Shown in pieces: positions 1-64,000 of a stretch of DNA of 64,000 bases. The DNA comes from Pseudomonas sp. MM223 (GTDB lineage Bacteria > Pseudomonadota > Gammaproteobacteria > Pseudomonadales > Pseudomonadaceae): NCBI GenBank assembly GCA_947090765.1, contig OX352322.1, positions 3,455,501 through 3,519,500 on the forward strand, in the 5' to 3' direction. The number at the start of each line of letters is the position of its first letter. Within the stretch, counting starts at the first letter, position 1. The notes beneath the pieces are model-generated. The model was not told where the DNA came from and ran no database searches. It was given only the letters and a program-made list of their open reading frames with translations. Position numbers and translations under genes: made by a program.

Positions 1-2136
1 GCTGCCAAACCCCTTGATCTGCTCGAAGATGCGCTCGGCAAACGCCAGGTCGTAACCATTGCGCAGCATGCCTTGCACCAGCCGCTCGCGGTGCGGCTCC
101 AGGCCACCATGGCGCTTCCAGGCCGCCATGCTGCGGCGCAGCTGGTCGGCCTCGCCCGGCGTGTAATCGGCGGCAACCATGGCCAGTTCCATCACCTGTT
201 CCTGGAACAGCGGTACGCCCAGGGTGCGCTCGAAGACTTCCTTGAGCTGCGGCGATGGGTAGGTTACCGGTTCCTGCTTCAGGCGCCGGCGCAGGTACGG
301 GTGCACCATGTCGCCCTGGATCGGCCCGGGGCGGACAATCGCCACTTCGATGACCAGGTCGTAGAACGTTTTGGGCCGTAGCCGGGGCAACATGGCCATC
401 TGCGCACGCGACTCGATCTGGAACACCCCCATGGTCTCGGCGCGGCTGATCATCGCGTAGGTGGCCGGGTCTTCGTCGGGGATGGTGGCCAGGGTCAGTT
501 GCTGGCCACGATGGCGCTGCAGCAGGTCGAAACAGCGGCGCAAGGCACTGAGCATGCCCAGCGCCAGCACATCGACCTTGAGCAGGCCGACCATGTCCAG
601 GTCGTCCTTGTCCCACTGGATCACCGTGCGCTCCGCCATCGCGGCATTCTCCACCGGCACCAGTTGGTCGAGTGGTTGCTGGGAGATGACAAAGCCGCCC
701 GGGTGCTGCGACAGGTGCCGGGGGAAGCCGATCAGCTCGCCAGCCAGCACCAGCACCCGCCGCAGTGAAGGGCTGCTGGCCTCGAAACCGGCTTCGGCCA
801 AGCGCTGGTCATCGGGAATGCGGTCGCTCCAGCGACCACAGCATTTGGCCAGGGCATCCACCTGGTCCGCCGGTAAACCCAATACCCGCGCCACATCGCG
901 CACCGCGCCCGCGGCATGGTAGGTGTTGACCACCGCCGTCAGCGCCGCACGGTGTCGGCCATAGCGGCGAAACACGTACTGGATCACTTCTTCGCGCCGA
1001 TCGTGCTCGAAGTCCACGTCGATATCTGGCGGCTCGTTACGTTCACGCGACAGGAAGCGCTCGAACAGCAGGCGGTGCTGCATGGGGTCGAGCTCGGTAA
1101 TGCCCAGCACGAAACACACCACCGAGTTGGCCGCCGAACCGCGGCCCTGGCACAGAATGCGTTGGCTGCGGGCAAAGGCGACAATGTCGTGCACGGTCAG
1201 GAAGTAACTTTCGTAGCCAAGCGCCTCGATCAGTGCCAACTCCGTGGCCAGCACGTCACGCACCTTGTCACTCGGGCCATCTGGCCAGCGTAGCGGCAAG
1301 CCCTGCTCGCACAGTTCACGCAACCAGCTTGCCGGAGTATGGCCCTGGGGCACCAGTTCGCGCGGGTACTGGTATTTCAACTCGCTCAGGTCAAATTGGC
1401 AGCGCTCGGCAATGGCCAGGGTCTCGGCCAGCAGGTCGGCAGGATAGAGCTCGCCCAGCTGCGCCTGGCTGCGCAGGTGCCGCTCGCCATTGGCAAACAG
1501 AAAGCGCCCGGCCTCGGCCACCTGGCAATGCTGGCGGATGGCGGTCATGCAGTCCTGCAAGGCACGGCGACCGCGCACATGCATGTGCACGTCGCCACAG
1601 GCCACGGCGCGGATACCCACTTCAGCCGCCAGCCCTCGCAAGTGTTGAAGGCGCAGGGCATCGTCACTGCCGCGGTGCAGGTGCACGGCTAGCCACAGGC
1701 GTTGGCCGAACACACTGCGTAACCACTCACCCGTGGCCACGTCGGCGCAGTCATCGGCCACCCATAGTGCCAGCAGGCCTTGATGGTGCTGCTGCAGGTC
1801 GTCGCGAAACAGCTGGTACTCGCCCTTTTGCGCCCGCCGCCGGGCCCGAGTGATGAGCGCACACAAACTCTGGTAACCGGCCAGGTCCTCCACCAGCAGC
1901 ACCAGCTTGGGGCCGTCCTGCAGAAGCACCTCACTGCCCACGATCAGCCTCAGCTGGTGCGCCTTGGCGGCCTGCCAGGCCCGAACGATTCCGGCCAAGG
2001 TGCATTCGTCAGTGATCGCCAGGGCCTGGTAGCCCTGCTCGCGTGCACGCCGGAACAGCTCGTCGGCGCTCGACGCCCCGCGCTGGAAGCTGAAGTTGGA
2101 CAGGCAATGCAGCTCGGCATACCCCGGCGTGCTCAT
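1..2136 (-). CDS. dnaE2: Error-prone DNA polymerase DnaE2 (ImuC), 3' end outside window
   Basis: The first 712 codons of a C-family polymerase alpha-subunit paralogue of about 1020 residues; the gene runs off the left edge. The protein opens [20 protein letters not shown], an N-terminal PHP domain, and carries the polymerase acidic motif [13 protein letters not shown] near residue 369 (984-1031). The visible part ends in the family motif [11 protein letters not shown]. DnaE2 performs translesion synthesis during SOS-induced mutagenesis together with ImuA and ImuB. Its ATG (2134-2136) overlaps the imuB stop codon as ATGA, so translation is probably coupled. It is the last gene of the lexA2 operon and should be under LexA2 control. 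Identity is clear from motifs and context. Confidence 0.95.
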
Positions 2137-3551
2137 GCAAACCAACCCTGCAGCCACAGCGGGCCGGGCTGGCCCAGGTCGCGGTAGGCCCAGCCGCGCA
2201 GGCCATCACGGGTTTCGATGCGGTAGTAGTCGCGGCGCACGTCGCCGCCATCCCACCAGCCCGACTCGATGCGTTCGGCCTGGCCCTGTACCTGATAGCT
2301 GGCGGCGTCCAGCGCCAGCGGGGCTGGCAGCAGCCAGCCCGGGCGACTGCCCGGGGCAACCGGCAGGCTGCCTTGGGCACCTTGCTCGGTCAGCTGCCAG
2401 GCGCATTCGGGGCGGTGATCGGCTGCCGCGCTCAGCCCCTTCACGGCCTCATCCCCCAAGCGAGCGCGCAGCCGCTCGCGCAACTGTTCCCAAGGTTGAG
2501 CCTGCTGCGCACGAGGGTCGAACAATGCCTGGTGCTGCGGCACGAAGGGCGGCAGGTCCTCGGCAACCAGCCGCAGGTTGCGTACAGGTGCGGGAATGCG
2601 CAGCGGCTCCAGGCGCCCACGGGCCAGCTCGAACAGCATGGCGGCATCGCGCTCGGCAGCCAGCAGGCCTACCTTGAGCAGGGTGTCGGGCCCTTCGGCA
2701 TGTTCCAGGTGCAGGCAAAAGCGCTGCACGCCACAGTCGCGCCCGGCAAGGAATGCGGCAAGGTCGTTGAGCATGCGCCGCAGCGGGAACAGCAGCGCCT
2801 GATGCGACTCGACGTCAAAGTTAAGCTCTAGCCGGGTTTCGAAGCGATCCGGTGGCTGGTAGAAGTCCAGGCCCAGGTTGCGCAGGCCAAGCAACTGGTC
2901 AAGGTGCAGCTGCACCTTGGCCGCAAAGCGCCTGGCCAAGGTATCGCGCGGCAAGGCCAATACCTGGCCCAGTTGCCGCAGGCCCATGCGGGCAAAGGCT
3001 TCGGCGGCGTCTGCCGGCAAGCCGATACGTGTGATGGGCATGCCTAGCAGTGCCGCTCGGGTGGCGTCGGCATCGCCCACGGCCAGGCCGTCGTGCCCAT
3101 TGGCAAGCATGCGCGCCGCTACCGGGTTGCTGGCCAGAACGATGCGTTGGCGCAGGCCCAGACCTGCCAGCTCCTGGCGCAAACGTGCCTCGAACAAGGG
3201 CCAGGGGCCGAACAGCTGCAGGCTGGAGCCTACTTCCAGTAGCAGCGCCCGCGGGTAATGCAGGCTGACCTGGGCACTGAAGCGATAGGCCCAGGCTGCC
3301 AGCAATTGCTGCACCTGCTCGATACGCCTGGGGTCGGTTTCGACGCAGGTGAAACCGTCCGCCAGGGCACGTGCCGCCGTAAGGGTTTGCCCTGCCCGCA
3401 GCCCCAGTGCGGCCGCTGCCGGGCTGACCGCCTGCAATACGCGACGCTGGGTAGGCCCGCCAAGCAGCACCAAGGGTGTGTCGGGGTCGTCACGCTCACG
3501 CAGGACCGTGTCCAGCGCCAGCTGCGGAAGCAGGATGCAGGCCCAAAGCAT
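2133..3551 (-). CDS. imuB: ImuB, inactive Y-family polymerase-like mutasome protein
   Basis: A 472-residue DinB/UmuC-related protein. It starts [14 protein letters not shown] where active Y-family polymerases have a metal-binding HIDxDxFFA motif, and the second acidic motif is replaced by [15 protein letters not shown]. It is therefore expected to be catalytically dead, as known for ImuB, which bridges DnaE2 to the beta clamp. An HhH-like stretch lies near residues 180-220 ([19 protein letters not shown]). It starts 6 bp after the imuA stop and overlaps dnaE2 by 4 bp. The combination of lexA2, imuA and dnaE2 neighbours makes the call firm. Confidence 0.94.
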
Positions 3552-3557
3552 GGTGCA

Positions 3558-4178
3558 TCAGCCCCGCCCCGGGCAGGCAATGGGCAGCGCCGGTGGCATA
3601 CCGCCCCGGCTTTTCAGCACACGCCATTGCGCCGGACGGGTGTCGACGGCAACGCGCAGCGCCGCAGGCGACGGGTTGTGTGCTGCCTGATGCGGCCGGC
3701 AAGCGAATGCCAGCGCCTGGCCGGTTTCTGCGGCCACCTGCAAACGCCGCAAGGCCCGGTCATCGGCACGTTCAGGCCAGCACAGCACCACCGCGCAACT
3801 GCCCGAACGCAGGCACTGCTCGGCAGCCCACAGGGCATCGGCAGGGGCGGCATCTACCTGCACCAGCCAGCGCAGGTCCACCCCTGCTGCCTGCCAGGCC
3901 GGTGCGTAAGGAATGAACGGCGGTGCCACCAGCACCACCCGGCTGCCTTCAGCACTCAGCCGCGCCAGTGTGGGCCACAGCAGTTGCAATTCGCCGCAGC
4001 CGGGGCTGGCCAACAGCAACTCGCTGAGTGCTGCCGCCGGCCAGCCACCTTCGGGCAAGCGCTCGTCAAGGGCGGCATGGCCGGTCGGCTGCAAGCCGAG
4101 TGGCCGTGCCTGGGCCTGCCGGCCGCGCCAGACACGGCGCTGGTCGAGCAGCCTGTCGAGGTCGACCACCGCGCCCAT
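3558..4178 (-). CDS. imuA: ImuA, RecA/SulA-like SOS mutasome accessory protein
   Basis: A 206-residue protein of the ImuA (SulA-like, RecA-fold) family. It begins MGAVVDLDRLLDQRRVWRG and has the RecA-like segment TGHAALDERLPEGGWP near residues 32-47. The family lacks a true Walker A box and works with ImuB and DnaE2 in damage-induced mutagenesis. The start codon shares one base with the lexA2 stop (TGATG), indicating translational coupling and one SOS-controlled transcript. Confidence 0.9.
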   Translation of the reverse strand: MGAVVDLDRLLDQRRVWRGRQAQARPLGLQPTGHAALDERLPEGGWPAAALSELLLASPGCGELQLLWPTLARLSAEGSRVVLVAPPFIPYAPAWQAAGVDLRWLVQVDAAPADALWAAEQCLRSGSCAVVLCWPERADDRALRRLQVAAETGQALAFACRPHQAAHNPSPAALRVAVDTRPAQWRVLKSRGGMPPALPIACPGRG

Positions 4179-4795
4179 CAGTCACGCCTCAGCAGGCCGC
4201 AGAACACGCCTTCGATGAAAAATTCCTGTTCAGGCTGCACATCGATGGGTGCATAGGCCGGGTTGCGTGGTAACAGCCGGTAACCGCTGCCTTGGCGTTG
4301 CAGGCGCTTGATGGTTACTTCACCGTCCAGGCGGGCAACCACGATCTGGCCATCGCGGGCGTCGGCCTGTTGAAGGATGCCGACCAGGTCGCCGTCGAAG
4401 ATACCGTCGTCGATCATCGAGTCGCCCCGCACTTTAAGCAGGTAGTCAGGGGTGCGGCGGAACAGGCTGGGGTCGAGCAGCAACTGTTCGTGGATGCCCA
4501 GGTCCGGGCCGATGGGGGCGCCCGCCGCCACCTGGCCCAGCACCGGGATTTCGAGGATTTCCGGCCGGCGCAGCGGTTCGGCCAGGCGAATGCCCCGCGC
4601 CTGGTTCGGCGTGACATCAATGTAACCGGCCTGGCACAGGGCAGTGATGTGCTTGCGCGCAACGCTGCGCGAAGCAAAACCGAAGCGCGTGGCGATATCG
4701 GCCAGGCTCGGTGGCTGACTGTGCTCGGCAATGCGCTCGCGGATAAATTCAAAAATGGCGCGGCGTTTGGGGGTAAGATTGTCCATGGAGCACAT
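4178..4795 (-). CDS. lexA2: LexA2 SOS repressor
   Basis: A 205-residue LexA. The winged HTH covers residues about 10-70 (recognition region SLADIATRFGFASRSVARKH). The self-cleavage site is Ala91-Gly92 (VAAGAP), the catalytic serine is Ser126 (GDSM) and the lysine is Lys163 (EVTIKRL). RecA-stimulated autocleavage should derepress lexA2-imuA-imuB-dnaE2. Two starts are possible: ATG at 4795 (MCSMDN) has an AAAGGAG ribosome site 5 bases upstream, while ATG at 4786 (MDNLTPK) has the same site 14 bases away, so 4795 is preferred although homologues are often annotated from MDN. The operator at 4789-4802 overlaps the start. Confidence 0.95.
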   Translation of the reverse strand: MCSMDNLTPKRRAIFEFIRERIAEHSQPPSLADIATRFGFASRSVARKHITALCQAGYIDVTPNQARGIRLAEPLRRPEILEIPVLGQVAAGAPIGPDLGIHEQLLLDPSLFRRTPDYLLKVRGDSMIDDGIFDGDLVGILQQADARDGQIVVARLDGEVTIKRLQRQGSGYRLLPRNPAYAPIDVQPEQEFFIEGVFCGLLRRD

Positions 4796-4802
4796 TTGTA
4801 CT
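4789..4802 (-). promoter_or_regulatory. LexA2-type operator over the lexA2 SD/start
   Basis: On the minus strand the sequence reads AGTACAAATGTGCT, an exact fit to the AGTAC-N4-GTGCT form I recall for the P. putida LexA2 operator, which differs from the usual CTG-N10-CAG LexA box. It lies between the AAGGAG ribosome site and the codons MCSM, so the repressor covers the translation start region. A second GTGCTCC copy upstream (4808-4814) can pair with the GGAGTAC half. Confidence 0.8.
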
Positions 4803-4887
4803 CCTTTCGGAGCACGCTGAACAGCCCCCTTCGTCGTCAGCTTTGGTTATGATCCCCTGGCTTGTGTTTTCTTGATCTGGATATCCC

Positions 4888-5544
4888 ATGCTGACCGCCC
4901 TGCTGTTCGACCTCGACGGAACCCTCACCGACACCGACACCCTGCACTTGCAGGCCTTTCGCCAACTGCTGCGTGAACATGACGGCCGCGAACTGAGCCA
5001 GGCGCAATTCGATGCCCAGGTCAGTGGCCGCGCCAACGGCGAACTGTTCGCCGAGCTGTTCAGCGGCGCGAGCGTCGAACAGTGCCGGGCGCTGGCCGAC
5101 CGCAAGGAAGCATTGTTCCGCGACCTGTCACCGTCTCTTGAACCAATGCCAGGCCTGTTGCGCCTGCTGGAACATGCCCAGGCCCATGACATCGGCATGT
5201 GCGTGGTGACCAACGCACCGCGGCTGAACGCCGAACACATGCTGAATGCCATGGGCCTGGGCCGGCATTTCGAGCATGTGCTGGTGGCCGAGGAACTGGC
5301 GCGGCCCAAACCCGACCCGCTGCCTTACCTTACCGGCCTGCAGCGGCTGGGCGCCGAAGCCGGGCAGGCGCTGGCTTTCGAGGATTCATTGCCGGGGGTG
5401 GCGGCAGCCAGTGGCGCGGGGATCTTCACCGTGGGCGTGGCTACGACGCAGACGCCGGAGCGGTTGCTGGCGGCGGGGGCCAAGCGGGTTGTGAATGACT
5501 TCAATGACCCGGCATTGTGGGCATTGATCGAGTCCATGCAATGA
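4888..5544 (+). CDS. HAD-superfamily phosphatase (Gph/beta-phosphoglucomutase-like)
   Basis: A 218-residue HAD hydrolase of subfamily IA. Motif I is LLFDLDGTLTDTD with nucleophile Asp8 and Asp10. Motif II is VVTNAPR, motif III the lysine of RPKPDPLPY, and motif IV FEDSLPG. An alpha-helical cap sits between motif I and II (about residues 15-85), as in phosphoglycolate phosphatase and related sugar-phosphate phosphatases. Cytosolic; the substrate cannot be read from sequence. It is divergent from lexA2 with an 90-bp gap and ends 16 bp before the LysR gene. Confidence 0.85.
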   Translation: MLTALLFDLDGTLTDTDTLHLQAFRQLLREHDGRELSQAQFDAQVSGRANGELFAELFSGASVEQCRALADRKEALFRDLSPSLEPMPGLLRLLEHAQAHDIGMCVVTNAPRLNAEHMLNAMGLGRHFEHVLVAEELARPKPDPLPYLTGLQRLGAEAGQALAFEDSLPGVAAASGAGIFTVGVATTQTPERLLAAGAKRVVNDFNDPALWALIESMQ

Positions 5545-5560
5545 CCATTCAAGGGCTCCC

Positions 5561-6472
5561 ATGCTCATCGACGAAGAACTGACGCTCAAAAAGCTGGAAA
5601 CCTTTCTCGCCTTCATGCGCACCGGCAACCTCGGCCGCGCGGCTGCCGAGTTATCCACTAGCGCCGTCAGCGTGCACCGCGCCATCCACTCGCTGGAAAG
5701 CGCCCTGCGCTGCCCGTTGTTCAAGCACGAAGGCCGCCAGCTGATCCCGCTGGAAAGCGCCTACGTGCTGGAGAAGAAAGCCCGGCAATTGATCCAGGAC
5801 GCCGAGCAGATGGTGCGCCAGACCCGTGAAGCCGCGGGTTTCTACGCCGAGCGCTTCCGCCTGGGTGCACTTTACTCGTTGACGGTAAAAACCGTACCCA
5901 AACTGGTCATGGGCCTGAAACTGCGCCGCAGCGAACTGAACATCGACCTCACCCTTGGCTCCAACGTTGACCTGCTGCAACGCCTGAAAAACCACGAGCT
6001 GGAAGCCATCCTGGTGTCGCTCGACGAAAGCGTCAGCGACCCGGCCTGCGAGCAGTTGCCGCTGTTCTCCGACGATATCTTCCTGGCGGTCCCCACCGAC
6101 TCGCCCTTCGCCGAACAGGCCGAGGTGGACCTGGCCGACCTCGCCGACTCCACCTTCATCACCCTGACCCAGGGCTTTGCCACCCACCGCGATGGCGCAC
6201 GGGTGTTCCAGCAGGCCGGCTTCGAGCCCAAGGTAGCCATGCAGGTGAACGACATCTTCACCCTGCTGAGCATGGTCAGCTCGGGTGTGGGCTTTGCCTT
6301 GCTGCCAGGGCGCATCGCGGCAGTGTACGAAAACCGCGTCAGGCTGATTGCCTTGAAGCCGCAATACCGCTTGCAGCAACACATTGGCGTGGTGTTTTTG
6401 AAAGCGCGGGAGCGGGAGCCCAACTTGCTGGCATTGCTTGCAGAGTGCCGGATGTACAGCCGGGATAACTGA
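5561..6472 (+). CDS. LysR-family transcriptional regulator, MdcR-like
   Basis: A 303-residue LTTR. The N-terminal winged HTH (TLKKLETFLAFMRTGNLGRAAAELSTSAVSVHRAIHSLE, discontinuous motif over residues 8-48) is followed by a periplasmic-binding-like effector domain (residues about 95-295). From memory it closely resembles MdcR, the malonate-utilisation regulator, but no mdc/mad genes lie in this window, so the target is unknown. The gene is plus-strand, 16 bp after the phosphatase, and convergent with the TonB receptor gene. Confidence 0.82.
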   Translation: MLIDEELTLKKLETFLAFMRTGNLGRAAAELSTSAVSVHRAIHSLESALRCPLFKHEGRQLIPLESAYVLEKKARQLIQDAEQMVRQTREAAGFYAERFRLGALYSLTVKTVPKLVMGLKLRRSELNIDLTLGSNVDLLQRLKNHELEAILVSLDESVSDPACEQLPLFSDDIFLAVPTDSPFAEQAEVDLADLADSTFITLTQGFATHRDGARVFQQAGFEPKVAMQVNDIFTLLSMVSSGVGFALLPGRIAAVYENRVRLIALKPQYRLQQHIGVVFLKAREREPNLLALLAECRMYSRDN

Positions 6473-6473
6473 A

Positions 6474-6499
6474 CCTGCGCCAGCAGCGGCCAGCGCAGG
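6474..6499. terminator. Inverted repeat between convergent genes
   Basis: CCTGCGC at 6474-6480 pairs with GCGCAGG at 6493-6499 around a 12-base loop. It sits in the 36 bp between the LysR stop and the TonB-receptor stop, so it may act as a bidirectional terminator, though there is no T-run. Confidence 0.45.
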
Positions 6500-6508
6500 T
6501 ACGTGGGG

Positions 6509-8568
6509 TCAAAGGTCGTAACGCAACGCCAGGCCCACGGTGCGCGGTGCGCCCACATCGAGGATGTCGCCGCTGCGGTTGTTGGTGATGTACTCCTTGT
6601 CGAAGGCGTTCTTCACAAAACCGGACACGGCAATGTTGCGGGTGATCTTGTACTCGGTATTAAAGTTGGCCAGCCAGTAATTGTCACTGCGACGCTCGTC
6701 GGTGACCTGCCCGGCGTCATCGAACTCATACTCGGACGGCGATGTGCTCTGGTAGACAAGGTCGGTGTTAAGGGTAAGGCGCTCGCTCCAGCGGTAGGTC
6801 GCGCCCAGCGACATCTTGTATTTGGGTGAATAGAGGAAGGCTTCGCCACTCATGTCGCGGCCGTCACCGGTGACAAAGTCCTTGTACTTGCCATCGGTCA
6901 CCGAGGCGGCGGCATTGAGGGTCAGCTGTGTACCGAAGTCTTTCTCGACAGACACCTCCAGGCCCTTGATATCACTGCTGCCGGCGTTGAACACATGGAC
7001 GAACTCGGTATTGGGGTCCAGCACGCTGACCTGCTGGTCTTTCCAGTCGGTGTAGTACAGGTTGGCGCGGGTACGCAGCGTATCGTCGAGGAACGAGCCA
7101 CGGTAGGACAACTCGTAGTTGGTGGTGTATTCCGGGTCGTAGGCCTCATGCCCGCCACCGGCACGCATGTTCACGCCGCCGCCGCGATAACCCTTCTGCA
7201 CCATGAAACCCAGGTACTGCCCATCGGCCAGTTCATAGTCCAGGCCAAGCTTGGGCAGCACGGCGTCAAACGATTTGCTGACCTTGCCGGGGCTGGAGAA
7301 GTCGTCCTGGTCAATGTCGGTGTCGTTGGTTTCGTGGTCGTAACGCAGGCCGGTGATCAGCGTCCAGCGCGGAATGAAGGTCCAGTTGATCTCGCCGAAC
7401 AGCGCCTGGTTTTCAATGGTGGTGTCGCCCTTGGCAGTGCCGAACAGGCTATCGTCGAACAACAGGCGGTCATGGAAATTATTGGTGTTATGCCCGTAGT
7501 AGGCCCCGACAAAACTCTTCAAGGTGTCGCCGTTGTAATTCAGGCGCAGCTCCTGGCTGAACAGGTTGCCGTCCTGCTGGCGCAACACCACCTGGTTGGC
7601 ATCGGCCGACTGGTCGAAGTCCAGGCGGGCGTCGTAGTCCGGCTGGTGTTGGCGGTAAGGCTGGTCAGCGACCAGTAATCGTCCAGACGGTAGTCGAGCT
7701 TGGCGCTGACGGTGTCCTGCTCCAGCTTGTCGTAGGCCTTGGTGTTGGACGTCATCTTGTAATAGCGCACCTTGCCGTTTTCCCGCATGACCGTGTTGTC
7801 GCCCTTGCGGCTTTCACCATGGGCGTAGGTCAGCAGGATGTCGAGGTCGTCGCTGGGCAGGATCAGCAACTTGCCGCGGGCATTGGCGGTACGGGTGGGG
7901 TTGGCATCGTCATGCAGGGTAGTGTTGTCGATGTAGCCATCACCCTGCTGATAGTCCACGGCAATGCGGCCAGCGACCTTGTTGTCGACCAGCGCACCGC
8001 CACCGGCCACGGCCGCCCCGCGCTCGCCGTAATTGCCCATGTTGGTCTGCGCCGAAAAGCTGGGGTCGAAGGTTGGGTTACGGGTCTGGATCACCACCGC
8101 ACCTGCCAGGGAGTTGCGGCCCTGGGTAGTGGATTGCGGGCCGAGGAATACCTCGACCTGCTCGGTATCCCATAGCTGCATGGGGCTCAAGGTCAAGGCG
8201 CGGTTGGGTTGCACGGCGCCGTCGACGAACACCGACACCGCACCATTGAGTGTGGCAGGCCCCTGGTCCTCGAACCCGGATACAGGCACGCCACGGATAC
8301 CCCAGTTTTCATTGCCGGACTGGTTGTACACACCAGGCGTGCGCGCAAACACATCGACCAGGTTGTGGTCTTCCTTCTCGCGCAGTTGCTTGTCGGTAAT
8401 CACAACGACGCTCGACTGGGTCTGCTCCAGGGTGCGGTTGATCTTCTCCCCGGTCACCGTGATCTGTTCCAGCTCCACCGCCCCGACCGGTGCCGCTGCC
8501 CAGGCATTGTTTGCCAGGCACAAGGCCGAGCCCACTGCCAGTGCCAGTGTACTTTTCTTGACGTCCAC
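6509..8568 (-). pseudogene. TonB-dependent outer-membrane receptor, frameshifted
   Basis: The reading frame is in two pieces: 8568 down to about 7645, then down to 6509. The first part starts with GTG (RBS AAGGAG, 6 bp spacing), a signal peptide ending near ANNAWAA and a plug domain (ITVTGEKINRTLEQTQSSVVV; IRGVPVSGFEDQ). The second part is beta-barrel ending in the typical VGAPRTVGLALRYDL. Adding one C at the GGCTGG near 7643 (to GGCCTGG) joins the frames as SLTANTRPDYDARLDF and gives 686 residues, normal for the family. The substrate is unknown. It lies beside an MFS transporter and catabolic genes, so it may take up the pathway substrate. It is either a recent pseudogene or a sequence error. 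Confidence 0.85.
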
Positions 8569-8666
8569 GCCCCGCTCCTTCGACAGATTGCTTTTGTTAT
8601 TGCCGTACGCACGTTCTTCGGTGCAGGCGCAGCGGAGTCTGGGGCAAAGGTAATGGGAAGTAAATA

Positions 8667-10016
8667 CTATTGATAACGTGTCTCATTCATGACGGGCGAA
8701 ACCCTGCTCGCGTGCCACCCTTGCAGTAGAACCGCCAGCGCCGCCAAGCCGGCAGGGATCAGCAATGATGCGAACACTTGCGCAAAGCTCCAGCCCAACG
8801 CCAGCATCTGAGCCCCGGCAAAGGCGCTGAGCACGGCGCCAATGCGCCCGATGCCGCTCATCCAGCTGGCCCCGGTCGCCCGCGCTTCAGTGGGGTAAAA
8901 AGCCGCCGCCAGTGCATTCATGCCAACGCTCGCGCCGTTCAAGCCGAAGCCCACGGCGCAGGCAATGGCGCACAACCAGGCGAACTCCCCTGCCACCTGG
9001 CCAATCGTGAAGATAACCGCGCCGCTGAACAGAAACGTCAGCATGAGTACGCGCTGCGGGTTACAGCGGTCCATGGCCCAGCCTACCGAGATCGCCCCTA
9101 CCGGGCCGCCAATCTGGAAACAGGCCGTGACAATGGCGGCTTCAGACACCGAAAAACCACCGCCCTCCTTCACCAGCGTCGGCAGCCAGCCGCTGAACAG
9201 GTACACCAGGAACAGCGCCAGTACATAGCCAGCCCAGAGCATGCAGGTACCAAAGCGGTAGCGCGGCGAGAGGATAGTGCCAATCGCACCAACATTGCCT
9301 TGGGGTTTGGCGGGCATGACAAAGGTACTGTCGGCGTTGACATGTTCAGGGGCCAGGCGGCGGACAATGGCCAGAATGCGCTGGCGGTCTGCGCCTTTGC
9401 TGACCAGGAAGGTGACCGATTCCGGCAGGCGCCAATACAGCAGCGGCAGGACCAGCAGTGGCAACACCCCACCCAGCACCAGCACACTGCGCCAACCCAG
9501 GTTGGGTATCATCCAGGCGCTGACGAAACCACCCAGCGCGGCCCCCAAGGAGAACCCGCAGAACGCCAGGGTGATCAGCAGCGAGCGGCTGCGCGCCGGG
9601 GCATATTCGCTGACCAGGGTGCTGGCATTGGGCATGGCAGCCCCCAGGCCCAGGCCGGTAAGAAAGCGCAACGCGACCAGGGTTTCCAGGTTTGGGGAAA
9701 AGGCCGAGGCCAGGGTCCAGGTGCCGAACAGCAGCACGCTGCACAGCAATACCGCCTTGCGCCCGTAGCGGTCAGCCAGGGGGCCAGCGATCAGGGCGCC
9801 GAGGGCCAGGCCAATCAGCGCTGCGCTCAATACCGGGCCTAGGCTTTGCGCATCCAGGCCCCAGTCGCTTTTCAGTTGCGGGGCAATGAAACCGATGATG
9901 GCCACGTCCAGGCCATCAAGGGCAATGATCAGCAAGCCGAGGAACACCACCCATTTCTGGTAGCGGCCGATGGGTTGCTGGTCGATGAGTTGGCGCACGT
10001 CTAGTGTGTTGTTCAT
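8667..10016 (-). CDS. MFS transporter, aromatic acid:H+ symporter (AAHS) type
   Basis: A 449-residue 12-TM permease. ATG at 10016 (MNNTLDVRQLIDQQPIGRYQ) is preferred over an upstream GTG because AGGTGA lies 7 bases before it. It has the AAHS signature ALDGLDVAIIGF in TM1 and the loop 2-3 motif GPLADRYGRK, like PcaK/BenK-type transporters of aromatic acids. Inner-membrane, proton-driven uptake. It lies downstream of the NIPSNAP/FAD/SDR trio across a REP-like repeat and upstream of the TonB receptor gene. The substrate is not deducible, but the context suggests an aromatic or alicyclic acid. Confidence 0.88.
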   Translation of the reverse strand: MNNTLDVRQLIDQQPIGRYQKWVVFLGLLIIALDGLDVAIIGFIAPQLKSDWGLDAQSLGPVLSAALIGLALGALIAGPLADRYGRKAVLLCSVLLFGTWTLASAFSPNLETLVALRFLTGLGLGAAMPNASTLVSEYAPARSRSLLITLAFCGFSLGAALGGFVSAWMIPNLGWRSVLVLGGVLPLLVLPLLYWRLPESVTFLVSKGADRQRILAIVRRLAPEHVNADSTFVMPAKPQGNVGAIGTILSPRYRFGTCMLWAGYVLALFLVYLFSGWLPTLVKEGGGFSVSEAAIVTACFQIGGPVGAISVGWAMDRCNPQRVLMLTFLFSGAVIFTIGQVAGEFAWLCAIACAVGFGLNGASVGMNALAAAFYPTEARATGASWMSGIGRIGAVLSAFAGAQMLALGWSFAQVFASLLIPAGLAALAVLLQGWHASRVSPVMNETRYQ

Positions 10017-10066
10017 GGGTATCACCTGTTGTTGTTTTTATGACGGTGTTTCGGGGCCGCGTTGCG

Positions 10067-10157
10067 CCCCAATCGCCGGCAAGCCAGCTCCCACAGGGTG
10101 ATCATGGTCCCTGAGAGCGGCGCTCCACCTGTGGGGCTGGCTTGCCGGCGATTGGGC
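10067..10157. repeat. REP-type inverted repeat pair
   Basis: Arms of about 29 bp at 10068-10097 and 10128-10156 are nearly perfect inverted copies of a sequence containing GCCGGCAAGCCAGCTCC. This is the kind of extragenic palindrome that is abundant in P. putida genomes. It lies between the NIPSNAP gene and the MFS gene and can terminate or stabilise transcripts. Confidence 0.8.
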
Positions 10158-10171
10158 CAGCACAGGCAACA

Positions 10172-10504
10172 TCACTGCCTGTCGAGGCTGCGTAAATACA
10201 CAGGTCTTATGATCCGTGTTTCCTGAGCCAACACCAGGTCACGGGTGGCATGCAGGTAAGCGGCAAAGTCCGGGTCGGCATCCCGCGCCGCACTGCGCTT
10301 TTCAAAGTCATCGAGGCTGTCATAACCCCACAGGTGCACCACCTGGTTCAGCGGCCCGATGCTGCTGGTGTAGAACGCCAGCGGTGCACCGAGGTGGCGC
10401 AGCAGGATCGGCATCGCCAACTGGTCGAACGCTTCGAGAAAGGCCGCCATGCAGCGCGGGCGAATGGTATAGATGCGGTGATCGACCACAGCCTTGTCCA
10501 TCAC
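10172..10504 (-). CDS. NIPSNAP-family protein
   Basis: A 110-residue ferredoxin-like dimeric alpha/beta-barrel protein. It opens with the NIPSNAP-type strand DHRIYTIRP, then FLEAFDQLAMPILLRHLG and the later VVHLWGYDSLDDFEKR motif. Bacterial NIPSNAP proteins often sit beside catabolic dehydrogenases or oxygenases; no reaction is established for this one. Its start overlaps the FAD-dehydrogenase stop by 4 bp, so it is translated with that gene. Confidence 0.8.
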   Translation of the reverse strand: MMDKAVVDHRIYTIRPRCMAAFLEAFDQLAMPILLRHLGAPLAFYTSSIGPLNQVVHLWGYDSLDDFEKRSAARDADPDFAAYLHATRDLVLAQETRIIRPVYLRSLDRQ

Positions 10505-12216
10505 GCCACCTCCCGCGCATTGCCCGCCGCCAGCCCCTGCTCGACACCGGCCAGGTGGCGCCCGGTGATGTAGCCAAAGGTCATGATCGGCCCCAGGGTA
10601 ATACCGGCACCGGGGTAGTTGCCGCCCATGATGCTGGCACGGTCGTTACCCACCGCATACAGCCCCTTGATGGCCTGCCCGTCGGCGGCCAGCACTTCAC
10701 CGACCACGCTGGTGCGCAGCCCGTCGAAGGTGCCCAGGTCGCCCATGATGACCTTCACGGCAAAGTACGGCCCTTCGCCCACTGGCGCTACGCAGGGGTT
10801 GGGCTGTTGCTGCGGGTCGGCCAGGTAGCGGTTGAAAGTGGTACTGCCGCGGCCGTACTGGCGGTCCTGACCCTGCACTGCGCCAAGGTTGTAGTCGCGC
10901 ACGGTCCGTTCCAGCCCTTGCGCATCGATACCGGCCTTGCCTGCCAGCTCGGCCAGGGTCTTGCCTTTGAGCAGGTAGCCGTTACGCAACAGGGGGGCCG
11001 TCGGCATCGGGGCTGGCTTGGCGAAACCCAGGCCGTACTTGCCCAGGGTGCGGCGGTCGCACACCAGCCACATAGCCGTCTCTGCCTGGCCGGCACAGGC
11101 TTCGATCAGCGCTGCGCCCACGTCGTGGTAGGAATTGGACTCGTTGGTGAAACGCTGGCCCGAACGCAGCACCCCGATCACACCCGGCTTGTAGCGGTCC
11201 AGCAGATGCGGAAAGGCGATGTAGCGCCCGCCCCCCGCCGGCACCTTCGATACGGGCATCCAGGCTGCGGGGGCTTGCAGGCGGATGTCGACCTTGGCGC
11301 CCAGCGCCTCGGCCATGCGCGCACCATCGCCGGTATTACCCGCAGGCACCGGTGAAAAATGCTCACCACCACGACGCACATGCGGGTAGGCCTGGCGCAA
11401 CCGTTGCAGGTCATGGGAGAACCCGCCACAGGCCAGCACCACCCCACGCCGGGCCTGAATGCGCAGTTCGCTGTCGCCTTGCCCGGCCAGTGCCCCCACC
11501 ACCCGCCCGCCTTCACACAGCAGCTGCCGCGCCGGGGTGCCAGTGAGGATCGGGATGCCCAGGTCCAATGCCGAGCGCACCAGCCGCGCCGCCAAGGCAT
11601 TGCCGCTGGTGACCTGGGTACCGCGGCGATACAGGGCCAGCTCCTTCAGGTGGGTCAGCAGGCGCTTGGCCACATACACGAACGACGTCAACGAGCGGGT
11701 AACGTTGAAGAAGTGCTTGAGGTCGGCATTCGACGAATTGAACATCATGCCGATGAAGGTGATGGTTTTCAGCGGCGGGCGCAGGCGGGCCATGTCCGGC
11801 CCGAGGCCACGGATATCATAAGGTGCGGCCAGTATCGAACGGCCCACATCGACGCCACCCTCCACCTGTGGGTGATAGTCGGGGTACAGCGTGGGCACGA
11901 ACTTGACGGCGGTTTCCCGCTCGAAAAAGTCCACCATTTGCGGCCCGTAGCGCAAGAACGCCTCGACCCCCGCAGCATCAAGGCAAGCACCGGTTTCGTT
12001 ACGCAGGTAAGTCATGGCCGCCTCAGGGCTGTCGTTGGCCCCGTGCCTGTTGCCAGGCACCCACAACACACCGCCGGAAAACGCCGTGGTACCGCCAAAG
12101 CAGTGGTCTTTTTCGATGACGATCACGTCAAGGCCATGCTTCTTAGCTGTAATCGCCGTCGCCAGGCCGCCAGCGCCCGCACCGACCACCAGCACATCGC
12201 AGCTTCGCGTGGTCAT
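10501..12216 (-). CDS. FAD-dependent dehydrogenase (3-ketosteroid Delta1-dehydrogenase / fumarate reductase flavoprotein-like)
   Basis: A 571-residue flavoprotein. The Rossmann dinucleotide motif VVGAGAGGLATA is at residues 10-21, followed by GGTTAFSGG (residues about 41-49), and a C-terminal FAD site GNYPGAGITLGPIMTFGYI. This pattern is that of the FAD_binding_2 family, including KstD-type ketosteroid dehydrogenases and fumarate reductases. It is soluble, with no signal peptide. It overlaps the SDR gene (ATGA) on one side and NIPSNAP on the other, so the three form one coupled unit. It probably introduces a double bond next to a carbonyl in a cyclic or alicyclic substrate; that is inference. 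Confidence 0.85.
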   Translation of the reverse strand: MTTRSCDVLVVGAGAGGLATAITAKKHGLDVIVIEKDHCFGGTTAFSGGVLWVPGNRHGANDSPEAAMTYLRNETGACLDAAGVEAFLRYGPQMVDFFERETAVKFVPTLYPDYHPQVEGGVDVGRSILAAPYDIRGLGPDMARLRPPLKTITFIGMMFNSSNADLKHFFNVTRSLTSFVYVAKRLLTHLKELALYRRGTQVTSGNALAARLVRSALDLGIPILTGTPARQLLCEGGRVVGALAGQGDSELRIQARRGVVLACGGFSHDLQRLRQAYPHVRRGGEHFSPVPAGNTGDGARMAEALGAKVDIRLQAPAAWMPVSKVPAGGGRYIAFPHLLDRYKPGVIGVLRSGQRFTNESNSYHDVGAALIEACAGQAETAMWLVCDRRTLGKYGLGFAKPAPMPTAPLLRNGYLLKGKTLAELAGKAGIDAQGLERTVRDYNLGAVQGQDRQYGRGSTTFNRYLADPQQQPNPCVAPVGEGPYFAVKVIMGDLGTFDGLRTSVVGEVLAADGQAIKGLYAVGNDRASIMGGNYPGAGITLGPIMTFGYITGRHLAGVEQGLAAGNAREVA

Positions 12217-13040
12217 GAGCGTGCCCCCTCGAAGCCTGGGCGCGGGATCAGCGCCATGGGCATGCTTTCGAGCCCGCCATCCACGGTCAGCTCTGCGCCA
12301 TTGATGTAGTCGGCGCGCCGGCTGGCCAGGAACAGCACGGCTTCAGCGATATCCTGTGGTTCACCAATGCGCTGGTTGGCTGTCATTGCGCTGCGCTGGC
12401 GTTCGATCTGCGGGTCGGCGTAAAACGCTGCAGACAAAGGTGTGCGGATCAGCCCTGGGCACACTGCATTGCTGCGCACACCTCGCGGTCCCCATTCCAC
12501 GGCAATCTGCCGCGACAGCATGCTGACGCCGGCCTTGGCCGCACTGTAAGCACCACTGTTGGGTTGCGGGTAATGGGCGGCGATCGAGGCCACGTGCACG
12601 ATACGGCCCTGGCCGCGGGCCAGCATCGAACGGCCAAAGGCCTGGGCACACAACAGGTAGCCACTGAGGTTAACCGCCAGCACCTGGTTCCATTGCTCCA
12701 GGGTCAGTACGTCCAGTGCACCGGGGCGCAGTACGCTGGCATTGTTGACCAGTACATCGCAGCGCCCGTGCAGCGCCTGGACCTGGGCAGCAGCCTGCTC
12801 CACGCTGGTCGGGTCGGCGATGTCGCAGCCCAGGGCGCTGACCTCACCGACGCTGTGTTCACCCAGGGTGGCAGCCAGCTCACGGCATTTGTCCAGGTCA
12901 CGGTCCAGCAGGACCACATGGGCCTGCTGCTCCACCAGGGCGCTCGCCAGCGCCGCGCCAATGCCACCGGCGGCACCGGTGACCACGCATACGGCCGAGT
13001 CCAGGCCCAGCCATTGAGAGGGGATCTTGTTGTTGTGCAT
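12213..13040 (-). CDS. Short-chain dehydrogenase/reductase (SDR)
   Basis: A 275-residue classical SDR. Cofactor motif TGAAGGIGAA is at residues about 21-30, VNNAS near 95, the active-site serine in VASIAAH, and the catalytic YSAAK near residue 164. The Asp after beta-strand 2 (LLDRD) favours NAD(H) over NADP(H). It is first gene of the SDR-FAD-NIPSNAP unit, with a 177-bp divergent spacer to the AraC regulator. It probably oxidises or reduces a hydroxyl/keto group of the same substrate as the FAD enzyme. Confidence 0.88.
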   Translation of the reverse strand: MHNNKIPSQWLGLDSAVCVVTGAAGGIGAALASALVEQQAHVVLLDRDLDKCRELAATLGEHSVGEVSALGCDIADPTSVEQAAAQVQALHGRCDVLVNNASVLRPGALDVLTLEQWNQVLAVNLSGYLLCAQAFGRSMLARGQGRIVHVASIAAHYPQPNSGAYSAAKAGVSMLSRQIAVEWGPRGVRSNAVCPGLIRTPLSAAFYADPQIERQRSAMTANQRIGEPQDIAEAVLFLASRRADYINGAELTVDGGLESMPMALIPRPGFEGARS

Positions 13041-13217
13041 GCTGCTCTCCAGAGTGTCGCTTCATCTGGGCCACAGCCTAGGGCCGGCAGGCACACCGGC
13101 AGAATGGACAAAACCTGCAACCAGCCCCACATTCCCGACAATTTTCTCCCAGTCACCTGAAGCCTGCAGGCAGCTGTGGCACAGTAGCCAGGTACCGAAC
13201 AGAACAATTACAACAAC

Positions 13218-14090
13218 ATGAACAAGATCCCCAACTACGCCCTGTACGGTGAAACCGCACAACCGGTGTGGCACGAAGCCCTGCATGTGGAGCAGATCTC
13301 CCAGCGGTCTGGCGCACACAACTGGGAAATTGCCGCGCACCGTCATGAAGGCTTGCTGCAGCTGCTGTACCTGCAAAGCGGTGGCGGTGAAGTGCTGTTC
13401 GACAGTGACCGGCTCCAGGTGCAGGCGCCCTGCGTGGTGTATGTACCGGCGCAAGTGGTGCATGGCTTCCGTTGGGCCGGCCAGGTCGAGGGCCAGGTGA
13501 TCACCGCCGCCCAGCACCCGCTGGAAAGCATTGCCCAGGTGCTGGCACCCAACCTGCTGGTGCGGGTGCGCAAACCACACGTGATCGCCCTGCCATTGTG
13601 GGCAGCCGACGAAGACCCGTTGCTGCCGCTGTGCATGGCCTTGCGCGAGGAGTACCACAACCGCGCCCGTGAGCATGTGGCCAGCAGCATGGCACTGTTG
13701 CTGACGCTGCTGATTCAGGTGCTGCGCCATGAACCGCACCTGCCCCATGGCGAGCAGCGCCCAGTGTCAAGGCGCAGCCAGCAGCTGACCGCTTTTCGTG
13801 AGTTGGTGGACATGCATTACCGCGCGCACTGGCCACTGGCGGACTACGCCGCCGAGCTGGGCATGACCCTGGCCACGCTGGGGCGGTTGTGTCAGGAGCA
13901 CCTGGGCATGACGCCCATGAACGTGATCAATGCCCGGCTGGTGCTGGAGGCCAAGCGCATGCTTGGGCATTCAAGCCTGAGTGTGAAAGAGATCGCCCAT
14001 GAGCTGGGGTTTGCCGATGTGGGGTATTTCAGCCGTTTCTTCCGCAAGCATGCGGGGGTGAGCCCTAGCGGGTTTCGCGAGGGGCAGTAA
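13218..14090 (+). CDS. AraC-family transcriptional regulator with cupin sensor
   Basis: A 290-residue regulator. The N-terminal cupin-like sensing domain (HRHEGLLQLLYLQSGGGEV, residues about 41-59) is followed by a C-terminal double HTH (LADYAAELGMTLATLGRLC; then VKEIAHELGFADVGYFSRFF), about residues 190-285. It is of the type that regulates aromatic catabolism (PobR/HpaA-like). It is divergent from the SDR gene across 177 bp, which should hold its binding sites, so it likely controls the SDR-FAD-NIPSNAP(-MFS) genes in response to a substrate. Confidence 0.88.
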   Translation: MNKIPNYALYGETAQPVWHEALHVEQISQRSGAHNWEIAAHRHEGLLQLLYLQSGGGEVLFDSDRLQVQAPCVVYVPAQVVHGFRWAGQVEGQVITAAQHPLESIAQVLAPNLLVRVRKPHVIALPLWAADEDPLLPLCMALREEYHNRAREHVASSMALLLTLLIQVLRHEPHLPHGEQRPVSRRSQQLTAFRELVDMHYRAHWPLADYAAELGMTLATLGRLCQEHLGMTPMNVINARLVLEAKRMLGHSSLSVKEIAHELGFADVGYFSRFFRKHAGVSPSGFREGQ

Positions 14091-14125
14091 CACCTGCAGG
14101 ATTTTGCTGTGGCCTGCACGGGCCT

Positions 14126-14192
14126 CTTCGCAGCACAAGGCTGCTCCTACAGGTATCGCGTGCTCCTGTAGGAGCAGCCTTGTGCTGCGAAG
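14126..14192. terminator. Perfect 28-bp inverted repeat, probable bidirectional terminator
   Basis: Arms at 14126-14153 and 14165-14192 are exact reverse complements (core CAGCACAAGGCTGCTCC) separated by 11 bp. It lies in the 121-bp gap between the convergent AraC and IclR genes. The composition resembles widespread Pseudomonas intergenic palindromes. Confidence 0.75.
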
Positions 14193-14211
14193 CGGCAGGC
14201 GCAGGCCAGCA

Positions 14212-14985
14212 CTAGACCGCCATGGCCCGCTGCACGTCACCCACCGTGGTCGCCAGGCTGCTCAGGTGCAAATTCAACACCCGCTCCACCGGCGCCTGAT
14301 CCAGCGGCCAATGCAAGGCAATGCTCCCGGCCAGGCGCCCTTCGGCATGCACCGGCAGAGCAATGGCGCGGATCAAGAACGGCAAGCGAACCGGGTACTC
14401 CCAGTACCCTTCGGTCCGCTGGCCAAAGCCTTTGTGCGCGTCTTCTTCGATGTTGCGCAGCACCGTGTCATCGCGCAACCGCTCATGGGCCGCCAGGCGC
14501 CGCACTTCATCGAGCGCCAGCTCACCCAGGCACGCCCGCCCCATCGCCGAGTGAAACAGGCTGGCATGGTGCCCGACGATCTGGCAGGTATGTGGGTACC
14601 GCTTGCGCAATACCTGGGGGATGGCGCTTTCCATCACCTCCAGCCGCTCGCCATCGAAACACGACAGGTCCACCACCAGCCCGGTGCGTTCGCTCAGGTC
14701 CAGCAGCATCGGTGCGGCACTTTCCACCAGGCGCCGCTTGAAACGCATCTGCCGGTCGCCGAACAACCGCCGCGCGCACAGGCGATAACGCCGGTCGCTA
14801 AGGCCACGGTAGACCCAGCCCTGCTCCTGCAAGGTGGCCAGCATGCGCGACACCGTGGCCTTGGGCAGGCCTGTGAGGTAATGCAGTTCTTCCAGGCCCA
14901 GTGCCTGGTGCTCGCCCAGCAGGTCGACAATGGCCAGCGCACGCTCCACCGAACGCACACCGCCGCTGTCTGCCGTAATGCCCAT
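14212..14985 (-). CDS. IclR-family transcriptional regulator
   Basis: A 257-residue IclR protein. The N-terminal winged HTH (SVERALAIVDLLGEHQALG; then LTGLPKATVSRMLATL) spans residues about 10-65 and the C-terminal effector domain residues about 80-250. The start is supported by GGGAGGT 7 bases upstream. It lies 68 bp downstream of the amidase gene in the same orientation and probably regulates the amidase/transporter/M20 set. The effector is unknown. Confidence 0.87.
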   Translation of the reverse strand: MGITADSGGVRSVERALAIVDLLGEHQALGLEELHYLTGLPKATVSRMLATLQEQGWVYRGLSDRRYRLCARRLFGDRQMRFKRRLVESAAPMLLDLSERTGLVVDLSCFDGERLEVMESAIPQVLRKRYPHTCQIVGHHASLFHSAMGRACLGELALDEVRRLAAHERLRDDTVLRNIEEDAHKGFGQRTEGYWEYPVRLPFLIRAIALPVHAEGRLAGSIALHWPLDQAPVERVLNLHLSSLATTVGDVQRAMAV

Positions 14986-15053
14986 GGGTATGACCTCCCT
15001 GTAACTGGATGGTCAGCATAGCCAGCAAGAACCGCGCCTGCCCAGTGCTTTCA

Positions 15054-16508
15054 TCAGGCCAGCAGGCACGGTGGCGGGCACCGCTCAACCCAACGGGTCA
15101 GCTGTTCATGGGCATACGCCAGTTGCAACACCGCGTGGTCGGCCTGGGCCGGGCCTATGATCTGCAGGCCCGTGGGCAAACCGGCGCTGTTGAAGCCGAC
15201 CGGCACGCTGATGCTCGGTAAACCAGCCAAGGTCGGCCCGATCACCACCTCCATCCAGCGATGGTAGGTGTCCATCGCTCGCCCTCCGACCTCCGTCGGC
15301 CAAGCCAGCTTTGCATCGAAAGGGAACACCTGGGCAGACGGCAGCAGCAGGTAGTCGTAACGTTCGAACAGGTTGGCCAAGGCGCGGTACCAGTCGCTGC
15401 GGTCCAGCGACGCCTGGTACAGCGCTGCCGCGCTCAGGTGCAAGGCACCCTCCACCTCCCATTGTGCTTCGGGCTTGAGCAAGGCACGCTTGGCCGGGTC
15501 GGCATAAGCCGCGCTGAGGTTGCCGTGCACCAGGAAGTGGCGGTGGGTGAGCCAGCATTGCCACAAACGCGCCGGGTCGAATGCCGGTTGGCAAGCCTCG
15601 ACCCGGCAGCCCAGTTCGGCAAAATCGGCCAACGCCGCTTCACATAGGCCCATCACCCCGTCATCCATCGGCAGATAGCCGTTGTAATCCCCCAGCCAAC
15701 CAACCCGCACACCACGAAAATCGCGCTGCAGCCCTGCCGCAAAATCTTGCTTGCCCCCGCTCAGTGACAGCGGCACACGCGCATCAACGCCTGCCTGGGT
15801 CGACAACAGCCGCGCCACATCCACCACGCTGCGCCCCATCGGCCCCTCGGTAGCCAGCTGCTGCACGAACAGTTCAGGCGCCGGGCCATGGGGCACTCGG
15901 CCCTGCGACGGGCGCAAGCCGAACACATTGTTGAACGCCGCCGGGTTGCGCAGCGAACCCATCATGTCACTGCCGTCAGCCACTGGCAGCAGGCGCATGG
16001 CCAAGGCCGCCGCCGCCCCGCCACTGCTGCCGCCGGCCACCCGCTGCGGGTCGTAGGCATTGGTGGTGGTGCCAAACAGGGTGTTGTAGGTTTGCGAGCC
16101 GAGGCCGAACTCGGGCACGTTGCTTTTACCAACGATCAGCGCCCCGCTCGCCCGCACCCGCGCCACGCTGATCGCATCATGCTCGGGTACCTGTTCGGCA
16201 AACAACGGCGAGCCCAGGGTGGTGCGCAACCCGGCAGTGGCGGCCAGGTCCTTGATGGCCTGCGGCATGCCATGCATCCAGCCGCGGGAATGGCCTCGCT
16301 TCAGCTCACGGTCACGCTCATCGGCCTCAGCCAACACTGCTTCGGCCGGGCGCAGCGACACCAGTGCGTTGACCTTCGGGTTGCAGCGTTCGATATGCGC
16401 CAGGTAGGCCTGCATCACCTCCCGGCACGACACCTGACGGGCATGAATGGCCTGGGACAATGCTTCGGCATCGAGGGTAACGATGGGGTCGATGGCTAGC
16501 GGCTTCAC
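15054..16508 (-). CDS. Amidase (amidase signature family)
   Basis: A 484-residue amidase when started at GTG 16508 (VKPLAIDP), which overlaps the transporter stop as GTGA and has GGAG 7 bases upstream; a longer in-frame extension runs into the transporter gene and is unlikely. The Ser-cisSer-Lys triad is visible: Lys86 (AIKDLA), the GGSSGG motif at 159-164, and nucleophile Ser185 (GSDMMGS). It hydrolyses a carboxamide to acid and ammonia. Together with the M20 hydrolase and transporter it suggests uptake and breakdown of an amide or N-acylated compound. The exact substrate is unknown. Confidence 0.9.
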   Translation of the reverse strand: MKPLAIDPIVTLDAEALSQAIHARQVSCREVMQAYLAHIERCNPKVNALVSLRPAEAVLAEADERDRELKRGHSRGWMHGMPQAIKDLAATAGLRTTLGSPLFAEQVPEHDAISVARVRASGALIVGKSNVPEFGLGSQTYNTLFGTTTNAYDPQRVAGGSSGGAAAALAMRLLPVADGSDMMGSLRNPAAFNNVFGLRPSQGRVPHGPAPELFVQQLATEGPMGRSVVDVARLLSTQAGVDARVPLSLSGGKQDFAAGLQRDFRGVRVGWLGDYNGYLPMDDGVMGLCEAALADFAELGCRVEACQPAFDPARLWQCWLTHRHFLVHGNLSAAYADPAKRALLKPEAQWEVEGALHLSAAALYQASLDRSDWYRALANLFERYDYLLLPSAQVFPFDAKLAWPTEVGGRAMDTYHRWMEVVIGPTLAGLPSISVPVGFNSAGLPTGLQIIGPAQADHAVLQLAYAHEQLTRWVERCPPPCLLA

Positions 16509-17815
16509 GGTTTTACTCCAAGGTTGAAAGTGGCAGGCTTGCCCGCCCGGGGTGCTTCTTTCAGGCAGTAGGTACCCAGCAGCGTCAGCAGGCAGGCGAA
16601 CAGCACGTAGAAGGATGGCGCCACCGGGGTGCCGAGTACCTTGCTCAGCCAAGTGACGATCAGCGGAGCAAAGCCGCCGAACACCATCACCGCTACGTTA
16701 TAGGCCACCGATACACCGGTAGAACGCACCTCGACCGGGAACTGCTCGGCCAGGGCGGTAGGTGCCGGGCCAAAGAAGCCGCCGATGGCGGTACACAGCA
16801 GCAGTTGCATCACCAGCAGCCGCTCCACGGAGGGCACGGCGGCCACCCACACATACAGCGGGTAGACCATCACGAAAAACGCCAGGGTGAAGGCCATCAG
16901 CACCGGGCGCCGCCCCAGCCGATCAGACAGCGCACCAGACAAAGGGATGACCACGGTCATCAGGCCGACGGCGAGCATCTGTACCAGCAGCACCTGGTCC
17001 AGCGGCAGCCCAAGGTTCTTGTGGGCAAAGGTTGGCATGTTCACCAGCACCACATAGAACAACACCGTCGCGCCACAGGCCAGGCCCATCGACACCAGCA
17101 CACTGCGCCGATGCTCACGCAATACCTGCCACAGGCTGGGCGACGGGCCCTTGGCTTGGCGGCGTGCCTCGACAAACTCTTCAGGCTCTTCCATATGTTT
17201 GCGAATCCACAGCCCCACTGGGCCGATCAGCAAGCCCAGCACGAACGGAATGCGCCAGCCCCAGCTGTCCAGCGCCTCAGGTGAGCACAGGTGGGTAACC
17301 AGCGCCACCATGGCCGCGCCAGAGAACACCGCCAGGCACTGCCCTACCAATTGCCATGAGCCATACAGCCCCTTGCGATGGGCTGGCGCGCTCTCCACCA
17401 GAAATGCCGTAGCACTGGCGTATTCGCCACCCGTGGCAAAGCCTTGCAGCATGCGCGCTACCACAATCAACAGCGGCGCAGCCATGCCGATGGCCAGGTA
17501 GTCGGGCGCAAAAGCGATCATCGCGATCGACACGGTCATCAGGCGGATGATCAGTTGCATGGCCGCCTTGCGGCCCTTGCGATCGGAATACATGCCCAGC
17601 AACACGCCGCCTACCGGGCGCATGAAGAAGCCGACGCCGAAGGTGGCCAAGGCCATCAGCAGCGAGGCGTACTCATCGTCGGACGGAAAGAACTGCCGGG
17701 CGATGATGCTGGCCAAAAAGCCGTACACGATAAAGTCATACCATTCCAAGGCATTGCCGATAACGGCGGCGACCACTTGCCGGGTACGCGACACGCCGGT
17801 GCTCGAAGTCTGCAT
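16505..17815 (-). CDS. MFS transporter, metabolite:H+ symporter (MHS/ProP-type)
   Basis: A 436-residue 12-TM permease. ATG at 17815 (MQTSSTGVSRTRQ) has GGAG 8 bases upstream; a longer reading uses TTG and no ribosome site. The MHS-family signature IGNALEWYDFIVYGFLA is at the start of TM1 and GMYSDRKGRK in loop 2-3. The family imports organic acids, betaines or shikimate-type solutes. It lies between the M20 hydrolase and the amidase in one minus-strand unit, so it most likely imports their shared substrate. Confidence 0.88.
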   Translation of the reverse strand: MQTSSTGVSRTRQVVAAVIGNALEWYDFIVYGFLASIIARQFFPSDDEYASLLMALATFGVGFFMRPVGGVLLGMYSDRKGRKAAMQLIIRLMTVSIAMIAFAPDYLAIGMAAPLLIVVARMLQGFATGGEYASATAFLVESAPAHRKGLYGSWQLVGQCLAVFSGAAMVALVTHLCSPEALDSWGWRIPFVLGLLIGPVGLWIRKHMEEPEEFVEARRQAKGPSPSLWQVLREHRRSVLVSMGLACGATVLFYVVLVNMPTFAHKNLGLPLDQVLLVQMLAVGLMTVVIPLSGALSDRLGRRPVLMAFTLAFFVMVYPLYVWVAAVPSVERLLVMQLLLCTAIGGFFGPAPTALAEQFPVEVRSTGVSVAYNVAVMVFGGFAPLIVTWLSKVLGTPVAPSFYVLFACLLTLLGTYCLKEAPRAGKPATFNLGVKP

Positions 17816-17898
17816 AGGGAACACTCCACACAATGATTGGGTGATCGCCCAGGCGCGGTGGCACCCGGGTTCCAGCGGCAGTCGTCAAAAAATGAACG

Positions 17899-19074
17899 TC
17901 AGGCGGGTGCGAGCCAGCGCTCTGCCAGCGCGCCCCAGTAGGCGGCGCCGGTCAGCAGGATGTCGTCGTTAAAGTCGTAGGCCGGGTTGTGCACCATCGG
18001 CCGCGATACACCATTGCCAATGAACAGGTAGGCACCCGGGCAGCGCTGTAACATCCAGGCAAAGTCTTCACTGCCCATCAGCTTGCGGGTGTTGCCATCC
18101 ACCGCCTCGGCACCCAGCAACTCGACCCCTACCTGGGTGGCAAAGGCGTTTTCTGCAGCATGGTTGACCAGCACCGGGTAAGCCGGGCGGTGTTCGATGC
18201 TGGCGCGGCAGCCAAAGCTTTCGGCCTGGCTGACAATGATTGCCCGCACCCGCTCCAGGGTCTGCGCCCGGACCTCGGCGTTGAGCGCGCGCAGGCTCAG
18301 GCGCAACAGTGCCTGTTGCGGGATCACGTTGGCCGCTTCACCGGCTTGCAGGGCGCCGACGGTAACCACCGCAGCCTCCTGTGCATCGATGTTGCGCGCC
18401 ACCACCGTTTGCAGCGCCATCACCACACTGGCCGCGGCCACAAGCGGGTCGACGGTCAGATGCGGCATCGAGCCATGGCCGCCCACACCGTCGAGGGTCA
18501 CCGTAAGCAGGTCTTGCGAAGCCATCATCGGCCCCTCGCGAAAACCCAAATGCCCAGCCGGCAGCCCAGGCATGTTGTGCATGCCGAACAGTGCATCACA
18601 GGGGAAGCGCTCCAGCAGGCCGTCGGCCAGCATTGCCTCGGCGCCACCCTGGCCCTCCTCGGCCGGCTGGAAGATCAGCGTCAGCGTGCCGTCGAACTGC
18701 CGGGTTGCCGCCAGGTAGCGCGCCGCGCCCAGCAGCATGGTGGTGTGCCCGTCATGGCCGCAGGCGTGCATGCAGCCTTGGTGCTGGCTGCTGTAGGCGG
18801 CGCCGGTCGCCTCATGAATGGGCAGCGCGTCCATGTCGGCACGCAGCCCCAGGCGGCGTGGGCTGCTGCCATTGCGTAGCACGCCAACCACGCCAGTCTT
18901 GCCGATGCCGGTGTGCACTTCATAGCCCCACGCCTCCAGCAGCCGGGCAACCAGCGCCGAGGTGCGGCTTTCTTCAAAACCCAGTTCCGGGTGGGCGTGG
19001 ATATCGTGACGGATCGCGTGCAGGTCGCTGGCCACATCGTTCAGCCAGGCCAGGATGTGTTGATGTCGGGACAT
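17899..19074 (-). CDS. M20-family amidohydrolase (hippurate/N-acyl-amino-acid hydrolase-like)
   Basis: A 391-residue M20D peptidase-family metalloenzyme. Metal and catalytic motifs are GLRADMDALP, MHACGHDGH, and FQPAEEGQGG. The central dimerisation/lid domain (residues about 180-290) contains GVGGHGSMPH, and the C-terminal metal ligand lies in KLMGSEDFAWM. It cleaves N-acyl or amide bonds of amino acids. It is first in the amidase/transporter unit. Soluble, no signal peptide. Confidence 0.9.
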   Translation of the reverse strand: MSRHQHILAWLNDVASDLHAIRHDIHAHPELGFEESRTSALVARLLEAWGYEVHTGIGKTGVVGVLRNGSSPRRLGLRADMDALPIHEATGAAYSSQHQGCMHACGHDGHTTMLLGAARYLAATRQFDGTLTLIFQPAEEGQGGAEAMLADGLLERFPCDALFGMHNMPGLPAGHLGFREGPMMASQDLLTVTLDGVGGHGSMPHLTVDPLVAAASVVMALQTVVARNIDAQEAAVVTVGALQAGEAANVIPQQALLRLSLRALNAEVRAQTLERVRAIIVSQAESFGCRASIEHRPAYPVLVNHAAENAFATQVGVELLGAEAVDGNTRKLMGSEDFAWMLQRCPGAYLFIGNGVSRPMVHNPAYDFNDDILLTGAAYWGALAERWLAPA

Positions 19075-19258
19075 GTAGAGTCTCCTCGCGCGGGTGATTT
19101 CCCGTTCTTGTTGTTTGCCTTGAGGTCACGACGGGTAAGGCAGGTCGTGCTTGGCTGACAGATAAACGCGAGTGACGAGGGATAACAAACGAATGTGGTT
19201 CCACCCAGCGGAACCAGTCGCAGAGACTGTGCACAGTGTGAGTCAGGGAGAGCTGAGG

Positions 19259-20008
19259 CAAAGCTGTAGGTGGCGTTGTTCTCGTTGACCAGTGCGGTCA
19301 GGCGTACGGGCTTGACGGACTCGTAGTGCATCCGCTGCCCTTGGCATCCTGGCGGCTGCTCGGCAGGCCACGGGCCGTGCGCATCAAGCGTGTAGTCTGG
19401 CCCTTGCCGTCGGTGTGGCTGAGTACCTGCCCGTACACGTTGTAGGTGAAGGTTTCCGCCGTGCCGTCGGGATGGCTGATGCGCAGCACTTCACCGTCGG
19501 GCTTGCGCGCCAGGGTGGTGGTCTGGTTCAGCGCATCCGTGACCGCGACCAGGTGCTGGCGCTGGTCATAGCGGTAATAGGTGCTCTTGCCCGAGCAGTC
19601 CTGGTAACGCTCCACCTGGGCCAGGGTATTCCACCAGGTACTTGGACTTGAAGGTTGCATCGATGATGGTGTGCGGCAGGCCGTCGTCGCTGTTCAGGTA
19701 CTCGGTCACCTGGCCCAGTGCATCGATTTCGGCGAGCAGGTTGCCCTTGTCGTCGTAGCGCGCCTGCCACGTGCTGCCATCCGGATAGCTGACCTTGGTC
19801 ACCAGCGTAGTCAGGTGATGATACGCATAGGCGATCTTGCGCCCCAACGGGTCGCCGTTGTGATTGATCACGGCAGTCAGCTGGCCGTGTTCGTCGTAGA
19901 GCTGCGCGAGTGTCTCGACCGCCTCATTGATGACCAGCCGGTTGATTCGGTCAGGCGCCCCAGCGGGTTGTCATAATGCACGTGCGAACGGAGGCCGCCG
20001 GTAGCGCT
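19259..20008 (-). pseudogene. Rhs core fragment, decayed
   Basis: The DNA closely matches the intact rhs gene from about 33243 to 33843 and then 34213-34350. It lacks the intervening 370 bp, the join falling at a short shared GGGTCG. There is also a 2-bp loss near 19636 (CCACCAGG against CCACCACAGG) and other frame breaks, so no continuous protein exists. It carries YD-repeat sequence only, with no N-terminus or toxin tip. It is the most distal remnant of the displaced rhs array. Confidence 0.85.
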
Positions 20009-20165
20009 TAACCTTGGGTTCCACCTTAATACGCCTTCAAGTGCTCGTTTGACTCTGAATTCTCCAAAAATATTGACATCCACGAATCCATTACATCCCA
20101 CAAATCGATTCCTTTCGTAGGAGTTGCTGGGTTTTCATGCCACCAGATAAACGCCTCACCCTTAA

Positions 20166-21356
20166 GGAAGGTCTGAAAAAGACTTCCTGAATCTGGTGAA
20201 ATACGCCGATCCCGCCAGCCGAGTTTTTCCATGAAGCAGATGACCTTCGCCGACGCCGAGTACGCCGGCAAGCGCAAGCAGACCCGTAAGGAATTGTTCC
20301 TGATCGAGATGGATCAGGTGGTGCCGTGGAAGGGATTGATTGCCCTGATCGAGCCACACTACCCAAAGGGTGAAGGTGGTCGTCCAGCCTATCCGCTGAT
20401 GGCCATGTTACGTATCCATCTGATGCAGAACTGGTTCGGCTACAGCGACCCGGCCATGGAAGAAGCGCTCTACGAGACGACCATCCTGCGTCAGTTCGCC
20501 GGGCTGAGCCTCGAGCGTATTCCCGACGAAACCACCATCCTCAAGTTCCGTCGCTTGCTGGAGAAACATGGCTGGCAGCCGGCATCCTCGGCGTAATCAA
20601 TGGCTACCTGGGGGATCGCGGCCTGTCGCTGCGCCAGGGCACTATCGTCGATGCCACACTGATCCACGCGCCCAGCTCGACCAAGAACCAGGACGGCAAG
20701 CGCGACCCGGAAATGCACCAGAGCAAGAAAGGGAACCAGTATTACTTTGGCATGAAGGCGCACATCGGCGTGGATGATGAGTCGGGGCTGGTACACAGCG
20801 TGGTAGGCACGGCAGCCAACGTGGCGGATATCACCCAGGTCGACAAACTGCTGCACGGTGACGAGAACGTCGTCTGCGCCGATGCCGGCTACACCGGCGT
20901 CGAAAAGCGCCCCGAACATGCTGGCCGCGAAGTGATCTGGCAGGTCGCAGCACGCCGCAGCACCTACAAGAAGCTCGATAAACGCAGCGCCCTGTACAAA
21001 GCCAAGCGCAAGATCGAGAAGGCCAAGGCACAAGTGCGAGCGAAGGTCGAGCACCCGTTTCGAGTGATCAAGCGCCAGTTCGGTTACGTGAAGGTGCGCT
21101 TCCGTGGCCTGGCCAAGAACACCGCTCAGCTGGTGACGCTGTTCGCGCTGTCGAACCTATGGATGGCGCGCCGACATTTGCTGACTACCGCAGGAAAGGT
21201 GCACCTGTAATGCGGAAAATGGCTGCTGCGAGGTGCTCGCGGCGGCCAAAAACGGAGAACTGAGCGGGTTACCTGGTCGAATTTGATCGACGGCCCGCTT
21301 TCAAAAGCAGCGAGGGCTGAAGTCGACCGGAAATACAGGGCTACTTCAGACCTTCC
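20166..21356. mobile_element. IS5-family insertion sequence, 1191 bp
   Basis: Perfect 12-bp terminal inverted repeats GGAAGGTCTGAA at 20166-20177 and inverted at 21345-21356, flanked by a TTAA target duplication (20162-20165 and 21357-21360). Length, terminus and target type fit IS5. It carries one plus-strand DDE transposase gene (frameshifted). It interrupts an immunity gene. Confidence 0.93.
20231..21210 (+). pseudogene. IS5-family DDE transposase, frameshifted
   Basis: Two frames join at about 20574: adding one C to CATGGCTGGCAG (giving CATGGCCTGGCAG) restores GLAAGILGVING and a 326-residue transposase, the normal IS5 length. The N-terminal DUF772-like domain is MTFADAEYAGKRKQTRKELF and onwards. 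The catalytic residues are Asp in TIVDATLI, Asp in CADAGYTGVEKR and Glu in KVEHPFRVIKRQFG. As written the element cannot make full-length transposase unless by frameshifting. Confidence 0.9.
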
Positions 21357-21919
21357 TTAAGTGCCCCCTCACCTATAGCCAAGTAATCACCAGCCCCGCT
21401 AGAAAATACGCCTAACATATTAGGAAGCGTTGGATACTCTTCGTCACATAGGTCCTTTATTTGAACAAAATCCTGCAGTCTCGATGGCCCCATGGTGCAA
21501 CCAATGTAAAAACCAAAGCCATCATGTAGCTTTGAGTAAAACTGCTTAAAGTCCGCAGGCAGGCCAGGACAGCCATCCAAATTCGAAATTTCAACACCTA
21601 CTGGAGCGCCCCCATATAGAAGCACAAATCACCATTCTCGACGTAAACATACATAAGATACGGCTTATCACTTACGGCCAGAACAGTACCTAGCACACAC
21701 TTATCAAGCCACGACCTTACCCATGGTAGTTTTTCAGAAAAATCGGCCCACTCAGCAGGGATATGTTTTTTTCCTCGTCTAAAAAACCAAAGCCAAGCCA
21801 CTGCTTGGGATACTTCACCTCAAGGGGTACATCACAAGATGTGAAATACACATCATAACCATTTAACTCAATCGCAATACGCTGCTTTAAAACCTCAGAT
21901 CAATTCATTCTCACCCCCT

Positions 21920-21985
21920 TCAATACCTTGAAAGCAAACCATTAATGTATTGCTGTAGCCCTGCCTCCAACTTAGCAGCCTTATC
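21920..21985 (-). pseudogene. Remnant tail of a lost Rhs toxin tip
   Basis: On the minus strand a 21-codon open stretch reads KAAKLEAGLQQYINGLLSRY and stops 11 bp before the ATG of the split immunity gene, with AGGGGGTGAG between. The spacing is exactly that of toxin-immunity pairs elsewhere in this array. No rhs core or longer frame is recognisable upstream through 22163. Confidence 0.35.
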
Positions 21986-22163
21986 CTAGCATTGCGGCTC
22001 GCTCCATCATTTTTCCGAGAGCGTTCGCAATGTGTTGAGTGGCACTTCGCCAAAGGGGAAAAACAAGTGGTCAAGGCCGTTCAATGGGCAATACCCGTTT
22101 TCACAAGGCACGACTTCCAATTAAGCCATCAAGAGTTTATTGAGCCGCTGCCAATCACCTTAA

Positions 22164-22574
22164 CTATTCACCTTCGTACAGCCCAACATACTTCAAGCCA
22201 TTGTAACTTGACTTAATCGGTTTGGAAATCGTCGTGCCACCGTCGGAGTACCAAAAAATTGCATTAGCTTTTAAAATCCCTAGCTTCAAACACGCTGCCT
22301 TTAGGTCCTCAATGCAGTCTTGATCAACTGCAGATTCAAGCAAAATCTCATCCAAGCTGACCTCGCGCTCTTTCCTCGGCATTATACCCATGAAGTCTTC
22401 ATCATACCACCTAACACCAATATCCCTGCAGAACCCACAAACCTTATATGCTGGATCATCCAGACCCACAGAATAGTCCAATTCAAAATAACTAATGTAG
22501 TCGCTTTCAGAAGAAAGATTAGTACCCACCCAAACATGAACCTTTTCATAACGTTCAATATCATGAGCATCCAT
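22164..22574 (-). CDS. Immunity protein, Imm22 (DUF4284) family
   Basis: A 136-residue cytosolic protein with the Imm22 pattern VHVWVGTNLSSESDYISYFELDY, read as VHVWVGT then YFELDYS, and later VCGFCRDIGVRWYDEDFMGI. Such proteins neutralise the toxin encoded just upstream. Its ATG directly follows the toxin-tip TAA, with GGAG inside the toxin 3' end, so the pair is coupled. AT-rich compared with the rhs core DNA. The promoter, if the cassette is silent, would have to lie inside the core fragment. Confidence 0.75.
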   Translation of the reverse strand: MDAHDIERYEKVHVWVGTNLSSESDYISYFELDYSVGLDDPAYKVCGFCRDIGVRWYDEDFMGIMPRKEREVSLDEILLESAVDQDCIEDLKAACLKLGILKANAIFWYSDGGTTISKPIKSSYNGLKYVGLYEGE

Positions 22575-24124
22575 TTAACGCGCTCCAAGCTTCATCTGCT
22601 TACTGTGATGAAAGTTAATTACATTCAGCGCCTGAGCCTTACTTTTGCCATGACTCAGATCTTGTATTAGTTTATTGTGGAACATTCCATACTTACCACC
22701 CGGACTTCGAAGAGCGGTTTCTACAGCCTTCTTGTTATCGACTATATCTTGAACAGAAGCGCTATTAAACCAGCTATCAAATCCATTTTTCTCCCAAGGC
22801 ACCCAACCCAGAGGGTCAATCCAAGTAGTCGGGGCGGCTACATATGCGTACAGATTAGCTCCACCTCTGATACCTATTGGATCTTGAGTGACAAACCTTC
22901 CTGACTCAGGATCATAGAAACGAAAAGTGTTGTAGTCTTGCCATCGCTGTTCGTCAACTCCAGCGGCGTACCAATCTGGTCAGTATGGAAGTAGTAAACC
23001 CTCTGCCCTTCCCCTTCCACCCGATCAACCCGCGCCAGCGGCGCATAGCTACCCGGCTCGTACAGGTACAAGATATCCTGCCCAGGCGTCTCCTCCCGCA
23101 GCATCCTCAGCCCTTGCCACAAGAACCGCTTCTGCTCGACGTCACCGTTGATTTCCGCCTGCTTGGCCACCCGCCGCCCGAGGCTGTCGTAACGGTAGTG
23201 CCCGGCACTTTCCAGCGTGCCATTGACCAGCGTCTCCGCCCGCACCAGCCGGTTCTCGCAATCATAGGTAAAGTGCTGAAGCTTGCTGTGCCCCGAGCGC
23301 TTTTCGATCAAGTTGCCCCACGGATCGTAGCGATACTCCTGGTCCCGCCACTGCCTGATCCGGTTGTCCTTGACCTTGTCAAACTGCCGCGCATTGAAGT
23401 CCAGGCGGTTGGCCGCCGCGTCGTAGCGAAACTCTTCGCTGCCGATCAGTGAGCCGGTATCGCGGCTGCGCAACTGGCCGTTGGCTTCGTATTCGTACTT
23501 GATCTCGCCACGCAGCTTGTCGAGCGTGCGCACCAGTTCACCTGCCGGGTCGTACTGGTAACGGCGGTGAATCGGGTTATACGCATGCTCCACCAACAGC
23601 GACGTATTGATGCCGGTGTTGTGTATCTGGGAAAGCTTGTCAGCGGGCAACGTCGACGCAAACTGCCACGCCTTACGCCCCATCGCGTCATAACCAAAGC
23701 AACTGGTGAGCTTGCCCTGCGTGCGATACACCTCGCGATGCAGGTCGTCTCGCTCCATGTCGCTGATTACCTGGCCGTCCAGGTTTAGCTGGTGCAGGTG
23801 CCCGCTGCCATAATAGAGGTGGTTGACCTGGCGGCCATCCGGCAGGGTCAGTGTGGTCAGGTTGCTGAGTGGGTCGTACTCGTAGCCGAGCGTGCCGTCG
23901 GGGGTGATTTCTTTGGTCAGCCTGCCCAGCAGATCGTAGGCGTACTCAAGCTTTTCTTCGGTAATACCAAGCTGCTTGCCGACAGTGCTGGGTTGCCTCT
24001 CGATGCTCGGTAACCGGTTGCCATCGTCATAGGTGAACTGCTGCTGGGTGTCGCGATTGAACTTGCTGATCAAGCGGCCGAAAAGATCGCGCTCGAACAG
24101 CGTGTGAGCGTTTCGAGTTAACAC
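22575..24124 (-). pseudogene. Displaced rhs-core/toxin-tip cassette (orphan 5), internally deleted
   Basis: The 5' part (24124 to about 22950) is nearly identical at DNA level to the intact rhs core (YD repeats, DTGSLIGSEEFRYDAAANRL). At about 22940 the frame jumps from LTNSDGK straight into YNTFRFYDPESGRFVTQDP. The stretch IVWQATYRSWG...LRFQGQY is missing, and the reading frame is broken. After the junction WIDPLGW comes a short unknown tip of about 80 residues (WEKNGFDSWFNSASVQDIV; KYGMFHNKLIQDLSHGKS; NFHHSKQMKLGAR). It has no N-terminal PAAR or start of its own, so it is an archive cassette rather than a working effector. Confidence 0.8.
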
Positions 24125-24275
24125 AGACCTTGCAGATGGAGGTCTCTGAGATTTCTTGCTCGAAATTTTCTTACCGTAGCGGCTAAAACGTATGTCGCAG
24201 CCAAAATTTTAAAGATCAACAGTGGTACTTATTGGCAACTAAACGCACGCCAGCAGACCATTACTCCAATAAACA
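24125..24275. other. Cassette spacer
   Basis: 151 bp of AT-rich sequence between the 5' end of orphan 5 and the stop of the next immunity gene. The rhs homology stops abruptly near 24110. No gene or clear hairpin is seen. Confidence 0.5.
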
Positions 24276-24890
24276 CTATAAAAGTCCGGCAAGCAGTGAA
24301 GTATCGTACTCTTTATTCTTAACTATTCTCTTTGAGCTCATTGCCTCTTTTATTTTAGCAGAACTTCCAGCCACCCCATAAATCTGAGCAGCACAATGTA
24401 TGAATACAGCTGGATAAGAGTATTCATCCGGAGCGGACAGAACATCACCTACTGTCCGCTCAGCAGGCACGATGCAGGCTAAAACCTTAGGAACATAGAA
24501 ATCCTCCAACACAAGCCGAACATGAGCGCAAACTTCATCCGCGAAATCGGGAGTTGGTGTTTTTATAGCGCCACTAAAGTCGCCACTGAACCGTTTATTT
24601 TGTTCGCCAGAAGATACAAATGAAAAACAAGCATCGCTAAACAGATTACTATTATAAGGAGGTGCAAAGTTAGATATGCACTCAAAAATCTCACCTCCAT
24701 TCACGATCCCTCCAAGCACATAAGAATCAACACGCGCAAGGTGATCAAAGAAAAGTTCACCTACATACTTTTTATCGTGCTTAAATTTTAATTTATTTTT
24801 CGATGCCACCACGCCGTCGAACTTAGAGGCAACAATCTTAAGCCCCCTCAGCAGAATTTTTTCAAAATACAGCCGATTCTCTGCGCTCAT
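24276..24890 (-). CDS. Putative immunity protein of unrecognised family (partner of PD-(D/E)XK-like tip)
   Basis: A 204-residue, AT-rich gene starting 3 bp after the upstream toxin-tip stop. It begins MSAENRLYFEKILLRGLKIV and contains FDHLARVDSYVLGGIVNGGE, later DEVCAHVRLVLEDFYVPKVL and VFIHCAAQIYGVAGSSAK. No signal peptide or TM segment, so cytosolic, as expected for an inhibitor of a nuclease. I do not recognise the family. Its role is inferred from position only. Confidence 0.6.
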   Translation of the reverse strand: MSAENRLYFEKILLRGLKIVASKFDGVVASKNKLKFKHDKKYVGELFFDHLARVDSYVLGGIVNGGEIFECISNFAPPYNSNLFSDACFSFVSSGEQNKRFSGDFSGAIKTPTPDFADEVCAHVRLVLEDFYVPKVLACIVPAERTVGDVLSAPDEYSYPAVFIHCAAQIYGVAGSSAKIKEAMSSKRIVKNKEYDTSLLAGLL

Positions 24891-24893
24891 AAC

Positions 24894-25793
24894 TCACCGA
24901 TATCTAAGAACATTAAATACTGCATCATGCACAGCCCCTTTGCCACCAAGTAATTTTTCGCGTGCGCTTTTAGTATCCAGCTTCAACTTCGCCGCGGTGC
25001 CACTTGATGGTGTAATGCTGCCTCCCCCAAGATGCTGCGTGGAATTCGCAGGATTACTCATATCGAACACTCCGGAGGCTTTTTGATTTTTAGTGAGGGA
25101 TCCCGCCCCATGTTTCACCTCGAATACATGCAAATTCCCATGAGCATCTCTAGCAACAAAATCCGCTCTAACCCTGCTTCCATTAACCTTCATGGTAACT
25201 TCTTCGGCAACGATTTTAAAGCCATTACGCTCCAAGTCATGCATCGCCTTCGATCGTCCTTTATCACCACTTATAGCGCTTTTACACAAGCCAAATGGAT
25301 CAATCCAAATTAATGCATTTGGCGCATACTCATAAAGGTTATAACCACCTTGAAGACTTATAGGATCTTGCGTAACAAATCGGCCTATCTCTGGATCAAA
25401 ATATCTAAATAAATTATAGTGCAGTCCTATTTCAGGATCCAGATATTGGCCTTGAAACCTTAGATTTTGCTCAACTTCATTGACATTTAAATTTTCTACC
25501 GCCCCCACGAACGATACGTCGCCTGCCAAACAATCCCGCCATCACTATCCGTCAACTCCAGCGGCGTACCAATCTGGTCAGTATGGAAGTAATAGACCTT
25601 CAGCCCTTCCCCTTCCACCCGATCAACCCGCGCCAGCGGCGCATAGCTACCCGGCTCGTACAGGTACAGGATATTCTGCCCAGGCGTCTCCTCCCGCAGC
25701 ATCCTCAGCCCTTGCCAGAGGAAGCGCTTTTGTTCGGACTCGCCATTGAATTCAGCCTGCTTGTCAACCCGCCGCCCGAGGCTGCCGTAAGGG
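24894..25793 (-). pseudogene. Displaced rhs-core/toxin-tip cassette (orphan 4), PD-(D/E)XK-like nuclease tip
   Basis: A short rhs core piece (25793 to about 25500; GLRMLREETPGQNILYLYEPG) continues in another frame from 25529: adding one G to the G-run at 25498-25503 gives TYRSWGAVENLNVNEVEQNL. After WIDPFGL the tip of about 130 residues contains RVRADFVARDAHGNLHVFEVKHG, a D...ExK pattern typical of PD-(D/E)XK nucleases, then GSLTKNQ. The last residues are HDAVFNVLRYR. The target is probably nucleic acid. It lacks an N-terminus, so it is a silent or donor cassette. Confidence 0.72.
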
Positions 25794-26018
25794 CATGCCC
25801 GCCACGAAACCGTTGATATGCCGTTGACCAGAGGCCAGAGCGTTCAAGCATGTCTCGCCATCCAGCACCGTTAGCAGAACATACAGATTACACCGTCGGA
25901 CATCAGGCGGTCGCTCAGGGCCGCGCGCGCCCCCGATCATGGGATTCAATACAGAATTCCTTTCCGTTGATTACGGGGCGCACTACATAATCTCAGTAGA
26001 AGAGGGGCGACAATTAAA
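25794..26018. other. Unassigned junction DNA
   Basis: 225 bp between the rhs-core start of orphan 4 and the next immunity gene. It is GC-rich (unlike the immunity genes) and does not match the rhs core. A 61-codon minus-strand frame (25764-25949, containing LDGETCLNALASGQRHINGF) crosses the junction. It may be part of a lost element that broke the core here. Confidence 0.35.
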
Positions 26019-26624
26019 CTATGCTACCTGCACAAAAAAGCAGCCATCACTCTTGTAATCTCCCAAAGTCCTATTGATCATCAAATACCCTACCCCATCC
26101 GTCATATAAAGCGCATCTTGATAGGGTGCAGGAAAGTCTGACGAGTAGACCTGGCACAGAAAATTGAAGCTCTCAGAAATCTCATCTGGAATTAAAGCAC
26201 CTAACGGTGGATTGATGGCAGAAAGTGAAGAAACACTTAGCTCACCATCATCGATATAGCACTCCTCAAAGTCCGCAAACCGAAGAGGAATCGACGAGCG
26301 CGGCGACTTAACGACCTGCTCACTCTCGGAATGTACAACATAAGTATATGATGCCACACCCTTGCTCTGCTGGACTTCATCAACGGTAATCAAATCAATA
26401 AAGTATTCATCCGGATCATATGTGGAAAAGACATGCAAAAAACCGCTCAATGGAAGATCCGTGCGCTTCAGTCGACACCTTGCAACATTGCAGTCAATCG
26501 TAAAAAGAAGAAGAAGATCTTGGCCTTCAGCATTTTGGGGCCATTGCGCCAAACGCGCACTGTCACCACCAAAGACAAATGGCCCTTCACTTGCAGTCGC
26601 AACTATTTTGTGCGCTTTCATCAT
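26019..26624 (-). CDS. Putative immunity protein, DUF1963/YwqG-like
   Basis: A 201-residue cytosolic protein whose start overlaps the toxin-tip stop (TGATG). The stretch FGGDSARLAQWPQNAEGQDL followed by LLFTIDCNVARC resembles the opening of YwqG/DUF1963 proteins, and the end VGYLMINRTLGDYKSDGCFF also fits. YwqG-like proteins occur as immunity partners in polymorphic-toxin loci. The match is by eye and weak. AT-rich composition and position right after a toxin tip support immunity function. Confidence 0.6.
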   Translation of the reverse strand: MMKAHKIVATASEGPFVFGGDSARLAQWPQNAEGQDLLLLFTIDCNVARCRLKRTDLPLSGFLHVFSTYDPDEYFIDLITVDEVQQSKGVASYTYVVHSESEQVVKSPRSSIPLRFADFEECYIDDGELSVSSLSAINPPLGALIPDEISESFNFLCQVYSSDFPAPYQDALYMTDGVGYLMINRTLGDYKSDGCFFVQVA

Positions 26625-28653
26625 CAGCCTCCGGTGCAGCCACTTAAGCTGCGATAGAATTTTTTAGCTTGTCTTTTAAGAGCTTTCACTCTACTTGCCG
26701 GCACACCAGCTTTACGCAATGCGCCTGACGTAATGTCTAGCTCTCGCTTTAGGCTAGGTGCAAAATCATTTTTACCGAGCCCTTGACTTGCTCTAATCTG
26801 CGTCTCATGCCAATGCGCACCGCCCACACCACGAGTATCTTTGGCTGGACCTCGGGTATGGTGATCCAAATCCAGGGCAATTGAGGGGTTACCAGCAAGA
26901 CGCGTAGCTTTCGTCGCAACCTCCTGCTGAACCAAAAACTCGTGTCGCAGTAACTCATGCGCTTGCAAGTTATCACCCACATGCAAATCACCGTTTAAGC
27001 CACCATAAGTCCCAAGCTCAAATAGATTAGCTAAACCTTGAGGATCCACCCAGCCAGTCGGGTTGGATGCATATTTGTAAAAATTTATCCCCCCTTCCAA
27101 TCCTATCGGGTCCTGAGTCAAAAATCGGCCAACCGCAGGATCATAGAACCTGAAAGTGTTGTAGTGCAGCCCGGTTTCACTATCAATATATTGGCCTTGA
27201 AAACGCAGGTTCTGCTCGACCTCTTTGACCGGTAGGCCCTCTACAGCACCCCACGAGCGATACGTGGCCTGCCAAACGATCCTGCCATCACTATCCGTCA
27301 ACTCCAGCGGCGTACCAATCTGGTCAGTATGGAAGTAGTAAACCCTCTGCCCTTCCCCTTCCACCCGATCAACCCGCGCCAACGGCGCATAGCTACCGGG
27401 CTCGTACAGGTACAGGATATCCTGCCCAGGCGTTTCCTCCCGCAGCATCCTCAGCCCTTGCCACAAGAAGCGCTTCTGCTCGACGTCACCGTTGATTTCC
27501 GCCTGCTTGGCCACCCGCCGCCCGAGGCTGTCGTAACGGTAGTGCCCGGCACTTTCCAGCGTGCCATTGACCAGCGTCTCCGCCCGCACCAGCCGGTTCT
27601 CGCAATCATAGGTAAAGTGCTGAAGCTTGCTGTGCCCCGAGCGCTTTTCGATCAAGTTGCCCCACGGATCGTAGCGATACTCCTGGTCCCGCCACTGCCT
27701 GATCCGGTTGTCCTTGACCTTGTCAAACTGCCGCGCATTGAAGTCCAGGCGGTTGGCCGCTGCGTCGTAACGAAACTCTTCGCTGCCGATCAGTGAACCG
27801 GTATCGCGGCTGCGCAACTGGCCGTTGGCTTCGTATTCGTACTTGATCTCGCCACGCAGCTTGTCGAGCGTGCGCACCAGTTCACCTGCCGGGTCGTACT
27901 GGTAACGGCGGTGAATCGGGTTATACGCATGCTCCACCAACAGCGACGTATTGATGCCGGTGTTGTGTATCTGGGAAAGCTTGTCAGCGGGCAACGTCGA
28001 CGCAAACTGCCACGCCTTACGCCCCATCGCGTCATAACCAAAGCAACTGGTGAGCTTGCCCTGCGTGCGATACACCTCGCGATGCAGGTCGTCTCGCTCC
28101 ATGTCGCTGATTACCTGGCCGTCCAAGTTTAGCTGGTGCAGGTGCCCGCTGCCGTAATACAGGTGGTTGACTTGGCGGCCATCCGGCAGGGTCAGTGTGG
28201 TCAGGTTGCTGAGTGGGTCGTACTCGTAGCCGAGCGTGCCGTCGGGGGTGATTTCTTTGGTCAGCCTGCCCAGCAGATCGTAGGCGTACTCAAGCTTTTC
28301 TTCGGTAATACCAAGCTGCTTGCCGACAGTGCTGGGTTGCCTCTCGATGCTCAGTAACCGGTCGCCATCGTCGTACGCGAATGTTTGGCTCGTGTCGCGG
28401 TTGATCTTGGCAACCAGCCGGCCAAGGGTGTCGCGCTCAAACAGGGTGTGGCGCTCTGGACGTTCGGCATTTTCGCCGTAGCCAATCTCATCCAGACGCG
28501 TGAGATGGCCACCAACGTTGTAGCTGAAACGCCGGGTCAGGTTATCCACCCGCACCTCTTCGCTCAACCGGTCCGACACGTCGTAGGCAAAGCTGTAGGT
28601 GGCGTTGTTCTCGTTGACCAGTGCGGTCAGGCGGATGGCCTTGTCGTACTGCG
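26624..28653 (-). pseudogene. Displaced rhs-core/toxin-tip cassette (orphan 3) with DHH/HWHE-rich tip
   Basis: The frame is open from 28653, where homology to the intact rhs begins (matching 33302 leftward); the first usable start is GTG 28579 (SDRLSEEVRVDN), giving 651 residues. About 500 residues of YD-repeat core end at WVDPQGL. The tip of about 135 residues reads NLFELGTYGGLNGDLHVGD, LRHEFLVQQEVATK, LDLDHHTRGPAKDTRG, GGAHWHETQIRASQGLG and a basic tail RVKALKRQAKKFYRS. The clustered His/Asp suggests a metal-dependent nuclease, but I do not recognise the family. There is no PAAR, trafficking domain or promoter, so it is probably a silent donor cassette. Confidence 0.75.
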
Positions 28654-28897
28654 GAGCATCACTTTAAAAAGAAGCGAATGAAACAAAGTCGGCACCCACT
28701 TCTGCTTCAATGATGTTAAAGAACTGTCACTGAGAGTCAAAAGCCCCAGCCAACAAATCACTATCCCCGCGTCTAAAAATAGGTGCCAGACGCATCAAAG
28801 AAAAATAGACACTAAAATTTAACCATCGTGCGCCCCATATTTTATCTGCATATGCCAAGCAAATAAAAAACACCCTACTCAAATCAATCTTCAAACA
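28654..28897. other. Cassette spacer
   Basis: 244 bp of AT-rich DNA between the end of rhs homology and the stop of the next immunity gene. No gene, hairpin or repeat is evident. Confidence 0.5.
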
Positions 28898-29563
28898 TCA
28901 ATCTTTTTCAAAGAGCTCCTTGACATCTTCATCCCCCATCTGCTCGTATGGAGGTAGCCCTATAGAATCGTCCTCCGATATTTTCTGCTGATTCTCATTA
29001 ACATCGATGCTTTTCAAGTCGTGTGGAGCCGTGCCAAATACAAACCTCAACCCATCCACTTTCTTATCATTTTCCCCTTCCGCATTACCAACTACACACC
29101 ACTCCCCCTCCCCCATTTCCAATAAAGAAAAAGTGTCCAATATAACTGGGAATTTTTTAATTTTATTTATGACAGATAGACCCTTGCTGGGCGAAGCAGC
29201 TGTCTCAGAGTAAATTTCCGACACATAACCTAATTCAATTTTTTTTATTAGCCTTGCAAATCCGTATACTTCCTCATCAATCTTGAAAGCAACAACATCA
29301 CCTGCAGAGTACTTGACAGCTTTATTTTTGCGCACTAGAACACCCTCATGATTAGCTAAACTGGTTTGCAGTTCATCAAAGAAGCCGGGGCCATTAGCCT
29401 TGAGAGACAAATCAATCATATATCGTATCTCTTCAACCACCGGCCGTCGGCCCAAAGATTCGAGATATATCTCCTGCAGCTCCTCCAACAGATTCCCAAT
29501 CCGATCCAAGGGAATACCACCAACAATCAATTCAGTTTGGCTTGGCACACTCCACCACCCCAT
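28898..29563 (-). CDS. Immunity protein, Imm26-like
   Basis: A 221-residue protein. The middle segment YSAGDVVAFKIDEEVYGFAR followed by LIKKIELGYVSEIY matches the Imm26 pattern (G-D-x-x-A-F ... Y-G-x-x-R) seen in immunity proteins of polymorphic toxins. It is preceded by an N-terminal helical part (PSQTELIVGGIPLDRIGNLL). The acidic C-terminus (EQMGDEDVKELFEKD) suits binding a basic nuclease. It lies 79 bp after the GIY-YIG-like toxin tip. AT-rich. Confidence 0.65.
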   Translation of the reverse strand: MGWWSVPSQTELIVGGIPLDRIGNLLEELQEIYLESLGRRPVVEEIRYMIDLSLKANGPGFFDELQTSLANHEGVLVRKNKAVKYSAGDVVAFKIDEEVYGFARLIKKIELGYVSEIYSETAASPSKGLSVINKIKKFPVILDTFSLLEMGEGEWCVVGNAEGENDKKVDGLRFVFGTAPHDLKSIDVNENQQKISEDDSIGLPPYEQMGDEDVKELFEKD

Positions 29564-29642
29564 CGTTAAAACTCCTCAGCAGGCTATGGAACTCGACATT
29601 GTTTTTTCACCGAGAGCTGATGTTTTTCCATTGAAGCTATTT

Positions 29643-30632
29643 TCAAAATACTGCTGCCGAGCTCGCAGATCTCGTTCTATTCTGATGGTCGTACGAATTG
29701 ATCTTATTACCTCTATCGGTGCCCGAGATAGCTTCACCTACAACACCAGTTTTGGTGCCGTGATGCTCAATGTAGGCTTGCTCGTAGCCACGAGCCTGCC
29801 CGTAGGTCACATTACGATCAAGCATCTTCATCTTTCCACCATTTAATCTGCCACTAGCAACATGTTCACCACGACGCCTGGTTACGTCATCGGTAAATCC
29901 AATATAATAAGGATCTTTAGCTGCCTTATCATACCGTGCGTAAACAAAATAGCCAGGTGCAGCTTCCGCCACCCATCCTAGAGGATCGACCCAAGCGACA
30001 GGATTGGAAGCATAGAAGTAGAGATTGGATCCCCCGTCGATTCCGATTGGGTCCTGGGAAATATACCTACCTCCTGTAGCGTCATAGTAACGGAAGGTGT
30101 TGTAGTGCAATGCCGACTCTCCATCCAAGTACTGGCCCTGGAACCGAAGGTTTTGTTCCACGTCATCGATAATCAGATGCTCTATAGCCCCCCATGAGCG
30201 ATAGGTCGCCTGCCAGACGATCTTGCCGTCACTGTCTGTAAGCTCCAGCGGCGTACCAATCTGGTCAGTATGGAAGTAGTAAACCCTCTGCCCTTCCCCT
30301 TCCACCCGATCAACCCGCGCCAGCGGCGCATAGCTACCCGGCTCGTACAGGTACAAGATATCCTGCTCAGGCGTTTCCTCCCGCAGCATCCTCAGCCCTT
30401 GCCACAAGAAGCGCTTCTGTTCGACTTCGCCGTTGGTTTCCGCCTGCTTGGCTACTCGCCGCCCAAGGCTGTCGTAACGATATTCGCCTTTGCTCTCCAG
30501 CGTGCCATTGACCAGCGTTTCCGCCCGCACCAGCCGGTTCTCGCAGTCATAAGTAAAGTGCTGAAGCTTGCTGTGCCCCGAGCGCTTCTGGATCAGGTTG
30601 CCCCAAGGGTAGTAGCGATACTCCTGAGGCAC
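29643..30632 (-). pseudogene. Displaced rhs-core/toxin-tip cassette (orphan 2), GIY-YIG-like tip
   Basis: An uninterrupted 329-codon frame whose first 210 residues are rhs core, starting abruptly at EYRYYPWGNLIQKRSG. After the junction WVDPLGW the tip of about 110 residues contains FVYARYDKAAKDPYYIGFTD followed by DVTRRRGEHV, then YEQAYIEHHG and NKINSYDHQNRTRS. The Y...YYIG(x)T...R...EH arrangement is that of GIY-YIG nucleases. It has no PAAR or N-terminal region, so it would need recombination into the intact rhs gene to be delivered. Confidence 0.72.
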
Positions 30633-30642
30633 AAATTGAATG

Positions 30643-30660
30643 CTGAGGCTTTCGCCTCAG
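30643..30660. terminator. Hairpin downstream of the SUKH immunity gene
   Basis: CTGAGGC at 30643-30649 and GCCTCAG at 30654-30660 form a perfect 7-bp stem with a 4-base loop, nested inside an outer ACAAAT/ATTTGT pair. It lies between orphan 2 and the immunity gene of the intact rhs and may end that transcript. The rhs homology of orphan 2 stops right beside it. Confidence 0.55.
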
Positions 30661-30784
30661 TCCTTCGGGCTTGATTTGTTAATGATCAGAAACTCAAGCA
30701 CTAGAATTTAGGAAAATCAAGAGCTGACATGGAATGATAAAAAATCGCGCAAACTACAGAGCAGCCTGCAATAAAACAAAAGCC

Positions 30785-31276
30785 TTATATATCAACCTCA
30801 CTCTCATCCACCAATGACTGAATAAACACCTCAAAAGATGGCGAAAGTATTTTTTGAGCATTGACATGATTCACGTACATGTCAACATCCGGCTGAAAGA
30901 CATCGACTGCAAAATAAACCACCTGACCACCATTCTTTTCAAGACAAATAAAATTCCCTGCCTCATCAACTGCGAATGGTACTAAATGCTGTGGCAAAAC
31001 ATTTTTGCCAGTCATCACATTGAAACATCCTCCAATATATTTGGTCTCTTGCCTGTCAGAGCTTTCAAATCGTGCAATGGACTTAAAATCTTCGACCCTA
31101 ATCGGCTCATAACCTTCATCCTCCGCCCAAAACTCCCGACTAGGAGCCCCACCATTGAAGGATAAATAAAGATCCCTGAATGCTAACGGGAATTTTATGC
31201 CGACCTCCGATTCAAGCGCATCAATCTCCCAATCCGAAATAGGAGTATCGGAATTTAACAATTCAAAATCATTCAT
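30785..31276 (-). CDS. SUKH (SMI1/KNR4) family immunity protein
   Basis: A 163-residue cytosolic protein. The SUKH pattern is clear: DWEIDALESEVGIKFPLAFR, then DLYLSFNGGAPSR, VEDFKSIARF, LVPFAVDEAGNFICL and a C-terminal FEVFIQSLVDE. SUKH proteins are common partners of WHH/HNH toxins. It starts 10 bp after the intact rhs stop and so should protect against the WHH-type tip of that effector. Confidence 0.85.
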   Translation of the reverse strand: MNDFELLNSDTPISDWEIDALESEVGIKFPLAFRDLYLSFNGGAPSREFWAEDEGYEPIRVEDFKSIARFESSDRQETKYIGGCFNVMTGKNVLPQHLVPFAVDEAGNFICLEKNGGQVVYFAVDVFQPDVDMYVNHVNAQKILSPSFEVFIQSLVDESEVDI

Positions 31277-31286
31277 TATAAAAGTC

Positions 31287-34200
31287 TCAGCACGTTGTAG
31301 ATGATGTTTTTTGTGGGCGTCCTTTCAGCCACCCTTTATCCTGCGAAATAGCAACAGCTTCGGGCGTACCGTAAGATCCTGAGGGCAAGCCAAAATGCTT
31401 TTCGAACTGCGCAACTGAACCAGTGTGCGGCAACGAGGCTTCGTGCGCTGACTGAGTTATCAATTGCATAGTACCCTTACCCGTTACAGGGTCGAAATCA
31501 TCCAAGTGATGCCACGTGTATTTACCCATTGATTTTACTTGAGCTTTCGTCAATCCAGCCTGCTTATACGCTTCGGTGAAGTCTCGCCCCCGAGCCCCTT
31601 GCAACTGAATCGACACAATATTTTTCTGAAGCCCTGTAACAGGAAACAAATCTGGCGACCCTTCAAAATTAACGCTTTTGAATGATAGCCCCCAAGGATC
31701 AATCCACGATATCGCATTTGGCCCATAGTGGTATAAATTTACACTACCCTCTAGCCCAATAGGGTCTTGCGTTACGAATCGCCCGACTTCAGAATCGTAG
31801 TATCGAAAAGTATTGTAGTTCAGCCCGGTTTCAAAATCGTGGTATTGCCCCTGAAATCGCAGGTTCTGTTCAATCTCATGGACAGAAAGGCTCTCTACCT
31901 TCCCCCACGACCGGTACGTCGCCTGCCAAACAATCTCGCCATCACTATCCGTCAACTCCAGCGGCGTACCAATCTGGTCCGTATGGAAGTAATAGACCTT
32001 CTGCTCCTCCCCTTCCACCTGATCAACCCGCGCTAACGGCGCATAGCTACCGGGCTCGTACAGGTACAGGATGTTCTGCCCAGGCGTCTCCTCCCGCAGC
32101 ATCCTCAGCCCTTGCCACAAGAAGCGCTTCTGTTCGACTTCGCCGTTGGTTTCCGCCTGCTTGGCTACTCGCCTCCCCAAGCTGTCGTAACGATACTCGC
32201 CTAGGCTTTCCAGTTTGCCATCGAACAACGTCTCCGCCCGCACCAGGCGGTTTTCGCAGTCATAGCTGAAGTGCTGAAGCTTGCTGTGCCCCGAGCGCTT
32301 CTCGACCAGATTGCCCCACGGGTCATAGCGATACTCCTGGTCCCGCCACTGCCTGATCCGGTTGTCCTTGACCTTGTCAAACTGCCGCGCATTGAAGTCC
32401 AGGCGGTTGGCCGCCGCGTCGTAGCGAAACTCTTCGCTGCCGATCAGTGAGCCGGTATCGCGGCTGCGCAACTGGCCGTTGGCTTCGTATTCGTACTTGA
32501 TCTCGCCACGCAGCTTGTCGAGCGTGCGCACCAGTTCACCTGCAGGGTCGTACTGGTAACGGCGGTGAATCGGGTTATACGCATGCTCCACCAACAGCGA
32601 CGTATTGATGCCGGTGTTGTGTATCTGGGAAAGCTTGTCAGCCGGCAACGTCGACGCAAACTGCCACGCCTTACGCCCCATCGCGTCATAACCAAAGCAA
32701 CTGGTGAGCTTGCCCTGCGTGCGGTACACCTCGCGATGCAGGTCGTCTCGCTCCATGTCGCTGATTACCTGGCCGTCCAGGTTTAGCTGGTGCAGGTGCC
32801 CGCTGCCGTAATACAGGTGGTTAACGTGGCGGCCATCCGGCAGGGTCAGTGTGGTCAGGTTGCTGAGTGGGTCGTACTCGTAGCCGAGCGTGCCGTCGGG
32901 GGTGATTTCTTTGGTCAGCCTGCCCAGCAGATCGTAGGCGTACTCAAGCTTTTCTTCGGTAATACCAAGCTGCTTGCCGACAGTGCTGGGTTGCCTCTCG
33001 ATGCTCAGTAACCGGTCGCCATCGTCGTACGCGAATGTTTGGCTCGTGTCGCGGTTGATCTTGGCAACCAGCCGGCCAAGGGTGTCGCGCTCAAACAGGG
33101 TGTGGCGCTCTGGACGTTCGGCATTTTCGCCGTAGCCAATCTCATCCAGACGCGTGAGATGGCCACCAACGTTGTAGCTGAAACGCCGGGTCAGGTTATC
33201 CACCCGCACCTCTTCGCTCAGCCGGTCCGACACGTCGTAGGCAAAGCTGTAGGTGGCGTTGTTCTCGTTGACCAGTGCGGTCAGGCGGATGGCCTTGTCG
33301 TACTCGTAGCGCACCCGCTGGCCCGTGGCATCCTGGCGGCTGCTCGGCAGGCCACGGGCCGTGCGCATCAAGCGTGTGGTCTGGCCCTTGCCGTCGGTGT
33401 GGCTGAGTACCTGCCCGTACACGTTGTAGGTGAAGGTTTCCGCCGTGCCGTCGGGATGGCTGATGCGCAGCACTTCACCGTCGGGCTTGCGCGCCAGGGT
33501 GGTGGTCTGGTTCAGCGCATCCGTGACCGCGACCAGGTGCTGGCGCTCGTCATAGCGGTAATAGGTGCTCTTGCCCGAGCAGTCCTGGTAACGCTCCACC
33601 TGGGCCAGGGTATTCCACCACAGGTACTTGGACTTGAAGGTTGCATCGATGATGGTGTGCGGCAGGCCGTCGTCGCTGTTCAGGTACTCGGTCACCTGGC
33701 CCAGTGCATCGATTTCGGCGAGCAGGTTGCCCTTGTCGTCGTAGCGCGCCTGCCACGTGCTGCCATCCGGATAGCTGACCTTGGTCACCAGCGTGGTCAG
33801 GTGATGATACGCATAGGCGATTTTGCGCCCCAACGGGTCGGTTTCTTCCAGCAGGCGGGCGTATTCGTCGTACTTGAATGCGAGCCGGTTACCGTCCGGC
33901 AAGCCCAGGCCGACCATGTTGCCCTGCTCGTCCAGCTCGACGGTGTAACGCTCGCCGCCATAGTCGCGGCTGGCCACCACACGGTGATCGGCGTTGTACT
34001 GCACTTCCAGCTCCCGACCGAGCACGTCCGTGGCCCAGCTGGTACGGGCATCGAGGTCGTAACGGAAGTGATAGTGCTCGCCATCGCTGGTCCAGTGTTC
34101 GACCACCCGCGGCTTATCGCCCTGGGTTTCCCAGCGGTAGTGGCAACCCAGCCCCAAGGCGTTGCCGTGGCTCACCATCAGGCCTTCGGCGTAGCTGAAG

Positions 34201-35510
34201 CTGCGCACGGTGTCGCCGTTGCGGTTGATCACCGCATTCAGTTGACCGTGTTCGTCATAGCGGTACTGGGTGAGCGTTTCGACCGCCTCATTGTTGACCA
34301 CGCGCTTGATGTCAGTCAGGCGGCCGAGCGGGTTGTCGTAATGCAGGTGCACGCGGGTGCCGCCGGTCGCGCTGATGTCGGTCAACGTGCCATCGGGAGT
34401 GCGGGTGAAATGCAGGAAGTGACCGAGGGCGTTCTCGATGCGTTGCAGAGGTACTTCGGTGTTGGTGTCTGGCACTTCGCCGAAGTAGAAGAACAGGTTG
34501 TCGAGGGTTTGCAGGATGTAGTGGCCGCCCTCGGTGCATACCAGGTAGACCTGTTCGTGCGGGTTGTAGATGCGTTCGCCCGGTTGCAGGGTCACGAACG
34601 GGACTTCGCGGCCCTGGTTGTCGGTGAGGTAGATAAATGAGCCCTGGCGGCGCAGGCTTTGCTCCCACGGCAGCACCCAGCCGCGGCCAAGCACGCTATC
34701 CACAGTAAGGTCGCTGGCGTAGAAGCGCGACCACTCGATCGGCATCAAGCCCGGCAGGCTGAAGTCGATTTCATCGGGGATCAGTTTACGGCCAGTGGTG
34801 AGGTCGACCGGGTTGCCGACCAGGCCGCCTATGGCCTTGCGGGCCACAGGCTCGACCACGTAGCGGCTGGCTACCTCACCGGCAACGAAGCCTGCGGTGA
34901 ACTTCAGGGCGCAGGGCATCACGGCTTTCATGCCGGCTTGAGTACCTGCCTTGATCAGCTGGGCAATACCACCAGCAGCGCCCGCAATGGCCATCAGCAC
35001 ATCCACGGTGGTACGCAGCCATTCCGGGATTTCGTCGTCCACTGGCAGGTAGCGGTAGGTGCCGCCGCCAATGATCACGTTGTCCGAACCACCGGAAATG
35101 GTCGCGCCGCAGGTCAGCTTGTCACCCTTGCGCGCAGCCGCCACGCTGTTGATGAAGACATTGGTCGAGCCTTCGGCAATCTGCACCGGCCCCGGGTGTT
35201 TGTCGCAGGCACCGATGCTTTTTTCGACGCGGGCAGCCTTGCGGCTGTTGATGAAGACGTTGGGTGAGGCAGTGGTTATCGTCCCTGAGGGGGACGAGAA
35301 CATACTGCCTATCGCCTCTCCGGCAGCGGTCAGCAAGCTGCCTCCAATACCGGCTGCGAGGCCCGCCAGCAACGCCACGCCGAACCCACAGGTAAAGGTG
35401 GCGATGGCCACCGTCGCCACCAGGGCAATACCGAGGGCGGCGCCAATCAGAAAGCCCCCCAACGCGCTGGTGTGCGATATCTCGTCGCCGAACCTGGCCG
35501 CTTCGAACAT
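31287..35510 (-). CDS. rhs: PAAR-Rhs T6SS effector with WHH-type nuclease tip
   Basis: A 1407-residue effector. Residues 15-70 are hydrophobic (prePAAR-type transmembrane segments, ALGGFLIGAALGIALVATVA) and residues about 80-155 a PAAR-like domain with repeated NVFINS. A DUF6531-type segment near 230 (NPVDLTTGRKLIPDEIDF) starts the Rhs cage with many YD repeats. The core ends at DPIGLEGSVNLYHYGPNAIS followed by WIDPWGL, the autocleavage region. The tip (from about 1276, 132 residues) contains GKYTWHHLDD, MQLITQSAHE and PHTGS, the WHH nuclease pattern. Upstream DUF1795 proteins should chaperone the TM segments, and VgrG carries the PAAR. It is the only rhs in the window with an N-terminus. Confidence 0.93.
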   Translation of the reverse strand: MFEAARFGDEISHTSALGGFLIGAALGIALVATVAIATFTCGFGVALLAGLAAGIGGSLLTAAGEAIGSMFSSPSGTITTASPNVFINSRKAARVEKSIGACDKHPGPVQIAEGSTNVFINSVAAARKGDKLTCGATISGGSDNVIIGGGTYRYLPVDDEIPEWLRTTVDVLMAIAGAAGGIAQLIKAGTQAGMKAVMPCALKFTAGFVAGEVASRYVVEPVARKAIGGLVGNPVDLTTGRKLIPDEIDFSLPGLMPIEWSRFYASDLTVDSVLGRGWVLPWEQSLRRQGSFIYLTDNQGREVPFVTLQPGERIYNPHEQVYLVCTEGGHYILQTLDNLFFYFGEVPDTNTEVPLQRIENALGHFLHFTRTPDGTLTDISATGGTRVHLHYDNPLGRLTDIKRVVNNEAVETLTQYRYDEHGQLNAVINRNGDTVRSFSYAEGLMVSHGNALGLGCHYRWETQGDKPRVVEHWTSDGEHYHFRYDLDARTSWATDVLGRELEVQYNADHRVVASRDYGGERYTVELDEQGNMVGLGLPDGNRLAFKYDEYARLLEETDPLGRKIAYAYHHLTTLVTKVSYPDGSTWQARYDDKGNLLAEIDALGQVTEYLNSDDGLPHTIIDATFKSKYLWWNTLAQVERYQDCSGKSTYYRYDERQHLVAVTDALNQTTTLARKPDGEVLRISHPDGTAETFTYNVYGQVLSHTDGKGQTTRLMRTARGLPSSRQDATGQRVRYEYDKAIRLTALVNENNATYSFAYDVSDRLSEEVRVDNLTRRFSYNVGGHLTRLDEIGYGENAERPERHTLFERDTLGRLVAKINRDTSQTFAYDDGDRLLSIERQPSTVGKQLGITEEKLEYAYDLLGRLTKEITPDGTLGYEYDPLSNLTTLTLPDGRHVNHLYYGSGHLHQLNLDGQVISDMERDDLHREVYRTQGKLTSCFGYDAMGRKAWQFASTLPADKLSQIHNTGINTSLLVEHAYNPIHRRYQYDPAGELVRTLDKLRGEIKYEYEANGQLRSRDTGSLIGSEEFRYDAAANRLDFNARQFDKVKDNRIRQWRDQEYRYDPWGNLVEKRSGHSKLQHFSYDCENRLVRAETLFDGKLESLGEYRYDSLGRRVAKQAETNGEVEQKRFLWQGLRMLREETPGQNILYLYEPGSYAPLARVDQVEGEEQKVYYFHTDQIGTPLELTDSDGEIVWQATYRSWGKVESLSVHEIEQNLRFQGQYHDFETGLNYNTFRYYDSEVGRFVTQDPIGLEGSVNLYHYGPNAISWIDPWGLSFKSVNFEGSPDLFPVTGLQKNIVSIQLQGARGRDFTEAYKQAGLTKAQVKSMGKYTWHHLDDFDPVTGKGTMQLITQSAHEASLPHTGSVAQFEKHFGLPSGSYGTPEAVAISQDKGWLKGRPQKTSSTTC

Positions 35511-35516
35511 GAGGGG

Positions 35517-35981
35517 TTACTCCTGTTCGCCGGGCTCGGCGCGGGTTACCGGCGTGCGCGGGGTGAAGCTCGCCAGCAGGTTGTCCCAGTCCTGGTTTTG
35601 CCGGGCACTGAAATCGGCCTGTGCAGTGGTGGAGAAGATCAGCGCACGGCCGGGGCTGATGACGAAGGCGGCCTGGCGTTGGTATAGCGGGCGGCCTTGG
35701 TTCATGTAATAGGCGTCGATCTGGATACCGGCAATGGGTGCGGTAGCCGACAGCGCGACGGCCTTGTTGCCCATGCGGGTATAGCCGCGCAGCTTGGACG
35801 TAAGCATTTTGACCTGGCGATCGACATACGCCTGCAACGCTTCGTCCGGCAGCAGGGTGTCACGCGAGATGGTGATGCTCAACGGTGCGGGAACACTGGC
35901 ACCCAAGACGAACATGTTGACCGTGCGGTCCTCGAAACCTGCCGGCAGCGCGATGCCGCCTTCCTGCAACTCGTAATCCAT
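35517..35981 (-). CDS. DUF1795 (DcrB-like) Eag-type chaperone
   Basis: A 154-residue protein when started at ATG 35981 (MDYELQEGGIALPAG); a longer reading would overlap the neighbouring gene. Family features are FEDRTVNMFVLG, SITISRDTLLPDEALQAYVD and the C-terminal DWDNLLASF. DUF1795 Eag proteins bind and protect the N-terminal transmembrane helices of prePAAR Rhs effectors before loading on VgrG. It lies 6 bp before the intact rhs start, exactly where such a chaperone is expected. Confidence 0.85.
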   Translation of the reverse strand: MDYELQEGGIALPAGFEDRTVNMFVLGASVPAPLSITISRDTLLPDEALQAYVDRQVKMLTSKLRGYTRMGNKAVALSATAPIAGIQIDAYYMNQGRPLYQRQAAFVISPGRALIFSTTAQADFSARQNQDWDNLLASFTPRTPVTRAEPGEQE

Positions 35982-36013
35982 GAAATGAAAATTCCTGATA
36001 GCGAAAAATGGGG

Positions 36014-36598
36014 TCAGCCCAGCGCGAAGCCGTCGAGCATCCGATCGAACTCGGCCAGCCACTGGCTCAAGCCCGGCTTGCTCGGGTCGATCACGCTGGA
36101 GATATCCAGCCATTGCAGCGCCTGGGTACCGGTAACAGGCACCAACGCGCCGACCAGGCGACCGTGCCGGGGCTCATGGCCGGCATTGAAGTGAAAATCC
36201 AGGACCCTGGCAGGGTTACCCGCCAGTTGGCAGTCACGTTGACGAATCACGCGCAGTTGCGGGGTGACTTGGCGCAAAGCCTGGATCGCCTCTTCGAACT
36301 GTTGCTCCAAGGGCTGGCTGACGCGGACATCACGGCGGCGAATGCTGAGGCTGACGGGCTCCCCTTCATGCTCGATGCTGGTGTGAATGTCACGAAACCG
36401 AAAGCCTGCTGGAAACTGCAAGTTGAAACCGGCGAAGGTGAAACCACTGGCGACATCCTGCAGCGCGGCCCGCACCGGTTCTGGCTCGGGTACCGGCACG
36501 GGCATCTGGACGGGTTCTGCCAGTCTGGCCACGCGTGCAGCTTCTTCCAAGGCTTCGCGCTTGGCCGAGATGCGGTCATAGATCGAGGGCTTGTACAT
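36014..36598 (-). CDS. Second DUF1795-like protein
   Basis: A 194-residue protein. A proline/valine-rich linker near residues 30-42 (VPVPEPEPV) precedes a DUF1795-like domain: FNLQFPAGFRFRDIHTSIEH, VSLSIRRRDVRVSQPLEQQF and the end SQWLAEFDRMLDGFALG. It lies between vgrG and the first chaperone, 32 bp upstream of the latter. It may be a second chaperone for the same effector or an adaptor to VgrG; the sequence does not decide. No signal peptide, unlike DcrB itself. Confidence 0.72.
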   Translation of the reverse strand: MYKPSIYDRISAKREALEEAARVARLAEPVQMPVPVPEPEPVRAALQDVASGFTFAGFNLQFPAGFRFRDIHTSIEHEGEPVSLSIRRRDVRVSQPLEQQFEEAIQALRQVTPQLRVIRQRDCQLAGNPARVLDFHFNAGHEPRHGRLVGALVPVTGTQALQWLDISSVIDPSKPGLSQWLAEFDRMLDGFALG

Positions 36599-36608
36599 GA
36601 GCGTTGCC

Positions 36609-38474
36609 TCAGTCGTTGATCCGCACTGCGGCGCCGGTGATCTGGGTGGTGTCGGTACTGGTGGTGACGATGACTTTGCCTTTGATCTCGACGCCTTCAG
36701 GGGTCAGCGTGATGCTGCTTTCGCCCACCTGTAGAATGATGTGCTGCTTGGCGGCCACCTGTATGAACTGGTTGTCGACCTGCAGGGTGTAAGAGCCTTC
36801 GGTCACTTGCACCACCGTGTCTTTCTTGACCGTTTCGGTGTGCGTGCCGCCAACAGTCATCGAGCGGTTGTTCCCCACATCATGGGTCTCATCCAGCTCG
36901 ATTTCGGTATCCATGTTGCGCTCGGCATGCATGATGATCTGCTCGGCGCCGGCCTTGTCTTCGAAGCGGAAGAAGTTGGCGGTACCACCGTCGCCCTTCA
37001 TCGACCGTGTCAGAAACCCACTCTGGGTCTTGTTCGCCGGCAGTGCCCACGGCGGGGTGTTGCTGCTGTTGTACAAGCTGCCCATGATCAGCGGTCGATC
37101 GGGGTTGCCGTCGAGGAACACCACCACCACTTCATCGCCCACGCGGGGGATCTGGATGCTGCCGAAGCCGCCGCTGGCACCGGACTGGGCGACGCGTACC
37201 CAGCATGAGCTCTGATCGTTGAATTCGCCGTTGCGGTCCCAGTGGAACTGCAACTTCACCCGCCCCAGTTCATCGGTGTAGATCTCTTCGCCTGGCGGGC
37301 CAACGACGATCGCGGTTTGTGGCCCATTAATAGAAGGCTTACGCGTGCTCAATTGGGGTCGATACGGGATTTTTTTCCGTACGCAAACAAACTTGTTGAA
37401 GTAACCGGCTTGGTCACCCGTCATGTAGTTATTGCTGCCACGGTGCTCAATGCTGAGCAATAGGAAATTTCGGTTTTCAGCGTCACCCAGGTCGTGTTCG
37501 TAGTGCTGGATCAGCTCGAAGGTAAACCCGGGCCGCATCACGCGGCAATTACTGTCGCCATAAAACGTCTTGCCCAGCAATTCAAGTGCTTCAATACGAT
37601 TGCGCACCATGAGTTCGCCGTCTTCGTAGGTGCCATGCGTGTACTGACCAGGAAAATCATAAATTTCAAATTTATCCACATCGCCCTGGTCATTAAGGCT
37701 CTGCATGGTCACCGGAAGAAAGTTACGCGGTTGACGATAATCAAAGGTACGCACGGCGATTTTGCCGGACTGAAGCTGGCGTATTGCACGCCACTGCGTG
37801 ATCGAGTCCGCAGTCTCCGTCACAGAAGTACTGTGAAACCGAATCTGTGGTTGCTCTGGCAAGGGTAGCAAGGTGCTCGAATCATCAGTGATGATCATCA
37901 CGTGCGAGTCGGCGGTGTGCTCGAAATAATAGAACAGCCCCTCGTTTTCGAGCAACCGCTGCACGAAGTTGAAATCGCTCTCACGATACTGCGTGATATA
38001 ACTATGCTGCTTAAGTGCTTTGCTGAGGCGGAACTCATATTTGGGTAACGTACCAAAGCCTGCGAACACTTCACTGACGACGTCCTCTACCGTCTTGTTC
38101 TGAAAGATGCGCGAGTCGAACCGGCACGTCAACATCCATAGCCAAGGGCTCAATACCGCAGCGTAGCGGACATAGCCTCCATCGCTCCCTTGGGAACTAA
38201 AGCGATTGATATAACCATTGACATGACGAACAGCACCATCAGCCAGCTCAATTTCAAGTGTAGCGGGACGACCAATTAGCGCTTTGAGCTTGACGTTAGC
38301 CGTATCGCTCAGCAATGCAAGGTCAAACTGATACAGACGTGACAGGCCTTCACTGCCTGAAAAACTTTCAAGCAAAAAGCTGTCTTCACCCGCCGCTGCG
38401 AAAGTATTGAGCTTGAACAGGCGCCTGTTTTGTGGGTTTAACAGAGAGGCAATAGAGAAATTTTCCATCAGCAT
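36609..38474 (-). CDS. vgrG: VgrG / TssI spike protein
   Basis: A 621-residue VgrG. ATG 38474 (MLMENFSIASLLNP) has GAGG 7 bases upstream; a longer in-frame reading enters the neighbour gene. Gp27-like motifs are LYQFDLALLSD and FNFVQRLLENEGLFYYFEH. The gp5 OB-fold junction is DELGRVKLQFHWDRNGE and VRVAQSGASGGFGSIQIPRV, then VVVFLDGNPDRPLIMGSLYN. The C-terminal beta-helix ends ITGAAVRIND with no added effector domain. It forms the T6SS needle tip that receives the PAAR of the Rhs effector. Confidence 0.95.
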   Translation of the reverse strand: MLMENFSIASLLNPQNRRLFKLNTFAAAGEDSFLLESFSGSEGLSRLYQFDLALLSDTANVKLKALIGRPATLEIELADGAVRHVNGYINRFSSQGSDGGYVRYAAVLSPWLWMLTCRFDSRIFQNKTVEDVVSEVFAGFGTLPKYEFRLSKALKQHSYITQYRESDFNFVQRLLENEGLFYYFEHTADSHVMIITDDSSTLLPLPEQPQIRFHSTSVTETADSITQWRAIRQLQSGKIAVRTFDYRQPRNFLPVTMQSLNDQGDVDKFEIYDFPGQYTHGTYEDGELMVRNRIEALELLGKTFYGDSNCRVMRPGFTFELIQHYEHDLGDAENRNFLLLSIEHRGSNNYMTGDQAGYFNKFVCVRKKIPYRPQLSTRKPSINGPQTAIVVGPPGEEIYTDELGRVKLQFHWDRNGEFNDQSSCWVRVAQSGASGGFGSIQIPRVGDEVVVVFLDGNPDRPLIMGSLYNSSNTPPWALPANKTQSGFLTRSMKGDGGTANFFRFEDKAGAEQIIMHAERNMDTEIELDETHDVGNNRSMTVGGTHTETVKKDTVVQVTEGSYTLQVDNQFIQVAAKQHIILQVGESSITLTPEGVEIKGKVIVTTSTDTTQITGAAVRIND

Positions 38475-38506
38475 GATCGTCCTCGAGGCGTGTTGCGTAA
38501 CAGGCC

Positions 38507-39211
38507 TTATAGGCTGTGCTTTTTCGCGAAGAGCCTTCCAAGCGGAGACGCTGCGCGCTTCTCCCGTATGGCTTCGATGTCCATGAAGGTATATTGGCAC
38601 CCCTTGCTTTCTTCCTGTCGCCTCAGCGCCCGGAGTGCAAAAATACTATGGCGATTATAAAAAACCATATAGATCGATATGGAAATCGCTAAAACAATAA
38701 CACCCAAATAGAGAGTATCATGCTCACGAAACATTGAGTAAACCAAGCTGCCCAGTGCCGCACTCAACCCAGCCAACCAAGGGCTGTGCGAAGGCGGGCC
38801 CTCCAATACATCAACACGCGCCCCTATCACTTTAAAGACAGGACGTTCGGTTGACCAGTGGCAAACCACAGCATAGGCGAACCCAACAATAGCGAATGGC
38901 GCAACACTCAGCAGAATCGCAACAGCCGGGTCCAGCTTTAAAAGCTTATAGCAGACTGACAAAACCAAGACAAACGCCAACATGGGCGCCAACAATATAT
39001 TCGTCAACAACCGAAATCTTGCATACGTGGTGAACCGCTCAGTTCGATAGGCGCAAACGAAACACCCGTACACGAAAGCCAACACGGTTATTATCGCCGG
39101 CACGACAAACACCCTTGGCATGATGCCGGCCGCAAAAATGGCGAACATGGAATAAAAAAATCCTGCTGCAAAAATTTTTGCGTAAAACCGTTCAAGCTCG
39201 ACTACAAACAT
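38507..39211 (-). CDS. Polytopic membrane protein, probable immunity to the adjacent effector
   Basis: A 234-residue protein with about five to six hydrophobic segments (for example FYSMFAIFAAGIMPRVFVVP, FVVPAIITVLAFVYG, ILLAPMLAFVLVLSVCY, ILLSVAPFAIVGFAYAV and LGVIVLAISISIYMVF). It ends in a basic cytosolic tail (FMDIEAIREKRAASPLGR). I do not recognise the family. It lies 3 bp after the gene at 39215 and 33 bp before vgrG. A multi-pass inner-membrane protein beside a possible membrane-acting effector is the usual immunity arrangement; that function is inferred. Confidence 0.6.
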   Translation of the reverse strand: MFVVELERFYAKIFAAGFFYSMFAIFAAGIMPRVFVVPAIITVLAFVYGCFVCAYRTERFTTYARFRLLTNILLAPMLAFVLVLSVCYKLLKLDPAVAILLSVAPFAIVGFAYAVVCHWSTERPVFKVIGARVDVLEGPPSHSPWLAGLSAALGSLVYSMFREHDTLYLGVIVLAISISIYMVFYNRHSIFALRALRRQEESKGCQYTFMDIEAIREKRAASPLGRLFAKKHSL

Positions 39212-39214
39212 ATT

Positions 39215-40495
39215 TCAGTCTTTTCCAGTCAAAAAATCGCCAATGGCGGTTCCCGCCCCCGTCACCTCATCACTCATGACTAACTGGACCACGACACCTG
39301 CAATCCAGCCCACACTAATCACAACGATGGCGGGGCCACTCATGATGGAGCCAACGACAACCCCTGCCGCAAAGGCCGCTGCATTGGTCGGTTGACTGTA
39401 AGCGGACTTGCTCAGGAAGTCTTCGAAGCTGGTTGCATCATGCGCATCAATCGCGAGTTGTGGGCCAAACGCCAGGGCGGGGCCTGCTTTGCCGAGTACT
39501 TTTCCTACGCCGCGTTGCCCATAACCGGAGCTATCGACATGGGCCAATCGACTCAGTTCCTTTGCGGTACCGTAAGCGGGTAGATGAATAACGTCACCGA
39601 CGGTTTTCCCTGCCACTCGATAAATATTTGCTTTCGTCGTTGCGGGGATCTCAAAAAATAGATTGCCGCCCCGGCTGACAAGCTTTATTCGCCCACGAAA
39701 AGCACGACGCGGAGAAACGCTCCCCGGCTTCCCCCGTGAAGTCGCCCACCGTTTAAGTTGCTTTTTTGTGGCCTCGGTCAAATCCAGCAAGTCCTCGACC
39801 CTGGTGGCCTTTGAGCCTGCGTGAACAACACCGCCGATACTGGCAAGCGTGCCAGGCAAGTTCGGAGTCGAAAACAATAAAGGGCCGACGACAGGAAGGG
39901 CTTCGGCCTTTTTCTTAATGGCCAGCGCCTGGTCTTTGGTTACCTCGGCTGATGTTTCAATCTTGCTTATCAAATTCCGCAGGAGCACCGCATATTCTTC
40001 GGCCTCGTCCGCACTTAACTCAGTTTCGGACGATTTCAACTCTGCGATGAGGAATTCTGCGGCACTCATGTCATCGGCGGAATAAAGACCGCCAATATCA
40101 AGCCTGTCATAGGTCCGGGCCGCGACTACGCTGGGCCAAGGCAAGTCACCTTGCCCCAACAGGCCATCTTGCTCACCGGACCCCATAGGGTCGGCTGCGG
40201 TGCAGGGATAAATTCTGTTCACACCGGCCTCCACGCCAGTCGCAAAAGCGCGAATGCGTGAGGACACATTGAGGCAGCGTAGGTGCCTGTTAACGTATAA
40301 AGCTCCATGCTCACCGAACTCCTTGTCTAAAGTAGTGCCGCAGGCAGCAGAAAGTACGTTTACGCGATAGCCGGTGCGACCAATGCCATACAGTAAAGTT
40401 CCTCCCCAGCCATCCAAGATGCCAACCACATCACAATTCAGCAGCCGGACTGTCCAGATTGGCGCAGGAAACACTGGAAAGCGTGACAATGTCAA
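39215..40495 (-). CDS. Putative T6SS effector with C-terminal membrane segments
   Basis: A 426-codon frame of unrecognised family. The first codon is TTG with no good ribosome site, so the true start is uncertain and may be one of the following GTG/ATG/TTG codons. Visible features: a Cys-containing N-terminal part (CGTTLDKEFGEHGALYV), a helical acidic middle (ELKSSETELSADEAEEYAVL), a basic segment (KRWATSRGKPGSVSPRRAFRG), a short beta-rich region with NIYRVAGKTVGDVIHLPAYG, and a C-terminal hydrophobic hairpin (AAFAAGVVVGSIMSGPAIVV followed by ISVGWIAGVVVQLVM). That tail resembles pore-forming toxins. Its position next to a membrane protein and vgrG supports an effector role. Confidence 0.55.
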   Translation of the reverse strand: MTLSRFPVFPAPIWTVRLLNCDVVGILDGWGGTLLYGIGRTGYRVNVLSAACGTTLDKEFGEHGALYVNRHLRCLNVSSRIRAFATGVEAGVNRIYPCTAADPMGSGEQDGLLGQGDLPWPSVVAARTYDRLDIGGLYSADDMSAAEFLIAELKSSETELSADEAEEYAVLLRNLISKIETSAEVTKDQALAIKKKAEALPVVGPLLFSTPNLPGTLASIGGVVHAGSKATRVEDLLDLTEATKKQLKRWATSRGKPGSVSPRRAFRGRIKLVSRGGNLFFEIPATTKANIYRVAGKTVGDVIHLPAYGTAKELSRLAHVDSSGYGQRGVGKVLGKAGPALAFGPQLAIDAHDATSFEDFLSKSAYSQPTNAAAFAAGVVVGSIMSGPAIVVISVGWIAGVVVQLVMSDEVTGAGTAIGDFLTGKD

Positions 40496-41460
40496 CCGTA
40501 GATGTGATACGGCAATTTCATATTGCCATCATTTGGCCTAGAGGTTTTCCCACTTACACCAAGATGTCATTATGTCATCACTCAAATGCGATCAAATGCG
40601 CCAGATGGCGTGGCCGCCCGTATTTGCGTGGCTGCCCCAGCAAATGGTCGAATGCCCAAAGCATCAACTACTCGTTAAAGGACGGCACGTACGCCATGCA
40701 GGTAATTGAACACGGCCAGGAGTAAAACACATACAGATACAACTGACATGCATCATCCGAGGCGGTGGCCTGATGTCCCCATCTACCTTCAGCTGCAATA
40801 CTTTTGAATATTCACCTGTTACTGTGCTGAACACCTTGCAGGCAGATAGCGGTGACCAAAACGATGCAGCAAGTGACATGCATGCTGGCAGTTGGCGCGC
40901 TTGGTGTATACGTGCTCTGGGCCGAAATCATCCCCCTTTATGGACGCATCTACAGGCATGCGCTGGCCATGCAAAATCGTGGGCAAGAAGCACTTATGCA
41001 TTCAGGTTGACGGGCGATAGCACCCCTTCACAGCTGCTTCTAGCCACACCATATTCCGTCGCACTGCCATCATCCCACCTTGCCTTGCCATCACCCCGCC
41101 AAGCACTCGGTCGCCGCAAAAAATGGGACCTGATTCACTTTTTGAAAAATATTATCCCCGATAATTTTCATCAGCTTCCGCCCTCTCTCACACCCTGTAT
41201 TTAGGGCTTCAGCCCCCGTTTCCTGTGCCCAAGACCCACCGTCAATATCACAGCGCCATTATTGCGCCGCCTCACAAAACAGGGAAAAAATCGCCCCCCC
41301 TCGCCGGAACTTCTTCCGCAGCGGGGTGCCCTACTCGGCATTGCTGGCAACACAATATTCATGTGCCAGCACTCAGATTTGCCGCAGCCGAAGGCTCAAT
41401 TTCAGGTCGACGCCACTGGCGTTCAGGACGATCAAGCAGGCACATGGACGCGATGTACCG
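40496..41460. other. Long divergent intergenic region, promoters expected
   Basis: 965 bp between the minus-strand effector/vgrG group and the plus-strand T6SS operon. Short frames here have no recognisable protein and poor codon pattern, so I see no gene. Promoters for both directions must lie here; I searched by eye for a -24/-12 sigma-54 element (TGGCAC-N5-TTGC) and saw no convincing one. Confidence 0.6.
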
Positions 41461-42210
41461 ATGACACAAACATTCGATGTCGAAGCACTGATCAAGCTGC
41501 GTAGCCAGACGCGGGCGATCTCCGATGCGCTGAAGGCGCAGGCGGCGGATTACCTTGCTACCGTGGCTCCGCTGATCCGTCCGCAAACCCTGTTTGGCGA
41601 ATACCTGCAAGGCGCCCAGCGCAGCAGCGGGCGCGAAACTCAGGGCCACTTCCAGTCCCTGATCGAACTCTACGAACGCATCGGCTCGGCCGCGCCGTTC
41701 CAGCTTGTCAGCGAACTGGAAGTGCCGCTCAACCTGATCAGTACCACCCCTGAACTGTTCCCGCTTGAGTACGACAAGGCCCTCGAACACAGCGGCCAGG
41801 TCATCCGCATTACCAGCCCGACGCGCTGGGTGGTGGGCTTCCACGCCTTCGAACTGGCGCAGTTTCGCAACGTCATCAAAGACCCCAACCGCAGCAGCGC
41901 CGAGCTGTACCGCTTCGTGGTGCACTACCTGGTGCTGTTCTACTGCCTGAGCAAGTCGCCGGGCCTTGGCCGGTTGTTCGAAGGCCTGCGCTACAGCCTC
42001 AGCTTTGAGCGCCTCAAGGGCTTTGGTGACCTGCCGTTCTGCGTCATCAGCTCGCCGGTGCGTTCGGAACTTCCCGACGATTCGGTCATCCGTAGCAGCA
42101 CGCAAATTGCCGGCAACACCAGCTTCGAAGAACTGGTGGGCCGCGACAACATCCTGGAAATGAACGACGACATCCGTCAGCGCCTGCTGCTGACGATCGA
42201 AGGACTGTAA
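41461..42210 (+). CDS. First gene of the T6SS operon, unknown function
   Basis: A 249-residue protein from ATG 41461 (MTQTFDVEALIKLRSQTRAI). It contains HFQSLIELYERIGSAAPFQL, ITSPTRWVVGFHAFELAQFR and FEGLRYSLSFERLKGFGDLP. There is no signal peptide or TM segment. It is not one of the core Tss families I can recognise. It lies 64 bp before tssB in the same orientation, so it is very likely an accessory T6SS component of this cluster type. Confidence 0.7.
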   Translation: MTQTFDVEALIKLRSQTRAISDALKAQAADYLATVAPLIRPQTLFGEYLQGAQRSSGRETQGHFQSLIELYERIGSAAPFQLVSELEVPLNLISTTPELFPLEYDKALEHSGQVIRITSPTRWVVGFHAFELAQFRNVIKDPNRSSAELYRFVVHYLVLFYCLSKSPGLGRLFEGLRYSLSFERLKGFGDLPFCVISSPVRSELPDDSVIRSSTQIAGNTSFEELVGRDNILEMNDDIRQRLLLTIEGL

Positions 42211-42274
42211 CGCGCAGCGCCCCACACCGGGCCGCGCAATGATTCGCAGCGAATTGCTCGCACTGGAGAACACG

Positions 42275-42814
42275 ATGGCGAAGAAGGAAAGCACTCAGCA
42301 CAAACTCGACCGCGTCCGCGCGCCTCGGGTCCATATCACCTACGACGTGGACATCGGCGATGCCATCGAGAAAAAGGAGCTGCCCTTCGTCGTCGGCGTA
42401 CTGGGCGACTTTTCCGGCAACCCGCTGGAGCCGCTGCCCAAGCTCAAGGACCGCAAGTTCGTCTTCATCGACCGCGACAACTTCAACGGTGTACTCAAGG
42501 GCATCAAGCCACGCCTGACCTACCGCGTCGACAACACCCTGGCCAAGAACGGCACCCAGCTGGGCGTGGAGCTTAATTTCAACAGCCTTGAAGACTTCGA
42601 GCCACAGAACGTGGTCAAGCAGGTTGAGCCGCTGCGCAAGCTGCTGGAAGTGCGCAACAAGCTGGCCGACCTGCGCAATAAGATGGGCGGCAACGACAAG
42701 CTCGAAGAGCTGCTGATGGACGTGCTGCAGAACACCGAAAAGCTCAAGACCCTGGGCAAGGAATTTGGCCGTGAGGCCGAAGTGAAAGACCCATCCAGCA
42801 GCGACCGTGCCTGA
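42275..42814 (+). CDS. tssB: TssB, T6SS contractile sheath small subunit
   Basis: A 179-residue protein from ATG 42275 (MAKKESTQHKLDRVRAPRVH), chosen because GGAG lies 8 bases upstream. Family motifs are VHITYDVDIGDAIEKKELPF, VVGVLGDFSGNP and KDRKFVFIDRDNF, with the C-terminal helix that pairs with TssC. It polymerises with TssC into the cytoplasmic sheath that contracts to fire the Hcp tube. tssC follows after 14 bp. Confidence 0.96.
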   Translation: MAKKESTQHKLDRVRAPRVHITYDVDIGDAIEKKELPFVVGVLGDFSGNPLEPLPKLKDRKFVFIDRDNFNGVLKGIKPRLTYRVDNTLAKNGTQLGVELNFNSLEDFEPQNVVKQVEPLRKLLEVRNKLADLRNKMGGNDKLEELLMDVLQNTEKLKTLGKEFGREAEVKDPSSSDRA

Positions 42815-42828
42815 GCAGGAGCCCGAAC

Positions 42829-44330
42829 ATGACCGACAAGCAAACCGCACCGCAACAGGCCGGCGAACTGGTCGAAGTGGAAAACTTCGCCCCACAGCCC
42901 TCGTTGCTGGACAGCATCATTTCGCAAAGCCGCGTGGCCCGCTCCGACACCGAGCGCAACCGTACCCGCGACCTGATTGGCGAATTGGTGAACCAGGTAC
43001 TCGAAGGTGAGATGACCCCGAGCAAGGACCTGATCGCCGTGCTCGATTCGCGCATCGCCGAAATCGACGCGATGCTCTCCGAGCAGATGAACGAAATCAT
43101 GCACGCCCGCGAGTTCCAGCAGCTCGAAGCCTCGTGGCGCGGCCTGAAGTACCAGGTAGACCAGACTGAAACCAGCACCACGCTGAAGATCCACCTGCTC
43201 AATGCCTCGAAGAAAGACCTGGTACGTGACCTGAAGGCCGCCAGCGAATTCGACCAGAGCGCGCTGTTCAAGAAGGTCTACGAAGAAGAATACGGCACCT
43301 TCGGTGGCGCGCCGTTCGGCATGCTGATCGGCGATTACGAGTTCAATCGCAACCCTGAAGACATGTACCTGCTGGAAGAAGTCTCGCACGTGGCCGCAGC
43401 AGCGCACGCGCCGTTCATTTCGGCGGCCTCCCCGAGCTGTTTGGCTGGGACTCGTTCACCGAGATGTCCGGCCCGCGTGACCTGGCGAAAATCTTCGACA
43501 CCGTCGAATACGCCAAGTGGAAGTCGTTCCGCGCCTCGGAGGACTCACGCTACGTCGGCCTCACCCTGCCCCACGTACTCGGCCGCCTGCCCTATGGCCC
43601 CGATACCACGCCGGTGGAAGAATTCAACTTCGTCGAAAGCGTCGACGGCCGCGACCACAACAAGTACCTGTGGATGAACGCCGCCTATGCCCTCGGCACC
43701 CGCGTTACCGATGCCTTCGCCCGCTACGGCTGGTGCGTGGCCATCCGCGGCGTGGAAGGTGGCGGCCTGGTCGAAGGCCTGCCAACCCACACCTTCAACA
43801 CCGACGACGGCGAAATCGCCCTCAAGTGCCCGACCGAAATCGCCATCACCGACCGCCGCGAAAAAGAGCTGTCAGACCTGGGCTTTATCCCCTTGGTGCA
43901 CTGCAAGGGCACCGACTATGCCGCGTTCTTCGGTACCCAGTCGGCGCAGAAGCAGAAGCAGTACAACACCGACATCGCCAACGCCAACGCACGCCTGTCG
44001 GCCCAGCTGCAGTACATCTTCGCCACCTCGCGCATTGCCCACTACATGAAGGCGATCATGCGCGACAAGATCGGCAGCTTCGCCTCGCGCCTGGACGTGG
44101 AGCGCTTCCTCAACCAGTGGCTGGCCAGCTACGTGCTGCTCGACGACACCGCCAGCCAGGAGGCCAAGGCCAAGTTCCCGCTGCGCGAGGCCCGCGCCGA
44201 GGTGTTCGAGGTACCAGGCAAGCCAGGCGTCTACAAGGCCGTGACTTACCTGCGCCCGCACTACCAGCTGGATGAACTGACCGCCTCGCTGCGGCTGGTC
44301 GCCGAACTGCCACAAGGGGCGCGCGGCTGA
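42829..44330 (+). pseudogene. tssC: TssC, T6SS sheath large subunit, frameshifted as written
   Basis: The N-terminal frame (MTDKQTAPQQAGELVEVENF to HAPFISAASP) breaks near 43434 and the rest (ELFGWDSFTEMSGPRDLAKI to LRLVAELPQGARG) is in another frame. Adding one C to the CCCC run at 43430-43435 gives a continuous 500-residue TssC, normal for the family. Motifs include LEASWRGLKYQVDQTETSTT and NAAYALGTRVTDAFARYGWC. TssC is essential for contraction, so a true frameshift would disable the whole T6SS; a sequence error is equally possible. Confidence 0.93.
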
Positions 44331-44356
44331 CAGGCCGTTGTGTACAGGGATGACAC

Positions 44357-44839
44357 ATGAGTAACCAGGCCCGCCTGCTGCCCTCGCTGCTCGACCGATT
44401 GCTGGACGACCGTCCCTATCAGTCGGCCGAACCGGCCGCGCAGCGCACCTGCTCGCTGGCCGAGTACAAGGCAAGCATCGTCCGCGACCTGGAGGTACTG
44501 GTGAATACCCGCCAGTCCCTGGTCGCCGAGGAGCTTGGCGGCTTCAGCCAGCTTGGAGGCTCCATCCTTGAATACGGCATGCCCGACTTCATCAGCCGCA
44601 GCGTGCTCGACCCGCACGATCGTCGCCTGATCCAGCAACAGCTGGAGCGGGCGATCAGCACCGGCGACCGGCGTTTTCGCCGGGTCCGTGTGCAGCTGTT
44701 GGCCCAACAGAACGGCCACCGCATGTTGACCTTCCGCGTAGACGCCGTATTGCGCCTGCAGGACATCAGCCGCCAGGTGTCGTTCGACGCCGTGCTGCAG
44801 GTCAACACCCAGGAATACAAAGTGCAGAACCTCAACTGA
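44357..44839 (+). CDS. tssE: TssE, T6SS gp25-like baseplate protein
   Basis: A 160-residue protein of the gp25 family: LLPSLLDRLLDDRPYQ at the start, the conserved YKASIVRDLEVLVNTR and LEYGMPDF motif, and a C-terminal beta domain ending SFDAVLQVNTQEYKVQNLN. It is part of the wedge baseplate that nucleates the sheath. It ends in TGATG, sharing a base with the tssF start. Confidence 0.94.
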   Translation: MSNQARLLPSLLDRLLDDRPYQSAEPAAQRTCSLAEYKASIVRDLEVLVNTRQSLVAEELGGFSQLGGSILEYGMPDFISRSVLDPHDRRLIQQQLERAISTGDRRFRRVRVQLLAQQNGHRMLTFRVDAVLRLQDISRQVSFDAVLQVNTQEYKVQNLN

Positions 44840-46659
44840 TGCTCGACGAACTGCTGCCCTACTACGAAAAGGAACTGTCGCACCTGCGCTTCCTCGGCCA
44901 GGAGTTTGCTGCGCAGTACCCTAAGATCGCATCGCGCTTGCTGATCGAAGGCGACAACTGCGAAGACCCGCATACCGAGCGCCTGATCGAGGCGTTCTCG
45001 TTCCTTTCTGCGCGGGTGCACAAGAAGCTCGATGACGAGTTTCCGGAAATCGTCGAATCCTTCCTTGAGGTGCTGTACCCGCATTACCTGCGCCCTACCC
45101 CGTCGATGTCGATTGCCGAGTTGAGCCTGGGCAGGCAAGAAAAGGTCACCGAGGCGTACCGCGTGCCTCGCCATACCGAAATGCATGCCAATGCCGTCGA
45201 GGGCGTAGTGTGCAAGTTCCGCACCTGCTACCCGGTAGAGCTATGGCCGATTGCCGTGCAACAGGCCTCGTTCGCGGAGATGGAACGTTCGGCATTCAAC
45301 GGCCACAGCGCCGACCTGGTCGCACGCCTGCGCATTCGCCTGGCAGCCACCGGCGATGCCTTGTTCGGGCAGATGGAAATGGACCGCCTGCGGTTTTTCC
45401 TCGACGGTGAAGCAACGCTGATGCTGCACCTGTACGAGCTGCTGTTCAATAACCTGGCCAAGGCTACCTTAAGCTTCAACGACGAAGGCCGCAGCCGTGA
45501 AGTCGCTCTGCCGGCCAATGCCCTCGCGGCCGTGGGTTATGCCCGCGACGAAGGCCTGGTGGATTACTCCGAACGCTCGTTCCTTGGCTACCGGTTGCTG
45601 CATGAGTATTTCACCTTCCCCGACAAGTTCATGTTCTTCGACCTCAGTGGTTTCGCTCGTATCCTGCAGGGCAAGGCCATTGAGCAGGTCGAGATCAATT
45701 TCTACTTCTCCGACTATGACCTCAGCGAGCGCTTGGCGCGGCTGACCCAGAACATCGGGCGCAACAATTTCAAGCTCAACTGCACGCCAATTATCAACCT
45801 GTTCCGCCAGCAGGCCGAGCCGATAAAGCTGACCCACACCCAGCACGAGTACCCGGTCACCCCTGATACCCGGCTGCACAACGCTGCAGAAGTGGTATCG
45901 ATCGACCGCGTGCGGCGGGTGCGTAAGCTTGGCGGCATCGACCAGGTCGCCACCTGCCTGCCGTTTTTCGAGCCCCGTGGCGAGCAAGACCCGCACAGTA
46001 GCTTCTGGGTCGCCCGTCGGCGCAACCAGGGTGATGCCACTGCCATGAGCATCCGCGTGGTCGACCGCGACCTGGAACTGATCGACGCCAGCAGCGACAC
46101 CCTCAGCATCGGCCTTACCTGTAGCAACCGCGATGTACCGCTGATGCTGCCGTTCGGCGGCGAGCGTGGTGATTTCAACATCCCTGCCAACTCGGTAATC
46201 AGGGACATCCGCTGCCTACGCAAGCCCACCGCCACGGTGCGCGTGCCATTGGGCAAAGGCCTGATCTGGCGGCTGATAGCGCACCTGTCGCTGAACCATA
46301 TGTCGCTGGTCAGCCAAGGCCGTGAAGTGCTGTTAGAGCTGCTGTCGCTATACAACTACCGCAACGTCTCGGCCATCCGCAAACAGATCAACGGCATCAA
46401 GGCAATCAGCAGCGAGCCGGTGGTTGCGCGTATCGGCCACCCGCGGCCGAACTTCGTGCGGGGCGTGGGCATTACCCTCACCCTCGACGAGCACCAATAC
46501 ACCGGCAGTGGCGTATTTCTGTTCGGCATGGTGCTGGACCACTTCTTCGGCCAGTACTGCTCGATGAACAGCTTCACCCAACTGACCCTGCGCACCCAAC
46601 AACGAGAAAAGAGAGTCGCCCAATGGCCAGCACGTACTGGCGATCAGCCCCTGGTCTGA
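44839..46659 (+). CDS. tssF: TssF, T6SS baseplate protein (VasA family)
   Basis: A 606-residue TssF/VasA protein. It opens LLPYYEKELSHLRFLGQEFA and continues with IASRLLIEGDNCEDPHTERL and FPEIVESFLEVLYPHYLRP, the highly conserved N-terminus. The C-terminal part has RNVSAIRKQINGIKAIS and FGQYCSMNSFTQLTL. It forms the baseplate wedge with TssG and TssE. It overlaps tssG by 37 bp. Confidence 0.95.
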   Translation: MLDELLPYYEKELSHLRFLGQEFAAQYPKIASRLLIEGDNCEDPHTERLIEAFSFLSARVHKKLDDEFPEIVESFLEVLYPHYLRPTPSMSIAELSLGRQEKVTEAYRVPRHTEMHANAVEGVVCKFRTCYPVELWPIAVQQASFAEMERSAFNGHSADLVARLRIRLAATGDALFGQMEMDRLRFFLDGEATLMLHLYELLFNNLAKATLSFNDEGRSREVALPANALAAVGYARDEGLVDYSERSFLGYRLLHEYFTFPDKFMFFDLSGFARILQGKAIEQVEINFYFSDYDLSERLARLTQNIGRNNFKLNCTPIINLFRQQAEPIKLTHTQHEYPVTPDTRLHNAAEVVSIDRVRRVRKLGGIDQVATCLPFFEPRGEQDPHSSFWVARRRNQGDATAMSIRVVDRDLELIDASSDTLSIGLTCSNRDVPLMLPFGGERGDFNIPANSVIRDIRCLRKPTATVRVPLGKGLIWRLIAHLSLNHMSLVSQGREVLLELLSLYNYRNVSAIRKQINGIKAISSEPVVARIGHPRPNFVRGVGITLTLDEHQYTGSGVFLFGMVLDHFFGQYCSMNSFTQLTLRTQQREKRVAQWPARTGDQPLV

Positions 46660-47693
46660 TCGATCAGGCCCGAGCCGAGCCGCACCGATTCGAATTCTTT
46701 CAATTGGTGCGCCTGCTCCGCCTGCACTACAGCCGCACCGGGCGCATGGACCTGGCAACCCGGCCCCACGAAGACCCGCTGCGTTTCCGCACCCAGCTGT
46801 CGCTGGCGTTTCCGGCCAGCGAAGTCAGCGACCTGCACTTCGAGCGTGAAGGCAAGGTGTCGTCGGCCGGCCTGCCACTGTCGGAGGTACAGGTCACCTT
46901 CATGGGCCTGGTCGGGCCTTCGGGTGTGCTGCCGCGCCCGTACACCGAGTTGCTGCTGGAGCGCCATGTGCAATACCGCGACGATGCCGCCCATGCGTTT
47001 CTCGATATCTTCTCGCACCGCATGACCACGCTGTTCTACGAGGCCTGGCAAAAATACAAATTCCATATCGAGCACGAGCGCAATGGCACCTCGGGCTTCG
47101 ATGGCTACCTGCTCAACCTGGCAGGCCTCGGGCCGCGCGCCCAGAAGCTGAAGTTTGAAGAACAACCGTCAGCATTGCGCCGTGAGCTGTTCAGCTATTT
47201 TGCCGGCCTGCTCAGCCAGAAGCCGCGCAATGCGCTGAACCTCGAACGGATGCTCGGCTTTTATTTCTCGCTGCCGATCCACGTCAAGCAGTTTGCCGGT
47301 CGCTGGTTGCACTTGCCGCCCGAACAGCGCACCCAGCTTGGGCGGCGCAACGCCCAGCTTGGCCACAGCGCCGTTGCTGGCAAGCGGATCTGGGACTACC
47401 AATCATGCATTCGCATCGAGCTGGGCCCACTTGGCCTGGCCGATTACCAGCGCTTCCAGCCTGGTACCGAGTGCTATCGCAAGCTGGTCGAGCTGGTGCG
47501 CTTCTATATAGGTGCCGGGCTGGACTTCGAAATCGCCCCGCGCCTCAAGCGCGAGGCGGTACCGCGCGCCCAGCTCGGCCGCAGCGGCAATGTTGCACTG
47601 GGCTGGCTGGGCTGGCTCAAACGCCCTGGCCGTGACGCGGAGCCTTCGCGTTGCGCCGTTTTCCACATTCCTTACGATGGGGTCGCCTTGTGA
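46623..47693 (+). CDS. tssG: TssG, T6SS baseplate protein (VasB family)
   Basis: A 356-residue TssG. Conserved segments are PHRFEFFQLVRLLRLHYSR, VTFMGLVGPSGVLPRPYTEL, AFLDIFSHRMTTLFYEAWQK and HVKQFAGRWLHLPPEQRTQL. Partner of TssF in the baseplate wedge. The overlap with both tssF (37 bp) and clpV (GTGA) points to tight translational coupling. Confidence 0.95.
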   Translation: MASTYWRSAPGLIDQARAEPHRFEFFQLVRLLRLHYSRTGRMDLATRPHEDPLRFRTQLSLAFPASEVSDLHFEREGKVSSAGLPLSEVQVTFMGLVGPSGVLPRPYTELLLERHVQYRDDAAHAFLDIFSHRMTTLFYEAWQKYKFHIEHERNGTSGFDGYLLNLAGLGPRAQKLKFEEQPSALRRELFSYFAGLLSQKPRNALNLERMLGFYFSLPIHVKQFAGRWLHLPPEQRTQLGRRNAQLGHSAVAGKRIWDYQSCIRIELGPLGLADYQRFQPGTECYRKLVELVRFYIGAGLDFEIAPRLKREAVPRAQLGRSGNVALGWLGWLKRPGRDAEPSRCAVFHIPYDGVAL

Positions 47694-50287
47694 ACCTGAA
47701 GTCTCTGTTCGCCAAGCTAAACGAAACCAGCCGCACGGCCACCGAAAGCGCGGCGGCCCTGTGCCTGTCGGAGCATCACTACGACGTCGAGGTGGAGCAC
47801 CTGCTGCTGCAACTGCTCGATAGCAGTGACAATGACCTGGGGCCGATCCTGCGCCACTATGAGGTGGTCGCCGAGCGCCTGCAGGCGCAGCTGGTCACCG
47901 CCCTGGGCACGTTCAAGAAAGGTAATACCCGCACCCCGGCGCTGTCGCCACACATTACCCGCATGATCGAGCAGGCCTGGCTGCTGGCGTCGATCGAATA
48001 CGGCGTCGGCCAAGTGCGCAGCGGCCACCTGCTGCAAGCCCTGCTCGACGACGCCGAACTGCGCCGGGTGGTGATTGCTTCGGCACCGGAGCTGGAAAAG
48101 ATCAATGCCAACGACCTGCGCCTGAACCTTGCCGCTCTTGTCGAAGGCAGCGCCGAGTCGCGTCACGCCAGCCCCCTGGCCAGCCCGGCGGCACCGGTGG
48201 CCAGCGGCACCAAGGCTGGTGGCAAGACTCCGGCGCTGGACCAGTACACCGTCAACCTCACCCAGAATGCCCGCGAAGGCCGCATCGACCCGGTGTTGGG
48301 CCGCGAGTTTGAAGTGCGGCAGATGGTCGACATCCTCACCCGTCGCCGGCAGAACAACCCGATCCTTACGGGTGAAGCCGGGGTCGGCAAAACCGCTGTG
48401 GTCGAAGGCCTGGCACTGCGAATCGCCCAGGGCGATGTACCAGCAGTGCTCAAAGACGTTGCCCTGCATACCCTCGACCTGGGCCTGCTGCAAGCCGGCG
48501 CCGGGGTAAAGGGCGAGTTCGAAAACCGTCTGAAGGCGGTAATCGAAGAGGTGAAACGCAGCCTGCATCCGATCATCCTGTTCATCGATGAAGCCCACAC
48601 CCTGATCGGCTCCGGCGGCCAGGCCGGGCAGAACGACGCCGCCAACCTGCTCAAGCCAGCCCTGGCCCGTGGCGAACTGCGCACCATCGCCGCCACCACC
48701 TGGGCCGAATACAAGAAGTACTTCGAGAAGGACGCCGCATTGGCCCGCCGTTTCCAGGTGGTGAAGGTCGAAGAGCCTGACGAAGACAAGGCCATTCACA
48801 TGTTGCGCGGCCTGCTGGGCAAGATGCGCGAGCACCACAAGGTGGCGGTAATGGACGAAGCGCTGGTGCAGGCGGTGCGCCTGTCCAGCCGCTACATCAC
48901 CGGCCGCCAGCTGCCCGACAAGGCAGTCAGCGTGCTCGACACCGCCTGCGCGCGCATTGCTTTGGCGCAGTCGTCGCAACCAGGCTTGCTGGAAGACTGC
49001 CGTCGGCAGATCGACAACCTGCAGGCAGAAATTGCCGTACTTGGCCATGAAGCCGGCAAAGGCCATGACCATGCCCGACGCCTGAGGGAGTTGCAGAGCG
49101 CCCTGCAGGGCGAGCAGCAGCGTGAGCAGCAGCTCAACCAGCAGTGGCACCAAGAGCTGGAACTGGTCGAACAACTCAAGGCGCTGGACGCGGCCAACGA
49201 CGGCAATGCCGAGCAGCTCAATACGCTGCGCACTGAACTGGCCCGCGTACAAGGTGACCAGCCACTGGTCCACGCCTTGGTCGACAGCGGTGCCATCGCT
49301 CAGGTCATCAGCGGCTGGACCGGCATCCCGCTGGGCAAGATGCTGCGTGACGAAATCGACACCGTGCAGCGCCTGCCGGCCCTGCTCGGCGAGCGCGTGC
49401 TGGGCCAGGATCACGCCCTGCACGAGATTGGCAAGCGCATCAAGATTTCCCGTGCGCGCATGGAAGACCCGAACAAACCGATCGGCGTGTTCCTGCTGCT
49501 CGGCCCCAGCGGTGTAGGCAAGACCGAAACCGCCCTGGCCCTGGCCGATACCCTGTACGGCGGCGAGCGCAACCTGATCACCATCAACATGTCCGAATAC
49601 CAGGAGGCCCACACCGTGGCGAGCCTCAAGGGCTCGCCACCCGGCTACGTCGGCTACGGTGAGGGCGGCGTGCTGACCGAGGCGGTGCGCCGCAAACCCT
49701 ACAGCGTAGTGCTGCTCGACGAAGTGGAAAAAGCCCACCCGGACGTGCTCGAACTGTTCTTCCAGGTATTCGACAAGGGCGTGCTGGACGACGGCGAAGG
49801 CCGCGAGATCAACTTCCGCAACACAGTGATCATCCTCACCTCCAACACCGGCACCGAGCGCATCATGCAAACCTGCCTGAATGCCACCGAGCGGCCTACG
49901 CCGGAGGCCATCGTCGAAGGCCTGCGCAACGAGCTCAACCTTGTATTTAAGCCGGCGTTCCTTGGCCGCCTGAGCATCGTGCCGTTCTACCCGGTGCAGG
50001 ACAAGATCCTTGAGCGCATCGTCGCCCTCAAGCTTGAGCGCATTGCCAAGCGCTTCGCCCGCAACCACCAGGCCGAGCTGAGTTACGACGAGGCACTGGT
50101 CAAGGCCATCGCCGCGCGCTGCACCGAGGTCGACAGCGGCGCACGCAACATCGACAACATCTTGTCCCAAACCCTGATGCCCGAGCTCGCCCAACGCGTG
50201 CTTGAGCGCATGGCCCAGGACGCGCCCATCGAGCGCCTTGTGATCGAACTGGGCAGCGATGGCGATTTCGCCTATCGCCTGGCCTGA
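47690..50287 (+). CDS. clpV: ClpV / TssH, T6SS sheath-recycling AAA+ ATPase
   Basis: An 865-residue ClpB-like ATPase from GTG 47690 (VNLKSLFAKLNETSRTATES), overlapping the tssG stop as GTGA. The N-domain binds TssC. Walker A boxes are GEAGVGKTA near residue 227 and GPSGVGKTE near 604, with Walker B ILFIDEAHT and VVLLDEVEKAHPDV. A coiled-coil middle domain (residues about 430-520, QSALQGEQQREQQLNQQWHQ) is present. It disassembles contracted sheath for reuse. A 1003-codon antisense frame over this gene is a GC-bias shadow. Confidence 0.96.
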   Translation: MNLKSLFAKLNETSRTATESAAALCLSEHHYDVEVEHLLLQLLDSSDNDLGPILRHYEVVAERLQAQLVTALGTFKKGNTRTPALSPHITRMIEQAWLLASIEYGVGQVRSGHLLQALLDDAELRRVVIASAPELEKINANDLRLNLAALVEGSAESRHASPLASPAAPVASGTKAGGKTPALDQYTVNLTQNAREGRIDPVLGREFEVRQMVDILTRRRQNNPILTGEAGVGKTAVVEGLALRIAQGDVPAVLKDVALHTLDLGLLQAGAGVKGEFENRLKAVIEEVKRSLHPIILFIDEAHTLIGSGGQAGQNDAANLLKPALARGELRTIAATTWAEYKKYFEKDAALARRFQVVKVEEPDEDKAIHMLRGLLGKMREHHKVAVMDEALVQAVRLSSRYITGRQLPDKAVSVLDTACARIALAQSSQPGLLEDCRRQIDNLQAEIAVLGHEAGKGHDHARRLRELQSALQGEQQREQQLNQQWHQELELVEQLKALDAANDGNAEQLNTLRTELARVQGDQPLVHALVDSGAIAQVISGWTGIPLGKMLRDEIDTVQRLPALLGERVLGQDHALHEIGKRIKISRARMEDPNKPIGVFLLLGPSGVGKTETALALADTLYGGERNLITINMSEYQEAHTVASLKGSPPGYVGYGEGGVLTEAVRRKPYSVVLLDEVEKAHPDVLELFFQVFDKGVLDDGEGREINFRNTVIILTSNTGTERIMQTCLNATERPTPEAIVEGLRNELNLVFKPAFLGRLSIVPFYPVQDKILERIVALKLERIAKRFARNHQAELSYDEALVKAIAARCTEVDSGARNIDNILSQTLMPELAQRVLERMAQDAPIERLVIELGSDGDFAYRLA

Positions 50288-50311
50288 CCAGTACCCGGAG
50301 GTTTTGCCGTC

Positions 50312-51034
50312 ATGCAACACAAGCACACCGCCCTCAAACGCATTACCGCCGCCGCGCTGCTGTTGGCGCTGGCGGGTTGCGGGGTTACCGACCGTATCGG
50401 CAAACGCATGGAGGACAGCTGGGCAGCCGACATGCTGGCCGACAGCGAGAAGGTCATCCTGACCTCCGATGGCGGCAACCAGCTCAACCCCGATGCCGAG
50501 GGCAAGCCGCTGTCGGTGGTGATGCGCGTGTACCAGCTGACCGACCTTGAGCGCTTTGCCGCGACCGATGCCGAAACCCTGTGGGGCACCCCGGAAAAGG
50601 CACTGGGCAACAACCTGGTTGAAGCACGCGAGATCACCCTGTTGCCGGGCATCGGCCAGATCGACCAGTGGCCGCTGGCCAAGAACGCTCGCTACGTAGG
50701 CGTGGCAGCGTTCTTCCGCGATGAACAAGGTGCGCGCTGGAAAGTGGCCTTCGACGCCAACTCGCTGCGCAAGGACGGCATCTGGTTCTCCTCCGACGGC
50801 CTGCGGGTACTGGTGGACAAGACGGAAATCAGCGCCATGCGTGGCGTGGACGTGCTTAACAAACCGCCGACCGCCGACCAGCTCGCAGCTGCGCAGAAGG
50901 CCAAGGACGCAGCCCCGGCGATCACCGACAAGGTGCAGGACGCGGTCATTGAAAAAGCCAGCGACGCCGCTGGCCAGTCGGCCAGCAACGCCATGGATTC
51001 AACCTTCAACTCTTTAGTGGATAGCGTCAAATGA
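50312..51034 (+). CDS. tssJ: TssJ, T6SS outer-membrane lipoprotein
   Basis: A 240-residue lipoprotein. The signal peptide (KRITAAALLLALAGCG) has a lipobox LAGC with Cys near residue 23. The TssJ transthyretin-like core follows (LSVVMRVYQLTDLERF; AREITLLPGIGQIDQWPLAK; YVGVAAFFRD). The C-terminal extension of about 60 residues is Ala/Asp-rich and helical (KAKDAAPAITDKVQDAVIEK), longer than minimal TssJ. It anchors TssM at the outer membrane. Overlaps tssK by 4 bp. Confidence 0.93.
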   Translation: MQHKHTALKRITAAALLLALAGCGVTDRIGKRMEDSWAADMLADSEKVILTSDGGNQLNPDAEGKPLSVVMRVYQLTDLERFAATDAETLWGTPEKALGNNLVEAREITLLPGIGQIDQWPLAKNARYVGVAAFFRDEQGARWKVAFDANSLRKDGIWFSSDGLRVLVDKTEISAMRGVDVLNKPPTADQLAAAQKAKDAAPAITDKVQDAVIEKASDAAGQSASNAMDSTFNSLVDSVK

Positions 51035-52374
51035 GCAAGCAGAGCCGGGTGATGTGGTCGGAAGGCATGTTTCTGCTGCCCCAGCATTTCCAGTACCAGG
51101 ACGAGTTCCACCAACACCAGTTGGCTGAGGCGACCCTGCGCAGTACCCCGTTCCACTGGGGTGTACAGGCACTGCAGGTGGACGAGGACGCCCTGGCCAA
51201 TGGTTCGCTGCAACTCAAGCGGCTGAAGCTGGTGTTCCCCGATGGCAGCCTGTACGACGCTCCGCAGCACGACCCGCTGCCGGCCGCGCGCGACCTCAAA
51301 GACCTGCTCAAGGCCAACGACCTTAAGGTCCATGCCGCACTCAAGCTGCCCGAGCCATTCGGCCTAAACTACGTCGAGGATGGCCACGAACACAAAGCCG
51401 CACGGCGTTTTCGCAAACAGTTCGACACCCTGCCCGACCTCAATGAAGGCGAGCTGGAAAACGAGATCACCAGCCTGCGCCTGAACGTGGTGCTGCTGGT
51501 CGACGGTGACAAACTCGACGGTTACAGCCATTGCCCGTTGGCGAAGCTGGTACGCAACAGCATGGGCGGTTTCAACCTCGACCCGCATTTCGTCCATCCA
51601 ACCCTGCACCTGGGCAGCCACGAGACCATCGCCAGCCTCGGCAAGCGGCTGCTTGGCGCCCTGCAGGCCAAGAGCAAGGCACTGTCCGGCCGGCGCCGCG
51701 AGCGCGCCGACCAGATCGCCGAGTTCGGGTCCAGCGACGTCACCCTGTTCTGGCTGCTGAACACGGTCAACCGTGCCCACCCGCAACTGGCTCATCTGCT
51801 GGCCCACCCGCGCCTGCACCCGGAGCGCCTGTACCTGTTCCTCGCCGACCTGGCCGGCGGGCTGCTGACCTTCACCCTGGACACCCAGCTCGGCGACATC
51901 CCTGAGTACGACCACAAAGACCCTGCAGCATCGCTGGTGAAACTGGACGAGATGATCCGCGTGATGCTCGACAACGTCGTGCCTAACCAGTGCATCGTCA
52001 TCAACCTTACCCAAACCAAACCGTCGCACTGGCAAGGCCAATTGCAGGACCCACGTTTGGCCGAAGCCGACTTCTATATCGCCGTGCACGCAGACATGCC
52101 CGGTGCCAGCCTGCTGGAGCTGGTACCTCGGGCATTCAAGGTCGGCTCGCCGGAAGACATCGAAGTGGTGGTCAACAGCGCGATGCCCGGCGTCACCCTC
52201 AACCATGCCGCGAGGCTGCCGAATGCGATCCCGGTGCGCCTGGACAACCAGTACTTCGCCATCGAGCCACACGGCAATGTGTATGAGCGAATGATCAACG
52301 CCCAGGCCATCTGCTTCTATGCGCCCAGCGCCTTTACCAACCTCAAGCTTGAACTGATGGCGGTGCTCAAATGA
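51031..52374 (+). CDS. tssK: TssK, T6SS baseplate adaptor
   Basis: A 447-residue TssK with the conserved start RVMWSEGMFLLPQHFQYQDE. The fold is that of phage receptor-binding proteins and connects the baseplate to the TssL/TssM membrane complex. Later conserved parts include LNHAARLPNAIPVRLDNQYF and the end QAICFYAPSAFTNLKLEL. Overlaps tssJ and tssL as ATGA on both sides. Confidence 0.96.
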   Translation: MSKQSRVMWSEGMFLLPQHFQYQDEFHQHQLAEATLRSTPFHWGVQALQVDEDALANGSLQLKRLKLVFPDGSLYDAPQHDPLPAARDLKDLLKANDLKVHAALKLPEPFGLNYVEDGHEHKAARRFRKQFDTLPDLNEGELENEITSLRLNVVLLVDGDKLDGYSHCPLAKLVRNSMGGFNLDPHFVHPTLHLGSHETIASLGKRLLGALQAKSKALSGRRRERADQIAEFGSSDVTLFWLLNTVNRAHPQLAHLLAHPRLHPERLYLFLADLAGGLLTFTLDTQLGDIPEYDHKDPAASLVKLDEMIRVMLDNVVPNQCIVINLTQTKPSHWQGQLQDPRLAEADFYIAVHADMPGASLLELVPRAFKVGSPEDIEVVVNSAMPGVTLNHAARLPNAIPVRLDNQYFAIEPHGNVYERMINAQAICFYAPSAFTNLKLELMAVLK

Positions 52375-53087
52375 CCGAAGCCGTATTGCAACAGGGCGCG
52401 GTTGCGGCCGCCAATGACAAACCGACGCTCAAGGATTTGGTCCAGGACTTCATCAGCATGGCGCTGATTGTGCGTCGCGGGCGCCAGGTGACCTCGGTGC
52501 AGGCCTTTGAAGGCAGCGTCGAACGCTTCTTCGCCAACCTGGAACGTGACGCACGCGCTGCCAACTACAGCGTCGAACAGGTCAAGGACACCCAGTACGC
52601 GCTGTGTGCCTTCCTCGACGAAAGCGTGCTGCGCTCGGGTGACAACGCGCTGCGTCGGCACTTTGAGTTGCAGCCGTTGCAGTTCCGCTATTTCGGTGTG
52701 CACCTGGCCGGTGAAGGTTTCTTCGAAAAAGTCGATGCGCTGCGTGCGGACGTCAAGCAGAACATTGATGTGCTTGAGGTGTACCACCTGTGCCTGGCCC
52801 TGGGCTTCGAGGGCAAGTTCAGCCTCGGCCAGAAGGACCAACTGCGTTACCTGGCCAATACCCTCGGCCAGGATATCGCCCGCTACCGCAAAGCGCCCAA
52901 AGCGCTGTCGCCGGACTGGGCGCTGCCCGATCAGGTTTCGCAGATGCTGCGCCATGAAGTGCCGCTGTGGGTGTATCTGGCGCTGATCGCGCTGGTCTGC
53001 GTCGCCGTGTACCTGACGCTCGACTGGTTGCTGGACAAGGACGTCACCGCCCTTTCCGAACAAATCCGCCAGCTGTTCAGTGCCTGA
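52371..53087 (+). CDS. tssL: TssL, T6SS inner-membrane DotU-like protein (no OmpA domain)
   Basis: A 238-residue DotU/TssL. The cytoplasmic domain has LVQDFISMALIVRRGRQVTS and YALCAFLDESVLRS, the typical DotU motifs. A single TM helix near the C-terminus (VYLALIALVCVAVYLTLDWL) is followed by only a short periplasmic tail. It lacks the peptidoglycan-binding OmpA domain found in extended TssL proteins; a separate IcmF/OmpA fusion gene downstream may supply that. Confidence 0.95.
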   Translation: MTEAVLQQGAVAAANDKPTLKDLVQDFISMALIVRRGRQVTSVQAFEGSVERFFANLERDARAANYSVEQVKDTQYALCAFLDESVLRSGDNALRRHFELQPLQFRYFGVHLAGEGFFEKVDALRADVKQNIDVLEVYHLCLALGFEGKFSLGQKDQLRYLANTLGQDIARYRKAPKALSPDWALPDQVSQMLRHEVPLWVYLALIALVCVAVYLTLDWLLDKDVTALSEQIRQLFSA

Positions 53088-53117
53088 ACACACATCAGGT
53101 AGCCGAGTCAGGAAGAC

Positions 53118-56100
53118 ATGAAAACATTACTGCGTCTGTTGAAAAGTTTCTGGGTGCTGCTGCCATTGCTATGGCTGGCCAGCCTGTTGATTTGCTGGTT
53201 GGCTGCGCCGCTGGTGCCGTGGCTGCGTCATCACGTACCGGAAGCGCTGGCAATCATCAGTGCCTGCTTCCTGCTGGTGATCGTACTGCGCCAGTACCAG
53301 CGCATTCGCGCCGAGCACAACCTGGAGAACCTGCTGCAGATCGAGGTCGACCGCTCGTGGAATGCCACTGGCGAGTTCCGTGACCAACAGGTGCTGCGCG
53401 AACGCCTGAAGCACGCCATCGCCATGCTGCGCACCGATCGTTCCGCCGGCGGTGGCGGCAAGGCAGCGCTTTCCGACCTGCCCTGGTACCTGGTGGTTGG
53501 CATGTCGGCTGCGGGCAAGACCTCGCTGCTCACCCATTCTGGCCTGTCGGCCAGCATCGCCACGGCCAACGATAGCGAAAGCGGTACCCAGCACTGCGAC
53601 TGGTACTTCAGCCCCGACGCCGTGATGATCGACACTGCCGGGCGCTACTTGCGCGACGACCAGTCGGCCAGCGAGTTCTCGGCCTTCCTGCGCATGCTGC
53701 GCAAGCAACGCGGCAAGGCGGCGATCAATGGCCTGGTCCTGGTAGTGAGCCTGCCCGAGTTGCTGGCGGCCAACAGTGATGAGCGCAATGCCTTGGCCGC
53801 CCAGCTGGTAGCACGGGTGGAAGAATATGCCGAATGCCTCGACGCCAACCCGCCGATCTACCTGATGCTGAGCAAGACCGACCAATTGCCGGGCTTCAGC
53901 CAGGCATTCGACGGCCTCGACCTGCACGAACGCCAGCAGCCGCTGGGCATGACCTTCGGCCTGTCGGAAATCCGCAACAACGGCTTGCACGCCGTGCTGC
54001 AGACGCGCCTGAAGAACCTGCAAGGTCATATTCGCCAGCACGTTGACGCTCAAATGATCGCCCTCGGTGCCGACGCCGACAGCACCCTGTTGAATTTTCC
54101 GCAGTACTTCGCCGCCCTCAGCGGTGTACTCGAGCAATTCCTCGACCACTTCACCCGCGGCCATCGTGGCTCTACCCCGATGTTGTTGCGTGGCCTGTAC
54201 TTCACCAGTGCATTGCAGACCGGGCAGCAACTGGGACAGGTCTATGAAGATGTCATCGCCGATGAGTTTGCCCTGCAGGCGGCCTACGATGAGCACGCCG
54301 AAAGCACTACCAAGGCCCTGGGCAACCGCAGCTACTTCATCACCGATACCTTCCGCCGGGTGATCTTCCCGGACCGCGACTTGACCTTGTACCAGTCGCG
54401 CCTGGGCCGGCAAGCGGCCTTTAGCCCACTGCTGCTGGGCCTGGCCGTCGCCATGGGGGTACTGTTTGTCGGCTGGCAGGCACTGTCGTTCATCAACAAC
54501 CGGCAGTGGCTCGAAGGCCTGCGCGGGCAGCTGGCGCAGATCGAACAAGCGCCGGATCGCGAGCGCCTGCTGGCCGCAGGCAAGGGCCTGGAAGTGCTGC
54601 GTGAACAGATGGCGACCGTCGAAGCCCATCGCCTGCAAGGCGTCCCCCTGCAGTTGGCTGCTGGCCTTTACCACGGTGAAGCCATCCACCAGGTGAGCAG
54701 TGCCGCTTATCTGGCGCAACTACGCAGCCAGGCGCTGGAGCCGATCGCACGCAGCCTGCAAGTGCAGATGCGCGCGTTCAACACGTTTGCCAACGGTATC
54801 AATCAGGAACTGGAGTTCACGCCAGCGCCGCAGCCAAAGAAACGCAACGGCAAGGCCATCACCCCAGCCGTGGCAGCCAACGCCGCAGCAGGCAACACCC
54901 GCCTGGGGGCCTACGCCGCCAAGGTCAACCTGGCCACTGCCAGCGACGCCGCCGCGTTGTCCGCCACCACTGGTGGCCTGTCGTTGTCCGAAGAAATGCT
55001 CGGCCGGCTGGACGAACAGCAAGTGGCTTCAATCATTGACGCCTACAACACCCTCAAGCTTTACCTGCTGTTGACCGAGCCCCAGGCCCACCCGGCCCCG
55101 GCCTTCGTTGCTGCCAGCCTGCCCCAGGCCTGGGCGGGTGCAGCCGCTGAAGGGGCCTCGGCCGACGCAGAGGTGATCGAAGAAAACGCCCCGCTTTACG
55201 TGCAACTGCTGGAGCAGGGCCAGGCGCCCGCGCTACCGCGCAACGAGCAACTGATCAACGAAACCCGGCAGAACCTCAAGGCGTTCATGATCTCCAGCTC
55301 GCTGGTCGATCGCGAATACTTGCGCCTGCAGCTTGAGTCCAGCCGCCAGTTCCCGGCACTGAGCCTCAACGACCTGGTCCCGCAGCCAGGCCGTGCGCTG
55401 CTGTACGGTTCCGCTGGTGTGCCAGCAATCTACACTCGCCAGGGCTGGGACACCTTCGTCAAGCCTGAACTGATCAAACTGGTGTCGGGCAACCTGCGTA
55501 ACGATTCGGACTGGGTACTGGACGGTGAAGGCGGCGACGCCCTCGTGCAAAAAGCCAACTTCGTGCGCGAGTTCATGACCCGCTACAAGCGCGACTACAC
55601 CCAGGCCTGGTACAAAATGGTCAGCAGCGTAGGTGTGCGCCACTTCACCGACCTGACTTCGGCCAGCGAGCAACTGGGCCTGCTCAGCGACGTGCAGAAC
55701 TCGCCGGTGAAAAACCTGCTGGCGGCGGTCAATGACAACACCCAGTGGGACCTGCCGGTCAAGCACGCGATCCCAGCCCCCGGTGCCGCTCGCGATGACG
55801 GCTTCTGGAGCAAGGTCACTGGCCTCTTCGACGCCGAGGACGCCCTGCCCGCCAACGTCACCCCGGCCCTGCCGGCGTTGGACGACGGCAGCCTGGCCAA
55901 ACGCTTCGAGCCAGTGGCACGGGTGTTTGCCGAAAACAACGCAGAAGGCGCCGACAGCACCATCATGGACCGCTACCTGGCCGCCTTGCGCAAGCTCAAG
56001 GTGCGCATGAACAACATCCAGCGTTCGCAGGATGTGGGTAAAAGCAGCAAGCAGCTGATCAGCGAAACCCTGGAAGGCCAGCCAAGCGAAATCAGCACCG

Positions 56101-56915
56101 TGCGCAACTACGTGGAAAGCAGCGTCGACACCAGCCAGGACGGCTTGTCTCGCTCGCTTCAGGGGCTATTCAGCCTGCCCATCCAGTACGCCTGGGCAAC
56201 CCTGCGCGACCCGGCTGGTCAGCAGATCGCCAAGGCATGGGCGCAGCAGATCGCCAAACCGTGGGAACAGGTCATGGCGCACCGATACCCGATTGCCGGT
56301 GGCAGCAGCAATGAAGCGTCGGTGAAAGACCTGCAGCGTTTCGTCGACCCGGATAGCGGCCTGCTGCCCGCCTTCAAGCGTAACGAAATCGGCAACCTGG
56401 CCGGTGGTGAGGGCTTGGGTGTCGGCGACAGCAAGGGGCCAGCGCTGGTCAACCCTGGCATGCTCAACAGCATCGACAGGGCCAGCTCTGTGGGCCAGGT
56501 GATCGCCAGCCTGTCGGACCGTGACAACGGCTTCGAGATCATGCTGGAACCTTCGGCCAACTTCACCGACATCGTGTTCACCCTGGACGGCCAGGAACAG
56601 CACTACCGCAACGGCCGCAGCAGCTGGAACCGCTTCGCCTGGCCGGGCACCAGCAACGCCCCTGGCGCACGCCTGGACGTAGTCACCCTGAGCGGCGCAC
56701 GGGTGACCGTGTTCGACTTCCCAGGGCGCTGGGGCCTGCTGCGCATGAACGAAAGTGCCCGCGTCGACGATCTTGACGGCATTCAGCAACGCTTCAGCTG
56801 GAACACCGCCAGTGGCCGTGTGAGCCTTGTCGTGCGCAACTTCGGTGGGGTCAAGCTGACCGATCTGGGTGACGTCAAGGCCCTGAGCGCCCTCAACGAC
56901 AGGAGCACCCAATGA
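53118..56915 (+). CDS. tssM: TssM, T6SS IcmF inner-membrane protein
   Basis: A 1265-residue IcmF/TssM. Two N-terminal TM helices (residues about 14-55) are followed by a cytoplasmic NTPase-like domain with a Walker A box VVGMSAAGKTSLL near residue 127 and DTAGRYLRDD. A third TM lies near residue 440 (LLLGLAVAMGVLFVGWQALS). The periplasmic part of about 820 residues ends in the TssJ-binding region (VVTLSGARVTVFDFPGRWGL). It spans the inner membrane and periplasm and connects TssL with TssJ. Overlaps tagF by 4 bp. Confidence 0.96.
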   Translation: MKTLLRLLKSFWVLLPLLWLASLLICWLAAPLVPWLRHHVPEALAIISACFLLVIVLRQYQRIRAEHNLENLLQIEVDRSWNATGEFRDQQVLRERLKHAIAMLRTDRSAGGGGKAALSDLPWYLVVGMSAAGKTSLLTHSGLSASIATANDSESGTQHCDWYFSPDAVMIDTAGRYLRDDQSASEFSAFLRMLRKQRGKAAINGLVLVVSLPELLAANSDERNALAAQLVARVEEYAECLDANPPIYLMLSKTDQLPGFSQAFDGLDLHERQQPLGMTFGLSEIRNNGLHAVLQTRLKNLQGHIRQHVDAQMIALGADADSTLLNFPQYFAALSGVLEQFLDHFTRGHRGSTPMLLRGLYFTSALQTGQQLGQVYEDVIADEFALQAAYDEHAESTTKALGNRSYFITDTFRRVIFPDRDLTLYQSRLGRQAAFSPLLLGLAVAMGVLFVGWQALSFINNRQWLEGLRGQLAQIEQAPDRERLLAAGKGLEVLREQMATVEAHRLQGVPLQLAAGLYHGEAIHQVSSAAYLAQLRSQALEPIARSLQVQMRAFNTFANGINQELEFTPAPQPKKRNGKAITPAVAANAAAGNTRLGAYAAKVNLATASDAAALSATTGGLSLSEEMLGRLDEQQVASIIDAYNTLKLYLLLTEPQAHPAPAFVAASLPQAWAGAAAEGASADAEVIEENAPLYVQLLEQGQAPALPRNEQLINETRQNLKAFMISSSLVDREYLRLQLESSRQFPALSLNDLVPQPGRALLYGSAGVPAIYTRQGWDTFVKPELIKLVSGNLRNDSDWVLDGEGGDALVQKANFVREFMTRYKRDYTQAWYKMVSSVGVRHFTDLTSASEQLGLLSDVQNSPVKNLLAAVNDNTQWDLPVKHAIPAPGAARDDGFWSKVTGLFDAEDALPANVTPALPALDDGSLAKRFEPVARVFAENNAEGADSTIMDRYLAALRKLKVRMNNIQRSQDVGKSSKQLISETLEGQPSEISTVRNYVESSVDTSQDGLSRSLQGLFSLPIQYAWATLRDPAGQQIAKAWAQQIAKPWEQVMAHRYPIAGGSSNEASVKDLQRFVDPDSGLLPAFKRNEIGNLAGGEGLGVGDSKGPALVNPGMLNSIDRASSVGQVIASLSDRDNGFEIMLEPSANFTDIVFTLDGQEQHYRNGRSSWNRFAWPGTSNAPGARLDVVTLSGARVTVFDFPGRWGLLRMNESARVDDLDGIQQRFSWNTASGRVSLVVRNFGGVKLTDLGDVKALSALNDRSTQ

Positions 56916-57817
56916 TCGGATGCTTCGGCAAACTGCCGTCGAGCGCGGACTTCGTCAGCCTGCATGGTGCGGCGGAGGAAGTCTGCGAGTTCGACGCCTG
57001 GTTGCAGTCATCGCTGGCGGCCATGCGCCACCGCGCTGATTGGCAGGCGTTGTTCGACGCACTGCCGATGTGCTTCTTCAACTACCGCGCACGCAACGGC
57101 AACTGGCTGCTCGGTGGCCTGCTCAGTTCGCACGATGCCAGTCAGCGTCGCTACCCGTTTTTTATCTTCCAATTGCTCAAAGGTGAAGGTACTGCACTGG
57201 TAAACCCGTTCACCCTTGGCGAGCTGTTCAGTGCACAGATCAAGCCGTTGCTGCACGAGGCCGTACAAGGCGCCGACTGCGCCAGCGTGTTCGAACGGAT
57301 CAAGGCGTTACGCCCGCTGCAGGGCCAGGACCTGGACCTGTTCCGCCGCGTGCACGCCAAATTCCTCCATGACTTCAGCTTCGCTGATGTCGCCCGCGCG
57401 CTGCACGGTTCCTGGCCGAATTTCGACAGCGCCACCGCCCTCGCCCACCTGCAGATCAGCTGGGCCTCGCTGCATGGCGACTTTGCAGGCGGAATCGAAC
57501 TGCCTCTACCGGCCGAACGTGGCCTAAAAAACCCTACAGCCGACCTCTGGCTGACCTGGCTGAACCGTATGAGCGCGAACCCAGGCATACCGGCGGTAAG
57601 CCTGCTGGCCGACGACTTCATGCACCCGCGGCTGTACTGCTTCCCCTCCCGTCACGCCAACTGTGCCTACCGTCTGCTCAGTGGCTGCGCCGACACGCTT
57701 GCGCACCTGAAGTTGCTCAGCCCGCTGGCGGGTGCGCCACGGCTGCACGATTACGACCGACCTCTTGAACACGTCATCGACCAGTTCGTCGATGCACTGG
57801 ATGTGACGCCTGTATGA
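56912..57817 (+). CDS. tagF: TagF, T6SS regulatory protein
   Basis: A 301-residue protein with the TagF/ImpM N-terminal signature GCFGKLPSSADFVSLHGAAE and the following DYR/NYR-type segment CFFNYRARNGNWLLGGLLSS. TagF is known as a post-translational repressor of T6SS firing; in some systems it works beside the Fha/PpkA threonine-phosphorylation pathway, but no such kinase is in this window. Overlaps tssM and the next gene as ATGA. Confidence 0.92.
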   Translation: MIGCFGKLPSSADFVSLHGAAEEVCEFDAWLQSSLAAMRHRADWQALFDALPMCFFNYRARNGNWLLGGLLSSHDASQRRYPFFIFQLLKGEGTALVNPFTLGELFSAQIKPLLHEAVQGADCASVFERIKALRPLQGQDLDLFRRVHAKFLHDFSFADVARALHGSWPNFDSATALAHLQISWASLHGDFAGGIELPLPAERGLKNPTADLWLTWLNRMSANPGIPAVSLLADDFMHPRLYCFPSRHANCAYRLLSGCADTLAHLKLLSPLAGAPRLHDYDRPLEHVIDQFVDALDVTPV

Positions 57818-60308
57818 ACAAGATCAAGTACTACTGCCTACGCTACCAACCCTACCTGTTGGGGGTCGCGTTTTTCCTGGCGATCTTCATGGTCTGGGCC
57901 ATCGGCCGCGCCTTGGGCTTCGCCTCGCTGCACAGCCTGCTGGCGGGTATCGGCGTGTTTCTGTTGCTGTCGGCGGGCTATGTACTACTGCTGTACCGCG
58001 GTGTTGGCCAGCACCACAACCTCGAAGGCTTGCTGCGCGACGATGCCGATCAGGCCGTGCTCAGCGCCACCCCGGCCGATCGGGAAGAAGTCACCCTGTT
58101 GCGCGAGCGCCTGCTGCAGAGCATCGAGCGCCTGCACAGCACCAAGCCGCGCGGCGCCTCGGCCAAGGACGCGCTGTATGCCCTGCCCTGGTACCTGGTG
58201 ATCGGCCAGCCGGCCGCGGGCAAAAGCACGATGATCCTGCAGTCGGGCCTGAACTTCCCTTACGCCGAGCGCGAAGGTGCACGGGTATCGGGCCTGGGCG
58301 GTACACGCAACTGCGACTGGTTCTTTAGCGCCGAAGCCGTGTTGCTGGACACCGCCGGGCGCTACATGAACAGCCCCGAAGAAGCCGGCAAGTGGCGCGG
58401 CTTCCTGCAACTGCTACGCCAGCACCGTCAGCGCCGCCCACTCAACGGTTTGATCGTCAGCGTCAGCATTGCCGACATCCTGCACGGCTCGGCCGAAGAC
58501 CAGGAGCGCGTGGCCAAGCGCCTGCGCGAACGGGTCCAGGAAAGCTGCGCGCTGCTAGAAGTGCGCCTGCCCATTTACCTGGTTTTCACCAAATGCGACT
58601 TGATCCCCGGCTTCACACCGTTCTACCACCAACTGGACGACGCAGCGCGGGGCGAGGTGATGGGCAAGACCTTCTCGCACAAGGGTTACGAGCAGGCCGA
58701 CTGGGGCCAGCGCTTCGGCAAAGCGATGGACGAACTGGCCGGTTACTGGCGGCAGGTGGCGAGCCAGCAGCTGGTGCAGCAGGACATTCAGGTCACTCGG
58801 CAGAACAACGCTGCCTATCGCTTCCCACTGGGCTGGCCGCGCTCAAGCCTCGCCTGCAACGATTCGTCGACAGCCTGTTGCGTGCAAACCCGTACCAGAA
58901 TGCCGAGATGCTGCGCGGTTTTTATTTCACCGCCGCGCTGCAAGCCGATGAGGCCCAGTGGGGTAGCCACGGCCAGCATGTGGCCGAACGCTTTGCGCTC
59001 GAACACGCTGAAGGTACTGGCACTGCCAGCAGCCAGCCGGCGCCGCTGTTCATCAATAGCCTGTTTCGCAAGGTCATCATCCCCGACCAGCACCTGGTGG
59101 CGCTGTACACCAGCAACCACCGCGAACGCCGGCGCAAGGCCGGTTGGGTCGGCGCCGCTGGCCTGGTGGCACTGGTGCTGTGCAGCCTGTGGGGTTGGTC
59201 GTACCTGAACAACCGCGCCACCCTCGCCAGCATTACCGGCGAACTGGCTCAGGCAAAAGCTGACGACCAGGCAGCCAGCGGCCAGTACACCGCTTGGCAT
59301 ACCCTCGACCGCTTGCGGTTCTGGGCCGCGCACTACTATCAGCAACACCACGAACAGGGCGTGCCCCTCGGCATGCGCCTGGGCTTGTACCAGGGCCATG
59401 AGGTGGAGCCGCTGCTACGCAGCCGCTACTTCGCCACGTTGCAGAACGTGATGCTCAAGCCCACGGCCGACAACCTGACCCGTACCCTGTACCTGTTGAC
59501 CACGCTCAAAGTCTACCAGCGCAACACCCGTGAGCTGCAGCCGGTGAGTGGCGTCGACAGCGTCGAGGCCGAGGCGCTGCCGCATGACAATCGCGCCCAG
59601 TCGATCGCCGATTTCGGCAAGGCGACCCTGGACACCTACGCAATGCTCTCGCAGGCAATGCGCGAGAAGGCCGATCCGGCGTTTCTCAAGGCGCACCTGC
59701 CAGACTATTGGTACCCGGCCATCGCCCGCCATACCGGCAAAAGCATGGCCGCAGCCGAAAGCGAGGCCGGGGGCGGCCAGGACTACCTGTACGCCAGCCG
59801 CCAGATCACTTTCTACAGCGACCAGATCCGTGAACCGGATGTGCCGCGCATCCTCGACAACGCCTTCCTGATGTCCAGTTCGCGCAATTACATCGACAGC
59901 CTGCGGGCTCAGTCGCTGCGTTCGATCGAAACCATCACGCTGGAATCCGACACCCTGTTCGCCTTCGGCCGCGCGGATTTCCAGAGCCTGAAGAACGAAG
60001 GCCAGAACCAGCTGAGCGCGATTGCCAGCAAACTGCTGAACACGCCGAACATCGGCAAGATTGTCATCTCGGGCCACGCCGACCAGCTCGGTGACAACCA
60101 AGGCAACCTGCAGGTTTCAAAACAACGGGCGCAGACCATACGCACCTACCTGGTCGGCAAGGGCGTACCCGCCGAACTGGTGGTCGCGCGAGGCGAAGGC
60201 AGCCGCAAGCCACTGGTCAACTGCGACATGCAGCAACCGCGAGCGCAGTTGATCAGGTGCCTGGAGCCTAATCGCCGAGTGGAAATTGAAGTGCGTGGGC
60301 TGAACTGA
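57814..60308 (+). pseudogene. IcmF-like NTPase domain fused to C-terminal OmpA domain, frameshifted as written
   Basis: The N-terminal frame from 57814 has two TM helices, Walker A VIGQPAAGKSTMIL near residue 130 and DTAGRYMNSP, like TssM but truncated. It breaks near 58832; adding one C to CTGGGCTGGCCG (giving GGCCTGGCC) restores FPLGLAALKPRLQRFVDS and a continuous 831-residue protein. A further TM (VGAAGLVALVLCSLWGWSYL) precedes a periplasmic region. The last 120 residues are an OmpA peptidoglycan-binding domain (IVISGHADQLGDNQGNLQVS; RVEIEVRGLN). It probably anchors the T6SS membrane complex to the cell wall, compensating for the short TssL. Confidence 0.88.
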
Positions 60309-60451
60309 GTCACACCGCAAGAACCGGTCGCCCGGGCCTCACAGGAGGAGGCCTGGGTGGCGGAAAGCTACCTCTGCCGGCATACCGGGCGAGGTCAAAA
60401 CCAAGGGGCGCATGAGCAACCCTTTACATGTTGTTAATGGAGAGTTTCACA

Positions 60452-60970
60452 ATGGCATTTGACGCGTATATCCAAATCGACGGCATCCCGGGCGAAGTAC
60501 TGGATGACAAACACAAGGACTGGATCGAAGTGCTGGGCTACGAGTACGGCGCCACCCAGGCTACCTCGGCAACCGCCAGTTCCTCGGGGGGGGCGTCCTC
60601 GGAGCGTGTTGCCCTGAGCGACTTCAAGATTCGCAAGGCAGTCGACAAGGCTTCGGCCAAGCTCTTTGAACACTGCTGCACCGGCAAGCACATCGCCAAA
60701 CTGAAGCTGAACGTGAACCGCGCGGGTGGCGACAAGGTCACCTACCTGACCATCGACATGGAAGAAGTCGTGGTGTCGTCGGTCAAGTTCATCGCTGGTG
60801 GTAACCAAGGCGGTGAAGACAAGGCGGTCAGCGACCTGCCAGTTGAAGAAATCAGCTTCAACTTTGCCCGTATCAAGACCACCTACACCCAGCAGAACCG
60901 CACCGACGGCCAGGCCGGCGGCAACATCGTGGGTGGCTGGGACCGCACCGCAAACAAAGTATTTGCCTAA
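60452..60970 (+). CDS. hcp: Hcp, T6SS inner-tube protein
   Basis: A 172-residue Hcp from ATG 60452 (MAFDAYIQIDGIPGEVLDDK), with GGAGAG 7 bases upstream. Family features are KDWIEVLGYEYGATQ, FKIRKAVDKASAKLFEHCCT and the C-terminal ISFNFARIKTTYTQQNRTDG. It forms the hexameric tube expelled by sheath contraction and carries small effectors. A 143-bp leader separates it from the upstream gene, so it may have its own promoter; a hairpin follows it. Confidence 0.97.
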   Translation: MAFDAYIQIDGIPGEVLDDKHKDWIEVLGYEYGATQATSATASSSGGASSERVALSDFKIRKAVDKASAKLFEHCCTGKHIAKLKLNVNRAGGDKVTYLTIDMEEVVVSSVKFIAGGNQGGEDKAVSDLPVEEISFNFARIKTTYTQQNRTDGQAGGNIVGGWDRTANKVFA

Positions 60971-60987
60971 GCACATACCAAACAATG

Positions 60988-61003
60988 GGCCGCTTCTGCG
61001 GCC
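60988..61003 (+). terminator. Hairpin after hcp
   Basis: GGCCGC (60988-60993), loop TTCT, GCGGCC (60998-61003), 18 bp after the hcp stop and before tssA. There is no T-run, so it is more likely a partial terminator or a transcript-stabilising hairpin that raises hcp level over tssA. Confidence 0.5.
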
Positions 61004-61065
61004 TGTACTCCACAGCGTGCCAGGGCTACTGGCGCGCTGTTCACTAGCCATGTCCAGAGTGTTAT

Positions 61066-62151
61066 ATGCCTGAAATTCTCAATGACCTCTCGCTGGCCAC
61101 ACTGGCCGCACCCGTCGAAGGTGGCAGTGGCGAAGATTTGAGCTTCTCTGCCTTGTTCGACCAGATCAAGGAAGCACGCCGGGCAGACCCTGACTACTTG
61201 ACCCAGGGCGACTGGCAGACAGAGCTGAAAACTGCCGACTGGGAACAGGTGATCAATCTGTCGGCCCAAGGGCTGGCGCAGCAAAGCAAAGACTTGATGT
61301 TGGTGGCCTGGCTGAGCGAAGGTCTGGCCCAGCGTGAACACTTCGAAGGCATCACTTTTGGTCTCGCGCTGACCGAGCGGGTTCTGGATACGTTCTGGGA
61401 CACGCTGTACCCAACGCTCGAAGACGGCCTGGACGAGCGTGCAGCGCGGCTGACTTGGCTCAAGACCACACTCGCCGACATTGCCGGTGGCTTGCCCATT
61501 ACCCAAGGGCAGAATTTTGGCGTGTTGCGCTACGACGAGTCACGCCACGTAGAAAACCTTGCCCTGCAAAACCCCAAAGCAATGCAGACAGCGCTGAACG
61601 AAGGCAAGATCAACGCCGAGATATTCCAGCGCTCGGTAACGCTCAGCGACACCGAACACCTGCGCGCCAAAGCCCAGCAGATCGCCACCAGCCTGGATGC
61701 CTGCAAGCGCCTGCAAGCCAGCGCTGACCGCCTGTTCGGCCACGAAGCGCCGAGCTTTGCAAGCCTCGCCGACATGTTGTCGCGGGCAAGCCAACTGGCA
61801 GAAAAGCTGCTGAAAGACCGCGGCGTCGAGCTACACCCCGTCATCATGGAGGAAGCAGAGCCGCAGGCCAAAGCTTCCAACGCGCACGAAGCAGGTGAAC
61901 CGGTGAACATTCCCTCCCCGACAACTGCGCCAGCCACCATGCGCACCACGCCTTTGACCCGCGACGAGGCTTTCACCATGCTTGCGTGCATCGCCCAGTA
62001 TTTCAAACAGAGCGAACCACAAAGCCCGGTGCCTTACCTGATTGAACGTGCGATCAAGTGGGGCAATATGCCGTTGGAAGGCTGGCTTAGTGACGTGATC
62101 AAGGACAACAATGTGGTCGACAACATCCGCGATGTGCTGGGCACCCGCTAG
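61066..62151 (+). CDS. tssA: TssA, T6SS cap/assembly protein (ImpA family)
   Basis: A 361-residue protein with the ImpA N-terminal domain (LAAPVEGGSGEDLSFSALFD; GDWQTELKTADWEQVINLS; FGLALTERVLDTFWDTLYP). The C-terminal part TRDEAFTMLACIAQYFKQSE and PYLIERAIKWGNMPLEGWL is typical of the TssA C-terminal oligomerisation domain. It coordinates tube and sheath polymerisation from the baseplate. It is the last gene of the machine operon, 95 bp after hcp. Confidence 0.92.
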   Translation: MPEILNDLSLATLAAPVEGGSGEDLSFSALFDQIKEARRADPDYLTQGDWQTELKTADWEQVINLSAQGLAQQSKDLMLVAWLSEGLAQREHFEGITFGLALTERVLDTFWDTLYPTLEDGLDERAARLTWLKTTLADIAGGLPITQGQNFGVLRYDESRHVENLALQNPKAMQTALNEGKINAEIFQRSVTLSDTEHLRAKAQQIATSLDACKRLQASADRLFGHEAPSFASLADMLSRASQLAEKLLKDRGVELHPVIMEEAEPQAKASNAHEAGEPVNIPSPTTAPATMRTTPLTRDEAFTMLACIAQYFKQSEPQSPVPYLIERAIKWGNMPLEGWLSDVIKDNNVVDNIRDVLGTR

Positions 62152-62241
62152 ACCGTGCTGAGGGGCAATGCTACCCACCCACAATCTTTGCCATTGCTGT
62201 TACCTTGAGCTCACTGTTCAGCCACAGCCAAGGACTGCGTC

Positions 62242-64000
62242 ATGCCCCCACGCCAAACCACCCCGAACGGCTTCGTCCGCGTGCGCGGTGCCCGCGAGCA
62301 CAATCTGAAGAACATTGATGTCGATATCCCCCGCGACGCTTTGGTGGTGTTTACCGGCGTGTCTGGCTCGGGCAAGTCTTCGCTGGCCTTTTCCACGCTG
62401 TATGCCGAAGCCCAGCGGCGTTACTTCGAATCGGTGGCGCCCTACGCCCGGCGCCTGATCGACCAGGTCGGCGTGCCGGACGTGGATGCCATCGAAGGCC
62501 TACCGCCGGCGGTGGCCTTGCAGCAGCAACGCGGTACGCCAAGTGCCCGCTCTTCGGTGGGCAGCGTGACCACGCTGTCCAGCTCGATTCGCATGCTCTA
62601 CTCCCGTGCCGGGCATTACCCGGCCGGGCAAGCGATGCTGTACGCCGAAGATTTTTCGCCGAACACGCCCCAGGGCGCCTGCCCGGAGTGCCACGGCATG
62701 GGCCGGGTGTACGAGGTGACTGAAGCGACCATGGTCCCCGACCCGTCGCTGACCATCCGCGAGCGCGCGGTGGCGGCGTGGCCGATGGCTTGGCAAGGGC
62801 AAAACCAACGCGACATCCTGGTAACCCTGGGCTATGACGTCGACATCCCCTGGCGCGACTTGCCCCAGGCGCAGCGCGACTGGATCCTGTTCACCGAAGA
62901 AACACCCACCGCACCGGTGTATGCCGGCCTGACCCCGGCGCAAACCCGTGCAGCACTCAAGCGCAAGCAGGAGCCCAGCTACCAGGGCACATTCATGGGC
63001 GCCCGGCGTTACGTGCTACACACCTTCATGCACTCGCAAAGCGCCCAGATGCGCAAGCGCGTGGCCCAGTACATGCGCCCCAGCCCCTGCCCACAGTGCC
63101 AAGGCAAGCGCCTTAAGCGCGAAGCGCTGGGCGTGACCTTTGCCGGCCTGGATATCGCCGAGCTGTCGCACCTGTCATTACAGGCGCTGGCCGAGGTGTT
63201 CCGCACGGTGGCGGCAGCGGACTACCTGACACAACAGCACAACGAACTGACCCTGGAAAAGCGCCTGGCCGCCCAACGTATCGCCAACGAGTTGCTGGAG
63301 CGCATCGACACACTGCTCGACCTCGGCCTCGGTTACCTGGCGCTGGAACGCAGCACCCCGACCCTGTCCTCCGGTGAGCTGCAACGCCTGCGCCTGGCCA
63401 CCCAGCTGAATTCGCAACTGTTCGGCGTGATCTACGTACTGGACGAGCCGTCGGCCGGTTTGCACCCGGCCGACAGCGAAGCGTTGTTCGAAGCCCTGCA
63501 ACGCCTGAAGCACGCGGGTAACTCAGTGTATGTGGTGGAGCACGACCTGGACACCATGCGCCGCGCCGACTGGTTGGTGGATGTAGGGCCGGCTGCGGGC
63601 GAGCATGGCGGCACCATCCTCTACAGCGGGCCGCCCGCGGGCCTGGCCGAGGTCGAGCCGTCACGTACCCGTGCCTATCTGTTCACCGCCCCGGCCCACG
63701 CCACACGTGCACCCCGCCAGGCACACGACTGGCTGAAACTTGAAGGCATCACCCGCAACAACCTCGATAACCTCAGCGCCGAATTCCCGCTGGGCTGCTT
63801 CACTGCTGTTACCGGTATATCCGGCTCGGGCAAGTCCAGCCTGGTCAGCCAGGCCCTGCTGGAACTGGTAGGTGAGCACCTGGGCCATGCCGAGCAGCGT
63901 AGTGAGCCAGAAGAGCAAAACCTGGAGGACGTACCTGAGCAAGCCTGCAGCGGCCAGGTAAGTGCCGGCCTGGGTAGCGTCAAGCGCCTGGTACAGGTCG
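62242..64000 (+). CDS. UvrA-like excinuclease ABC ATPase, 3' end outside window
   Basis: The first 586 codons of a UvrA paralogue. The first ABC domain has Walker [13 protein letters not shown] near residue 40 and the [15 protein letters not shown] signature with Walker [15 protein letters not shown]. Zinc-finger cysteines CPECHGMG and CPQCQGKR are present, and the second Walker [12 protein letters not shown] starts near residue 525. The start [20 protein letters not shown] suggests the shorter class II UvrA-like proteins rather than the main UvrA; role in damage or drug tolerance is inferred. It follows tssA by 90 bp in the same direction but is probably independent. Confidence 0.88.

Follow-up and report, generated by a model that had tools for sequence, protein, structure and literature searches.

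A Rhs C-terminal displacement array downstream of an intact PAAR-Rhs effector gene in Pseudomonas sp. MM223

Gene content of the rhs locus

We analyzed a stretch of 64,000 nucleotides from the chromosome of Pseudomonas sp. MM223 (contig OX352322.1), denoted the window, in which one intact PAAR-Rhs effector gene is followed by a series of partial rhs cores. The core copies of this array are denoted W1 to W5, those of a second Rhs locus are denoted S, and positions within the core are given as reference nucleotides (nt). The features are as follows.

36609..38600, minus strand: vgrG, T6SS spike gene, upstream of the array (Phage_GPD 1e-100, Gp5 domains)
35517..36113, minus strand: EagR-type chaperone gene with a DcrB domain (2.2e-37)
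31287..35510, minus strand: W1, intact PAAR-Rhs effector gene, 1407 aa (prePAAR_I, PAAR, RHS repeats, WHH)
31290..31685, minus strand: tip 1, on W1, WHH-type HNH/ENDO VII nuclease (WHH 1.9e-14)
30785..31276, minus strand: immunity 1, SMI1/KNR4 (SUKH-1; 1.1e-19)
29973..30626, minus strand: W2, displaced core end, nt 3191 onward, 83.7% identical to W1 over 547 columns
29646..29972, minus strand: tip 2, GIY-YIG-like nuclease (GIY-YIG E=0.0011, under the Pfam cut-off)
28898..29563, minus strand: immunity 2, weak Imm26 match (5.1e-4, under the cut-off)
27032..28650, minus strand: W3, displaced core, nt 2226 onward, 92.9% identical to W1 over 1581 nt and 99.0% upstream of nt 3190
26627..27031, minus strand: tip 3, no Pfam family match, homologues in 16 of 268 genomes, the present one among them
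26019..26624, minus strand: immunity 3, weak DUF1963 match (5.6e-4, under the cut-off)
25287..25843, minus strand: W4, displaced core end with one stop and one frameshift
24897..25286, minus strand: tip 4, weak NERD/UPF0102 match (E=0.03), matches, several of them weak, in 14 of 268 genomes, the present one among them
24276..24890, minus strand: immunity 4, in a block 96.8% identical to the second locus (L031:11211-12257)
22936..24106, minus strand: W5, displaced core, nt 2426-3596, 92.8% identical to W1 and about 99% at nt 2531-3190
22578..22802, minus strand: tip 5, in a different frame from its core and with an internal deletion relative to its relatives
22164..22574, minus strand: immunity 5, Immunity protein 22 family, DUF4284 (2e-19)
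20044..22000, minus strand: SMI1/SUKH-type immunity remnant (start about 22000), frameshifted, split by an IS, homologous to a gene of the sister species G057
20161..21361, plus strand: IS5-like element, DDE transposase in two frames, 17-nt perfect inverted repeats at 20161-20177 and 21345-21361
19256..20008, minus strand: bare core fragment, nt 1157-1323 (80.8% to W1) and nt 1690-2291 (97.5% to W1)

Every piece of the original prediction was found on the minus strand: one complete PAAR-Rhs gene, four displaced core/tip/immunity cassettes, a decayed module and a bare core. The decayed module proved to be the SMI1/SUKH-type remnant, whose counterpart in G057 is an uninterrupted SMI1_KNR4 gene (L043:7913-8608), and the IS5-like element inside it had gone unnamed. 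We take this element to be of the IS5 family from its DUF772 and DDE_Tnp_1 domains. W2 and W3 are open frames, each followed by an open immunity gene; W4, W5, the SMI1 remnant and the bottom core fragment are all broken. The bare core fragment adjoins conserved flanking genes. The tips and immunity genes are AT-rich and unrelated, as had been proposed, with a GC content mostly of 0.40-0.50 (core about 0.58-0.65) and with assignments to different families or to none. The weak NERD/UPF0102 matches suggest a nuclease fold for tip 4. PADLOC matches at the locus were weak. Going by family, each tip and immunity pair would consist of a delivered toxin and the protection against it.

The setting is that of a T6SS effector. 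The N-terminus of W1 matches the Pfam models prePAAR_I (9.2e-23) and PAAR (1.5e-17), and its closest solved structure is 7q97, a 'Rhs family protein'. T6SS genes adjoin the locus (TssF, TssG, TssJ, TssK-type VasE, IcmF and sheath) and were found in seven of the eight frames examined at 42.8-56.9 kb; one of them encodes an AAA+/ClpB-type ATPase. The DcrB-domain gene is presumably of the EagR type, and several of its homologues begin near 36017. With this chaperone gene and vgrG adjacent and the T6SS cluster linked, W1 resembles the class I prePAAR Rhs effectors with EagR chaperones (solved structures 7q97 and 7pq5) in its prePAAR, PAAR, DUF6531, Rhs shell and C-terminal toxin as well as in its upstream genes, and we noticed no difference from them. 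The group name 'class I prePAAR' is one that we assume from the Pfam model name.

Identity and exchange among core copies

Self-matches within the array reach 1581 nt at 92.9%, so the repeats are not due to chance. The original prediction described the core pieces as nearly identical. This holds for W3 from nt 2226 up to nt 3200 (97-100% to W1 per 100-nt window) and for W5 from nt ~2501 (96-100%), but not for W2 and W4, nor for any of the ends near the tip (about 67-75%). W2 and W4 hold only the divergent end of the core (83.7% and 80.4% overall), and W5 contains a variant block at nt 2426-2530 that is 77.7% identical to W1. Past nt 3200, the identity of W2-W5 to W1 is uneven, at 75-88% for nt 3201-3400, 92-96% for nt 3401-3500 and 82-89% for nt 3501-3650, and next to the tip W2, W3 and W4 are 67-72% identical to W1. 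The longest exact tracts shared with W1 are 394 nt in W3, 218 nt in W5, 85 nt in W2 and 44 nt in W4.

A second Rhs locus lies about 1.5 Mb away in the same chromosome, with a core 97.6% identical over 3774 nt and a different tip. The junction block of immunity 4 and core 5 is common to both loci. We carried out ten mosaic tests with 20,000 shuffles each, reported as raw per-test counts. No shuffle reached the observed value for W3 against W1/W5, S1/W5 and W1/S3 or for S1 against W1/W5 and W1/W3, and 14 shuffles did so for W5 against W3/S3. Three of the ten tests were non-significant (1673, 2064 and 4033 of 20,000) and one was weak (198). These tests show mosaic cores. In a core tree, the five own-genome copies that were long enough formed one clade (support 100/100). 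The core dS between own-genome copies was 0.02-0.07, compared with 0.41 between W1 and G057. The mosaics, the core tree, the second locus and the low dS show that the proposed homologous recombination between core copies has taken place, with sequence exchanged between the two loci, and the upstream core parts are not so diverged as to exclude recent exchange.

A prediction that junctions would be shared, with the donor's own displaced core as the right-hand arm, was rejected: the 5' ends of displaced cores are scattered from nt ~600 to ~3600. Among the matches listed, W5 and the second locus are the only pair sharing a junction with its upstream flank. In four loci (five rows, with one contig represented by two overlapping pieces) the 5' ends group at nt 949-956, with no common upstream flank among the matches listed.

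Tips and array order in related species

In the comparison collections, which hold one genome per species, displaced cores were found in 31 of the 35 comparable Rhs loci. The two related species G057 and G065 carry other tips on the main gene at the same chromosomal site, in another order; judged on these two species, the array is not a fixed order without tip exchange. All five tip families also end frames of full-length size elsewhere, and across other Pseudomonas they sit both on such frames and on short displaced ones. The tip 1 type, for example, is on the main gene of G152. In P. entomophila 4A7, the tip 5 type ends an Rhs frame of 1407 aa, together with an immunity-5 homologue (65%); both the window and G065 carry it in displaced form, these being different species rather than strains. 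For 18 of 55 displaced cores, the full-length core of another genome was no more distant than that of their own. The displaced cores of G065 differ from its own intact core by a dS of 0.31-0.57, as much as between species. Near-identity within a genome is therefore not universal, and universal homogenisation of displaced cores is ruled out.

The order of the array had also been proposed to give a history of weapon changes. The block of immunity 4 and core 5 in the second locus favors this, but the deep immunity genes are more diverged than their flanks. The dS of immunity 5 against G065 is 0.96 (0.43-0.71 for seven flank genes), and that of the SMI1 remnant against G057 is 0.65-1.16 in three of its four pieces (0.24-0.44 for seven flank genes); the fourth piece, of 22 codons, has a dS of 0.26. 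Because all but the last of these values exceed those of the flanks, vertical dating of the deep layers was rejected and we make no claim that they predate the species splits.

Origin and fate of the displaced modules

The locus is a Rhs C-terminal displacement array of the well-known kind described by Jackson et al. 2009 (BMC Genomics 10:584, PMC2935791; for example, Serratia marcescens Db11 SMA1610-1616), with an intact rhs gene and downstream partial cores that each end in a different tip. Those arrays likewise consist of a single intact rhs followed by partial cores of varied length with unrelated low-GC tips, with cores near-identical within the locus, some frameshifted fragments and bare core fragments; a tip that is joined to the core in one strain may be dissociated from it in another, and exchange occurs inside one core clade. 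The present locus differs in being in Pseudomonas, T6SS-linked and with its immunity genes resolved, in having a displaced block in common with the second Rhs locus, in the divergence of the last ~500 nt of core along with the tip, and in one IS insertion.

We consider it highly probable (roughly 0.87) that the array was built on a T6SS PAAR-Rhs effector by homologous recombination in the core. New tip and immunity pairs would have come on DNA also bearing Rhs core, and recombination in the core would have fused the incoming tip to the intact gene. The old tip would have stayed downstream in several such events, along with its immunity gene and a 3' core piece. Two elements of the original prediction are not supported in the form given. 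W2 and W4 share with W1 only about 500 nt at 80-84%, which argues against any tip being swappable, and a simple swap would not keep the replaced tip, since a single crossover between direct repeats removes the intervening tip and immunity gene. Retention therefore requires that the locus be duplicated, that a circle be inserted or that a second arm of homology be present. Koskiniemi et al. 2014 (PMC3967940) describe retention via a duplicated locus, and PMC2935791 gives homologous recombination of a circular intermediate as its authors' proposal. A circle or duplication step of this kind may have retained the old tips here, and any present-day switching would be an extrapolation from sequence.

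The remnants could instead be mere leftovers, in which imported DNA displaced the tips and the pieces now decay without reuse, a reading that we hold to be possible though somewhat improbable. The broken state of W4, W5, the SMI1 remnant and the bottom fragment agrees with it, as does the lack of an excess of promoters for the orphan modules (7 promoter-like sites compared with 11.0 expected). The open frames of W2 and W3 and their immunity genes argue against it, as do the full-length-size frames that the tip families end elsewhere. Moreover, orphan recruitment has been demonstrated by experiment in the rhs-main/rhs-orphan system of Salmonella Typhimurium, where main and orphan core share 522 bp at 95% and strains carry up to eleven orphan modules (PMC3967940). 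The present array resembles that system in its downstream orphan tip and immunity genes and its core homology of recombination length, which is above the Salmonella length and identity in W3 (about 960 nt at 99.0%) and W5 (660 nt at 98.9%); it differs in that switching is experimental there and deduced here. W4, W5 and the bottom pieces look like fossils, and W3, with its open frame and long exact match to W1, would be the likeliest reservoir.

We regard as unlikely a maintained reservoir like Neisseria pilS, in which ongoing gene conversion by the intact genes keeps the displaced cores fresh. Differences among displaced cores are nearly all synonymous (seven synonymous and no nonsynonymous between W3 and W5, nine and one between W1 and W3, six and one between W1 and W5), and under neutral in-place decay the probability of no nonsynonymous change among seven is about 5e-5. 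In P. plecoglossicida, Rhs occupies both the W and the S site, with 88.6% identity between the copies from vgrG to Rhs, whereas the W1-S1 core dS here is only 0.018-0.019; the 97.5% identity to W1 over 602 nt of the bottom fragment points the same way. However, recently displaced functional cores would yield the same pattern without maintenance, and low dS with almost only synonymous differences fits gene conversion and recent displacement alike. In the counted part of the bottom fragment, three differences are synonymous and three nonsynonymous; moreover, W4 and W5 are broken and G065 lacks homogenisation. More doubtful still is the wider proposal that the displaced cores are maintained arms, with conversion within and between the two Rhs loci, in a working chromosome-wide reservoir of T6SS tips whose tip and immunity blocks move over ~1.5 Mb.

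An assembly artefact at the repeat is very improbable: the contigs of several relatives stop inside rhs, which indicates that the repeat is hard to assemble, but the assembly of the window consists of two contigs at 99.93% completeness, the copies differ at many sites and independent genomes contain arrays of the same kind. Tandem duplication of one rhs gene with independent mutation of the tips is scarcely credible, since the tips and immunity genes belong to different families or none, with homologues in other species, and the time represented by a core dS of about 0.04 is too short for the tips to have diverged in this way.

Displacement by core recombination, as we favor it, carries the enterobacterial model into Pseudomonas with the immunity genes resolved. 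Displaced cores are ordinary for this gene family, as seen in 31 of the 35 comparable loci, and orphan modules should therefore not be annotated as separate toxin systems. The two Rhs sites, both also occupied in P. plecoglossicida (strain NBRC 103162 has both), offer a natural test. Their cores are almost identical here and their tips differ, and whether the displaced modules are a fossil bed or a maintained reservoir thereby becomes testable by comparison of strains.

Composition of the array and its surroundings

The whole array lies on the minus strand and begins with an intact PAAR-Rhs gene (W1), followed by four displaced core/tip/immunity modules (W2 to W5, numbered downstream). The original prediction had listed the parts correctly, and 'six-part archive' is a fair description, to which an IS element has to be added.

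Features of the array and its surroundings (window positions)
41.3-56.9 kb, plus: T6SS genes (sheath, TssF, TssG, ClpB-type ATPase, TssJ, VasE/TssK, IcmF; 7 of 8 frames examined)
38600-36609, minus: vgrG, upstream of the array
36113-35517, minus: EagR-type gene with a DcrB domain, upstream of the array
35510-31287, minus: W1, intact gene of 1407 aa (prePAAR_I, PAAR, DUF6531, RHS repeats, WHH nuclease tip)
Downstream of W1, minus: W2, GIY-YIG-like tip (match below cut-off)
Downstream of W2, minus: W3, tip without a Pfam family
Downstream of W3, minus: W4, tip with weak nuclease-like matches only
Downstream of W4, minus: W5, tip internally deleted and not in frame with its core; immunity of the Imm22 type
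After W5, minus: remnant of an SMI1-type immunity gene with an IS5-like element inserted in it
Ending at 19256, minus: bare core fragment, the last array piece

W1, whose best solved relative is 7q97 ('Rhs family protein'), is directly followed by a SUKH-1 immunity gene. The IS5-like element has nine copies in the genome at ~100% identity, counting the one in the array. Conserved genes (M20 peptidase, transporter, amidase) lie beyond the bare fragment. Between vgrG and the left flank, the open frames at 38510-39211 and 39218-40495 have no Pfam matches. No match of at least 150 nt to the sister species (G057) was found in 38148-41050, homology starting again at 41050; this stretch is possibly another variable effector module. 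The divergence of vgrG (36609-38600) from a related species (G065; dS 1.3, dN 0.26) is far above that of neighbouring genes, which suggests that part of vgrG has been replaced.

Mosaic cores and exchange with a second Rhs locus

Another Rhs locus (L031, the S site; 1.935-1.943 Mb) lies on this chromosome, ~1.5 Mb from the array. Its main gene, S1, was 97.6% identical to W1 across 3774 nt, the match beginning 19 nt ahead of the start codon, with dS 0.018 over codons 1-800. The S1 frame (1401 aa) has a different tip from W1, and the gene in the immunity position differs as well. Directly past these, L031:11211-12257 was 96.8% identical to window 24892-23847. The matching block comprises immunity 4, the junction and the beginning of core 5 but lacks tip 4, and beyond it come a short frame that differs from the array's and a SUKH gene. 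Since this block is present at both places, it is a displaced block common to two loci with different attached tips. At L031:11195-11825, immunity 4 is kept without tip 4, its start altered at the junction and its frame interrupted by a stop near the end. A search for vgrG/EagR homology upstream of S1 in this genome found none. In P. plecoglossicida NBRC 103162, both sites hold an Rhs with vgrG upstream (L067, enclosed by the S flanks, and L068, next to the T6SS flank), and the two copies are 88.6% alike. For the array and L031, either route, conversion of the S site by W or its replacement with a W copy, means that DNA has passed from one locus to the other. A third, distant Rhs locus in the array's own genome (G000:C1:2951375-2957106; 30-53% protein identity) contains several core pieces.

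We compared the cores along W1, with nt 1 at window 35529. Per 100-nt window, W3 was 97-100% identical to W1 as far as nt 3200, and W5 and S3 (a core copy at the S site) were 96-100% identical from nt ~2501 and ~2601, respectively. At nt 2426-2530, W5 and S2 (another S-site copy) have a single common variant (102/103) and S3 has another, all 76-78% identical to W1; S3 was 92.9% identical to W1 at nt 2531-2700. Past nt 3200, identity to W1 drops unevenly: nt 3401-3500 form a conserved island (92-99% between all copies compared), and at nt 3651-3806 the copies are 65-82% identical to each other. The longest exact tracts to W1 were 394 nt (W3), 218 nt (W5), 174 nt (bare fragment), 85 nt (W2) and 44 nt (W4). 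W2 and W4 retain only the core end past nt 3200, and the claim that any tip can be swapped into the intact gene is too strong.

Core mosaics were assessed by ten triplet permutation tests (20000 shuffles each). W3 as a mosaic of W1/W5, S1/W5 or W1/S3, and S1 as a mosaic of W1/W5 or W1/W3, were each reached by 0/20000 shuffles; W5 was reached as W3/S3 by 14/20000 and as W1/S3 by 198/20000. There was no significance for W5 as W1/S2 (1673 of 20000), S3 as W1/W5 (2064) or S1 as W1/W2 (4033). Both significant S1 breakpoints fell at nt 3397-3455, at the conserved island. In a tree of nt 2531-3190 (41 copies, each of at least 500 nt), the own-genome copies W1, W3, W5, S1 and S3 formed one clade (100/100). 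In a tree of nt 3340-3774 (37 copies), W1 stood apart from W2, W3, W4 and S1, with modest support.

The dS to W1 was 0.023-0.045 for W3, W5, the bare fragment and S3. W1 had dS 0.41 and 1.1 to the second and first Rhs cores of G057 and 0.57 to the intact core of G065; for seven flank genes, dS was 0.24-0.44 (G057) and 0.43-0.71 (G065). Almost all differences were synonymous (synonymous/nonsynonymous: W1-W3 9/1, W1-W5 6/1, W3-W5 7/0), and the bare fragment had three of each kind. The 0/7 nonsynonymous differences of W3-W5 have P ~5e-5 under neutral decay of both copies; the corresponding W1-W3 figure, 3e-5, is overstated because W1 is under selection. The W3 and W5 cores have therefore either come from functional genes recently or been refreshed from them.

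Arrays and tip families in relatives

The same chromosomal site was identified from both flanks in G057 and G065, the right edge falling at window 19215 and 19218. The G057 site holds a full-length Rhs (1430 aa frame), a second Rhs (1338 aa) without residues ~53-148, and further open frames in a row. Five successive frames lie between the second Rhs and the shared flank (L043:5648-9516), two with immunity matches (SMI1_KNR4; a homologue of the L031 immunity gene). The G065 site consists of an intact gene, three displaced cores, all of them long, and a core fragment at the end. One of its modules is of the tip-5 type, and the immunity-5 homologue there has 81% protein identity. Low within-genome core divergence as a general rule was ruled out by G065, where dS between the displaced cores and the intact core was 0.31-0.57.

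Among 71 loci examined, 35 had a full-length core with 3 kb or more of sequence downstream (some genomes contributing two), and 31 of these 35 carried one or more displaced core fragments of at least 150 nt. 'Full-length' means an alignment starting at nt 480 or before and ending at nt 3300 or beyond, does not imply an intact gene, and includes 6C6, the two H9 loci and the second Rhs of G057, which lack N-terminal parts or are truncated at contig ends. The survey excluded two loci that overlap others; L129-L131; and the unnamed loci L034-L038, L044 and L045 (mostly duplicates of named loci) and L047-L049. Upstream of nt 3300, the own full-length core was nearer than that of any other genome for 37 of 55 displaced cores (at least 150 nt there); downstream, this applied to 17 of 35.

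In P. entomophila (nt 2677-3190), the intact core of 4A7 grouped with the displaced core of 6C6 (100/100), with dS 0.105 to it versus 0.53 to 4A7's own displaced core; the two main cores had dS 0.42 to each other, and the reverse pairing was weak (dS 0.34). The main Rhs of 6C6 is an 1851-aa frame without the usual N-terminus, continuing from the neighbouring upstream T6SS gene. Transposase-like frames occur within the 6C6 array (L071 and L100 are 4A7 and 6C6). These strains are a good pair for the study of exchange.

Each tip was searched against 268 genomes of the genus, own genome included; tips 1 to 5 matched 15, 7, 16, 14 and 7 genomes. Of the match places, 7/16, 3/8, 9/17, 4/16 and 4/9 lay in open frames of 1300 aa or more; this is the size of a full-length gene, frame length serving as a proxy, with context inspected in G152, G065, G195 and 4A7 only. 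Two of the four long-frame matches of tip 4 were weak and in frames near 3000 aa, and those of tip 3 had 33-39% identity only. All five families also occur on frames below 500 aa. In 4A7, a tip-5-type tip ends a 1407-aa frame and is followed by an immunity-5 homologue (65% identical); the window tip-5 piece spans this entire longer tip in alignment, broken by gaps. Between species, immunity proteins were less conserved than tips (window 26019-31685; L035, L037): tip versus immunity identity was 82% versus 37% (pair 3), 70% versus 44% (pair 1) and 52% versus 31% over part of the length (pair 2). Pair 5 broke this pattern against G065, with 81% for immunity and 69-74% for the tip pieces.

Proposed displacement and recruitment of tips

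The cores are mosaic, DNA has been exchanged with the second locus, and tips turn over at one site. The displacement step itself we infer. A single W1 x W3 crossover would remove tip 1 together with immunity 1, and module 2 as well; an orphan can be recruited in this way, but the old tip is lost. Jackson et al. (PMC2935791) propose that a circle integrates via the core and shunts the old tip downstream. Koskiniemi et al. (PMC3967940) show that an orphan is recruited in Salmonella via 522 bp with 95% identity, and suggest that the locus duplicates beforehand; compared with that case, the W3 and W5 homologies are longer and closer. Reading the module order as a history of weapon changes, as originally predicted, is plausible but undated.

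The array is a real, well-formed example of an already known kind. What it adds is that a displaced block is common to the array and a second locus, and that the W3 and W5 cores have hardly any nonsynonymous changes.
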